Source of the DNA: Xestospongia bergquistia
Taxonomy: Eukaryota > Porifera > Demospongiae > Haplosclerida > Petrosiidae
Direction: 5' to 3'
NCBI GenBank assembly: GCA_963965975.1
Contig: OZ014412.1
Location: 10,273,849-10,337,848, forward strand
DNA: 64,000 nucleotides
The stretch's first letter is position 1, and every line of letters starts with the position of its first letter. Positions 1-64,000 of this stretch are shown piece after piece. The notes beneath the pieces were generated by a model that saw only the letters and a program-made list of their open reading frames with translations, did no database searches and had not been told where the DNA came from. A program made the translations under genes and the position numbers.

Positions 1-3000
1 ATATGCATGATTACATAATAAAAAGGTCAAAAGGTCAACACATATATAAATCCATTCATGAAACCCAGTTAATAGAAGTGATATATGTGCAAATGTCCAA
101 AACATTTACTGAATAGTTCTCCTCAAGTATTTTGTGGTATACATTAAGTAAACAATACTGACACTAAATTAAACTTTAAAATTGGCCATATTATCATTGC
201 CATACAAACAATAATATGTGTATATAACTCACTGTCAGCATAATGATCTGTCCTATCTAATATTACAACAAGACTAGCAAGATCAAATCCTGTATCTTTA
301 CTGACATCCCAACAATAGGCATAAGCAGTAAGACGTTCCATGACTTCTAACATCTGAGCTAAAAGTTCAGTATCACTCTTTTCGTGGTTTAGCACCTTAG
401 ATCAAACAAAACAATAATCAAATTATATACATGTACATGTCTGACTACTTTTTTATATATAGTTTGCATATTTTATACTGTCATTCCTAGTTTCTTTTAA
501 TAGGAACATTTTAGGATAATTAATTTAATAACCATTGTTTATATACTGAGTATGACTAACATTGGATACCAATACATGTGCTACTATAAATCCATAAATT
601 GAAATTAATAGTAGCTATAATAGTGTTTATAACTAATGTAGAAAATGATGAAATCAATTAATAAGAAATAATTTTCGCCAACAATTAATAACAGCTTAGT
701 TAACTGAGCTTAGAAAGTCTGAACACAGTGGCATTTCTACATAGGCAGTGTTACTAATGGTTTGACTGCTGTTACCTGTGGGTTCTTAACTTTCTTGCCA
801 ATGATAGATATCAGTTCACGAATGTTAGTAGCATCTTCCAAACTATCTACACTATATCTACTGACATTACTAGCTTTTAATGGATCAGTGTTGGTGAGGT
901 TTTCCCATAACTAAAGTAAGAATGAAAAGGATTTCTAATATAAAGTCCATGACTGTCTGTAACAGACTGTTTTAGTCTACGTTTGTAGACGAGAAACAGG
1001 AAATACATGAAACAAATTACATTATATTTGACACTTTTAGTAGAATAGTGACTTATTAAAGCAAAAATAATAAATTGATTTTGATACTAACTTATACAAT
1101 TGGAGCATTCTGATATTGGTTACTTAAAGTTTATAAACTAAATATTAATCTGTCTTTATTTCCCAGGGTAACATCATATGAGCTCGGCCATGTTTGTGAA
1201 CCTGCCTAGGACTGAAATAATAACTAATTTGGTAATGTATTTATTGCATATTTGTATGATGACATCTCTTTAATTGCTAAATAATAATTATTGTGACAAA
1301 AGCTTCTCAGAGTTAACATTACAGTTACAATCAGATTCTGGGGTGTGATAAAGTCAATTTGGGACTCCACTTATTTTTTGTTGCTCTATAGATGTTCTTG
1401 TGCTCATATTTCCAAAGTTGTTGATAGTAATTTTGTCATCATGTTCATGCATTTAATAATTATCATGACAGTACAAATTATAAAATAGACTGAACAAGTA
1501 AATCTTTCATTGAAATCATTCTGTTGCTAGCTCACTAGTTACTTGAATATCGTTGCTGTAGTCTAAAATAGTCAAACACCACAACAAACGGGATCTAAAC
1601 AATCTATTAACTCATGAAAGTCCATATTGTATCTACTTAACCACCTGGACTTATATAGAGATATGTACTACCTGCCAGCTAGTTCATAGATTGACTGAAC
1701 AAGCTAAGTCTTTCATTGATATGATTCTATTACTAGCTTAATAGTTAGCATTATGCTGTTGCTAGTTAGACACATCAGCCAATGGCATCCACACAATTTA
1801 TTAACCCATAAATGCTTATGTTTCATATCTGCATTAGACTACTTTGGGTTAATAAATTGTATAGGTGCCTGGATTTGGCTTCTAATTTATATATGATATT
1901 AGTTTGAAGTCTCCCAGTGTTATCTGATATGTATGCAGTTTTAATTCACATTGAATTGTCAGTAAAAACCTATAAGGATATCATATACTTGTAGTAAACA
2001 ATAATTATAGAACTATTTGACATGCAAAGTCAATAAAAACCAATTAGACATTAAAAATACACATAACCTAAAACATTAATAACTAACAATTAACATTGCA
2101 AAAAAACTGGAGTTATGATGATAAAATATTAAGTAGACGTATCGTATCTATAAAGAGTTTATACAATGCTTGAAATGGAAGGTACATGATCATATAACTT
2201 TAAAAGCATAGACAAAATCTAGCAAGGTTCAATGACTATCAGATATAAACATCACTGTAAGGTCATGATTTAAATATTAATGTCTGTAATAGGCATTGGC
2301 TGTTAACTATGCTGTTTTAATTTTATATTAATCAATTTTAATTGTTAGTGGGAAAATAAAAGCATGTCACATACATCTGTAGTCCACAACAATTATACAT
2401 GACCTGAAACATTTGACCATACCTTACTAACATGTTAGCAAGAAACTTACATAGCAGTGCCATAAGTCATCAATACATCTTCCATTTCTATCAATACTGG
2501 GCTCAATATAAACTGATTCCACAAGATCTAAATAGGCAGATTTTACATCTGATGGTACTTTAGAGTCTTTAATAACAATTAACGCTTCATCGAAGATAGG
2601 CCACTCAATTCCTCTATATATCTTGATTTTGTCAATCGAAGTTGTATTCATACCCTAAACACGAAATTAATAAAAGTAAGCCAAATCTAGTTAATAAAAT
2701 GCTTAGACTGTTACTAGCCCAAGCCTCACAATGGAGGAACTACCACTTGAAGGATCAAATAAACCACAGTAATTAGATCATCATATTAGGAAGCTTTAAG
2801 TATTTGACAATTATGAGTGTAATTAGCTACACTATAAACATAATTTAACATTTTCTTATATGGCCATTCTCAAGTTGTTTTTGTTTGATACTGCATCGAA
2901 TAGTTGCAAGGTCCTTCTCCTGTCATGCTATAGGCTCCTGCTAGTACTGACATAAAGAGATGATGAATGTACATTAATCTTTTTCTTTCAAATATTATTA

Positions 3001-6000
3001 ATTAGATATGTGTACCTTACAAACTCTGCTAAATAGTTTTAGTTGAGCAATAAAAAATGACCGTTTGTCATCATCCTGTTGTATAAAGAAACAGGTAGTC
3101 AGTCAGCTATATATATGAAGATTTTATACTTACAGATTGACAAATCAGTGATATTGGTTCTTGAACTTCTAGTGAAGGCCCTTCAAGTCCTTGGTCTTCT
3201 TGTGAAACAAAATAAACTTCATCACCTTTAATTTCAGTTGCATAAAATGATTTCTGTAAGTCAGTGAAATGATTGCTTATTTCAACATATTCATAATTAT
3301 GTAGTGAAAACAAACCTGTCTTCTCTCAATGATGGTTTGGAAAACTTGATCTGAAAAAATAATTTTAAAGTCAATATTAAAATTATTTATAAATATTGTA
3401 TTACTGAGAAGATGACTACTATTTTACCTTGTAGTTCTCTATTAGGCAAATCTGATGTAAAACAGAGGGCACTATATAATTCAAGAACAGCTGGATTCTA
3501 TATAGTAACAATAATGTAATTAATACTTTTCATGTATAGATGATTTACAAGTTTATCAGGAAGCAGTTCTTTGATCTTTAACATTACTGAATTAGCAATT
3601 TCACTATAAAAATAGAGAAAAAAATAAAATAAAAGATTACACACGACACAGTGAAAATTGATTGGTTGTTTTAACCAATAAAGTGACAATACTGACATAT
3701 ATGGCATTGTGTGAAGTCACTTCTGCTATAACATTCACTACAAGTAATGATTATATTGTATATCCTTGGTTATATGTGTGCAATACAAATTTTACAACTA
3801 AAAGATAGTTTATCATAGTGTAACTGTTACTACAAGCACTTTGAAATAGGCATGACTGATCGTGGTTTGTAAGCTTCTGCAACTCAACAAAAAGTCTGAA
3901 AAGCAACATAAACCTCTGCAATCTTAGAAAATATTAAACCTCTAGTCTTTTTAGTAACAACTACACAATTAAAATCCATGTAAATTTGTTAAAATGTCTT
4001 TAATAAATTGTGCTGAAAATGCGTAAATGTCATACCTGTCATGATAAACCAATGTACCAAGAACTTTCTCAACATGAATGTTGTCACCAAGCTACTATAG
4101 AGTAAAAACTGAACAAATAATATAGAAAATAACTTACCCTTCTAATTAACACTAACAAATAGTTTTCATTTGTTAAATACTTTCTTGATTTATCACTTGG
4201 CGTTCTAGCATAGTGTTCGAGAACTATACAGACCTTTCTTTGTATGTCTGAAGATCTGTGTATACAATTACATGATAAATCAATTACTGTTAGATCTAAG
4301 CTAATGTATGAACATTAAATAGCATATTCACCTTATATAGATAGTAATGTACTATAACACTTAGAGTAATGCAATTTTAAGGTATAGTTCACAAATGTGT
4401 TTAATCCAAATATGTCATGTTATTCTAAATTTAGATACAAACTCTATCTGAGTTATTTACATACATGTTGAATCAGAAATATATGATATGTACACTATAT
4501 AGCACTTATGTTAGGCAATATTTAAATTAAATAATAGTAGCAATATGTTTTATAATTAGTAACACAAAATTGGACCAACTTCAAACCTGACTTACACTGA
4601 TCTTTTTAAGATATTGACCAGTATATCTACAACCTAAACAAGAGATATCAATATTAATAGAGAATATAGTTAATGACATTAACATTATTAAAAATAGTGT
4701 AATATTAACAACTTACACAGTATATTCTTAATATTTTTGAACCAGTTGTGATGTCCTTGTCAATCCACCTTACTAATTCATCTAAGATTGTATTAAGCTC
4801 ATCAGATTTGTATGATGAGTCCCTCTGTATAGACTACAGTCATCAATATGATTATTATTAAATGTTAATCTAATATGTATACTCACCTTGTTATAATCTT
4901 GTAGTACATTAGATATACTAGCCACAAAGTACAGGTTATGCACATGATCTGGGGTTACCTAAAAATAGCATAGACAATAACATTAAACTAAAATCACATT
5001 GTAATATAGAATTGTGTGCATAAAGGGTTAATATATAATTATATTTACTTCTTCAATTCTGAAATCATCAGCATTTTTTTCTTTTAGAGAAAGCTATAGA
5101 AAAAATTATTTATACTAGTAACATGAACATAATATGGAATTGTAATTATTACTACTTTTTATTCAAACAACAATTGACCTGTGTGTCTATTTGTCTGATC
5201 TCTCCACCTCTCATTTACATGTAACTAAAAACCTTCTGTTTGTCTATCCATGCATAAAGATATGTTATAAAATTTTATGGAAATTTTTATATTACATTCT
5301 CACATTGAACAACTTTCCACCAATTTGTCGTTTTTTACTGAATACTTTTGGCAATATGCGACCACCTAAAGGAGTATAGAATATAATGTTAATACAATCA
5401 ATGCTATTTATTTAGAGTCCCTTATACTAGAAAAATGCTAACCATTTAGTGTAACAAGCCTAATCATGAGTGAATTAATAATTTTAATAATGTATTCATT
5501 TAAATAAAAATGCTGTTTCCTTTTAATAATATTAATTAAAAAAACAATCACTATTAGGCAACACAATATCTATACAAAGTAAGTGTTTAAAAGATGACTG
5601 AGGTAAGTAAACAATGACATAATACTACAATAGACATAAGTCAGAATAATATAATAATCAATCAGAATATAACTACAGGTATTATTGGCAGTTGAAACAT
5701 TTGACAGTTTGCCATAAAAATAAGCAAAATTAAAATTTGGCGATTTATTATTGTAATTAACAGTGGGTGGTACTGTGTGTACTATATAATGCCATGTGAA
5801 CTCTCGTGAAAGTAGATCGATGGATACTTATGAGATTAATAGTTGTGTGCGAGGTCACCATATAGAGACCTGTATTTGGTGAAGAGTTGAAATGTCAAAT
5901 TGAAGAAGGTAATGTAAAAGATCAATATGCAGTTGCTATACTGAGGGAAAATATTGTTGTTGGCCATATCCCTAGAAAAATAACTGCTGGTTGTTATCTC

Positions 6001-9000
6001 TTCGTTAAAAGAAATGTCAGCATAAGTTGTGTTATTAATTCCATCATAAGTAACGCCATTACGTAGCGGCTAGCAGATGGGAATCACGTGCAGGGAGGCA
6101 TGAAAACGGTTTTTGATTTGATGATTTTGTTGCATACCGTCAATACGCCAAATTAAATTTACTGCTAATAATACCCGTTATACGGTAGTCCGATAAGAAT
6201 TGTTGAAAGCTTTAACATGAAGTATTGGCTTCTGGAAATCTTAGAGAACTTTAATAATAAAAGTAGTGATGTTACTGAGCTCATAACTACTTCCTAAAGA
6301 TGCAATTTCATTAAATTAAATTAATTAAATATTATTCATGAGAAGAAATGGTGAACAGTAGGTTCTATTGAACTCAATCAAGTGTTTCTTAGTACATCTT
6401 TTTATTTTCTATTCTATAGAGAGCATAACCTTCAGAAAATGTCAACAAAATATTTTAATAATCTTAATAATAAAGACAGGATCTTTGGCTGAACATGTGG
6501 TTAAAGAGTATTGGATGGCTCCAATGTTAGTTCAATTACATGTATTTAAGTTACCTACTTGTACATATATACACACACATGCGTACAAATCGTAGTAACA
6601 TTGTTATAAAAGAAGTGTTTTTAAAGGCAATTCACACTTCAAAAAACTAAAGAACTGTAGAGATAGTAGTGCAACATTTGAAACAAGTGACACATACTAG
6701 AAATGAAAATATAAAATTCCTACATACTAGCCAGTATGTAAGTAACTATAGTAACCCTATATTTTGAAATTTAATGTACTTTCACATATAATTTTTACCT
6801 TGAATTGACAAGAAGAAGTCAGGCTTACTGTCACCATTGTCAGAATCAATGTCATTATTAAACCATTGCAATTTCATTAGACTCCCCTTCAAAACTTCAG
6901 AGTCACTACCCTATAATTAATAAATAGAATTAAACTACAACACATGTACTAATGTTAAATATACCTCATCTCTTGAAATCATGAGAAATGTAGAGCCACA
7001 AGACTTCTCTAATATTAGCTATGTATGTTGATAATGAAGTCCATTTGTCATAATAAATTACCTTATATTTTCTGTCCACCGTTGATGGTTCTTCTAGTGA
7101 TATAGATTGTTCTGATATCTGCACTTTCAAGTACCTTTGTGTAGGTACATGTTTTATGTAATACTTCTCTTTAAAGTAAATTGGACCACCTACAAATTAA
7201 TTAAATATAATAATACTTAAATTAATAATTTCTAGTTAACCATAAAAACACTCAGAGTCAACCTTTTCTAGTTGCCACCAACAATCTCCTGAGACAGGTG
7301 GAAGTCTTTTCATTCCATGAAAACTCCATTTCTTTCTCACAGTAACTATTATTAAAATAAAATGACATAATATTAATGTAAAAAAGTATTTTTACTAGCA
7401 TCAGCTGCACTTCCAGCTAAAAATCCATCTACTTCAATGTTTCGAAAGCGAATCACACTTCCTCCCTATATAGAGTTATTATTACATGTAAATACACTAG
7501 TCTTATGTATTATACTTACTCTAATTGCTTCACTTGATTTGAATGAACTTGTATCAGTGTATCTTTCAATGACAAAGGAAGAATTGGCAACTGCAATTTT
7601 TAAGTCATTTCTGAAAAAATATAGCATTTACTTGTTAAGACAGAAACTTAAGATTCAAAAAAATAATATAAATAAATAAATAAAACCAATCAATCAACAA
7701 ATTATATACGAAAAAAAAAGCAATCTTACCTTTGAGGGTCTGTACTCTTACAGCTAAGAAGATGACAGCCTTTCTTTTTCACTGACTCAAGAACAACTTC
7801 ATCACCGGAACTTACCTATAATAGTTGAATCAGCAATAAAGTCAATCAAAAAGAATCACATAATGCAGCTATTATGGTTATTATAGATTAGTATTGTAAA
7901 ATATGCAATAATCTTGCTTAAAGTCAGGAAAATTAAGCTAAGGTCAAAAGGTTATCTGAATTGTAATAGCATTGATATAACATTGCTTAAAAATTTATAA
8001 CATGTTAGCCAGCAATGAAATAACACTGCATTGTGGGCCATCATGTTTATAACTCATCTGAGTGTTTTAACCTATATATATTTTATCACTAAGTAACAAT
8101 ATAAAACAGCCACATGGAACTAAATTGTGTAGCCACTACCTGCTGATTTTAAGCTAATTAATGTATTTAATTACTTTATATAGTTGCATTGTCTAGGTAA
8201 TAAACAATTAACACATAAACTTCCTCTCTGCAAATGTGCTAATAACTTTTGAAATATGAACCAGGAAATGGTAATGATAATGATAATAATGTAAGTGTAC
8301 TTACTGTGTCTCCTCTCTTCTTTCCAATGGAAATCTCTCCTTTGGCTTGTCCCATTTGAGTAGGTAAAATTCTAAAGACACAGGCATCATCTTCTCTTCT
8401 AATGTCTTCCTTCATATCTTCTTTGACAAGAATCTATAGAGTATCAAATTGACATGTACATATAATTATAATATAATAAGTATGAATGTGTACATGTACA
8501 TGTCAATACATACCAGGTTATCACTGTTGTCATCTACTGACAGGTACATGTCTAAGGCAACATGACGAAGCTATAACAGCAAAGACAAACAATAAAATCA
8601 TATGATACCACTTAATGTATACAGTACCTTGATTTTTCGACCATATATAGCAGATGTAAAAATGTCATGCTTGCTACTACTGATGAGTGGTTCATTCTAC
8701 AACAAGAAAGCATGACTCCCTCCCTTCATCATTTTCTTACCTTTGGCAACATTAGTGGTGACGGAAGACTACAAGGAAAGCATTAAAATGATATACATTT
8801 GAATTGTGTTTATATATTTACTTGGTTATAAACGTATTCCATGGCTCAGAGATGATTTGAAAGGCAGCAACTAAATTGTACATTAAATATTATAAATAAA
8901 TTAAGCTTAAATAATTATGAACTTACAATGAACATTACGAAATATTTGGTCACCTGGTTCATCACTTTCAGGATGACATTCTCTAGGATCAGGATGAAGT

Positions 9001-11681
9001 CTCACCTTACCTTTAGAAAGACTACAGAAAGAGATATAAAATCATTATCATAAAGAATCAATATTACAGAGAATCATTGATGATGTATTTTATTCCAAGA
9101 AAAGATAAATATAATTCAGTAGATTATAATTCCATTTTTAGCACTGTATTTGTTGAGCTAACAAATAGCAAAATCTAGTTACCATATTATTGTGTTAATA
9201 TAGCATATTCTAAACATCAACATTGTTAACATTTACAAATTCAGTAATAATGTGTAATGTAGTCATTTGTTAGGTAAAAAACAACCAAATGAAGCCATAA
9301 TTCATCAATGCATACCACTTTGAATATAAATAAAACTTGATATATGGCTTACTTGGAAACAATAATGTATACTCTGTTGAATAAAATTCTAAAAGTACTT
9401 TTTGATTTGAGTATGTTAATTAGATAACAATGTTCCTGGTTTACAAGTAAAAAACAATCTAAGGTACATACATTGTACATTACAGATGTGCAGAAACACA
9501 TAATTACTACATACGTAGACTATAAAGTAAAAAGATATAGAGTAGGAGACTTATATAAACATTTGGTATGAATTTGTAATGTGTTGTGCCTTTATTGTTT
9601 GATTACATTGTCAAGATCCACTTTTACTTTTGATTAGCTTCATTTTTGAACAAAATTTGTTTATACATAAACTTTAAAGAGGAGAATATTATTGATATGT
9701 GTAGTATGTTATTTTTTATATATAAGTATATATATATTCTTTTGTTATTGTAGGTATAGATATTTTGTGAATGAACATTTTGAATATTATACTGTATATT
9801 AAGTGTTTTTTTAGAAACATGTTCTTGTACATTTAAATGTTCAGATAAGCAAGTAATATGAGTAGTAATGATGTACAACAGTGTTTGTAAAAATAACAGT
9901 TTCACTACACAGAAATCCATATAATTTGTTAAATAATAAAACTTATTAATGAATATTTATCATGTGCCTAACAAAACATTTACAATAACAATATTACAAT
10001 ATTAATAGAATTGACAGTTAATAAATTTTGCCATTTAGTATGCACTATAAATTTATAGAGCACAATATAGACATTTAAAATACATTGTTTTAACTGACAA
10101 TTGGTTGGCTGCATCTTATCAATCATGCATTGTGTGTATTACAAATTACTATAAAACTGCACAGCAATGTAATTAATTAAGGAAAATTAATGGCTTCTCT
10201 AGTACAAGCATATTGTAAATACCACAGAGACAGCCATTACACTAATAACACAGCAAACTTTCCATTAGTCTAAGGAATTAATTAGTCCCTTCAGCACAAA
10301 CAAACTAGGCTTACCACCCCATTGAATGCCTAGAATATGGAGTTATGTCTAGTTAGTAAGTGTTAAACAAGATTGATACTGGTTCCTCTACTCCACTTTG
10401 CCTATTCACATTATGCCTACTAAGCATAGAAATTACTGCTAAAGTTACTCTTTAATTTCACACCCCTCCTGAAGGACAAGACATGCCATCACAAGTAACT
10501 GGAAAGGATATGTACAAGGAATATCTTATACCAATCTTTAATGCAAAACTTTGTTATATATTTATTTATTACTTAACTTCAATAATTTAGTCTTAGGCAA
10601 AATGACACTAATTTATTAACTTAATAGGCAAAATAAGAGAAGCAAAGCTGTTAAACAGACCTTCATTGCTATGACAATAAACTATACAATTATCAATTAG
10701 TATAGTTTAGTAATGACTGTAGTTTGACACTTTGTAGCACCTCAACATGTATTATATAAACAACAATGAATTGGTTGAATCAACTAATCAATTTTTTACA
10801 GACTTTTATTCATTCATTGAATTTAACAATGTATTGTTACATGTACAAGTGTGTCATGTCTAGTCTTGTTAAAAAACAAAGGAGGGTCAGATTACAACAT
10901 AATACACAAGCAGAAAATTACAATTGTATAGTGTATAATTACAATTGTAATTGTAATAAAATTATAATTATACAGTGTATAATTATGATACCTAGATCCA
11001 GGATTGTTAGTATGCACTTTTATTAAGTGATAACATTAACAGACATCACTAAGATATAAAATTGTGATCCTATTAAATTGAAATATTATGACAATAATAT
11101 TAGGTGTCCATATTTGCAACAAGTTATTGTGTTACTTTTCTGTCATAGTGAGGTAATTTTTAACCTGGTCAATGTAGAGATTAGTTGGCACCATAAGCAA
11201 GATAATCTGCTATCATAAACATTATAGGAGCTAATTAATTTAATTAAATTCTATTTACACAACAAGGGTATTGTCTTGTCCCCAGATTTAATCTTTTTAC
11301 TGAGGGTGTCATTTACAAGACAACATTATATTGTATGAAGGAATGTTAATTAACCAATATCTTACTGCTCTATGGTCTCATTCCTAAACTGAAAGTCAGG
11401 GAATTGGGGAAGACACTAGGTTTCCATCTCCATAGTCTAATACATTTAATCATTATATCTTATATTAAGATAAGGATTTCCAAACACACATTAGAGATAA
11501 ACCTTACTGGGCATTCATATCAGTAGCTGGACTGTAGTTCACAACATTATATAGTTTATAACATTATTACTTAAAACATATGTTTGTCTTACCTAGTGGC
11601 AACTGACACTACGTAAGCTTTTGTCTCTGAACATTTTAAAAGCACAGTATCACCTTCTCGAATACAAGAGGGGTGCGCCAT
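1..11681 (-). CDS. IP3 receptor-like channel gene 1, 5' half (partial)
   Basis: This is a multi-exon gene read right to left, with its start codon at 11679-11681 and its 3' half beyond the left edge. Exon 1 (11593-11681) encodes MAHPSCIREGDTVLLKC and ends at a GTAAG donor. Exons then follow at roughly 9.02-8.94, 8.88-8.82, 8.76, 8.69-8.63, 8.57-8.51, 8.44-8.31, 7.82-7.73, 7.61-7.52, 7.47-7.40, 7.35-7.25, 7.19-7.07, 6.91-6.80, 5.37-5.30, 5.09-5.05, 4.95-4.68, 4.25-4.14, 4.09-4.02, 3.6-3.1, 2.65-2.45, 0.91-0.78 and 0.40-0.23 kb. Each has a close counterpart in gene 2. By family homology the product is an ER-membrane, IP3-gated calcium channel subunit. Only the cytosolic ligand-binding and solenoid parts lie here, so the channel cannot be checked. 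Intron 1 is about 2.6 kb, longer than in gene 2. Exon ends are by eye. Confidence 0.85.
1485..1850. repeat. Local duplication of about 205 bp in a gene 1 intron
   Basis: The stretch from 1485 (GACTGAACAAG, then CTTTCATTGA, then TGCTAGCT) recurs from 1691 with the same order and spacing. The following stretch with TTAACTCATGA is echoed by TTAACCCATAA. The two copies differ by scattered substitutions, so the duplication is not recent. It enlarges the intron between the exons at 0.9 and 2.45 kb to about 1.5 kb, against about 0.35 kb in gene 2. Confidence 0.6.
1784..1869. repeat. Inverted repeat, 25-nt arms
   Basis: The left arm 1784-1808 (GGCATCC then AATTTATTAACCCA) is matched in inverse orientation at 1845-1869 (TGGGTTAATAAATTGT then GGTGCC), with about three mismatches and a 36-nt loop. 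It could be a small fold-back element or a footprint of the surrounding duplication. No target duplication is evident. Confidence 0.6.
5300..9023 (-). other. Gene 1: N-terminal trefoil/MIR exons
   Basis: These exons encode the suppressor-like trefoil (GDQIFRNVH, AAFQIISEPWNTF, IKLRHVALDMYLSV, GDEVVLESV) and the second beta-trefoil (GGSVIRFRNIEVDGFLA, MKRLPPVSGDCWWQLEK, YIKHVPTQRYLKV). The alternation of a G-D/G-S-V-V-x-L/R turn with an R/K-H-x-x-x-x-x-Y-L turn is the MIR signature of IP3 and ryanodine receptors. A TVRKKW stretch sits where IP3 receptors carry the phosphate-contacting TTLR segment. By eye only the Thr and Arg are shared, so IP3 binding cannot be assumed. Confidence 0.75.
5770..6190 (+). 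pseudogene. HIRAN-like ORF fragment inserted in a gene 1 intron (antisense)
   Basis: The plus strand encodes a run around FGEELKCQIEEGN, KDQYAVAILRENIVVGHIPR and GCYLFVKRN. The order D-x-x-A-V-A-V/I then V-G-H-I-P-R resembles HIRAN-type DNA-end-binding domains, which often occur in transposon-encoded proteins. There is no start codon context and the frame stops near 6.07 kb, so this is a fragment. It is antisense to gene 1, inside an intron (5.37-6.80 kb) much longer than the gene 2 counterpart, and somewhat richer in CpG than its surroundings. The family call is by motif only. Confidence 0.45.
9024..11592 (-). other. Gene 1 intron 1, about 2.6 kb
   Basis: No exon, gene or transposon is recognisable here. 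The stretch is low-complexity AT-rich DNA. Short open frames on both strands (for example near 9.6-9.9 and 10.77-11.03 kb) have no domain signature and no counterpart in gene 2. A TTACAATTG-type repeat lies at about 10.9-10.98 kb. Confidence 0.5.
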
Positions 11682-11689
11682 CTCGATAG

Positions 11690-11770
11690 CTATTAGCCGA
11701 GAAGGTTATCCAAACATTTGACCCCTCGTTTTCTCGTGAGTAGTACCGCACGTGATCAACCACATTGTGA
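11690..11770 (-). promoter_or_regulatory. Probable 5' UTR/promoter edge of gene 1
   Basis: Immediately upstream of the start codon, about 40 nt still resemble the DNA upstream of the relic first exon at 55.44 kb (GCCATCTC, then GAAGGT on the plus strand). After that the similarity stops. A CACGTG E-box core lies within GCACGTGATC near 11.75 kb. No TATA box can be assigned, and transcription start is unknown. Confidence 0.3.
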
Positions 11771-11956
11771 ACAGCCATTGAGCCACTTAAGAGGCTGAAG
11801 GATGCTAAGGATCTGTTAAGAAGATAAAGACCTGTTGTAACCAAGGAAACAAAAGATAATGAAAAAGAGTCTTATGGCTTGGATTTGTATAAATTTGAGA
11901 GGATATTAACAACAACACTATTTATAAGTAAGAAAGAAATATTATACACTTTAAAA

Positions 11957-12244
11957 TCATTTTATTTCTTTGATGTTACAAAAATGACATATATAATTAG
12001 TTGGTATAGTAGTTAGTTGTGGTTGTGTACAATAGAGATGTAACCATACTGTGTATATGTCACATTGTATCCATTCAACAACATCAACAGTAGTTTTGTC
12101 ATCTTTCAAACAGCTACCACAGAATTTTATGTCAGCACTCTCAAGGTCTTTTTCAATTTTATTTATTTCTCTAACAGTAGGTCTCAGACAGAGTTGGAGT
12201 AGAACTGTACCTTCTCTTTTTTGTAAAAAAATGTTGATGTTCAC
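11957..12244 (-). pseudogene. PHD-like zinc finger, degenerate
   Basis: The frame contains FCGSCLKDDKT, EWIQCDIYTVWLHLYC and YICHFC. The order C-x2-C, W-x-x-C-D, W-x-H-x-x-C, C-x2-C is that of a PHD finger. The Cys expected after C-D-x is Tyr (CDIY), so one zinc site is broken. It lies 3' of the SWIM block on the same strand, as expected for a C-terminal module of the same transposon protein. Confidence 0.55.
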
Positions 12245-12544
12245 AGTTTTGTTTTGGTGACACCTTTTGTTTAACAGGTAGCTTTTTTCAGTGCTTTGTT
12301 GGTTTATAACAGTTATTACAGAGATAGCAGCTTGAACATGCCTGTTAGCAGTCTGTATAGCATCTATATTTTGACAGTTAGTAACTAGTGCTTCAAGTTT
12401 TTGAATTTTCTATGTTTGTTTTAGTTTGTGTCAAAGATGTGTCAGGTTTCTTGTTAGATAACAGGCTGGTAAAGTAGGAGTAAGTATCAGTTAGCAGAGT
12501 AGGATTTTTCTGAAATACTGTTTGTGTCCTTTTGCATATATTTC

Positions 12545-13177
12545 ATATGTACAAGTTGAACATGTTTATATACTGTTGCGTGTAAGATAGAATCTAAGCA
12601 AGTGCAAGTGTAGTTATGGGGACAAATTTCACATTCTGTAAATCAAAGCTTACATCCACAATTTTCTTGAGCTTTCTCAATGACATAATTTGTGTCCAGG
12701 AGATGATTGTGATTGTACTTTCCATTTTGTATTTTCAGTTTGTGTAGCAGAAGACAATTTTAACAAAAGAGCTCTCTTGTGGTTTTTGTTTACCTCACAT
12801 ATTCTATGTGATTTTTTTCCTATTTCTTGGTTACGAAAATGTTCAAATGCCTTATCTCTTGCTACTCTTAATAAAGTAACAAGTAAACTGTCAATTCTTC
12901 TATTTTGTTTGTGGTTTAAGTACAATATTTTTAGGACTCTATGAAATGATTCAAAGTACATGTTAGTGTTGATTGTTGTTTGAGTACGGTAACATGTTGC
13001 CCATTGTGGTAACCGTGAGCAGTAATTTGAAGTAAAGTAGGCAAAAAAACGAGCATGCTCTGTTTGTAAGTAAGTGAGAAAATTCTGCAATGTAACTCTA
13101 AATTTAGCTTCGTCTCTTTCACTGAGTAAAATATTTAGTTGATGGTATATTTTTATTTGATCTTCTTTGTCTCTCAC
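12545..13177 (-). pseudogene. MULE C-terminal region with SWIM finger
   Basis: The open frame 12677-13177 (FAYFTSNYCSRLPQWATCYR, NMYFESFHRVLKILYLN) is the helical tail that follows the MULE core: Y, W, N-x-x-x-E-S-F-H. It is joined by a frameshift to the core. Downstream NCGCKL, stop, ECEICPHNYTCTCLDS and YKHVQLVHM form a SWIM finger, C-x-C-x(n)-C-x-H. The third Cys is Tyr and a TGA interrupts the motif, so zinc binding is lost. Confidence 0.65.
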
Positions 13178-13189
13178 AGTTTGCTAATG

Positions 13190-14270
13190 CTTTTCTCCAT
13201 GTTCTATCTATGTGCCAGGCACAAATAATTTTCTTAGTATCTCCTTCACCAAACACTGCTTTCTATGCATTAAAGTAATTGTCAGCGTCATCTGACATGA
13301 ACCATGATTGAGAAACCACACCACTACTACCTTTAATGGCTGCAAAGAAAGGTATCAATGATATTGCATCTTCTCTGTTAGAAAGCATCCAAGCTACTGG
13401 TATTCCTTTCCCATATTCATCAATCACAACCAGAGTTATTAGATTAAAATGGTACATGTTGGTACCATGTGTGGTATCTATCCATACTGTGTCATGCCCA
13501 AAAGCCAATAGCATGTCCCTCTGAAATTCTGTTTGAATACATAACAGAAAATCATCATCTGCCAAATTATTTAAATTATCAGGTTGTGGTCTTCCTTGCT
13601 CTTTATAAATTAAAATGGGGTTATAAGGAAGTGCTTGCATATCTAATATCCAGGTGTTGACACTAATTAAGTCGTTGGCATGACAATTAAACACCCTCGA
13701 TGTTGTATTGAGTTTTTATGTTGTGGATGTCCTGTCTGGTAATTAAGTGTTCTCGTTTGATATTGTTGTATACTGAGTTTACTGACTCGTGAATATTATC
13801 TAAAATATGTTCCATACTCACTCCCTCTTTAAGTTTTTAGCAATATCTGTCGAATTGTCAAAGGTATTCGTAAATAAGCTAACTGTGTGTCATTATAGTG
13901 TGTAGGGCAAATTGGGCAATAGTAACAATGAATTTTGTGTGTGTTGATGTCCTGTACTGCTTTGATATAAGCTGAGCACTGAGATCCTATCTTAGCTGTT
14001 CCTTGTGTTTTTAATTGATGTTTTCCAGTTCCCTCAGATTTGTATGTACCTACTCTGTTACAGTAATAGTAAAACACTTTTGTACCATTGGAGACCTGTG
14101 GTACACACTTAAGAACAAATAAGGAACGTGTAGTTGTTTCAAACTCTTCCTTTCATTCATAAAATTCTTCTAATGTATCAAAACTTATCTCCTGTTCTTC
14201 TATAGACAGCTGATGGTTTGATTGAAGATATAGGAGTAATTTTTGAAGATTTGGCACTCTTTGGTAAAAG
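13190..14270 (-). pseudogene. MULE-type transposase core
   Basis: The core reads DTVWIDTTHGTNMY, LVVIDEYGKGIPVAWMLSN and FMSDDADNYFNA. This gives the first and second catalytic Asp of the Mutator-like DDE fold in their usual setting (D-x-T-H-x-T and M-x-D-D-A). After a break, IICAWHIDRTWRKAL is the C-x-W-H-x-x-x-x-W block that precedes the final acidic residue. Upstream, VFYYYCNRVGTY, CSAYIKAV and CYYCPICPTHY suggest the Cys/His-rich DNA-binding region of FAR1/MULE proteins, and REHLITRQDIHNI is typical of animal MULE proteins. At least two frameshifts and two stop codons interrupt it. Confidence 0.75.
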
Positions 14271-14329
14271 ATATTAATTAAAAAAGGTAATAAACACATG
14301 TTATCACAAACCTATTACATAGAGTACAT

Positions 14330-14420
14330 GTAACTAGACCACTTTCCACATCATTTTGTGCACTCCTCATGTGTTTTGAGAGACCACTTCGAAATGAATA
14401 ACCCCTTCCACAGATTGAAC
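14330..14420 (-). pseudogene. C2H2-type finger within the transposon protein
   Basis: HTCSICGRGYSFRSGLSKH has the C-x2-C-x12-H spacing of a classical zinc finger. The second His is replaced (RSAQND). A second C-x2-C (TCTLCNR) follows about 12 residues later. It lies in the same open frame as, or just downstream of, the Ulp1-like C-terminus, which supports a single multidomain protein. It may serve in DNA recognition by the transposase; this is inference. Confidence 0.55.
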
Positions 14421-14899
14421 ATGTGTGTTTTTCACTAGTTGACTTAGATAGATTTGCTGGAAGTTTTGTAACTATTACCAAATCAATAAACAATAATATG
14501 TGTACTTTGTATTCAGTATTACCTGCACACTTTGTGTGAGCTTCTGTATCATTTTTTGTCTTATTTGATGTAGCGTGAAATAATGCTGCCTTCTTCAGAC
14601 AGTTAGTGTCAAAGGCATCAGATTTAAATGTTTTATTTTTTTTCAAAGAAAGAGAGGTTTTAGATGTTAAGGATGGCTTAGCCCCACCTGATTTACTAAT
14701 TAGTGGATTATGTAGGCATTTAGCATCTTCAGGTTCTAGAAAGACAGGTTGGTAGTTGAATCCACTTAAAGGAATTGGTGACTGTAGTAGCGATGCTCTG
14801 ATGTTACATTCTCTGCAATTTATAGTTGAAAATGGATCAAAGTATTCATCATGAAAACTCACAACAGTTGTCCACACAAAATTACTTCTATTAATATTT

Positions 14900-15740
14900 T
14901 TCCTTAACAGTCCCATATGTTCCTATAGTTAAAGGAAGTTTAAGTATGGTCATTGTGTAATTATAAAAACCTGATCAAAATCACAAGTCATATCAAAGAC
15001 ACAGCAATAAGCAAATTGTGTGACAAACACACCACAGTCTACTCCATTAGTTTGGAGAGGTTGATCCTATAATCAAACTGTCATAATACATACCTCATTT
15101 CTATTACGTACCATTCTATGAATGTACTTCCACTGATCCCAGTTAGGTACTGGTATGTTTCTTTCAATGTATCTTTGTTCCAAGAATAACTTGATTTGAA
15201 TTTGAAAGAATGTTCTTGTAGTTAGGACTATAGTACTTTAATTTTGTCCAATAACTTTGCACAGATCCTTTTTCTATGAATCAAAATATTCTGCTTGTCT
15301 CTGGTTGAAGTCTATAACCTGTTAATATAATAATATGCAACTGATTTTTTGTACTAGTAGTGTCTAATGACATTCAGCATTGTTAATAATACACAATAGT
15401 AGATCTTGTTCTGTGAGGTTGACCTATGTATCAGTAAATGCCCATTTTGACTTTTTAAAAAATTGTTTACATACATTTCGATGTAATTTTGTAACTGACT
15501 TGTATCCATGTAATTCCTGATAAACTGAGAGCCTAATACATAAACCTTTTTTCCATTCTGACAATATATATAATACAGAATAGTAAGTTAGATTTATCAT
15601 ACTGTTGTTAATGCCTTTGTCATTATGATGTCCATGTATGCTTGAATGACCTGAAATCATTGTTTTGTCCAGACATACCATATATAGTAGTATACACATA
15701 GTATTCATCTCATCTGTTAGATAGTCCATTGTAGTGAGAC
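14900..15740 (-). pseudogene. Ulp1/SENP-like (C48) protease domain
   Basis: From 5' to 3' on the minus strand: MDYLTDEMNTMCILLY (like the W-L-x-D-E-x-I-N entry helix of Ulp1), VIDFNQRQAEYFDS (like the V-I-x-x-x-x-x-x-x-Y-Y-D-S strand carrying the catalytic Asp), IPVPNWDQWKYIHRM, then QPLQTNGVDCGVFVTQFAY. The last is the Q-x-N-G-x-D-C-G-V-F box with oxyanion Gln and nucleophile Cys. DFDQ, a splice junction and EHMGLLRKNI match the family C-terminus. A GTACGT donor and a TATAG acceptor flank the Cys exon. A stop follows YFDS and a frame change precedes the next block. I could not place the catalytic His-Trp pair. Confidence 0.7.
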
Positions 15741-16267
15741 ACATAATTGATGACATAGACAATGTGTTGTTTCTATTGCCTGTAAATTTTGCAGTTTCTA
15801 TATGAAATGTGCATGTACATTTGTACCTTCATCTAATTGATAGAAAAGCATAAATGGATCTTGTTGAATGATTGTTACTGTACTAACAGGAGTAACTTAC
15901 GTTACTAGTAATTTACTAGTAATTGATAATATTTACAAATACAATTTTGCACACACATTAGTGTCACTGATATATATTGTTTTCTGTGGAGCATATAAAT
16001 GAAGAGTAGTGTCGATTTTGATATTTCACTATCCCCACAAGTTTATAAATAGCACTGCCTACTTTTAATGTAGTTTTCTGAATGTGATACAAATAAACAT
16101 ACATGCAATGTTAATATACAGATGTATGTGTTAGCTACATATATCTTATCTAATGTTTTATACCTGTACTTGTACAACTGGACATTCAGTTCTATTAAAC
16201 ATAACAATTGATATCATAAATGTTATTTGTTACAATATGTTTGACTAACAATGTTGAAGTCTTTGTT

Positions 16268-16980
16268 ATGTGAATACATTGGCATGTTTTGTTACATCAA
16301 AAGTCTGAAAAGATTCACCACAGCTTCCACACCTAAATTTGTATTATATTAAACTTAGGGACAGTCTTGTAAAATAAAAAGGATTATAGGTGCATACCCT
16401 TCACAAATGTAGTCTATAATATTGTCTGAATTAACTAACTCATCAAAAATCAAGTCCTGAAGGTGGATTTTCTTGTTACCCTGTTCAATATAATATTGAG
16501 TATCACTCTTAATACTATTACTAACATGTATTTTCAATACAAACACACACTACTAGTCTGTGTCTTACTGTTGCTGTAATTACATTTGTTACATATCACT
16601 GTGATAAAAAGAGTCAGATAGCTGATAAAAATATTACTGAATTGTAACCTGTTTCCATCCAGTCATGAAAAAAAACTTGTTCTGCTAGTTGTTTTGTCCT
16701 GTAGTCAATAATAAACATTTTAAAATGTGATACAAGGCCTTACCTTGCATCAAATAATTCAGTTAAATTATTGACTAGTTGAATGTAATACTCATGAGCA
16801 TCTTGGTATCTATCAGGAACAAATGATTCATGCATATCTGTTTGCAATAATAAACTCTTATATTTATTGTATTTTTTCTCTTTTACTTGATAGAGTTTGA
16901 ACAAGAGATTCTGATGGAAGTGTTGTTGTACCACTGCTATACCTGTACATGTTGTATAGGTTTCGCAATACCTTTAATAA
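16268..16980 (-). pseudogene. USP-like (ubiquitin-specific protease) fragment
   Basis: The minus-strand frame around 16.93-16.97 kb reads TTCTGIAVVQQHF, comparable to the USP Cys box N-T-C-Y-x-N-x-x-L-Q-x-L-F with the catalytic Cys kept. It is followed by PDRYQDAHEYYIQLVNNL, a good match to the USP Q-Q-D-A-H-E-F box. A later exon (16355-16546) gives ILFILQDC, and 16.27-16.33 kb gives FRCGSCGESFQTFDVTKH, a C-x2-C ribbon as found in the USP fingers. The usual Asn/Gly before the Cys is changed and no His box was found. USPs cleave ubiquitin isopeptide bonds; activity here is doubtful. Confidence 0.5.
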
Positions 16981-17203
16981 ACATACTCCTGTGTAACAGC
17001 ATAAGTTTGTATTAATTTGAATTTTTTAACTTTAAATTTACAATAATATATATATTATACCTGATTATGTACATTCACAACATGTATGTTTGCTGGTTGA
17101 TTGGAGGAATTCTAAAAAAAATAGGATGATTCAGCAGACACTGGAGGACACTACTAGCATAGCAATTGCTAGCTGTGTTAGTGACACCAGGAGGCTGTAA
17201 TGC

Positions 17204-17938
17204 ATAGGGGTATGAGGGTAAAAATTATTGGGGGTGCTCATCAACACTGAAGTACCGTAATCGCAGGCTCTTAGGGGGGTCTGGGGGCATGCCCCCAGGA
17301 AAATTTTGAAATTTGAAGCTTTCAGAGTGTGGTTATTATCTATTTTTAGGACAATTTGAGGTTCCATAATGATAAGCTTTACTTACCTAATTAATTGCAT
17401 CTTGCTTTATTTCTCATTGTAAGCAGTGTGACTGCTGTAAAGCAACTATAATTATAATGCTTATATTTTACTAATTAAACAATTATGTGCATGCAGAAAA
17501 CATTTAAACGTAAACAATAATAGTTAAATGTATAATACTTGTGTATGACAGGTGTAAATGCATGTGGTTTGTTAAAATGTTCCAAAATGAGCTCTACGTT
17601 CTTCGCTAGTAGCTATAAACTCTTTAGCAATGCTCTTTATATCAAGAGAGTCAGTTATGTGCTTGTGCATGTGTAAAAGAAGACAGTGGTTGAGCCGTTG
17701 AGCACTGGCAGCTGAGTCACACTATTTACAATGTATTTGTAGTTGAATTTTACAAGCATCATGTAAACCACAGAACATTTACATGTATAGGTCTACATTG
17801 TTACATTGCAAAGCTGTTAACTTGGTGCTTTGGCAACGTGAATTCACCTGAAGAATAATTATATTGGGGGTGCTCTGCACCCCTCACCAAATTATTGGGG
17901 GTGCCTGAGCACCTCCAGCCCCCACCCTCCTACGCCTA
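17204..17938. mobile_element. hAT-derived element with 8-bp target duplication
   Basis: The element is flanked by identical 8-bp direct repeats TGTAATGC at 17196-17203 and 17939-17946, as expected for hAT. Its ends are imperfect inverted repeats: left ATAGGGGTATGAGGGT, right (inverted) TAGGCGTAGGAGGGTG. Subterminal GGGGGTGCTC motifs occur near both ends. Inside on the minus strand is a remnant reading RLNHCLLLHMHK, then DSLDIKSIAKEF, then ERRAHFG, then a stop. This resembles the C-terminal tail of hAT transposases. Most of the transposase is missing, so it is non-autonomous. It interrupts the region upstream of the composite MULE gene. Confidence 0.75.
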
Positions 17939-17974
17939 TGTAATGCTATATAAAATAACATGGCTATAATTTTA

Positions 17975-18016
17975 TTTCCGGGAATAAACGTGCATTGTTT
18001 GGTCTTGCGCATGCGT
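17975..18016 (-). promoter_or_regulatory. Possible promoter: ETS-like and NRF1-like sites
   Basis: TTTCCGGGA at 17975-17983 resembles an ETS site, and TGCGCATGCGT at 18006-18016 matches the palindromic NRF1 core GCGCATGCGC. It is the most GC/CpG-rich short segment nearby. It lies upstream of the minus-strand composite gene and could be its promoter. Without transcript data this is only a motif-based suggestion. Confidence 0.35.
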
Positions 18017-18064
18017 GGGCCAGTTTTGAAGAAAGGGTTAAAAATTGAAGGTTACAGTCTTACT

Positions 18065-18350
18065 CCACCACAGCAGTATCAATTTTGTTGTGACACACCC
18101 ACATGACTATGTTGGATGATGCTAAGATCCTGTTCACACAAATCTTTTCTGGAAAACAGTTAGTTTTTTGTACTTTAAATTACAGTGTCTTACGTATCCC
18201 CAAATGTTGTTTAACATATATAGTAGTCAGCTTTAATGCAACAACAATGATTACAAAAATTATGAAAAGTAGTGTTTTAACTTTGACGTTTGACCTTGTT
18301 GACGTCATGTGACACTTTACTATTAATTAATGCACAATTAACATTCCAGA
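18065..18350. repeat. Upstream-region block shared with 55.46-55.75 kb
   Basis: From TTTTGTTGTGACAC to ACATTCCAGAAC this block matches 55.46-55.75 kb in the same orientation at about 80-85% identity by eye, including TTTTTTGTACTTTAAATT, GTCAGCTTTAATGCAACAAC and TTTGACCTTGTTGA. At 55.4 kb the block lies directly upstream of a relic IP3R first exon. Here gene 1 is 6.4 kb away. A TGACGTCA CRE palindrome at about 18300-18307 is TGATGTCACGTGA in the other copy. It is likely ancestral promoter-proximal DNA of the array. Confidence 0.7.
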
Positions 18351-18359
18351 ACAACATTT

Positions 18360-18825
18360 CACTGTGCTAGATCACTGTTATACTCTACTGTATACATTGT
18401 GTATTTTACTGTTATACATTATTTTGTATTCTAGTGTATACACATGAAATACATGCTATGTATTATATATGTGTTGGAACAGTTTGCATACTATTGTATT
18501 CTTAAAGTATTTTCCACGTTATACACTTGTGTATTCATACTGTATAATGGTAGTAAAATACTTGTATATCAGATGTATAGCTCCCATAGTGAACTACTCA
18601 CCACTGTATATTCTATTGTATAACTTCCATGACTTTTTAGAATTATTTTTGTTAGTAAATTATTGTATCATTATTTCACATGAAAAGATGATTGGACTCA
18701 AAAATAAATGAAAACAGAATATTCTATAAATAAGTGATAACAGAAAATTTGTACAGATAAGTGATAATATGGATACATAAATGATAATATGTGTAATATT
18801 GTGCTTATGTTTGTCACATACTGAA
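18360..18825. other. Low-complexity AT-rich spacer
   Basis: This stretch is rich in TGTATA/TATACA words repeated at irregular spacing (TATACATTG, TGTATAC). The open frames on the plus strand have biased composition and no domain signal. No gene is seen. Confidence 0.5.
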
Positions 18826-18837
18826 TTAGCATATCAT

Positions 18838-19846
18838 CCATGGTTTGATGTTTGCAGGGAAATCTGACTTTACTGGTGTGCCAATTACCCTTTTCTTCCT
18901 AGCAAATTTTGAGTTTGTAGCCCTTTCATCTAATCTATCCATGAATTCGTTAAAAACCTGTGACCTCCATTCAGGTTGTCTTCGTTTCATGGATCCATCT
19001 TCAACAGCTTCCTCATCAGACATCATTGATGCTCTTACATCGTCCCAAAGGTGTTCTTCGTCCTTTGTAACTTGTTTTCAACATCTGTCCCAAATCTATA
19101 ATACATCATTACAAATGCTACAAAACCACTAATACATCATACTCTTTGCTGTCTTGATCTACAGTTTTTCTCTTTCATCATCTTTTGGTTGCCTTAGTAA
19201 AGAACGCCTTATAATTTCTGGTTATATAATTATAACAATTATAAAATATCACAATGATACCTTTAACTTGAGCTACAGTATAGCCATGTGATTCTAGTTC
19301 CTTTGTACAAGCAACAACATGTTTGTTATGCTTCTGTCAATTCTATGAAAATTAATTAAACATTAACAATTGCAATTATTACATATATGTAGCATACCCT
19401 TCATGGAGATTCAATTTCTTTTCAGCTAGTAAAGTATTATGTACTGTATGCACCAAACTCTAAACAACAAACATATTAACACACTGCTTGCATGAACACA
19501 ATATATGTATTAATGTAAAATAATTACTTGTAATTCTACTGGAAACCTGCGTTTTCTATCTTTCTTAACACTCTCTGGAAGACTCTGCAGAAGAACTTTA
19601 TGGTGAAGAAAAACTTGTTTGAACACTATTCAAATACTTCTCTTCAAGAGAATTAACTCGATCAGTCAGGTTAGATAAAAGAGATGACAATTCATCAAAT
19701 TTTGATGAAACAGACGACTGCACAGACGATATTAAATCTACCGTATTAGTTGGTATAGAATTTACAATAGGCAAAATTTCCCCTGGTCCCCATTGGTTCC
19801 TCATCAGTGTGTGCTGTTCGTGATCGCTGTGGCAGTCTTGACCCAT
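18838..19846 (-). pseudogene. Unrecognised coiled-coil gene, broken
   Basis: The first block (19.60-19.85 kb) has a short heptad-rich helix, FDELSSLLSNLTDRVNSLEE. Then, after a one-base frame change, VLLQSLPESVKKDRKRRFP. Short spliced blocks follow: VHNTLLAEKKLNLHEG, HVVACTKELESHGYTVAQVK, SLLRQPKDDEREKL. The last block (18.84-19.05 kb) reads EDGSMKRRQPEWRSQVFNEF, LDERATN and KRVIGTPVKSDFPANIKPWMI in part. Introns are short with GT-AG ends. At least two frame breaks suggest a pseudogene. The K-R-x-x-x-W...F-x-x-x-L-D-x-R...P-W-x-I pattern recalls uncharacterised, possibly transposon-linked proteins, but I cannot name the family. Confidence 0.5.
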
Positions 19847-20247
19847 AAAATGATTGTTCCGTCATTGGCCTTTCAAACAAGCTTCTTCTTCTACATGATG
19901 TTCTATTCTACATAAAAATAGGCGCTAATGGTATACATGAGTTAATTGTGACTAAGACAAGGACTACAATCACCGGCCACCGCTGGTAAGCCCAGCACTT
20001 ACCAATTTACTCTACCTGTACATGTACCTGAGTTCTTCTCCCATAAAAGCTCTTATGAGAGAGAGCCACAGTATGAGATCTAGAGCTATCACAGCAGAAC
20101 TGAAGATCACAGACAACCAATTTGCTAGTTGGGCGTGGCATAATATAGGACGGACTTTGCCTTGATTGTCAATCAAAGTACTGTAAGTATCCGATCTTTA
20201 AATCTTGCTGTTTTACCTTTTCTTGTAGGTCTAACATTATAATCATC

Positions 20248-21082
20248 ATGTCATCACGCTCGAAAAAATGTCAAAGGAAGATATGTTTAAAATGTGGTGA
20301 AAGTCTATCCTATTCGGCTTATTTGAGACATCAGAGTTTACTTGTGTGCAATCAGACACTTAAATCACCTTCTCTTGATGCATCAGAAATTGTTAGTCAT
20401 TCTTTGAACAATACACAAGTGATGATGCAGAAGCTGACCATGATGTCAGTGCCAGCATGATGGACTATCATCCACCAAGAAACACTTCTAGTGCTACAGA
20501 TGGTGTTGATTGTGTACAAATGGAGAACACAGTAACTGATGTTACTACTGATGATTTAGAGTCATCAGTTTGTGATACTAATGATTTAGATCTAGATGAT
20601 CTTACTAGTGATGATGAAGATATTGTTCTCATAACAAGCGATGATCATATCAGCCACCTTGAACAACTAGAAGAAATTAGGCCGCTATCAAATGACACTA
20701 TGACAGTAATACATGTAGTTGACAGTGAAATGTCCAAAATTGCTTGATTTATTTGTCAATTTTTTACCTTACTTTGGCTGTGTTATCATGTTTCAGATCA
20801 AGCTCTAAATTTTTTGCTTTCATTTTTTTCATACCATCCTTACTTGGATTACCTACTTATTTTCAGATGAAGATGTGAAATGTATAATTAGGAAGCTTAT
20901 TGTTACAATAGCCAAAAATGTGTACTTTCTTCAGAGTTTATGTGATCATATCTTTGCTCATGCACACTGGTCTAATCAACATTCTGGAGATTCCTGGTTT
21001 GTAAATCCTGTTCTTGTTGTGTCTCCTGATTTCAAATCATTAGGAACTTCTTCATTCATCCCTCTCAGTTGTATTATGTGCA
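20248..21082 (+). pseudogene. Unrecognised plus-strand gene fragment, frameshifted
   Basis: It starts ATG at 20248 with a basic N-terminus and KICLKCGESLSYSAYLRH, a C-x2-C...H knuckle. After a frame change near 20.42 kb comes a very acidic stretch (DDLESSVCDTNDLDLDDL, TSDDEDIVLITSDD). A TTTTCAG acceptor at about 20.87 kb precedes KCIIRKLIVTIAKNVYFLQS, AHAHWSN, GDSWFVNPVLVV and FIPLSCIMC, then a CAG/GTGTGC donor, after which nothing recognisable follows. It resembles the N-terminal part of a mobile-element protein (zinc knuckle plus acidic linker), but no catalytic domain is present. Confidence 0.45.
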
Positions 21083-21540
21083 GGTGTGCTTTTATTTCAG
21101 AAAAAATTCTATTTGACTGGGCAAGATAGCATTTAATATTATTCCTACTAGTAGGAAAATTCATGTAGTTTGAAGACATTGTACAGTATGTGTAGATCTC
21201 CATCTAGACTTGCTGAGTTTTTGTACATAATAATTATAATAATTATAATCAATGTAATTATACTTATTATCATTACGAACGAATGAAAACTATACATTCA
21301 CTGTATAACTATTCTAATATGTTTAATAATTATTATTCACATAGGAAATATACTCAAGCATTTGTATAACATTGAGTGTACTCACTTTTCCTATTCTATG
21401 TGTAAAACAGTAATAATTGTATTTTAAGAAAACAGCATAAAAAGCAGCAATAATTTGTGGCTTATTTAAAAGAATGTTACTTTCACTACATATTATTATT
21501 TTTTATTTTTTTCAATTTTCTCACTGAGCCTTCAAATTCT

Positions 21541-21669
21541 TTATTTCTTCCAATATTGTTTTCTCCATTTATCAAACTGTGTATTTTGATCTTTAGTGAA
21601 TACTTTTCCTCCAAGCTTTTTTGCTTTACGAAGTGGAAGGAATTTAATACTACCAGGATTACCACTAAC
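21541..21669 (-). other. Gene 2: last exon, divergent C-terminus
   Basis: After YVYDC the exon reads SGNPGSIKFLPLRKAKKLGG and ends QFDKWRKQYWKK before TAA. Compared with gene 3 (QFVKMEKTILEEL and a stop about six codons later) one base is missing in an A-run near 21567-21570, which shifts the last ten codons. Vertebrate IP3Rs end in a long coiled coil here. This family has only a short tail. Confidence 0.8.
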
Positions 21670-24600
21670 CTAGAAATTGAAAAAAGAATATATACCACTG
21701 TTAAAACAATTGCAAAAACTGGTTGTTTTTATAGTCAGGTTGGATGCATCCCATAAAATATAACAAAAGTATTAATATTTGCTGGTTTGATTGCTAATGA
21801 ATATGTGTCTGTAATATGTAGGGAACTCCTGCAGTAAAGCAACCATATATGATAGCCCTTACACACGGGCCCAGCATCAATCTTTTACTTTATTAATTAT
21901 ATATAATGAGATAGACATTAGATAGTATGTTTGTTACAGTTAATACACAACTTTATCAGTATATTTAGAAATAACACGCAGCAAGATGTTTACTACTCTG
22001 CAGCTTCTTGTTTTGTATACGCAACATATATGACTATGGATCAACCAATCTGTTTTTGTAGTGACATATAAACATGTGCAGTTAACACTTACACAATCAT
22101 AGACATATTTTTCAATAGCATTATGATCTTTTGGTTTCTTTGACTTGACATGATGAATAAAGTACATATAGTTGTACATGTTGTGATCATCACGACAATG
22201 ATCTTCAAAGCTCTTAGCAAAAGAGAAAAAATTTGATAATATTGTTACAATTGAAAACAGTATAGATTAAACAGACTTTACAATGTTACTAATCAGTTTA
22301 GATAATATCTAAATAGCAATAAACTCATATTTAAAAATGAGCAATATGTGATTAGATGATGATATATAACAAGAGATTTTAATTCTTGATTAAGGTCAAT
22401 TAGATGTTTAAATTTTTGTGATGTACCTGTTTATAGCATTGTTACTTTATGTTGATGCTAACAGAGATAACACAAATTTACATAGACCTTTAATGTAAAT
22501 TACACTCAAATATTTATTTTAAGATGCATATGATGTGTTATTCATAACTCAACAGATTGCTGTTTAGATTTAAAATTGGTTGGACAATAAACTCTATAAA
22601 ATAGGAACTTGGGACTCACCCTAGTCCTATGTTTTTTTGGAAGCATTGCCAAAACTAAGCACAAAGTATACTTGGATGCTATGGCTTTAAACTACTTTTG
22701 AGCTTTACTATCTGTTTATTTATAAGGACACAAAACTGCTTTACCATATGATTTTGTTGTAATTAAAGGTGGCTGCAAGTAAAATCAAACGTAAAAAAAT
22801 CAAAAATAAAAATCAAAGTAAACGAGTAAAATCAACACTTAGCCACTTACTATGCCACATTTTTCAAATTGATCACTATCAATGCCACAAATAAAACAAA
22901 AATCTTTCTTATCTTTTTCAGCTGCATCCTACACAACAGAGGAATTGTATTAATACATTTAAACACATGGCAGAATTATTGTCTTACTCTTTTGGTTCTA
23001 AGCTCATAAAACCTGTCTATCAAGATGGCTATAATAACCCCTAAACCAATAACAGACACTATGATGAAAAATGTTAAGTCAATAAATGAACGGCCTAAGT
23101 AAACTTCAAAAGATGGGTATTCTTGACCAACTCGATTTGTTGGAATCTATAGGAAAGAAGTCAATAGCTGTTATAGATTATTACAAAACTTACAGTTCTT
23201 AAACTATTTAATAAGCCTTCTCTTATTATAGTAATATAACATTCAAAGAGACTTTGACAGAATAAGTTGTCACCAGGTTCAGGATTAAAGAAGTTGGAAA
23301 AAAAAGCAAATGAGATAGCAGCATAGATCAGTATAATACTCAGAATGAGAAGTATGACTAATACCAACTGGACAACTAAAGTAAAAATGACTTTTATTCA
23401 TTAATACATAGTCAATAAATAACTTACGTTTCGCTTGGACTGCTTTTATAACATGATTAAGAAGTTCACTTTTAATAAAGATATAAGGCAGACAAAAACA
23501 ATAAAAATATCCTGAGAAGAATACACCCAAAAAAGAACATAAAACAAAGGGAAAATGATAAGTTGTATAAATTCCCCAAAAATTGATGTCAAAACATTGG
23601 TTTTTTGGAGGTTTGTTGATCCAATTTAAATTTTTATTGTCCTTGAACTTCTCCAACTGCCTTAACCAAAGTTTCACTTCATACCTGTAATATAGGAGAT
23701 CAAAAATAGTCAAAATAGTCTTTATATGGTACAAAATATATTCTAGTCTCTCTGTAATGATAGTTTTATATGTTAATTATATATATCTTACAATAGATTC
23801 ATAAGTAATGGGATCTTGAGTGTAAAGTTTGGATACTTAAAAAGAAAGTATTTGATGACCATAAAGATACTCAATATCAGATGTAAAATTGCCAGCAGTC
23901 GATATATAACTTGGTAAGGTATATTACTAGTCTCCGGATACAAGACAAAAAAAAGGGACGAGTTACTGCCAATAGTAATTGATCTAAAATGTATTATCAG
24001 TAGTATAATAGTTTAATTAAAACCTACCTGTCTGAAATTCTAACAACACTTAGAACAATTATGTTCAACAAAATTGTCAGAAAGTTTAGAAGTAAACGTA
24101 GTGGACCTCTATCAATTCAAGGATAAAAATAATATGAAATTATTTGGTAAAAAAGACTTACGACAACTTCTCTATTCTTGAGGTACTTTTAATTTCCAGT
24201 TTCTCTTCCTATATAGGTAATTTGAAAAGACTGAGCTAACTAGTACTACTTTTAATCAGAAAAATATATACAAATGCAATTATACATATAAATTAACATA
24301 TAGCAGTATTTCATTATCTCCAGTAGAAAATATGCCATTTTTAACAGAGAGTGCAATACATATAACTGTAAAGTATGGCACAAAATTGTGTTGTAGTAAA
24401 AGATGTATGATTATTAACCAAATAAACAACTTACTCTGTATTTTAAAATTTTATCCACAGAATTAGCCCACTTTAAGAGGTCCTTTGCCTTGTCCTCCAA
24501 TGAGTCACGATTGATATTATTTTGTATTTCTGTTTTCTGACCTTCTGTTAACTTTTCCTAAAATAACAATAAAATGGATAACTATTGTCTAATAGAAATA

Positions 24601-26976
24601 ATTAAAATTTTAGATGCTCTCTAAATGTATATATATCAATGAAATGTTTAACTTACTGAAACATAACGAAAATAAACACTAGTCAATATGGCTTTGTCAT
24701 TGCTTGTATCTTCAATAGAGTCTGTATAGTTCACTTCAATGTGACATGTACTGTCCTTGACATATTTTCCTCGATCACTTGTTTCATCAAAATCAGGCAC
24801 TATTAAAACAAATTTCAAGGTATTATTTTAATATGCTAATTAACATCAGAATAGAATAAGATTGCAATATTAAAAATCACTTTGATCACTAGAAGATGCC
24901 TAAGTTATTAAAACATACTAGAAGTTGTTATTACAAGTTGTGAAACAATGACAAAAGAGATTAAGAAGCCAGCTAGATAGTAGCATGATTGAATAAAAAT
25001 TAAAAGACAAATAAAATTATCCCAACACTAGGCAAAACAAACAGATGTATTATAACAGAAGAGAATTATTAAAGCTAATTCTGTGTGAACATCAACCAAA
25101 TTTACTGAATGGTAAAGCATGTAAATTATTTTCTACTTTAGTAAGTCTATTGCTACTTGCATCTTTCAAAGGCCATAGGCAAATAAATCAAGCCACACAC
25201 AATATTTCACAATGCATAACCACAATTAATTTGCTACAAATGCTAACAATGTTGAAAAAAATTTTTTCGGCCTGAAAACTCAAAACATTCTTTTATGTTG
25301 CAAGCAATAAATTATACTGCATTCTATTAAGGTTTGCATTATGTTAGATTTGTTAATACTGCTTTTTGTTATTACTGTAAATAGGTAATAACATTATTAT
25401 TATTATTAAAAAGATTCCTTTATGTACTAATCCATGGTTGCATTCAATTCATCATACTGCATTTCATTAAGGCTTGCACTATATGTTAAAATTTGTAATT
25501 ATTGATTTTCTAAAGTAAATAAGTAATGTCATTATTACCATATTCACTGAGAGGTTTCCTTAGGTAATCGGCACTTTTTCTGAGGATATGATAAGTTCTA
25601 ATTGTTGCAATATCAATAATATCTTTCTTATCATGGTCAGTTGACTATATTACAAAGATATAAAAAGAATCAAAGAGTTGATAATATATTCAAAACTTGA
25701 TGATCATGTCTACTCAAAAACGTGCACGAATATCACACCTTGTAAAAACCATCCATTTTTGCTAAAATGATTGAGACATCAATATCCTTTGCTACTGCTT
25801 GTCCAGTATGTTGACAAGCAGTTTGATCAGAACTTGTCTCCTCCAACAAGATCTCCAAAAGTTCTAAAGCTTTGCACTGCATACAGCAATGGTCCCATTT
25901 CTATAAATAAATGAAGAGATACTATTCCACAAGGCAGTGCAGTTGATAGTAACTTTTCTATTACATCTTAAAAAACTAATAATATTACTACAGTAAGAAT
26001 TTACGTACCAAAGCTGGATTTGGCTGTTCCAATATCAATATTTGGTTTATAGAGTCGACAACTTGACCATTAATTGCAACATTTTGATTTGAATGATTAC
26101 CACTACACATCTCAATAAGAGCCTATATATTTGGATAATAGATAAAAATTGAATTTAGAATTATTTACCTGAATGGTCCTTTTGATAACTGGTATATTAG
26201 GTTTTTTATTCTCAACAACTGCTTGAAATAGTTCTGATACTTCACCAACAATATCAATCTGTACATGTTATGTATTGGCAATTATTTGGAGGTGAAGGCA
26301 AATACTTACATATCTATGCTCTTGATGTTGTAAAATAACTTGCATGTCTGTGTTCTGACCATCACACATTTTAATAATTAATTCCAAGACAACAGTGACA
26401 TGTTGGACAGGTTTCTTTTCAGTTATTTCCTGTCAATGTACAACGAGATTGTACTATATGACATGTTTATCACTCACTAGTTGACCTGCAGATTCAATAG
26501 AATATATTACCGAGTCACCTGGTTCTTCTTCTTCCTCTTCCTGCTGATCCTCCTGTTAATGAAATAGAATTAAATCAGAGCAAACATATGATTTTATTCA
26601 AATTTACTAACAACTTACTGATTGACTTCTAATATTAACCTAATAAGTTAATATTAGAAGTCAATCAGTAACTTGTTAGTACATACAAAAACATGTCATA
26701 TAATACAATAATATTGTGGGTAATATAATTTCCTTTATAGGTTAAACCTATAAAGGAAATTATATTACACACAATAAATCATACTAGTTTATAAATTATT
26801 GTGCTTACATGTGTTCCAGCAACTTCTTGAACTAAACTAGATAAGATTAAATCAATGGATTGATTATTTAACTACATAAACATATATTACACATACTGAT
26901 TTCACTTTTTCAGACAGTATGGAAATATATATTGATAGTAAATACAATTACTAAATTTTCCAAGACATATACTAAT

Positions 26977-27014
<38 letters not shown>

Positions 27015-28162
27015 GTTGTCACTAAACCAGGAAATAGCAGTAGACAAGAGTTTATAAAGCCTTAGGAAAAAATTTTCATCACTAGCAGCAATTAATTTTG
27101 CAGTTTTTTCTTGATCACATTTGCAGAGGTCAAGTATAACATAAAATGCTAGTACAGCAACATCATCAGAGGGATGAATGAGAAGAGAAGCAGTCTTGAT
27201 AAAGAAATAAAGTTCGGTCTAAACAACTATAATTTTTCCATTTTTCTAAAAGTTCTAATAACTTTCAATCAGGTCTTAGTAAACAATTAGACTATGATAA
27301 AATGTGACTACATATTATTATATGCAAAGTTAATACTATATTTTATGGGTATAATAAGATATGAATCTATTCTGACAAATTTAGAAGTAATAGACCATAG
27401 CATATTTACCTTTTGATATATTTCTTCTAAATCTTCTATCTTCTCTTTTAACCTATAATTATATCAATAATATAGTTAATGAGAGCATACATTATTCTTA
27501 ATGTTCACATTAACTTTTATTGCCTCTCGTGATTCAGAACATAACTACTTCTGTTTTTTTGTGTGTAAGTCTCTACAAGCATGTCATAATCATGTTTACT
27601 TGTGTGCATAGCTAAATTGTCCTTTGGCAAAAATAACCATGTCAGTTAGTAATGACCAAAGCATAGTACTATGACCATTGATTTAATTTACTTGTACTCC
27701 AATGGGCTTGGCTATATCTAGGGTGCTAATTATATTCCAATTACAAATTTGCTAAGGAAAACAGATATTGTTGACATACTTACCTCCTTTCTGAGCATGT
27801 GAATCGACTTAGAACTCCATGAAGTAATTGCAATGTACTACATAGATCAGCATTAAGTTGATTTCTTTTTATACTGTCATATGTGTGATATAACTGACTA
27901 TATAAAACTCTGAAAGAAATATGTGTAGTCAATATCTTTATAAATACATATACATTACAATACTATATTACTTATTTACATCTGGTTATACTAACATTGC
28001 TCTCTTAGTTAAGTACTGTTATTTAGCAGGCAAAGTGGCAGATAGCACAAGTTATTGCTACACATACAAATTTAACTTTTTATTTACCCAAGCATATCAG
28101 ATGCTTTTTTGATATTTCTATTAAAGCAAAAAAAACATAATAACAATGAAATAAAACATAAT

Positions 28163-28231
<69 letters not shown>

Positions 28232-31200
28232 TAGACATAGCATAATATTTTCGAGCATAAAAATTTATTTTCAGATGTTGCACAAAATTATGTAATATTT
28301 TTTGCTCGAAAACTAGAGAGTGATGTGTCATGTAATCTGTCACAAAATAAAAGTAGTAATTATATTGTACAAAGTAGTATTTTAGTGAATTTTGCAACTA
28401 CAATTTAGCTATTAAGGGATATGGTTTGCTATATCATAAGGAACATTACATAACAAATATGCTAAATTATTAACCAAAAATAGGTGTGTACTATGTTCAT
28501 TATGTAGGGTGCCTCTGGAAAAATATCATATGTAGCCAGGGAAAGGCAGTATAGTATAATTTCAATATAAACATTATATACTGTATCACTCCCTTATACA
28601 GAAGACTGAATAATTAAATATAAAGTTCATCACCTCATACTAAGTGGCTATTTATATAGAGATTTTAATATGGATTTGTGTGTTCATCCCTACCATTTTC
28701 GACATTGTTATTCCTACATAATCTTTCAATTTTTTGGAAATGTCTTTTATTACTAGTAATAATAATAATATGATGCCAATTAAAGTAAACAAAAAAAATC
28801 ACTTCACTAACATTCAAATAGACTCAGGTTTACACTTATGTAGGACAGATATTTTACAATAGTTCCAAGTAAAAAGGTGAAGATTAATGTTGAGGCAAAA
28901 TTTGGTTTAAATACATTACTAGTATGCTATTACTTTAATGAAGAAAAATGAATGACACTTTGTGAGCAAAGTTCATTCATAAACATTTTTAAAAACTGTT
29001 GTTAATACCAGATCTATTTACATTGCTACTTTGTGGTTTATATAAGTGTCATCCAATAAACAGGAAATGTTTAAATGAAATGCTTTGATAAAGGAATCAT
29101 GAAATTTTCACCTTGTAATTTTTTGGAATATACAATATACAACATATAATATTGTTACCTTTTAAATTTTGTAGAGTCAACATCAGTAAACAAATCAACC
29201 AAACATTTGAAACTCCTCCCACCAGGTAACAGTTGTGTTGAACATTCTATTAAAAAAGATTATTCATATCTTTTCACATCACTAATGTATCTCTTTTATA
29301 GTATTGTTCTTTCCTTTCAGAGTAATACTGTGCTTAAGGTATCAATTTAACAGCATTTACTTAATGTGTTGTATGCTGCAATATTAGCTACAAATAGGTA
29401 TGCAAGACTATGTTAATCAGAGTTACAATTAATAGACACATTATAGTAGTCACTCTGTCACTACAATGTCAGGTCATCATGTGCTAAAGTAGTTCTGATC
29501 CATCTCAAGTAGTTTATACCATGAAATGAAGTACTAACAAAGTCTTCCTTTGCTATATTAGATCACAGACTTACTTAGTCATCTTATAATTCTTTTGATG
29601 ATGACAATTTAAATTAGAAAACATTACAACTTTGGACAGTAAAGAACTAAATTAAGTGTAAGAAGACAAGGCAATGAAGTTAACTAAAGATGCTTGGAAG
29701 CTCAATTAGTCAAACTCATTATTGTAGCACTTGCAGTAAATCTCAATAAAAATTCATTGGTTGCTATGAGAATAGCTAATTAATGTATACATATTAAATT
29801 TATTTGGAGACTTTAATTGTGGCATACAACCATAGAGCAACAAGTAAGTGGGCATAACCATGTAGATATACATACCATGTGGCTTAAAACAATTATAGAA
29901 ATGCCTGGCAGTAAAAATTACTTTTCAACACTCTACGGTCACATACAGCACATATAATACAAACTCTAATTAATATGAGCTTTCATATTCTAAATATCAA
30001 AGTAAATCATACTATGATATGGAGCATGGAGCATGCAGTTCAATAATATACATACATACATGTATGCATGCGTGTTATCACATGTGTAAATATATAACCT
30101 GAGTTTTCATCACTATCCTGTGTCTCCTGTTCATGAACTTCATAGGCTTCCTGATAGTTTAGAATAAACTGCTGAAAGAGCTCATTCAATTGTTTCTCAA
30201 TTATTTCAATTTCAAGTTTTGGACAGTCAGATTGTCTTTGTCCAATGTTACTAGCAGCATTCTGTGTGCAATAAAATATTGGTACTAAATCAATGAAGTA
30301 CATCATGTACTGCACTACAAATAAAGTATTTAAACTAAAATTACATGGATCATACTCAAGGCTATTTACTAACTGAGTCCTGCAATGTACATTAGACAAC
30401 TTGTTCACAATGAATATCCTTTCAACTGAGTTATTTTGAGTGATCTTTACAATTACAGTCATAAATCAATTTAAACAAAAAAATTAATGACTTCAACATA
30501 ATTATTGGTTATATATAAAATCATGTTTGTGCACTGCAATAATGTTAACAAAGAAAGAAACAAGATGTTTTAAGCAAGACTACTAGCACATCACTGACCA
30601 CTTCATAGTAGTACATTTCATGCATTTTATTACCTTATGCTTAAACTCATTTGGAAATAGCTTAGATATGCTATTAAAACAAGAATCCCAAAAGAGTACA
30701 TGAGCTTCACAGGTCAGAAATATTGGAGCAAGGTCCTCATCAACTAACTTCTATTGATAACAACAAAATCAAAACAATAGGTGAATTAATAAAATTACTC
30801 AGATCAAATTCAAGGCCATTTACTAACAATAAGTCACATAATGTATACTAGACAACTTGTTCACAATGAATGTACTTTTAACTGATTAATTTTGAGTGAT
30901 CTTATACAATTACAATTATAAACATAATTTGAATTGCAACCATATTTGCACATTATACTGCTTAGATAACACCCTTGAACATGCATGACTAAAGATAATT
31001 GTGTGTGCCAGACAAAGGCATCTAAATTTTTAAAGCTAATTTGTAATTAACAAAGCTAATAAACAACAATAAGTCATTTATTTACCAGTACTACATCATT
31101 AAGTTATTTCCAACTTCAAAGACTGAAGAGTTGGCAAAAGCTATAGATTGGCTCAAAGGTTCTTCTAAACTAACAAAGCTCAGAAGCTTTGATCAGACAT

Positions 31201-34200
31201 GCTCAATTCAAATCACATGTGATAAAAGAAATGACATATTGTTATGTGCTTTGGCAGTTATTACTCACTTTCAAAAGTCACACACAACAATAAAATACCC
31301 GTATAGTTAACACATGGTCCAAAACAATTTTAGAGCTCCCTAGTACACTGAATGTGCCAGGCCAAAAAATCTAATTTTTAAAAGCTAACTTATAATTAAC
31401 AAAGGTAATAAATAGACAATAATAAGTCATTGACTTACCAGTACTGAATTGCCAAATTGTTTTAGGTTTTCTTGTTGCCACTCATCAAGTTCATGTGAAC
31501 TTAGCTCATTACAAAATGAAGTAACTAATGGAATCACTCCATCAACAAGATAAAAAAGACCAAAACTGATCTCTTCAGTACTTGAGTCATCAAGTTTCCA
31601 GACTTTTGTCCAACTCTGACAAAATGGCAGTAAAACTCATATTAAATAATGCGGGGCAAAATTATTTAACTTACAATATGTTCAGAGAACAATCTCTTAA
31701 AGAGAAACATAAACTTCTCATCATCAAATGTATCAATATGACGATTAACAAAGGAAGTACAGTCATCAATATGTTTCCAGAAATCACTATTCCTATCACA
31801 ATCAATATAAAAGTTATAGCAATTCCTATAGTTAATAGAGTCTTACTTAAGCTCATGCATTGATGAATGAGAATACTTCTCACTATGGATGCAAGCCTCA
31901 TTAAGAAGGCGAGCAAAAGGTACTTTACGTTCCCTTGGTACATTGTTAATAACAAGAATTCTATAAAAGAGTTAATAATTACTAAACTTTGATATTATAC
32001 AATGTATTTGATTACTGCAGAATTCATTGAAAAGTCAAAAAATAAGTTGTCTTCTGTGACCTAGCACACTGTGTATACCAGGCAGTTCTAGATTGTCTTA
32101 CAGCTGTGTATAACTATCTATTTATATATGTCCACTTCTTTCTTTAATTTTATTGCTGTATGCAACAAAGAAATAAGGTTACATATTCAAAAGATTTTTT
32201 TAATGGTGCAGTTGTTGTTATATAAGGATGTAACAAAACTGGAAAGCTGAGATAGTTATAGTATGCTCAAAGACATTTCCAAACATTCATCAGTCATGCT
32301 CAGTAGAAATAGATGACTGCAGAAGCTTAAAGAGAGTAAGCAGTTGGGATCTGAATAAGCATTGACAATTGAAATTTGATACCTGGCCCAAGTTGGGGTA
32401 TGGGAATAGCAGTTCTTTATGTAAGTTAATTTCATTTGTCAGCTTCAAATGTCACATACAACATTAATGAAAAGATATAACTGAAGTATACATACACACA
32501 TGTATGGCACACTGTCAGAAAAAAGTGCATACTAACCTCACTAGTTCTTTTATTGTGAAGATCTTATGACACAGAGTCTCAGCAAATTTTCCCCTACCCT
32601 CAGCAGATGTAGCTAATAAACTAGATACATTCAACAGTGTCAATAACGTAACATTATCATTAGGGGTCTATATGAAATAATAGATAATTTCTGTATAAGA
32701 GTATACACATACTACTTACATCTTTTGATAGTACAGCAAGTCGTTCATTAGCCTTATCTTCTAACATAAGACTAAAAAAATTGTCTTTGTACTGAAAACT
32801 TTCATTCAACATTCTGGCTATATTTTCTTGAGAATTCATCAGAAGAGGACCAGATTTGCTTTTGGAGGGCTACAGAAATATGAATACAGGTGTTTATTAG
32901 AGAAGATTATATAAATAATCTACCTTCATCACAACTTTGAGAGTAGTAAAAAAGTCTAGATACTCTTTAGTTTCATTTGAAGTACCAGTACAAGCCAGTA
33001 TATATAGCTGTCTAATATCTCCTTCAGAAAAGTCACGACATAATTCAAAATTGTCTGTAATAATCTATGAAGTAAAAACAATGAAGCAATGATAGATAAG
33101 CAAACAGTTACCTCTGTCAACAGATATGCAACAGAAGATATGACAATCTTGACATCATAAAAGTCAGTAAAATGCAAAAATATTTTTTGCTGCACCTTGA
33201 ATGTAAATTAATTAATTTTACAGTAATACATCTTATTAATTCTACCAATTTATTTCCTCTGCAGATTTTTTGGAGGACATCACAAACATCTACTAATAAA
33301 TCCTTGATTTTATCTTTTTCAGAACCATTTTCATAGTCTTTTGAAAAATGTTTGAACACAAAAATCAGAAGAGCTGAATAAACACCTTATGGAAAAGTAA
33401 AGTGATAAAAATGGATAACAACAAATATTGTGGAGAGACTAAAGACAATGTCTACAATGATAAACAGTCATGTTAAGTTATATTTACCAGTAGTATAAAC
33501 AATATTTTGATAGTTTGGCCTTGGACAAACCTCATTATTAACAAAAAGTAAAGTGTTTTTCAGTTCCTTTATAAACATTGGCAAATCACCTACAGTGAAG
33601 AACAAAAGAATTGACAATTCTTATCTAAGCATATATAATTTTTTTCAATGTTGTAATCTAAACTGCACTAATGCATACTTAATATTCATCAAAACAGAAT
33701 CGTCATTAAATATTACCACTGGGATGGGTAGCATCTACTAGTGTTTTCAATTCTGATTCCTTTCTGAGATGACCTTCCCTCATTGACTGGTCGTATATGC
33801 TACAGTATTGAGTTGGATCCCTTTGATCAACAGCAGTGTGAATATAAGAGCACTTGGCATCTTCAAAAAGTTTATGTTCTTTCTACATGCAATGAAAGAA
33901 AATTGTGTCATTATAAAGTAATATAAAAATATTTTTTTTAAAATAAAGGATAGTATGCCAAAAATGAAAGAGACAAGGTAAGGGTGAAAACATAAATCTA
34001 TATAAAATCTTTATAGCGAACAAGTATCATCCCACAAGCTTTAATTCATAACTATATGCCAACATACACCAATCAATCCAATTTTGTTCTGAAAGTATGT
34101 TGACATGATTAAGTTGATCATAAATAAAAAGAAAGAACAAATAAAAGCAGCAGATGAGAAAAAAAGGGAAACACAAAGAGAGCACTGCAAAGAAATTTAA

Positions 34201-37200
34201 AAAAGATAAGAGTAGTAAAGATCAAAACGAGACAAAGATGGAATCAAAGGGTGCATAGTTTACTACTGATTATATTTTTTGCAGAAATTGAGTACTAATA
34301 GATAATAAGGGAGACAGAGGCAAAGAGAAATTTTATCAATGCATATAAATTGTTATTTTAAAATTAGCAAAATATATATTACAGTGTCATATTTTTGACA
34401 CTGTAATATATAGCCCTCTTCCTTTAACTTTACTTCAGTAAGAATTTTAAGGTCCGAGACTTGATTATTTCAAACAAAAGTGATAAGGGCATGTGAATAA
34501 TTGATTAATGAATGAATAATAACTGCTAATAATTATTTTATAATGCATGATGAAAAATAACTGACAATGGCATCATAGTAGAAGGTAGCTGTTTTTTGCA
34601 GAACATGTTAAATTTATCAAAAAGGTGTACTCCCAAATACCTACCCTGGTTAAATTGCTGCATCTTAATAGCAAAATCATGTCGGCATAGATGAAATAAA
34701 ACTCACTCTTATGACTGCAGAATCTGAATAAGAAAGAACGATTTGGCAGCCAGTTGGGTTATACCCAGTGGTTTTCTACTTTAGCAAAACTTTGGCTTAA
34801 CTAGAAGCCTCAGCAACTGTGAAAACTCTCAAAAGCAAAATAAAGTGAAGAAAGTATTTATAAAAACATATTTTTTGTTATAACAGAGATTTAAACTTTT
34901 GATGTTCAATAGATAATATGTGGCAGCCACTTTTACCCTGCCCATTTCTGCATATTACACTTAATAATATACACATTATTACTACATGTGGCATATTGTA
35001 TAATTATACCTTATAAATTGCATATAACAAATTTGCACTGTGTATTCTCAGTTCATCATCTTCATAACTCATCAAATCTTGTAATATTACAACAAGACCA
35101 CCAGGATCATCAACATTAAAGCATTTGTAATCACCTCTTGTTTCAAAAAATCCTGCCAATGCTTGACATTGCCTGATAAGGACACTAAATACAAAACAAA
35201 TATAGGTATAAAAATGTTGTAAACAGCTGGATAGGCAGTAGAATGAGAAATTGGTGCCTATTTAGACTAAAATGGAAGACAGAAGTTTACTAATAAAATC
35301 TAGAGATGCCAGCAAAAAGACAGCAAACTTAACATAGTGCAGTCTAACAGTGAAAGTGTGTAAAAATGAAATTTTTTTATAAGAATGGGATGATGTTATT
35401 ATTAGAGTATTGTTCTTACTCATCCTCCAGACTTGCAGCATTAAATGACTCCTTCAACAAAGGATCAAGTCCAGGATTAGTACTGTCTTTACGACATTTG
35501 AACTCAATCAATAGTTTCTACATTATTTCAAAGAAAATGTAAGTAATGACTCATAGTTTTATAAAAAATACACTTACTGCACAAGCCATGTATGAAAGTT
35601 GTTTGAAAAAAACATGTAACAATTTTACAGCTCTACAAAACAAGACAATGAGATATAGTAATTGCACATACAGTATATTGGACTAGTAATGCAGAAGTGT
35701 AATGATGTTTGCCTTACATTCTTTTGACTTTAAAAATGTGTTCATTGTTATCCTTTGCATATCGCTGGTTATCTACAATGATAATAATTAATATAATATA
35801 GTCAAGTGGTTACATAAGTAGTATTTGATGTGTACTAGTGGGTATGGCAGATATATATCATTATAATATTATTGTAAAGGTCTTTGAAAGAGAAGCTACT
35901 AAATATATACATTGTATAGTGTACCTAATGGCTCCAATTCACTATTTTTGCAACAATATAACTTACTGTTTGGATAATTATCTGTCCTCGGGTCCAATAT
36001 CCTAACAAGACTAGAAAAATCAAATTCTATTTCACTGGAATCCCAAAAATAGGCATAAGCAGCAAGACGTTCCATGACTTCTAGCATTTGAGCTAAAAGT
36101 TCATTATTGGCTGAAAGTGTTTCATTAGGTCCTAGCACCTTAGATTAAAAAGAGAAAACATGGTTGCAATAAACTACTTGAGGTAACAATTTAGATTTAT
36201 TAGCAAATGGATAGCACATTGCAAAATAAACAAGATTATAATATTACATAAACCATTTTAAGATTGCTTTGATGGAGATGCTATTATAGTAAAGAAGTAA
36301 GGTATAGTAAAGTCTCGCTAATGTCGAATACTAGAAGATTTATGGAAACTTTGGTGCTGATAAGAACATAATTTAATTAGTTTGACCGAATCAACAAAGC
36401 ACTTAAGGTGAAAGCAAGTTAATTAATTGGTTGTGATATGTATTAGCAGTCAATAGGTCAATAGTAATACTATATATACACATCTATATCCTATATCCTA
36501 TATACTTACCAATGCAAATAAAACTATGTATATATATCCAAGCTATGGAAGTGCTATTAATAATACCTGTTTGTTCTTCACTTTTTTTCCAATGTGAGAA
36601 ATCAACGCACGGATGTTAGTAGCATCTTCCAAAGTATCTACACTATATCTACTAACATTACTGGCTTTTAATGGATCACGGTATACAAGGTTTTCCCATA
36701 ACTACAATAAAAATACTATTGTTTTGCAATTAGTTATACATTATACAAATGTACATCTTAATTTAATCACTATCACTTTATATGACCACAAATGAAATTA
36801 AATTCTCTTCTAAGAATGATGCACCTCATTTTGTTTTGAGACCTTCCATAATTAACACCTCTTAAAAATACCATACCATTTTCACATATTTAATTTAATA
36901 TAGATATAATGCAATGTCATTATAATGTCATTATAATGTTTCTTAAAATAATTAAACCAATCCAAAATTTAATGAATATCTCAAAGCTTAACTCTTCTGT
37001 CCTAAAAATAATCTCAATAATCATGTATATATAACAGTATTAAATACAGTTACTTACATAACAATGCCATAAGTGATCAATATCTCTTCCATTTTTATCA
37101 ATACTGGGCTCAATATAAAGTGACTCAACAAGCTCCAAATAAGCTGATTTTATTTCTAATGGAATGTTCTTGTCTCTGAGAACAATTAAAGCTTCATCAA

Positions 37201-38802
37201 ACCAGCTCTCTTGTTTAAGTTCCTTTAATTCATCAATACAAATCTCATTAACACCCTATACAAATAAAACAAAGAACTTCGGGCAAAATATGTTTGATGC
37301 ATTTATGATCATTGAATTAATACCACTTGCATTTAACATCAATTACAATAAGTTTCTGTGTAATGGTAATTTCATTGTTTCAAAATTCACAAACAACAAA
37401 ATAATTTTATAATGTAAATTAAATTTAAAATCAAACTTCTCACAAATAAGTATCAGAAACATTAATAGCATGAAAATCTAAGCATACAAATTAATCACTT
37501 CATAAACTATATATTTTTAAGTTACACATTAAAAATGTATTCATTAAAAATATAATTATTACATAATATCTAACTATCTTTAAAGTGACGAATTTATTAA
37601 TATTGTAACTATTACATTAACACATACTTTGCAAACATTACTGAATAGCCTTAGCTGAGCAATAAAAAGTAGTTTCACATTTTCTTCCTACAAAAATAAC
37701 CATTAGCTCTGGTAAAATACTTAGTACTTACAGATTTACTTAGTACTTACAGATGTGCAAGCTAGTGATGAAACCAATACTTTTGTCCTTTGTCCTGGTT
37801 CATTTGGTAGAAAAATGTAGACCTCCCCACTTTTGACTTCAGTTACATAAAATTTGTCCTATATATTAAAGAAATTTTAGGTCAATGATTCAGAATATTC
37901 TTAATATTAATAATGAGGCATGTACTGGACCTAAAAAATATAATATAAAGTTTATATTATAAACATCTTGAAACATACAAATCTTGTTGTTTTTTACAAC
38001 GAAAGTCAACAAACAAATCATTTTTAGAACAGAACTGCTCATGATGGTAACTTTATATATTGGTCATTGTGAATTTGTTGCATTAGAAATGAAAAAAAAT
38101 TGCTAAGACTTCTAAAACAATTAAGATATAATTGGAATATTGTCCTATAATTGTTTTGGAAGATACTGATTTTACACTAAAACACTAACTAGATCTACAA
38201 ATATTATAAAATTAGCATTATCTGTGGACAACCATGGAATGCTAGAAATATAACTTGATAGACACAGAAGCTAGAAATTGAGCCTTCAAATCATGATCAG
38301 TCATACTAATCATAACAGTGCTCATGGTTAAAGCTAAAGAAATTCATATACATTAATAGCTGCTTAATTGTATACATTGCTTTCAATAATCACATAAAAC
38401 GATCAAAAAACAAAACAAATAAATGTACGATTATATATGTACATATTTCATACTTCAAAACAATTATAGCACTACCCAGAATGCAAGGCATGCCAGGCAA
38501 TGAAAATGTGAGTTCATTCTTCATTGCAAAGAATACAACAAGATATACAGTAAGGATCGCAGTTCTACATAACAACACTGGTAACTAACCTGTCCTTTCT
38601 TAATGATGGTTGTAAAAACTTTATCTGTAAGAGTTAAGGAATTAATCAATAATAGCATTAATTAGACACTGACACACATGCAGTTCAAAAAGAGAGAACA
38701 CAACTTTACACTACCTATCTACCTTGCAATTCTCTGTTGGGTAAACCTTCAGTGAAGCAGAGTGAACTGTATAAATGAAGAACTGCTGCATCCTACAAAC
38801 AA

Positions 38803-38834
<32 letters not shown>

Positions 38835-41800
38835 GATAGTATAACAACTGACAACAAATACATTTAACTCATGCTCCTCAGATTCAATTGCAGAGTCAAT
38901 TGCTGACACTAACAAATTTGCAATTGTGCTATAAAATAAAAAAAAGACAATTTTATTTTAAGTAGATGTGTTGTATATGACATAATCCATTATTATTCTG
39001 AACATGCTCATTTACAAATATGGAAAGCTTTATTGTAAAAGATTCATGTTGATGGGAGTTTTTGGAATTGAGGGTTTAGGGTGAATTATAGATAAATACA
39101 GAATATATTGAGAAACAAATGCATTATATATTGTAACTTGAAAATAAATAATTTTTAGCCTTTAATTTACAACAAAAGAACAGCTGGAATCACAAACCTG
39201 CTCTCTGTAACTTAGTACTATATACTCTAATGATAAGCATGGTATGCAATCGTCTGATTTATAGGAAGTGGTCAGCTCTCATAACTTAATTTGTATTATC
39301 ATTATAGCACTTGCAGTAGAACTGTCTTAGTTGATAGGTTTATTCACAATGCAAGATTCATTATTTTTAATACCAGTGCACAGTTTTAAACTAATATAAA
39401 ACAGTAGATTGACAGTTTCTGTAAGACTTTTAGTTTTACTAATATTTCATACCTGTCATGATAGACTAATGTACTCAGCACATTTTCAACACCAAGACCT
39501 CTACCTAACTATGCAAAAAATCATATGAGCAGTTTACCAAAAGAACTTACCATTTTAACAAGCAGTTTCCTGAAGTTAAGATCAGAGTCTTCATTGATTA
39601 GGTACAGCCTCAAATTACGACTTGGTGTTTTAGCACAGCACTCAAGGACCGAACACACCTTGTTCCTTAAGTCATTAGATCTGTATATATACATTACTAT
39701 GTCAATTGACTCACATAATATTAGACAACTTAATATATATTATAACCACAGCAAAGAATAATAAGTTCCCGTTTCATACTGACAGGTAGGGAGGCTCCTC
39801 AAAATAATACAGTTAAGCATACTTTTAGAATATTTTTATATACTTATTACTTATGGCACAAACTGTAGCTATCAATCCTAGGCTGTTCTATTAGAAACCA
39901 ATGTTCATCTTAGGTATAATTGTAAGGAGGCTTGCCTTCCCTCTATGAGTACTACAAACCAAGGTGCAACAGATTTACTAATGCACATTACATTCCATCT
40001 GCATAATGTCATTTATTGTGACAAAATTGTACTAAAGGTGTATGTTATTACACATTTGAATCTGTGTAATGTAAAGTATTTAACATTTGCATCCATTAAA
40101 TTATTAATCACTTTATTAACCATGTGAAACTTACTGAGACTTTGCCAAAACATTTACCAGTAAATTAACAATCTATATAAAAGACATATCATGAATGAAT
40201 GCAAGTACAAACAAAAGTTCAAATGAAAGTATAATCAGGTACATGATACCAGTGCCTGGATTGACCAGTGAAATGTAATAGTTGAAAACAATATGTATCT
40301 CCCTCAAAACTGATCAAAAACTTTTAATTTGTTGCAGTATTTCTTTGTAAGATAATCCCTTTGTCATGACTTATTTATATGCACACAGACACAATTAATC
40401 TAATGTTAGATTTTAATATTTTTCCTCTGTCTCTGCTTTTGCTTTTTCATTCACAATAACTCAATAATCATAAAGAGTTTGGACACCAAATTCTCAGAAG
40501 TAATATATTTAACTATTAAGTATGGTTTTTGTGTATATATGCGCAATGAGCACTAACCAATGTTTTGAGTCTACACAATTTTCACTGTATAAATTGTGGT
40601 ACTTAAAGTTAATAATCCTCTTTAACAATTAATTAAGATGTAAACTAAATGTGGTATTGAGTTGGATAAGGAAACTCAAGAGTATTTACTGAAAGTAATT
40701 GCTCAATACTAGCTCCCCATCTATGTTCTGAGTCAAAGCTTAGTTATCTTGTATTTTCCTGTTACTTAAATCTCAGAAATGTCTCAGAGTTTTCTGCATT
40801 ACTCACTTACTACACAATGTGAGTTACAATGCAATATTGCCTACATCTTCACATTTAGAAATGATTGTCTTGAATTTGAGATACATGTATGTAAAAATTT
40901 AAAATAACAAGTGCCTTTTCTTAACAAGGGAATAAATGAAGTAATGGCCAATGTCAGTCCAATACAAAGAACACAAATAAAGTAGTAGTGGTGATAACAA
41001 TAGTATGGCTATACAATTATAGAAAATATATGCTATTAAAATATGTTGAATAATATACATGAATAATTTGATAGATATATAACATTCTATGATTATGCTA
41101 TAATATGTAGTGATACCATCTCTACTATCTTGCATTCTTTGTATTGGAATAACACTAGACATAACTACATTTAACTGATTTCTTAGAAAATTCTTTTAAT
41201 TTAATTGCGACATATATAGCAGCAACTTACATTGTATACTTTTAACATTTTGGCTCCAATATTGACATCCTTATTAGTATACCTTACTAGTTCATCTAAG
41301 ATCTCATTAAGTTCATCAGATTCATAGTTTGGATCACTCAGTATTAGCTATACATACAATAATCGATATAATTGTCATTTTGTAATTAATACAATTTGAT
41401 ACTGACTTCATAATACTCTGATAATACGTGACGAATACTAGCTGCAAAGTGGAGGCTATGAACATGATCTGGAGTAACCTATAAGAGTACATGTACAGAC
41501 AAGATTATGTAATTATAGTGATTATAAAAATGCACTATTTGTAATTATTGAAAACTGGATAATAGAAATACATGCTACTGTGTTGCTCAAACTCAAAGGC
41601 ATTTTCTCTCTCTATTAGTTAGAAGCTACAATCTATCAAATATTATTGACAATTATGTGCGGATTAATTTCATTTGTCACTTCAAAAGTCATTTACAACA
41701 TTAGTGTATATGTAAAATTAATGCAAAATGGAAATAACTATATACATACAAGCTTGATCCAAAGCAATCTTGGGACAGATGACACACAAAACTTCCAATG

Positions 41801-44800
41801 TCAAAAAATATCCACAATTTATACCAGATTTTATTTCTATGTACAATGTACTTACTTCTTCAATTCTAAAGTTGGCAGCATCACATTCTTCATTTAGACA
41901 AACCTACATACATACATAGAAGTCTGTTTATCAATCAACCCTTCCATCTTGTACAAATATATTATAAATAAAAGACTATAAATAACATTGACAAGGGCAT
42001 GCACTCACATTAAACAACTTTGTACCAATATTACTTTTCTTGTGAACACGTTGTAGCAATGTATTATTTTCTAAATAAATATATATAACTTAAATTATTA
42101 CAAAACAATGTATTGATTATATCATTATCAATTTATTGATACAAACATACCTTGAACTGTCAAGAAAGTCTTATTATCAACAATGCACAATTCCAAACAT
42201 TGCAATTTCACAATTTTTTCATTCAAAACTTCACCTTCATCTTTTTTCTAATAATAAGTTCATCCATATCCAGATGTTATAGTTATTTCAGTTACCTCTT
42301 TACTTGACAAAATAAATTGAGAACCGGTACTGTCCAATTTTAACTAAGCCAGATTTAAAAAGTAAACTATAATTGTAATTATTACTTTAGATTATTAAAG
42401 GCATACCTTATATTCTTGCTGTTGTTTATAGACTAGCAAATACTTTTGACAAGGAATGTGTTTGATATAACATTTATCTTCAAAGTGTACAGGATTACCT
42501 AATTAATCAAAAAATTCCATACCAGCACTAACTTCAAATTTATACCGTTAAATTTGCATGAGTTTACTTTCTCTACTTTCTTTAGTTGCCACAAGCAATC
42601 TCCAGAGGTAGGTGGAAGTCTTTTCATTCCATTGACATTCCATGTCTTTCGTATCACAACTAATAATAAAATAAAATACTTACATAATACTGTCTCTATC
42701 TACTGTTATTTACCAGTATCAAAAGCAGCTTCAGCCAAGAATCCATCTACTTTAATATTTCGAAGTCGAACTACACTTCCTTCCTAAACAAAGAGGACAT
42801 TAATAATTAACATGACATTATTATGGGCACTCACTCGAATTGCCTTATGACATTTAGTATTGCAAAGGATCTCAATTACAAATGTGGACTTAGTAACAGC
42901 AATTTTCAAATTATTCCTATAGTAATTACATTGATGTTATAAGTCAGTTCAACATTGAAGCTTAATGTAATGCAACTAAAATGTTTTAAAAATTAACAAT
43001 TTTTGCTCATCAGATACATAACTATAGCTTTCCTATTATCAAGAATTGTACTGCTGAAGAGGGGTTTCTAGAATGTTATTAGTCATGTCAATTATATCAC
43101 AGCATTTACATTAAATGCAGATTAAGTGCATTTGCTGTAGTTTGCGTCAGTGTTAGATGCCCCAGACTACTTCAGTATCTATTCTCACATACAACAATTA
43201 ATGTGACATGGATATACTAAATACTTCAATGTTGTTCAAGGATTGGTTGACACACTTCCCACAGTAATCAGTCATAACTCTTAACCAAGACATATATACA
43301 AAATCACCTTTTAGACTCAGTTCTCTGGCAGTTAAGAATATGATAACCTTTTTTCTTAGCAGACTCCACAATAACTCTATCACCAGAACTTATCTGAAGG
43401 AAAGTACAAATAGAGATTGAACTTTAATATCATTCTGTACAAGAGGGTCCTCACTATTAGATGCACTGTGAGCTACTTAAGTTAACAACATAAATTTTGT
43501 GCGACAGAAAAAGGGCTCCTTCCTTTGAATTTATAAAGCAGACACTATATGAACCATTCATACATGTACTGTTTCAAGAAAACTATATTTATTTACAAAA
43601 TTGTCCTGTTACAAAATAGAACTTTTGAAAATTGAGAGTCAGCAAACAGACTAAAAATAACTAACATTAATAGGCATAAAGCCAGTTAACCAGCCTAGAT
43701 TTTCTATAGCATGATTAGTATCATTTATTGCTATATGTAATATTTGCAGTAAAGCAGATTACAGTTGCAATGTATTGGATGTGAAGTACTTTCATTTTAG
43801 CATAGAGCTACTAGTGGCCCTTTCATGCACTGATGATGTGACTTACACGATCTCCTCTTCTCTTTTGATTTGAAGACTCCATTTGTGCTGGTAAAATCTT
43901 GAACACACAGGAATCATCATCATCTGTCTCAACAATTTTCTTTGAAGAATATTACATTCAATACAATTATATAAATGTACTAATGTAAGTACATACCAGG
44001 TTATCACTGAGGAAATCTACAGATAAATACATGTTTGTTGCTACTTGACGAAGCTGTAATATGAAAACAAAAGCTCATGAAATTCATGAAAACAATTATA
44101 TATAGTACATCCTTAATCTTTATATACTCTTGTGCAGAATTTTTTAAAATTATGAGTATCAACCTAAAAATCAAGATTTCATTAATACCAAAGTACAAAA
44201 TGTAGATTTTCCCAGATAAAATGTACATATGTGGTCAAATGTTAATGTCAATGTTGTCCACTGGAGTTATGAAGATTAGAGAGTTAGTAGCATATATGTA
44301 CAGTTTATCAGGGAAAATCTACATTTTGTACTTTAGTATTGATGAAAAGTTTATTTTGAGGTTGATTCACATACTTATAAATAATTCTACACAAGATTAT
44401 AATGTACTATACATAATTGTTTTCAAATGTTAATGTTAATGTTAAGCACTGGAGTTATGAAGATTAGAATACTAAAAGCAGTGAGCAGTGCATGCAAAGT
44501 AGCTATGAAAGAAAATGCAATGCAGAGAAGTATACTATTGGTAAAGAGGCAAACTAGGCAAAGAGGTAAATTAAGTACATAAGCAAACTAGCCAGAAGTT
44601 TGAAGTCTTCAAAGCAAGATTAGTCACACCTGTCAATGCAGAATTTATGAATACAATACAAACTAATGAATTTATTTACTTCTGTTAAAATATAAATTCT
44701 GATTTTAATTGTGTACTTTTTTATATGAGATACATTGTCAACTACTACGAATTCTAGAGACCTGACTATCAGGTGATTGAGTGAATCTTAACTAGAAAGG

Positions 44801-46831
44801 CTTAATCATGCTCTTGCTTAAGGTTTGGAAATCGGGTTTTTTGCTTCACTGGATAGACATGAACAAATTCCAATCATAAGGTATAATATGATTTGGAAGA
44901 CCCCTATACAAATTCTATACCTACCTTAATTTTTCGACCATATATTGCTGAAGTAAAAATGGCATCCATACTGACATTGTCTGGTTCATGCTAAAACAAG
45001 GAATATATAAACTCTCTTATGAAAGATTGTTAACATCAATAATACCTTTGGAATAATAAGTGGTGATTTAAGACTAAAGAAAATAAATTTTAAATTCTTA
45101 ATTTTCATACAAATAATTACTTGCTAATAAAAGGATCCCATGGGTCAGAAAGAATTTGAAAGGCAGCAACTACAAGTGATATTATTAATATTTACAATAG
45201 CTATTGCATGTACTTACAGTGATCATCATGATATATTTTGTCACCCTCAGATCTTGGATGTAATTCCACTTTACCTTGTGATAGACTAAATATAAAAAAT
45301 TACTTAAGAATAATAATTTAAAACTATGTAAAAGACAGTAACTCTAATTTCTAATGAAACTCATTTTTGACAGTAAGTTATTAATTTTCACTGCTTTCAG
45401 TGTAAGTGAGGGTTACGGTCACGTGCCTGAGAGGAAAAAATGGCAAAATCGAAGAAGTCAATCTCAAAAGCTAGATATTTATCACTGATATTGAAAAAAG
45501 GGAAATTCAGGCATCTGTTTAAACCTATCAAAGTCGACTGTAAGTACCATTTAGAGAAGTAGAGAGACATTGAAACGCAACTTTGAGTCGTCTGAATTTT
45601 TGTCAAATACCAAGAGATTTCGTTCCTCTACTCACAAGAACATTGACACAGCACTTCTTGTTTGGTTCTGTTATCATTATTAAAACTATTGCATGTGTTT
45701 AAATATTAAGGTTTGGTTACAAAGTACCACAATTTATAAGTACTATTTTGCATTACCCTAGGGGGTACTTACTATCAGAGTTGCACTTTATAGGGATTCT
45801 GTGAAATCCCTGAAATTTTCAGGGAGTTTATGAAATCACTTTTTCAATTATGGACTTCATAAATTCACTAAAAACTCTAGCAATGTCATGAAATCACTGA
45901 AATGAGGCTCCAGTTATTTTGCGAAATCACTGAATGTTTCAGCATCATGTCAAGACCACCGCAGCCAGTTGCAATGTGAGCATTCATGTTGTAGGCGTCT
46001 TCTATGGTGGCATATTAGACTGGATGATGACTTTCTCTTCTTGATAAACTTCTCCACATCACTACACTGATGTACCTCATACTTTTTTAGGATGTAGTAC
46101 TGGTGATGTCACTTGGTAGTGGAAACTTCAGCTGCTGTTTTCAGATCGTCAATGGTCTTGTAGTACACCTCTTTAGGAATGAGATATTTCCTGAACAAAG
46201 CCTCTTTGAATGTTGTCTCAAAATTATGCTGCACTGTTTTGTTTCAAATTCAGGAATGAAGTGGATAATATGGTGTATAGCTGCCTCTTATATGGTGAAG
46301 GCTAAGCTAAACTGAATTACAACACATAAAAGGAAGTGTGAACTGCTCTAAATTATGATAAATCCTCAGAGTAGTTATTAAAACTATGGATGTGATTACA
46401 CAGGTGTCTTTGATTGAAATAAATATTGACACCTCTCCCTGTGTAACACTACATTAAAGGAAGTGAACTAAAATAAATCCTCAGAGTAGTCATCAAAGCT
46501 ATGGTATTATTTCCAGTGATTTCATGAAAACGCTAGAGTTTATAGTGAATTTTCTCGGAGTAACAGTAACAAAGCGAGAGCTCTGTTCTTTTGTCCTTCA
46601 ATTCTGGTCTATACACACACACACACATATATATATATTTATATACAAGCACATATATATACAAACACGCATTGATCAACGTTATTGTATGACAATTTCA
46701 GTTTTCATTCATTTCACATTTTAAAGAGTATTATTTTACCTGGTAGCTATTGAGAATATATAATCACCAGTCTCATGACATCTTAAAATTACAGTATCGC
46801 CTTCAAGGATCGTGCATATATTGTGTGCCAT
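21541..46831 (-). CDS. IP3 receptor-like channel gene 2, complete
   Basis: This is the only gene of the array seen from ATG (46829-46831, MAHNICTILEGDTVILRC) to stop (21541-21543). It has several dozen exons, mostly with 45-100 nt GT-AG introns. Domain order: suppressor/MIR trefoils (45.3-42.0 kb), helical core (41.9-39.5), RIH-type solenoid (39-26.8), acidic linker and RIH-associated domain (26.55-24.5), six-helix channel (24.2-23.0), C2H2 linker (22.93-22.09) and a short tail. Each order and motif fits an IP3 receptor, a tetrameric ER calcium-release channel. There is no SPRY or EF-hand region, which argues against a ryanodine receptor. The product should be somewhat shorter than vertebrate IP3Rs. 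Oddities are the missing GGGVGD filter, a short luminal loop, and a frame-shifted last exon relative to gene 3. A polyadenylation signal (AATAAA, 21502-21507) lies just after the stop. Confidence 0.9.
22093..22928 (-). other. Gene 2: C2H2 linker exons
   Basis: Exon 22851-22928 encodes KDFCFICGIDSDQFEKCGI and exon 22093-22212 encodes SFEDHCRDDHNMYNYMYF. Together they give C-x2-C-x17-H-x4-H with exactly the spacing of the IP3-receptor linker zinc finger, followed by the H-N-M-x-x-Y-x-Y-F signature. The intron between them is 638 nt, long for this gene. All zinc ligands are intact, so the cytosolic gating linker is likely functional. Confidence 0.9.
22988..24170 (-). other. Gene 2: channel domain exons S1-S6
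   Basis: RLLLNFLTILLNIIVLSVV (S1), FFVLYPETS, YRLLAILHLILSIFMVIKY, INFWGIYTTYHFPFVLCSF, GYFYCFCLPYIF and IKSELLNHVIKAVQAK give the S2-S4/5 part. The last matches IP3R L-L-N-V-I-K-S-V. Exon 23194-23375 carries S5 (LVLVILLILSIILIYAAISF), a short luminal loop and the pore helix CQSLFECYITIIREGLL. After a 47-nt intron (23147-23193), exon 22988-23146 carries IPTNRVGQEYPSFEVYLGRS and S6 ending ILIDRFYELRTKR, equivalent to IP3R I-I-D-T-F-A-D-L-R. The filter GGGVGD is absent. The conserved hydrophobic gate Phe is Ile by eye alignment. Confidence 0.85.
26605..26773. repeat. Two adjacent hairpins from an inverted duplication
   Basis: Hairpin 1 has perfect 25-nt arms at 26615-26639 and 26647-26671, inside longer arms starting at 26605 and ending at 26681 with two mismatches. 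Hairpin 2 has perfect 24-nt arms at 26720-26743 and 26745-26768 with a one-base loop. The homologous gene 3 intron (62342-62404) has this sequence once, without inversion. The gene 2 form equals the left half, an inverted copy of the whole, and the right half. Confidence 0.9.
26980..27012. repeat. (TA)n microsatellite
   Basis: An uninterrupted TA dinucleotide run in a gene 2 intron next to a splice donor. Gene 3 has only a short TATATA at the equivalent place (62.62 kb). Confidence 0.9.
28164..28236. repeat. (TAGA)n/(CAGA)n microsatellite
   Basis: Tetranucleotide repeat TAGA for about 12 units, then CAGA units, in a gene 2 intron. The gene 3 equivalent at 63.76 kb keeps only a few TAGA units plus ATAGATAT-type derivatives. 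Confidence 0.9.
30343..31445. repeat. Internal direct duplications in gene 2
   Basis: About 120 bp at 30343-30465 (GACAACTTGTTCACAATGAAT, then TTTTGAGTGATCTT) recurs at 30798-30920. A second pair is 31020-31095 and 31370-31447 (AAAGCTAA, AATTAACAAAG, AATAAGTCATT, TACCAGTACT). In the second pair the right copy holds a real splice donor (GTAAGT after CAGTACTG in coding sense) and the left copy keeps a decayed one, GTAAAT. Confidence 0.65.
34373..34412. repeat. Perfect 17-nt inverted repeat
   Basis: Arms 34373-34389 and 34396-34412 (TATATATTACAGTGTCA and its complement) are perfect, with a 6-nt loop. It lies in a 1.1-kb gene 2 intron (33.9-35.0 kb) that is otherwise purine-rich and without recognisable genes. 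RNA from either strand would fold into a stable hairpin. Confidence 0.85.
38802..38835. repeat. (ATT)n microsatellite
   Basis: Eleven or so ATT units in a gene 2 intron, directly after an exon encoding LFIYSSLC-type sequence on the minus strand. Confidence 0.9.
39690..41230 (-). other. Long intron of gene 2
   Basis: About 1.5 kb between the exons ending near 41.23 and starting near 39.68 kb. I see no coding signature, transposon end or microsatellite in it. Gene 1 has only about 0.4 kb at the equivalent place. Confidence 0.45.
44089..44478. repeat. Fold-back structure with duplicated loop
   Basis: A left arm at 44089-44231 and a right arm at 44291-44424 are inverted copies at roughly 80% identity (GTACAAAATGTAGATTTTCC against GGAAAATCTACATTTTGTAC). 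The 60-nt loop contains CAAATGTTAATGT then CTGGAGTTATGAAGATTAGA, and this recurs in direct orientation right after the right arm (44425-44478). The order is arm, loop, inverted arm, loop. It lies in a gene 2 intron. Confidence 0.8.
45861..46553. mobile_element. Putative DNA transposon with 39-bp inverted repeats
   Basis: Left 45861-45899 (AAATTCACTA, AACTCTAGC, TCATGAAATCACTG) is repeated inverted at 46515-46553 with four mismatches. It lies in intron 1 of gene 2. The interior of about 0.6 kb has a short plus-strand open frame (46103-46315) without a domain signature, and a direct repeat around TCCTCAGAGTAGT (46322-46390 and 46450-46505). The left flank (45.78-45.86 kb) has further AAATCACT/AAATCCCT words. 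Target duplications are not clear, so the true ends may lie further out. Confidence 0.55.
46611..46664. repeat. (AC)n/(AT)n microsatellite
   Basis: ACACAC run followed by ATATAT within gene 2 intron 1, just outside the right inverted repeat of the putative transposon. Confidence 0.85.
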
Positions 46832-47216
46832 CTTTTATAGATAGAAACTACGTTATAAACCCACAGGGACAACGATCGCGTCGATTTCAAGGTTACAAAT
46901 AACATTCGTTTCTCCCTTAGGGGGCGACGCCCACATTTAATTACACTAATAACTAAATGGCAATGCTATTTCAAACTATTAGTGAATTATTGAGGTCCAT
47001 ATGCATTTTATTGTTGGATCAAGAATGCTTTGTGAAATATGGATGATTATCTTTGCATTTAAGAATTGAAAAGACCGATGTGACTTCGAAAGTTTGGTTC
47101 GCCCTAGCTTTGTACCCAGGCGTTGGGAAAAGAAAAGAACGCCTGGTAACTACTATTTGCACATGTATGTAACTTCCAAATTTACAAAATTTTCAATTTT
47201 AGTGCAAAAGTAACAT
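46832..47216 (-). promoter_or_regulatory. Upstream region of gene 2
   Basis: DNA directly upstream of the gene 2 start. It includes a CpG-containing stretch (ACAACGATCGCGTCGATTTC near 46.87-46.89 kb) and no evident TATA box. Sequence further upstream (47.22-47.50 kb) is shared with the relic copy, which suggests that the duplicated units include 5' flanking DNA. Promoter activity is inferred from position only. Confidence 0.3.
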
Positions 47217-47500
47217 TCCTGAACACAATTTGTTAATTTAGCATGCAGAGGTATGATAGCTGTTACCATAGATTATTATTTACGCTGTTACAGTAGATAA
47301 GACATATTGCTGATCAAAGTATGTTAAAACGGCTAATTAATAAAGCCTTAAGAGTACAGCGCTTGTAAATATGTTGAATGTTACTTGTCTATTACTTAGT
47401 CTATATATTACTGATAAAAATATCCAAGACTAATAGCTAGGAGTAGAAATAGTAAATCAGAGCCATCGATCATATCACTAAGGCAACTTTATAACATTGC
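47217..47500. repeat. Upstream block shared with 55.72-55.94 kb
   Basis: TTTGTTAATTTAGCATGCAG, AAGACATATTGCT and TCAAAGTATGTTAAAA occur in the same order at 55.72-55.94 kb. It sits about 0.4 kb upstream of the gene 2 ATG, and 0.28 kb upstream of the relic exon in the other copy. A shorter trace (AACATTCCAGAAC) is at 18.34 kb. These blocks define the 5' flank of the ancestral tandem unit. Confidence 0.75.
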
Positions 47501-47694
47501 TAATTTTATTTTTAATTAGAGAGACCAGTTACTCTATTACAGTTCCCTAGACCCTCCATCATTTAATTATAGGGGTTGGGTCTGACATGTAAGATTGTAA
47601 AAGTGTAGTACTAAGTGCATATTGTATCATGTACTGTCATATTAAATTGAATTTCAACAGTTAATATGTCATACACATCTATGATATTTAATTG

Positions 47695-48170
47695 GGTGTG
47701 GCTCAGAAACTACTCTTTTATACAATAGTGCCTTAACATTGTAACATAAATTGTTTCTGTTGCTAGTACATATATAGTGCTAGCAATCTAATCATTGTTT
47801 TAAATCATGTATTATTATGTATGTATTTATATCATTTTGCTCTGTTAACTCATTTTGTCATAGCTTTATTAAAATTTCATTGCTGCTCATTTTAAGCTTT
47901 GAGAATGACAGCAACATATATAGAATTGTTATATATGTATCTGTGCATGTGTGTGTGTGTGTATATATACCTGACTGTATATTCATAGCAATGAAATATC
48001 TCACTTCAGTTCCAAATAAGTTCTAATTAAATTCCAATACCACCCCAACCACAAGTCACAGAAGACTCCTTTGTCTTGAATGCATGCAATGAATTTTTTT
48101 AGAAATAGGTCTAAGGAGCACCAATAGTGAAATGACCAGCAACTAGGAGAGCTTGCATATATCCAACAAG
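47695..48170. repeat. Dispersed repeat family R, copy 1
   Basis: The longest copy of a repeat with five members in this spacer. The order of its parts is ATTGTTTCTGTTGCTAGTAC, CTGTTAACTCATTTTG, TTTAAGCTTTGAGAA, a TG-rich microsatellite, ATATTCATAGCAATGAAATA, TTCTAATTAAATTCC and GACCAGCAA. No open frame is conserved among copies. Copies 2 to 5 are at 48925-49130, 53436-53835, 53984-54390 and 55062-55350. Confidence 0.75.
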
Positions 48171-48339
48171 TAATAAAAGTGTATAGGTGTTCCTACTCAA
48201 TTGTTTTCAATAGAAACCAACAACATTTTGCATTAAAGGTCACTCCACTTTCTGGAAATTCTAGCTGAATTTGGATGTTACCATTTTCAACTAATGTAAT
48301 CTATAATACTAACAAGAACATCCATTGTTAAACATTAGA

Positions 48340-48565
48340 TATATGAACTTATTAATTTAATGTATGATACTAACAAGAACATTTATTCTTGAAAATTTGA
48401 TATTTGTGCTATGAAAATGGCTTCCATTTACACAAGTTTGATAGTAACCTAATTAGGAGTGCATGTAGTCCTATTTGTGAAAATTCCTCTGGTTTTCTAA
48501 AGTCGAAGGCAAGTCTTATTTTATTATAAACAAGTAATTAACATTTAACATAATATTCATAGATC
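48340..48565. repeat. Direct duplication shared with 51770-52015
   Basis: Both places carry GATATTTGTGCTATGA, AATTAGGAGTGCATGTAGTC, then TTATTATAAACAAGTAATTA and AATATTCATA, in the same order and orientation. No coding content is visible. Confidence 0.75.
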
Positions 48566-48924
48566 TTGTGGCTCATCAAGAGCTACAATGACTATGAATA
48601 TGATATAGTAAACAAACTAGATTATGAACTAGATGTTCTCAGTCACTATGTATATGTACTAAGATCAATGAAGGGTAAACAATATGTAACATTTGCTCAT
48701 ATCATATTATTATTTCAATACACAGAGTGTGCTTAGTTTATTATACACATTAAATAATTAGAAAATTTAATTTTAATCTATAGGTGCTACACTAAAGGAG
48801 GATAAGACAAATGAGACATGTCCCTCAATTTATACTTCATTATTTTGTAATGACAATAAACATCCATTGAGTTTTTGTTACGAACTTAAAGACTTCAGAT
48901 AAATACAGTTGTCCTGCATGTGCG

Positions 48925-49130
48925 TGTGCATGACCATATATTCATAGCAATGAAATATCTCACTTCAGTTCCAAATAGGTTCTAATTAAATTCCACTAAG
49001 ACCCCAACCACAAGTCACAGAGGACTCCTTTGTCTTGAATGCATGCAATGAATTTTTTAAAAATAGGTCTAAAGAGTACCAATACTGAAATGACCAGCAA
49101 TTAGGAGAGCTTACATATATCCAAACGATT
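48925..49130. repeat. Dispersed repeat family R, copy 2 (partial)
   Basis: Begins at GACCATATATTCATAGCAAT, so it lacks the left half of the family. It is very close to copy 1 over the right half (GTCACAG, GACTCCTTTGTCTTGAATGC). Confidence 0.75.
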
Positions 49131-49420
49131 TACAAGCTAAATATCGCACACTATAGATATAAATATGTGTGTGGATTGTGGATGGATATAAGTAATAAAG
49201 ATATATAGATGTCCTATACTACAAAGTGCTACTCAATTGTTTTTAATAGAAGCCAACAATATTTTGCATCAAAGATCATTGTACTTTCTAGAAATTATAG
49301 TTGAATTTGAAAGTTACCTTTTTCAAAAACAGCAATATATACACACACAGTAAACATTTTAATATTGAGACACCATGTATATTCAGACGTCTTCCTTCTC
49401 TTGTAGGAAATAAAAGCAAT
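49090..49420. repeat. Near-identical block shared with 54366-54690
   Basis: From AGCAATTAGGAGAGCTTACA to GTCTTCCTTCT the two copies differ by only a few bases and small indels over about 330 bp, in direct orientation. This is the youngest duplication visible in the window. Confidence 0.85.
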
Positions 49421-49838
49421 TAAAGTGATATGAACAAGTGTAGCTTATAGGTAGGTGAAACAGTTAGTTATATGAGCCACAGGCTTTGTTAAGCTATTAG
49501 ACATAAGAATCAAAAAGGTAGAAGTTTCTGTCATGTCTTTGTTTGGACAAAATTTTCTATTTTTGTCATCTGCTACTTTTTATTAATGTAAAACTAAATT
49601 GCCAACAACTACTAAACTATAGACAAATGCAAATTATCTTTTTAAAATAGTTAATGCTCATTGTCACTAAAATGAATCAAGCTTTTCAAAAGGCATGTAT
49701 GAAGCTTTGCAACAATGGTACTGTAGTTGATCTCCATTTCTCTCATGCCAAAAAGTAAGTGGAGGTTTATTATTATGTTTTCATCCAACAATTGGTGTAG
49801 TTACTATTGAAGCTCCAGCTAACTTTATAGATTAATAT

Positions 49839-49991
49839 GTTAGATTCACTGATGGCTTAAAGTCAAATCAGGGAATATTTCATGTGTGTCTTAATAGAGC
49901 TTGGGGTGCAGTATGTCAAACTTGGACTTATGGCCATAGTAATGTGGCTTCCTACAACCTTAAACATATATACACAGCGTGTTTAGCTTAA
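49839..49991 (+). pseudogene. SRCR-domain fragment
   Basis: The plus strand encodes VRFTDGLKSNQGIFHVCLN and RAWGAVCQTW, then a stop at about 49989. This matches the start of a scavenger receptor cysteine-rich domain: V-R-L-x-D-G...G-x-V-x-x...W-G-x-V-C-x-x-x-W. The rest of the domain is missing and there is no supporting exon nearby, so it is an exon fossil. SRCR receptors are abundant in sponges, which agrees with the assumed origin. Confidence 0.6.
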
Positions 49992-50689
49992 TTTTCATTC
50001 AATCTAAAGTTGTTGTGGTCCTATATAGAACCTGCACTACCAGTATATATATGTTTGTCTTTGTATGATGACCATTACTTTGGTTCAGTACAAAACTGTC
50101 TAATATAGCTCTTGCTACACAGGCTATTATTAACATCTAAAGATCTTAAAACTTCCAAACGTACTTGTGCTAATGTCCCTAATAAATTTACTCTTGTGCT
50201 GTGGGCAAATTAGTTTGCAGAGGTCAATGATGTAGATTAAATTTATTTATTTTTAATTTATTTGTTATTCGTTATTCCTAAACGACTAATTAATATTGAG
50301 TTATATAATGTATTCCCTAGTCTAAAATAGGTCACTCAATACTATATCTAGATCCAAAAGGTAAGAAAAAATCTTTGACTCAAAAGTGATACTATATATT
50401 ATTGTAATCAAATATATGTGTAACAATTACATGAAATACATGTAACGCATGTACTGGTATAAGTTCAAATTACAAAGTAATCAATACATAAAGCATGTAT
50501 TCAATTAATTTAGAAGTCATCACAAGTTCAATGTTATATAAACGTATAAACACTACAAAGACTTTGATATATATAACGTTTTAACTTTCATTTTAGCACT
50601 TTAGTAATTAGAAAGACTATTAATAGTTACTCACATTGGAGCAATGATGTGTACTATACTACTTGATGAATTAGCAATGTGTCTTGTAT

Positions 50690-50830
50690 ATAAATAGATA
50701 GATAGATAGATAAATAGGCAGGTAGGTATGTATGTATGCATGTATATGTATGTATACACACACACACATATATGTATATATACATATAAATATATAATTA
50801 TATAATTATAATACATAACAGTCATATCAA
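50690..50830. repeat. Mixed TAGA/GTAT/CA microsatellite cluster
   Basis: Runs of GATA, GTAT, CACA and ATAT follow one another. Open frames through it (both strands) encode only low-complexity peptides and are not genes. Confidence 0.85.
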
Positions 50831-51079
50831 TTCTTATCAAACATTTATATCCTATAATAATTCTTTACACTACTAATAAACTTCATCTTTGTAGTAGTGA
50901 CTTCTCTTTGGTTCTATATAGATCTCCATTAGAGGATTATGGAGTTTAGTCTGCACTGACAGCTCTTTTCTGGATTACATTACTATTGCAGGTTCAAACT
51001 CACTGCCCAAACTCACTACCTTTAATTGTACTGGAATGAATGATGTGAGCATCTGATTGTAAATGCTTAGCATTGGTAT

Positions 51080-51660
51080 ATTGAGATATAGTCCTGAAAA
51101 TACCACGAAGCCCCTAATATAAAAAGCGTAGGATACACTTGTGTCCCATGTTGGATGGTCCTAAGGGTACTGTGTTATTTTGTATCTAATTGTAGCAGTC
51201 TGGAATTGTCCTTAGTAACAACAGAGCATCGACATCCCTTACTATAGAGTATATTGGGATGCCAGATACATACTGGGATATCCTGGGATCTCTAATACAT
51301 CCTAGGATGTGCATTGGCCTAAAGGTACCATGGAAGCTTCAGTTACCCTAATACAAATTATCCTAGGATGCCTGGGATACACTGGGATGGTCCTCATTAT
51401 ACAATGCAAGGATCCATATAACCTAATACAAAGTATCCTAGGATGTCTGGTATGGTCCTCAGGGTGCAATGGAAACATAAACATAGCCTAATACAAAGTA
51501 TTGTAGGAAGCTTAGTACGTCCTGGGATATGCCTGCTCCTCAAGAAACCATAGAAGCTTTAGATTCCCTAATACAAAGTATACTATAATGCCTGGAATGT
51601 GTATATCGTGGAATAGTCCTGAAGATACCATAGAAACTTTTATATTCTAATATACTGGTT
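51080..51660. repeat. Degenerate minisatellite, unit roughly 70-90 bp
   Basis: The words CCTAATACAAAGTAT, CCTAGGATG, CTGGGAT and GGTCCTCA recur five to seven times in the same order, with GAAACTT/GGAAGCTT-type spacers. Units diverge by 15-30% and vary in length. The short frames on both strands are products of this repeat. Confidence 0.8.
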
Positions 51661-51769
51661 AATAGTTAATAGTTCATAATATTTGATAGTTTCCATTATC
51701 CAGGAATCATACTCAATAGATATGATGAAACTGTCTAAGATTAAACCCATAAAATAGCTTAACAATTAG

Positions 51770-52015
51770 TATAATTTATAATACTAACAATAACATTCAT
51801 TCTTAAACATTTGATATTTGTGCTATGACAATGATTGTCATTTATACAAGTTTGCTATTAACCCAATTAGGAGTGCATGTAGTCCTATTTGTGAAAGAAA
51901 GAATCAGAAATCATACTTTCATAATTTATAAAGTCAAAGACATGTACAAGTTTGATTTTATTATAAACAAGTAATTAACATTTAAAATAATATTCATACA
52001 TCTTGTGACTAGTAA
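51770..52015. repeat. Second copy of the 48.34-48.57 kb block
   Basis: Same order of words as at 48340-48565, with a small insertion (AAGAAAGAATCAGAAAT) in the middle. Confidence 0.75.
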
Positions 52016-52559
52016 TAAACATATATCAACTCATACAGTGTTTGAAAATGTAATTTTAATTTATTAGTCAATTTGTATATTGATTTTCAACTAAAGTTGG
52101 TGGGTGTATTTCACAACTTTTCACTTTATAATCTGATGTTTTTGATTATTAAATCAATGGTTAATTAGTGATTATTACTATTAATTAACTATATGATAAC
52201 ATCCTGTGTGTTTGATATGAAAAGCCAACTACTTTTTTAATGACAAGTAGATTAGCAAATATGATTTAATTTTAAATCTGAAAAAATAAATTACTATTTT
52301 TGAAGAGCAGAAGAACAAACAGATGGTAAAAAGTATATACCATTTTACATTGGTAAGAATGATGCTATATGTCAAGTTCACATAAAGTAGGCAAATTCAT
52401 GGCTTTTAGTTTAAGTTATAACAGTATCTTTGGTTAAACGATACATATTTTAAACCTGTCAGTATCAGGAATAAATACATTAGTAGGATGTATCAAAAAC
52501 AGACCAAATTATAAAGAGAAAAAACTTACAAATACATGCATGTATGATAAAAGTCATGT

Positions 52560-53050
52560 AGCTGTGTGCATGCAGACTTGTGACACAAGCCATAAGCAAG
52601 TAGTTAAGAAATATTATCATCAAATGTACTACTTATATCTATGTACTAGCAAATGTTATACTATCTGTTGTAGTCATACACAGAATCAAGTTTAGAATTA
52701 TATGATGTTTGCTAATATGCCATATAAACAATTAATAAGAGTCGTTATTCTAGACAGATAATAAAACTGTTTAATTACAAGTATGAGGAAACAATAATTA
52801 TATACATTTTATATGTCTGTTTATCAATCCTAACCATCACCACAAAGAAAGGAAAAAGAAAATTAATGAATGAGGCGAAACTCAAAAACAATTGATATGT
52901 TAAAATGAACCACCAATATTAGCAGCGATAAGAATACTAGTGCTTCTTGACATACTTGTTGTACTAACATTTATTTCCACAGACAAAAATCCCTTTACTG
53001 ACATGAGTGGCATTGTCTGACCTGGTATAGCTACTGAAAGACATCTATTA
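52560..53050. repeat. Segmental duplication shared with 56335-56770
   Basis: GCAGACTTGTGACACA, TATCTATGTACTAGCAAATG and ATGATGTTTGCTAAT, and then GACATACTT and AAAATCCCTTTACTGACATG, are in the same order in both places. Each copy ends with a short conserved minus-strand open frame (see 52915-53036). Confidence 0.8.
52915..53036 (-). other. Possible terminal exon, conserved in two copies
   Basis: After a TTTCAG acceptor the minus strand reads VAIPGQTMPLMSVKGFLSVE, then about 20 residues ending ANIGGSF and a stop. The other copy (56.62-56.75 kb) reads VAISGQTIILMSVKGFLCVE and also ends TANIGGSF and a stop, with only in-frame three-base indels between them. That suggests coding constraint. No matching upstream exon was found: the candidate near 53.27 kb joins out of phase. 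The family is unknown. Confidence 0.3.
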
Positions 53051-53155
53051 TTATATAATAGTACCATCTGAATTAAAAATAGAAACTAAACAATTCACTG
53101 ACTAACAATCACTTTAAATTCAACATCCATTTTGTATAATATTTTATTTCATTAT

Positions 53156-53196
<41 letters not shown>

Positions 53197-53199
53197 CAT
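53156..53199. repeat. (CA)n/(TA)n microsatellite
   Basis: About 12 CA units followed by TATATA. Confidence 0.9.
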
Positions 53200-53435
53200 A
53201 ATTTAAATATTAACACTTTCTTATTCCATTATATATATACTCTTTATGTAAATAATATACACTTACTATACTAGGTGCACAAACGTTTAGAAAAACAAAT
53301 TCTTTCATCTTATAGTAATGCTGTATTACATGTATAACTAAAAAGCATACACAGTAATTGTATTTTTATCATTAATCTCCAAAAACAGCACAAAAAGCAA
53401 TAACTATTTTGTGGTTTATGTTTTAATCCACTCAG

Positions 53436-53631
53436 AATCCACTCTTTTATAATAGTGTCTTAATATTATAACACAAATTGCTAGTACATATATAGTAATC
53501 TAATCATTGTTTTTATGTATCTATTTGCTCTGTTAACTCATTTTGTCATAATTTTATTAAAATTTCACTGTTGCAATTTTTAAGCTTTGAGAAAGACAAC
53601 AACATATATTAAATTGATATATGTATGAATA

Positions 53632-53665
<34 letters not shown>

Positions 53666-53835
53666 TGTACATGACTATATATTCACAGCAATGAAATATC
53701 TGATTTCAGTTCCAAATAGGTTTTAATTAAATTCCACTAAGACCCCAAACAGAATCCTTTTGTTGCAAGCAATGACTTTTTTAAAAATAGGTCTAAGGAA
53801 CACCAATACTGAAATAACCAGTAACTTGGAGAATT
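53436..53835. repeat. Dispersed repeat family R, copy 3, with (GT)n
   Basis: Full left and right parts of the family around an expanded GT run at 53630-53668. It is followed by an ATGT/AT microsatellite at 53869-53955. Confidence 0.75.
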
Positions 53836-53918
53836 ATTATTTAGTGTATGATACTTACAAGAACATCCATGTATGTATGTATGTATGTATATATATATAT
53901 ATACACATACATATATAT

Positions 53919-53955
<37 letters not shown>

Positions 53956-53983
53956 CCTATAATAATTCTTTACAGTACTAATA

Positions 53984-54390
53984 AACAATAGTGTCTTAAC
54001 ATTGTAAAATAAATTGTTTCTGTTGCTAGTACATATATAGTAATAAAATCATTGTTTTTATGTATCTACTTAATTTTTTGTTGTTCTGTTAACTTATTTT
54101 ACTATAATTTTATTAAAATTTCACTGCTGCTCTTTTTAGGCTTTGAAAATGACAACATATATAAAATTGATATATGTATGTATGTATGTGTGTGTGTGTG
54201 TGCACATGACTATATATTCACAGCAATTAAATATCTCATTTTTAGTTCCAAATACGTTCTAATTAAATTCCACTAAGACGCCAAACAGACATCATGGAAG
54301 ACTACTTTTGTCTTGAACACATGCAATGACTTTTTAAAAATAGGTCTAAGGAGCACCAATACTGAAATGACCAGCAATTAGGAGAGCTTA
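53984..54390. repeat. Dispersed repeat family R, copy 4
   Basis: Follows copy 3 almost directly, in tandem orientation, separated by the 53.87-53.96 kb microsatellite. It runs on into the near-identical 49.09/54.37 kb block. Confidence 0.75.
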
Positions 54391-54740
54391 CATATATCCA
54401 AACGATTTACAAGCTAAATATCGCACACTATAGATATAAATATGTGTGTGGATTGTGGATGGATATAAGTAATAAAGATATATAGATGTCCTATACTACA
54501 AAGTGCTACTCAATTGTTTTTAATAGAAGCCAACAATATTTTGCATCAAAGATCATTGTACTTTCTAGAAATTGTAGTTGAATTTGAAAGTTACCTTTTT
54601 CAAAAACAGCAATACACACACAGTAAACAATTAATATTGAGACACCATGTATATTCAGACGTCTTCCTTCTTTTGTAGGAAATAAAAGCAATTAGGAGAG
54701 TTGTGCTTATTATTTAGTGCATGATACTTACAAGAACATC

Positions 54741-54823
54741 CATGTATGTATGTATGCATGCATGTATGTATGTATGTATGTATATATATGTATATATATA
54801 TATATCTGTGTGTGTGTGTGTGT
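54741..54823. repeat. (GTAT)n/(AT)n/(TG)n microsatellite
   Basis: Runs of GTAT and GCAT units, then ATAT, then TGTG, ending directly at the left end of the MITE at 54821. Confidence 0.85.
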
Positions 54824-55053
54824 GACCTGATTTGTAAAAAGGGATCACTTCTGTGAAAGTATTGTGACCTGATTTGTGAAAAACAACTGTTATATCATAA
54901 AACAGATTTGCAAACATATATAATAGTTATGCATATATAGCAACTGTATGTATACAAAACTGAGATGTTTAAAATGTTTTAACAGTTGTTTGCACACAAA
55001 TTAGGTCACAAATGTTTTGATAGAAGTGGTCCTTTTTTGCATATCAGGTCACA
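54821..55053. mobile_element. MITE, 233 bp with about 90-bp terminal inverted repeats
   Basis: The left end starts TGTGACCTGATTTGTAAAAA and the right end, inverted, starts TGTGACCTGATATGCAAAAA. Similarity continues for about 90 bp. Within each arm the TGTGACCTRATTTGT motif occurs twice, some 45 bp apart. No open frame is present. Target duplications could not be fixed because the left flank is a TG run. The superfamily is uncertain. Confidence 0.85.
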
Positions 55054-55061
55054 TATAGATA

Positions 55062-55261
55062 AAAAATAGTGTCTTAATATTGTAAAATAAATTGTTTCTA
55101 TTGCTAGTACATATATAGTAATCTAATCATTGTTTTTATGTATCTACTTAAAATTGTTGTGTTCTGTTAACTCATTTTGTTATAATTTCATTAAAATTCA
55201 CTGTTGCAATTTTTAAGCTTTGAGAAAGACAACAACATATATTAAATTGATATATGTATAA

Positions 55262-55301
<40 letters not shown>

Positions 55302-55350
55302 GACTATATATTCACAGCAATGAAATATCTCATTTCAGTTCCAAATATTA
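55062..55350. repeat. Dispersed repeat family R, copy 5, with (GT)n
   Basis: Directly right of the MITE. GT run at 55263-55299. It ends at TTCAGTTCCAAATA, immediately before the relic IP3R exon. Confidence 0.75.
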
Positions 55351-55369
55351 GATATTAGAGTAGTTTTAC

Positions 55370-55441
55370 CTAGTAGCAACTGAAACAACGTATGTTTTTG
55401 CCTCAGAATGTTTTAAAATCACCTTCTCAGAGGTGTGCCAT
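55370..55441 (-). pseudogene. Relic first exon of a lost IP3R-like copy
   Basis: It aligns with gene 1 exon 1: ATGGC-CACC at the start, GAGAAGGTGA, TTTTAAAA, then TACGTNGTNTCAGTTGC and an ACTAG/GT donor. It is 72 nt against 89 nt in gene 1. Deletions put a TGA directly after MAHL and break the frame. The DNA upstream matches other array flanks (18.07 and 47.22 kb). No other exon of this copy remains to its left, where repeat family R starts. Confidence 0.85.
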
Positions 55442-55459
55442 CTCTCAGATTCAATAAGA

Positions 55460-55945
55460 AGGTATAATTTTTGGTTGTGACACGCCTACATAACTTAATG
55501 TTCGAATCTTGTTTACACAAACCTTTTCTAAAAACGGTTAATTTTTTGTACTTTAAATTGCAGTGTCTTCTGTATCCCCAAATGCTGTTTAACTTATATA
55601 GCAGTCAGCTTTAATGCAACAACAATGATTACAAAATTATGAAAAAAAGTAGCTTCTTAGTACAGTTTAAGTTTGACCTTGTTGATGTCACGTGACACAA
55701 ATAAGGCCTAATTAATACACAATGAACATTCCAGAACCACATTTGTTAATTTAGCATGCAGAACTACAGATTATTAACTTATGATGTTACAGTAGGTAAG
55801 ACATATTGCTTATCAAAGTATGTTAAAATGGCTAAATAAAACCCTTAAGATCATTAGATGAATATATGTCTATTATAATCCAAGACTTATAGGTAGGAGT
55901 AGGAATAGTGAATAAGAGCCAGAATTATATCACCAAGGGAGTAGG
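55460..55945. repeat. 5' flank of the lost copy
   Basis: It combines the block shared with 18.07-18.35 kb (55.46-55.75) and the block shared with 47.22-47.50 kb (55.72-55.94). It is thus the only place where both are joined and sit next to an exon 1. A TCACGTGA E-box palindrome is at about 55687-55694. Confidence 0.75.
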
Positions 55946-56334
55946 TACTGACAACTCCAACTAAGTAATATTGTACAGCCTTGTCAGCACTGCCACCAGA
56001 AGATACTAAATTGTAATGTCACTTAGAACATCAATGGTATCGAGCTACTTTCACCTTATATTTGAACTTGTATCATAACACAACCTGGATTATATTGTAC
56101 TACAGCTATGTTAGATACTATATTGAATATAATATGCTGCATTGGATTGTCATTGATAGAGGTTATTTGTTATTTAATGTATAAAATGGTTATATGAGTT
56201 TCACGTACAAGTATGATATCCTTTAGTTTGTATATGTGGTGATGTAAAAAATTAAAGATCTAACAGGTACTGTATATATATAGATTGTTATGTTCATTGA
56301 GTGAGTTTTGTGAAAGTATAGATTTAATATAGCT

Positions 56335-56770
56335 ATGTCCATGCAGACTTGTGACACACTGTAACAAGCCATATGCAAGTAGTTGTATCATCAAATATAC
56401 TACTTATATCTATGTACTAGCAAATGTTATAGTATCTGTTATGGTCACACACAGTATCAAATTTAAAGTCATATGATGTTTGCTAATAAAACTAATTAAT
56501 TACAAGTATGAGGAATGATATTATATACATTCCATTTACCAATCCTAACTATTACCAAAGAGAAACAGAAAAAAAAAAAATGAGGTGAAACTCAAATAAC
56601 AAACTGATGAATTAAAAAGACCCACCAATATTAGCAGTGATAAGAATGTAGCTAGTGCTTGACATACTTACTCCACTAACATTTATTTCTACACACAAAA
56701 ATCCCTTTACTGACATGAGTATTATGGTCTGGCCAGATATAGCTACTGAAAAGATATCTGTTGTTATACA
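56335..56770. repeat. Second copy of the 52.56-53.05 kb block
   Basis: Same order as the first copy, with small deletions and a poly-A run (56571-56580). It contains the second conserved short frame (VAISGQ...ITANIGGSF) at about 56.62-56.75 kb. Confidence 0.8.
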
Positions 56771-57254
56771 TCTGAGTTAAGTATGCAATTTACTGACTAA
56801 CATTCATTTTGAATTAAACATACATCATGTATTTTATTCCATTATACATAAATATATATAATTAAAACTTTAACACTTTATTACTCTTTATATATATATA
56901 TATATAGTCTCTATGTAAAAAATAAACTTAACTATACTAAGTGCAAAAACTCTTAGAAAAACAGATTTTCATCTTAAAATAATATACTGTATATTATATG
57001 TGTACATAAAAACATACACAATATCTTCAATATTATCAATAAAAACAGCATAAAAACAGCAATAATTTGGAGCAGTAATAATTGTATTTTTATCATTTTA
57101 GATCAAAAAACAGCATAAAAAGCAGCAATAATTTGTAGCAGTAATAATTGTATTTTTATCATTTTAGAACAAAAGACTGCAGTAATAATGTGTGGCTTTT
57201 TGAAAATTTTAAAGTTACTTTCACTATATATTGTCATTTCTAGTTTTGATTTTC

Positions 57255-58858
57255 TCATTCAGCTTTCAAATTTTTCAATTCTTCCAATATTGTTTTCTCC
57301 ATTTTAACAAACTGTGCATTTTGATCTCTAGTAAACACCTTTCCTCCAAGCTTTTTTGCTTTACGAAGTGGAAGGAATTTAATACTACCAGGATTACTAC
57401 AAACCTATATAGAAATCAAATAATATATATCACTGTTAAAACAAAACTGGTTGTTTTTATAGTCAGTCAGGTTGCATACATCCCACAAAATACATCAAAA
57501 AGGTATTATTATATGTTGGTTTGGTTGCTAATAGATATGTGTCTGTAGCATGTAGGGAAGTCCTATGCACTTACTTATGCAGCAAAGCAACCATGTATGA
57601 CACCCCTTACACACGGGTCCATTATCAATAAAATCATTTATGTTATTAATGAGGGAGACATTAGATAGTGTGTTTGTTACACTTAATACACAACATTTTA
57701 TCAGTATATTTAGAAATAACACGCAGCAAGATGTTTACTACTCTGCAGCTTCTTGTTCTGTATATGCAACATATATGACTATGGATCAACCAATCCATTT
57801 TTGTAGTGACATATAAACATGTGTAGTTAACACTTACGCAATCATAGACATATTTTTCAATAGCATTATGATCTTCAGGTTTCTTTGACTTGACATGATG
57901 AATAAAATACATATAGTTGTACATGTTATGATCATCACAACAATGGTCTTCAAAGCTCTTAGTAAAAGAGAAAAAACTTTGATAATATTGTGGCAATTGA
58001 AAAGATGTATCAACTTAACAGACTGCAGTATATTTATCAGTTTAGATAATCCCAAAATAGCAATAAACTCATATAATTTAAAAACGACTAATACTTAATT
58101 AGATGATGATAAACAAGAACATATGAGGTGTTATTGATTAAGGTCACTTAAATTTTAAATTTTGTGACGTATCTATTTGTAGCATCATTATTTTATGACC
58201 AATGTTAACAGAGACAACACAAATAGCCCTTAGTACAAGTTACACTTAAAGATTTTATTTAAGATGCATATGGTCTGTTATTCATAACTCAACATATTGC
58301 TGTCTTTTGATTAATAACTATTTGCAGTCAATGAACACGGAAATGCTAATGGAAACATAGACTGAAAACATTGAATATAATGTCTACTATTCTTAGATGT
58401 ACGAAATAATGAAAACATGCTAAAAAAAGCAAAGGCCATTTAGCTCCTTCTTGTTTTGTCTCTTGTTTGGTTCTTACACTTAAAGTTGTCAAAATTGGTT
58501 GGATAATAAAAATAAGAAAGTAGGAATTTGAGACTCACCCCAGTCCTATGTTTCCTTGCATTTACATTACAAAGACTTAACACAAAGTATATGTGCTTTA
58601 ATAACATGTTATGACTTTAAGCTACTTTACTAATATGTTTAATTTATAAAGACACAAAAACTGCTTTGGCATAGAATTAAATTGTAATTAAAAGGTGGCA
58701 GCAATAATAAACCATCTAGTTCTCAGTTGAATGTGCAAGTATGAATTAACAAGTGAAATCAACATCTAGCCACTTACTATGCCATATTGTTCAAATTGAT
58801 CACTATCAATGCCACAAATAAAACAAAAATCTTTCTTGTCCTTTTCAGCTGCATCCTA
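57255..58858 (-). other. Gene 3: C2H2 linker and C-terminal exons
   Basis: DFCFICGIDSDQFEQYGI, a long intron, SFEDHCCDDHNMYNYMYF, EKYVYDC, then last exon 57255-57404 with NPGSIKFLPLRKAKKLGG and QFVKMEKTILEELKNLKAE before TGA. The C-x2-C-x17-H-x4-H finger is intact. The tail ends in a short amphipathic helix, unlike the frame-shifted tail of gene 2. Confidence 0.88.
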
Positions 58859-60177
58859 GAGTAACAGAGCAATTGTATACATACATTTAAACACATGGCA
58901 AAATTATAGTCTCACTCTTTTGGCTCTAAGCTCAGAGAACCTGTCTATCAAGATGGCTGCAATAACCTCTAAACCAATAACAGAAACTATGATAAAAAAT
59001 GTTAAGTCAATAAATGAACGCCCTAAGTAAACTTGAAAAGATGGGTATTCTTGACCAACTCGATTTGTTGGAATCTATAGAAAAGGAGTCAATAGCTGTT
59101 ATAGATCATTACAAAACTCACAGCTCTAAAACCATTTAATAAACCTTCTCTTATTATAGTAATATAACATTCAAAAAGACTTTGACAGAATAAGTTGTCA
59201 CCAGGTTCAGGATTAAAGAAGTTAGAAATGAAAGCAAATGAGATAGCAGCATAGATCAGTATAATACTCAGAATGAGAAGTATGACTAATATCAACTGGA
59301 CAACTAAAGTAAAAAATGACTTATTCACTAATAACTTGTTAATAAATTGCTTACATTTGCCTTGGACAGCTTTTACAACATGATTAAGAAGTTCACTTTT
59401 AATAAAAATATAAGGCAGACAAAAACAATAAAAATATCCTGAGAAGAATAAACCCAAAATGGAACAGGCAAGAAAGAACAAACGATAAATTGTATAAACC
59501 CCCCAAAAATTGATGTCAAAATATTGGCTTTTTGGAGGTTTGTTGATCCAATTTAACTTTTTATTGTCCTTGAACTTCTCAAACTGGCTTAACCAAAGTT
59601 TTGCTTCGTACCTGCAATATAGAGAACCAAAAACAGTCAAAATAGTTTATATATGATACAAAATATATTTAGTCTCTCTATAATGATAATTTTACATGTT
59701 AATTGTATATGTCTCACAATAGATTCATAAGTAATGGGTGGATCTTGAATGTAAAGTTTGGATACTTAAAAAGAAAGTAGTTGATGACCATAAAGAGACT
59801 CAATATCCGATGTAAAATTCCCAGCAGTCGATATATAAATTGATAAGGTATACTAGTCTCCGGATACAAGACAATAAAAAGGGATGAGTTACTGCCAATA
59901 GTAAATGACCTAAAATGTATCATCAGTAGTATAATAGTTTAATTAAAACCTGCCTGTCAGAAATTCTAAATGCAATTAGAACAATTATGTTAAGAAGAAT
60001 TGTCAGAAAGTTTAGAAATAATCGTAGTGGACCTCTATCGATTCAAAGATAAAAAGTAGCATGAAAATATTTGTTAAAGATGACTTACGACCACTTCTTT
60101 ATTATTGAGATCTTTTTAATTTTCGGTTTTTCCTAAATAGGTAGTTTGGAAAGACACTATCTAGCACCATTTTTAAT

Positions 60178-60240
<63 letters not shown>

Positions 60241-63200
60241 CATACATATATATATATATACACATATACAATTTGTGCTGAAGTAAAAGATACATCATTA
60301 TTAATATAAAAAACACTTACTCTATATTTTAAATTTTTATGCACAGAATTAGTCCACTTTAAAAGGTCCTTTGCCTTCTCTTCCAATGAGTCACGATTGA
60401 TATTATCTTGTATTTCAGTTTTCTGACCTTCTGTTAACTTTTCCTAAAATAATAATAAAATGGCTAATTATTGTCTACTACAAATAATTAAAATTTTAGA
60501 TACTCTCCAAATGTGCATATACCAATGAAAAGTTTAACTTACTGAAACATAACGAAAATAAACACTAGTCAATATGGCTTTGTCACTACTGGTTTCTTCA
60601 ATAGAGTCTGTATAGTTCACTTCAATGTGACATGTACTGTCCTTGACATATTTTCCTACAACATTCTTTTCATTAAAAGTAGGCACTATTAAAAGAAAAG
60701 GGTTTTTTAACATCCTGATTAATATCAGAAGTGAATACAATTATAATTTTAAAACTTTTTTTGATGATTAGAAGATGCTTAATATAGAAACATACTAGAA
60801 TTAAGAGTTAGTAAAAATTGTGAAGCAATACTAAAAGCAACAAAGTGTTAATTAGATAGAAACATTGTAATATGATTGAATACAAACTAAAGGATTACTA
60901 AAATTGTTCCAACTAAAAATACAACATATAGGAGAATAATGTTAATTTTATGTCAACAGCATATTTATTTACTATCTGGTATGCAAAGCATGTCATGTAT
61001 TTTCCACTTTAACAATTCTATTTCTACTGTGTCTTTCAAAGGCCATAAACATTAAACCACAGACAATAGCTCACAATGCAAAACCACAAATAAATTTGCT
61101 ATTGCTACAAATGTTAAACAAATGCTGGAAATTATTTTTTTTTGTCTGGAAGTTCAAAAACATCCTTTAAATAAAGATCAACGGTTGCATGCAATACATA
61201 CTACTACATTTTAAGGCTTGCATTATATTTTAAAATTTGTTATTATTGATTTTCTAAAGTAAATAGGTAATGTCATCATTACCATACTCGCTGAGAGGTT
61301 TTCTTAAGTAATCTGCACTTTTTCTGAGGATATGATAAGTTCTAATTGTCGCAATATCAATGATTTCTTCCTTATCACAGTCAGCTGACTATATTACAAT
61401 GATATAAAAGGATCAACAAGTTGATATTGCATTTGAAACTTGATGATTATGTCTACTCAAAAATGTGCATGAATATTACACCTTGTAAATGTAAAAACCA
61501 GCCATTTTTGCTAAAATGATCGAGACATCAATATCCTTTGCTACTGCTCGTCCAGTATCTTGACAAGTAGCTGGATCAGAACTTGTTTCCTCCAACAAGA
61601 TCTCCAAAAATTCTAAGGCTTTGCACTGCATAGAGCAATCTTCCCATTCCTATAAATAAATGAAGAGACACTATTACACAAGACAGTGCAGCTAATAGCA
61701 ACTTGCTGTTACATCTTTAAAAAAACTAATAATATTACTACAGTAAGAATTTACATACCAGAGCAGGCTGTTTCAATATTTGGTTTATAGAGTCCACAAC
61801 TTGACCATTAATTGCAACATTTTGATTTGCATGATTACCACTACACATCTCAATAAGAGCCTATATATTTTGATAACAGATATAAAATGAATGTAGAAAT
61901 ATTTACCTGAATTGTCATTGTGATAACTGATATATTAGGCCTTTTATTCTCAACAACTGTTTGTAATAGTTCTGTTACTTCACCAACAATATCAATCTGT
62001 ACATGTTATGTATTGGCATTTATTTTGGAGGTGAAGACAAATACTTACAGAGATATTATGCTCTTGATGTCGTAAAATATTTTGCATATCTGTGACCTGA
62101 CCATCAGATATTGTAATAATTAGTTTCAAGACAACAGTGACATGTTGAACAGCTTCCTTTTCAGTTATTTCCTGTCAATGTACAACGAGATTGTACTATA
62201 TGACCTGTTTATCACTCACAAGTTGACCAGCAGATTCAATACAATATATTATTGAGTCACCTGGTTCTTCTTCTTCCTCTTCCTCCAGATCCTCCTGTTA
62301 ATAAAATACAATTAAATCAGAGCAAACAGATGATTTTATTCAAATTTACTAACAACTAACTGATTGACTTCTAATTTTAACCTATAAAGGAAAATATATT
62401 ACCCAAAACAAATCATATTAGTTTATAAATTGTTGTGCTTACATGTGTTCCAGCAACTTCTTGAACTGAACTAGATGAGAATAAATCAATGACTTAATTA
62501 CTTAACTACATAAACATATTTACACAAACTGATTTTAATTTTTTTAGATAGTATAGAAATACATATTGACAGTAAATAAAATTTCTAAATTTTCCCAGAC
62601 ATATACAAATTATATTATATATACCTGTCATCACTAAACCAGGAAATAGCAGTAGACAAGAGTTTATAAAGCCTTAGGAAAATATTCTCATCACTAGCAG
62701 TAACTAATTTTGCAGTTTTATCTTTATTACATTTGCAGAGGTCAAGTATGACATATAATGCTAGTACAGCAACATCATCAGAAGGATGAACAAGAAGAGA
62801 AGCAGTCTTGATAAAGAAATAAAGTTTAATGTAAACAAATACAATTTTTTTTCATTTTTCTAAAAATTTTTAATAACTTGCATTCATGCAGGTACTTTGT
62901 GAACAATTATGTCATGATAAATGATGGCTACATTTTAAGTTAAAAGTTTATACCTTTTCTTTATATGTATAATAAATTTAGAAATAATAGACCATAGCAT
63001 ATTTACCTTTTGATATATTTCCTCTAAATCTTCTATCTTCTCTTTTAACCTAAATTTAAATTCAGAATGCAATTGATGAGAGTATACATAATTCTTAATG
63101 TTCACATTAACTTTTATTGAATATAGCAATTTTTGTTTTTGTTTATGAGTCTATATAAACATGCAATATCTGTGCTTGCTTGTGAATAGTTAAATTGTTT

Positions 63201-64000
63201 TTTGGCAAAAAAAATCATGACAGTTAGCAACTACCGAAGCATACTATCATGACCATTGAATTTAATTTACTTGTAGTCCAGTGGGCTTAACTATATCTAA
63301 GGTGCTAATTATACTCCAACTGCAAATATGTTTAAAAAACCAGATATTGTTGACATATTTACCTCATTTCTGAGCATGTGAATTGACTTAGAACTCCATG
63401 AAGTAACTGCAATGTAGTACATAGGTCAGCATTAAGTTGATCTTTCTTTATACTATCATATGTGTGACATAACTGATTATATAAAACTCTAAAGGAAATA
63501 TGTATAGTCAATATCTCCATAAATACTTATATATTGCAATATTATATTACTTATTTACATCTGGTTATACTAAACATTGCTCTCTCGGTTAAGTATTCTA
63601 CTATTTAACAGACAAAATGACAGGTAGTAAAAGCTATAGCCATACATACAAATTTAACTTTTTATTTACCCAAGCATATCAGATGCTTTCTTGATATTTC
63701 TATTAAAGCAAAAAAAAACATAATAACAATGAAATTAAACATAATAAACATTAAATACATATAGATAGATAGATATAAATATAGATATTTATAGATATAA
63801 ATATAGATATTAATATATATTTATAGCATAATATTGTCAAGGCATAAAATTGATTTCTTGATATTACACAAATTTATGAAATAATTTTGGCTGACAAAAT
63901 AGAGAGTGATGTGTCATGTGTAGAAAAATGAATTCATGAACATTCTTAAAGACTGTTCTTAATACCAGAACTATACACATTGCTACTTTATGGTTTATAT
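57255..64000 (-). CDS. IP3 receptor-like channel gene 3, 3' part (partial)
   Basis: Stop codon TGA at 57255-57257; the 5' part lies beyond the right edge. It aligns exon for exon with 21.54-28.1 kb of gene 2 and encodes the last third of the protein: solenoid (63.7-62.6 kb), acidic linker (62.27-62.30), RIH-associated domain (62.2-60.3), channel (60.1-59.0), C2H2 linker (58.86-57.84) and tail. I saw no frame break in the exons checked. It shares with gene 2 the short luminal loop and absence of the GGGVGD filter, so these traits predate the duplication or were fixed early. Exons are much better conserved than introns, which implies selection on both genes. Confidence 0.88.
58990..60110 (-). 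other. Gene 3: channel domain exons S1-S6
   Basis: INFWGVYTIYRLFFLACSIL, SELLNHVVKAVQGK, LILVILLILSIILIYAAISF (S5), CQSLFECYITIIREGLLNGF (pore helix), then after a 47-nt intron IPTNRVGQEYPSFQVYLGRS and S6 ending AILIDRFSELRAKR. At the S6 gate position an Ala stands where IP3Rs have Phe and gene 2 has Ile. The filter sequence after GLLN is GFRAIPTNR rather than GGGVGD. Confidence 0.85.
59304..59354 (-). other. Gene 3: 51-nt in-frame intron before S5
   Basis: The intron between KAVQGK and VQLILV is 51 nt with GTAAGC and TTTAG ends, and it has no in-frame stop, so retention would add 17 residues. The equivalent gene 2 intron (23376-23427) is 52 nt and cannot be retained in frame. Confidence 0.7.
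60180..60270. repeat. (AT)n microsatellite
   Basis: About 28 TA units, then ACAT-containing runs, inside a gene 3 intron. Gene 2 lacks it at the same place (24.25 kb). Confidence 0.9.
62342..62404. other. Gene 3 single-copy counterpart of the gene 2 hairpins
   Basis: It reads ACTAACAACTAACTGATTGA, then CTTCTAATTTTAACC, then TATAAAGGAAAATATATTAC, once and without an inverted copy. It serves as the unrearranged reference for the 26.6-kb structure. Confidence 0.8.
63758..63830. repeat. Decayed TAGA/ATAGATATAA repeat
   Basis: A few TAGA units followed by ATATAGATAT repeats. It is at the same intronic position as the gene 2 (TAGA)n at 28.16 kb. Confidence 0.8.

Follow-up and report, generated by a model that had tools for sequence, protein, structure and literature searches.

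Gene 2, which lies on the minus strand of the 64-kb window (the whole stretch of DNA that was analysed), appears from its sequence to be an intact-looking member of a family of channels related to the IP3 receptors (IP3R) and ryanodine receptors (RyR), one that arose by lineage-specific expansion, is blind to IP3 and has a rebuilt selectivity filter. The form found in gene 2, with arginine in the filter, would not conduct Ca2+ as an IP3R does and is most likely a non-conducting or modifying subunit; we give this reading a probability of roughly 0.55. By homology the gene is a member of the IP3R/RyR superfamily and, judged by the sequence of its defining filter or ligand site, it is not an IP3 receptor.

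Animals are generally credited with between one and three genes for IP3R, and as many for RyR. Metazoan IP3Rs and RyRs are described as keeping the filter motif GGG[VI]GD, nearly invariant (PMC3213138), and relatives from parasites have been described with GGGXGD (PMC3194816). In the open-access literature we recognised no report of an IP3R-like expansion with filter loss in a sponge or other animal. More than 30 natural pore variants on one scaffold would provide a test bed for the role of GGGxGD, for the limits of the IP3R pore and for sensing by the N-terminal pocket, and a sponge host would raise the question of how such a repertoire is used in a nerveless animal.

The pore region of gene 2

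The automatic model draws gene 2 across 22041..45229 (-) in 66 exons; both ends are approximate, many small exons are doubtful, and the N-terminal and tiny exons are unreliable. Upstream of S5, the exon 23428..23684 (-) forms part of the membrane region (RYEVKLWL...GIYTTYHFPFVL...VIKAVQAK), and its match to ITPR2 starts at TYHFPFV, that is, from ITPR2 residue 2347. S5 and the pore helix are encoded by the exon 23194..23375 (-), which resembles ITPR2, RyR1 and 31 paralogs and ends in CQSLFECYITIIREGLLNSLRT immediately before the donor gtaagt, with NSLRT falling within the filter position. A 47-nt intron of phase 0, with GT-AG ends, interrupts the filter at 23147..23193 (-), and is followed by the exon 22988..23146 (-), which carries the IPTNRVGQEYP loop and S6 (IPTNRVGQEYPSFEVYLGRSFIDLTFF...DRFYELRTKR, with IPTNRVGQEYPSFEVYLGRSFIDLTFFIIVSVIGLGVIIAILIDRFYELRTKR immediately before gtaaga).

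Read directly, the pore helix runs ...REGLLNSLRT and continues past the intron as IPTNRVGQEYP...S6; the six-residue motif GGG[VI]GD is missing between pore helix and S6, in agreement with the first-pass annotation, which had reported the absence of GGGVGD at this point, and NSLRTIP is aligned opposite the GGGVGD of ITPR2. That annotation had also held that frame and splice sites are intact here and that the 47-nt intron is too small to contain a microexon, and both statements are borne out by the direct reading of the two exons and of the junction between them. The exon that spans the pore helix to the start of the filter already lacks the glycines, and splicing to an internal AG of the intron as alternative acceptor would restore no filter, as the seven codons gained in this way end in TAG. 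The zinc-finger linker, which had likewise been described as preserved together with the end of S6, is seen in two exons in alignment with ITPR2: its first half at 22851..22928 (-) (DAAEKDKKDFCFICGIDSDQFEKCGI, aligned with ITPR2 CFICGLERDKF) and its second half at 22093..22212 (-) (SFEDHCRDDHNMYNYMYF...EKYVYDC), where the 3' end of the gene is approximate. Both the finger (C-x2-C ... H-x4-H; CFIC...FEDHCRDDHNM) and the end of S6 are intact.

Canonical filters in the window and in the genome

Contiguous code for GGG[VI]GD has no match on either strand of the 64-kb window. Relaxing the pattern to GGx(hydrophobic)G yields two matches, on the minus strand at 48034-48044 and on the plus strand at 17275; the former is not in a channel-like frame and was rejected as a hidden filter. 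As a positive control, the same kind of pattern picked up GGGIGD at the IP3R on contig C9 only, among the loci examined, while a search for contiguous code misses filters split by an intron, such as that of the RyR on C7. With no contiguous GGG[VI]GD code in the window, and with the minus-strand loose match not channel-like, a hidden or alternative filter exon was rejected.

A canonical IP3R with GGGIGD, which the first-pass annotation had proposed to seek elsewhere in the same genome, is present on C9. A ryanodine receptor is present on C7 as well, where an intron falls within the filter, whose sequence is GGGIAD provided that the GT-AG splice has been drawn correctly. Genome-wide loss of the canonical filter is ruled out by these two genes. 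The C7 intron, which follows GGGI, sits one base from the position of the intron in the family of gene 2 (with the splice as drawn); this proximity supports an alignment of the filters based on the intron, and may bear on their origin.

A family of paralogous pores

That gene 2 is a genuine relative of the IP3R/RyR families is evident from alignment of its translated exons: the spliced C-terminal region (269 residues, one too many at a join) matched human ITPR2 at E=2.1e-30 and RyR1 at 2e-26 by phmmer. Three further exons, 26429-26310, 26258-26169 and 26122-26009 (span 26009..26429, -), encode an RIH-associated domain (Pfam PF08454, 45.9 bits against a cut-off of 28.5, query residues 8-99). 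The description of the gene as IP3R-like in the first-pass annotation is therefore right as regards homology; it does not hold in the sense of a lone IP3R without a filter, since gene 2 is one of at least 32 paralogs that share another filter, and the IP3-contact residues are also lost.

A search of the genome (146 Mb, 21 contigs) with a neighbouring pore as query returned 66 matching exons with an E of 0.01 or lower; grouped together, these make at least 34 pore loci, spread over C1, C2, C5, C6, C7 and C15. The filter was readable by splicing in 32 of 34 loci; C5_4360k and C1_18855k were unreadable and were left out. The best-scoring splice was used for 29 copies, C2_10264k was set to the acceptor matching its neighbours, C2_11696k, which has no acceptor AG at the expected place, was written across, and a stop in S6 of C6_6646k was written as X. 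GGGxGD occurs in none of the 32 readable pores. All 32 have a phase-0 donor (as chosen) within the filter, at positions that agree to within one codon, and the usual filter reads G-L-L-[DNG]-[TSN]-[FL]-G-x up to the donor and x-[IL]-P after it. The third filter glycine is kept in 27 of the 32 copies and is R or K in the other five, namely Arg in gene 2 and gene 1 and Lys in the neighbours C2_10143k, C2_10231k and C2_10240k. Seven copies, which constitute the group at 11.66-12.0 Mb on C2, have a second glycine after the one at the third position. The one-residue gap of gene 2 is placed differently by MAFFT; the alignment reported here is anchored on the intron.

A profile of 16 family pores matched ITPR2 at 5.8e-15, RyRs at about 1e-12 and IP3R/RyR chains down to 1.1e-10, and among the best 60 of its 89 matches the first entry from outside the superfamily had E=0.021. 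No TRP or polycystin entry was found among these 60, and an affinity to TRP, polycystin or voltage-gated channels instead of IP3R/RyR was rejected on the strength of this profile.

Parts of three family copies are contained in the window. Gene 2 is alignable across the whole gene with its tandem neighbour and paralog, gene 1, in which the S5/pore exon lies at 59122..59303 (-) and ends in NGFRA, a 47-nt intron lies within the filter at 59075..59121 (-), and the S6 exon lies at 58916..59074 (-) (IPTNRVGQEYPSFQVY...DRFSELRAKR). The third copy is represented by N-terminal exons resembling the IP3 core at 7107..7349 (-), which probably belong to a gene with its pore outside the window, at C2:10263.6-10264.0 kb. 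Similar ORF-like sequence is present downstream of both gene 2 (21454-21756, +) and gene 1 (57213-57548, +), as part of a repeated tandem unit.

A pore tree was estimated from 32 family rows and four canonical ones (C9 IP3R, C7 RyR, ITPR2 and RyR1), with the filter columns excluded. The 32 family pores fall together on one side of a branch from the canonical four, with support of 95/97.8; the tree program warned that long branches meet at this join, and that such joins are possibly false whatever their support, so that the family may be nearer to either IP3R or RyR. When rooted on IP3R, the genes on C15 branch first within the family. The five genes with a basic filter fall within a clade of seven (100/98) that also includes C2_10358k and C2_10264k, both with Gly; since Gly and basic filters are mixed within this clade, Arg could be drift.

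The N-terminal region and the ligand pocket

Thirteen N-terminal exons of gene 2, read by eye at 41231..44053 (-), make up a region resembling the MIR domain and the IP3-binding core. In Pfam both domains are below threshold, MIR at 22.8 bits (cut-off 25.6) and Ins145_P3_rec at 15.1 (cut-off 23), and in a single comparison the N-terminus was alignable with the C9 IP3R at E=2e-6. A search of PDB with the N-terminus alone returned nothing useful, the first eight letters of the query being wrong, and another N-terminal stretch, scanned against Pfam, gave nothing informative.

The residues that contact IP3 are known from mammalian receptors, and in the binding core they include K249 and RTTGR. Aligned with the C9 IP3R, gene 2 has RKTWNVNGMKRLPPTSGDCLWQL where the IP3-contact RxxGR would stand, and it also lacks the Lys before FL. 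At the position of C9 LRQSGR, a different motif, R[KR]......[MI][KQ][RK].PP.SG..WQL, was found in seven of the eight loci read, with C2 contributing six (gene 1 and gene 2 included) and C6 one; for the remaining locus, the best match lay in a different frame. Because the motif is conserved in seven of eight loci, the pocket looks replaced, not merely decayed, and we infer from these residues that the family proteins do not bind IP3.

In the whole genome, a canonical IP3-binding-core query matched the C9 gene only, at E up to 1, and the gene 2 version of the same region gave 34 matches, spread over C1, C2 and C6, of which the lower-scoring half are marginal. In the cases worked out, core exons lie upstream of family pores, at a distance of 13.2 kb in C1_13957k, 13.7 kb in C6_1285k, 19.4 kb in gene 2 and 21.7 kb in C2_11824k. 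Some weak matches to the N-terminal core, among them C2:11908741, C6:6311314 and C6:2694608, have no family pore at the usual distance, and are perhaps broken copies or copies whose pores were missed by the search.

Coding constraint and decay

For counts of indels and of dN/dS, we removed 30 of the 66 exons of the automatic model and supplied 15 pieces read by eye, which gave 51 pieces of gene 2 exon sequence (5592 nt, of which 4982 were aligned with gene 1). These contain ten indels, four of which are not multiples of three and fall into two compensating groups, leaving no net frameshift, whereas the introns of the two genes differ by 334 indels, of which 263 are not multiples of three. Over the 51 pieces dS was 0.202 and dN 0.079, a ratio of 0.39 (Fisher p=6e-20) that is lowered because synonymous differences from gene 1 partly guided the choice of the pieces. 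Since the exons of gene 2 were chosen as open frames, its lack of stops is in part a product of that choice.

An independent set of 27 exon pieces (1001 codons) was picked by similarity to the distant paralog C2_11824k, and here dN/dS between gene 2 and gene 1 was 0.34 (p=2e-14), with 0.76 and 1.24 in the two other frames. The first-pass annotation had named proof of an untranscribed, decaying copy as an outcome that would overturn it, and for gene 2 coding constraint was found. Constraint is weaker in the 13 N-terminal exons read by eye (dN/dS 0.53, p=0.006). Among family pores, dN/dS ranged from 0.08 to 0.51 in 21 chosen pairs drawn from 29 copies, C2_10264k, C2_11696k and C6_6646k being excluded. 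This constraint implies that the gene 2 protein has been maintained over much of the period after duplication, and a pseudogene reading of gene 2 is disfavoured by the ratio of 0.34 and by the want of a net frameshift in the 51 pieces.

The condition of other copies varies. In gene 1, two apparent nonsense codons are aligned with window positions 42837 and 33272 (in gene 1 sequence beyond 64000), while the pore exons of this gene are open, and gene 1 may now be failing as a copy. C6_6646k has an in-frame stop in S6 and C2_11696k has lost its acceptor AG; together with the stops in gene 1, these indicate that some copies are decaying, and a pseudogene state is probable for some members of the family. 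The pore exons of gene 1 and gene 2 differ by five amino acids, and three of these changes lie within the five filter codons (counted post hoc), a cluster that is no more than a hint of relaxed or diversifying change at this point.

Proposed function and alternative explanations

The expansion is taken to be lineage-specific from the one species examined. We propose that the family proteins form tetramers within the endomembrane system and would be gated by something other than IP3. Members that keep the filter glycine would most plausibly be cation channels with a short filter like that of TRP channels or polycystins, and for these the functional channel with a different ion preference suggested by the first-pass annotation is possible. 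In the Arg/Lys copies, including gene 2, the filter would be lined by a ring of positive charge: the four Arg side chains at the gene 2 filter would repel cations, and Arg in place of glycine in that gene argues against ordinary cation conduction. Such copies would not conduct Ca2+ in the manner of an IP3R; their likeliest role would be that of a non-conducting or modifying subunit, with an anion path as a possibility. On a broader view, which we advance tentatively, an animal lineage would have turned the IP3 receptor into a multigene receptor family of more than 30 IP3-blind channels with a new pocket motif and a rebuilt filter, of which the Arg/Lys subgroup, including gene 2, would be anion-permeable or deliberately silent subunits.

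It is conceivable, if somewhat doubtful, that the proteins are conducting channels with a new ion preference, having a short filter of TRP/polycystin type through which the Arg/Lys members pass anions or strongly exclude divalents. We know of no IP3R-fold channel that is anion selective, which tells against this account, and with no TRP or polycystin among the best 60 of 89 profile matches the resemblance to those channels is one of motif only. The conservation of pore helix and S6, the purifying selection on the pore and the fact that 27 of 32 copies retain the third filter glycine are all in its favour, as are the similarly short filters described elsewhere, LGD in polycystin and LGA in oomycetes (PMC7399828). 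An unlikely account is that gene 2 and its neighbours are recent duplicates on the way to becoming pseudogenes, with Arg/Lys filters that reflect relaxed drift. The apparent nonsense codons of gene 1, the stop of C6_6646k and lost acceptor of C2_11696k, the post hoc concentration of gene 1/gene 2 differences in filter codons and the lower constraint on the N-terminal exons (0.53) are what might be expected on this account; yet the 51 pieces of gene 2 show no net frameshift against 263 frame-breaking intron indels, dN/dS is 0.34 on independently chosen exons, and the loss of GGGxGD is common to diverged subfamilies with constrained pores.

It is very improbable that the filter is an artefact of annotation, a canonical filter exon having been missed that is joined by an alternative splicing route. 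The position of the intron within the filter, as in the RyR of the same genome, lends this some plausibility, but one exon carries the pore helix together with the start of the filter, the intron is only 47 nt long, contiguous GGG[VI]GD is found neither in the window nor in the loci examined apart from the C9 control, and 32 copies agree.

Comparison with known channels

The family resembles ITPR1-3 in its pore helix, S6, CFIC...H....H linker and RIH-associated domain, and in an N-terminus that is alignable with the IP3-binding core, and differs from them in having no GGGVGD, in the loss of the IP3-contact RxxGR and of the Lys before FL, and in forming a separate clade. Its pores are comparably similar to those of ryanodine receptors (2e-26; about 1e-12 with the profile), and the filter intron of the C7 RyR lies one base from its own; the filter is a different one, and the distance from core to pore, 13-22 kb in the worked cases, does not by itself exclude RyR.

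Filters of the TRPM type read FGxIP. Short filters with one glycine, as in TRP channels and polycystins, constitute a likeness to the family: the polycystin filter is given as LGD, and a short LGA filter has been proposed for the PKDRR proteins of oomycetes (PMC7399828). In contrast, these channels do not occur among the best 60 of the 89 matches to the family profile.

As an expansion the closest parallel is in Paramecium, for which 34 calcium-release channels in six groups (CRC I-VI) have been described; group VI is reported to have practically no similarity in the filter, and several other groups only variants of it (PMC3213138). The comparison is with the published description only, and extends to a set of 34 IP3R/RyR-like genes with altered filters, although Paramecium is a ciliate and not an animal. 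Expansion accompanied by filter loss thus has a precedent.

Other features of the window and genome

ORFs at window positions 11957-14922 (-) encode a ZSWIM/MULE-like RNase H transposase (PF21056, 40 bits against a cut-off of 27.2, with MULE just below its cut-off), together with one PHD and one C2H2 finger, both weak, and this segment is probably a Mutator-like element. On C21, the contig with cox1, TGA is read as Trp, and tRNA genes for Arg, Ser, Asp and Cys lie near cox1; this is consistent with Porifera, cnidarian mtDNA having retained one or two tRNAs. Two cox1-like fragments with stops, at 3154917-3155898 and 3199148-3200446 on C6, a contig of nuclear size, are probably nuclear copies of mitochondrial DNA.
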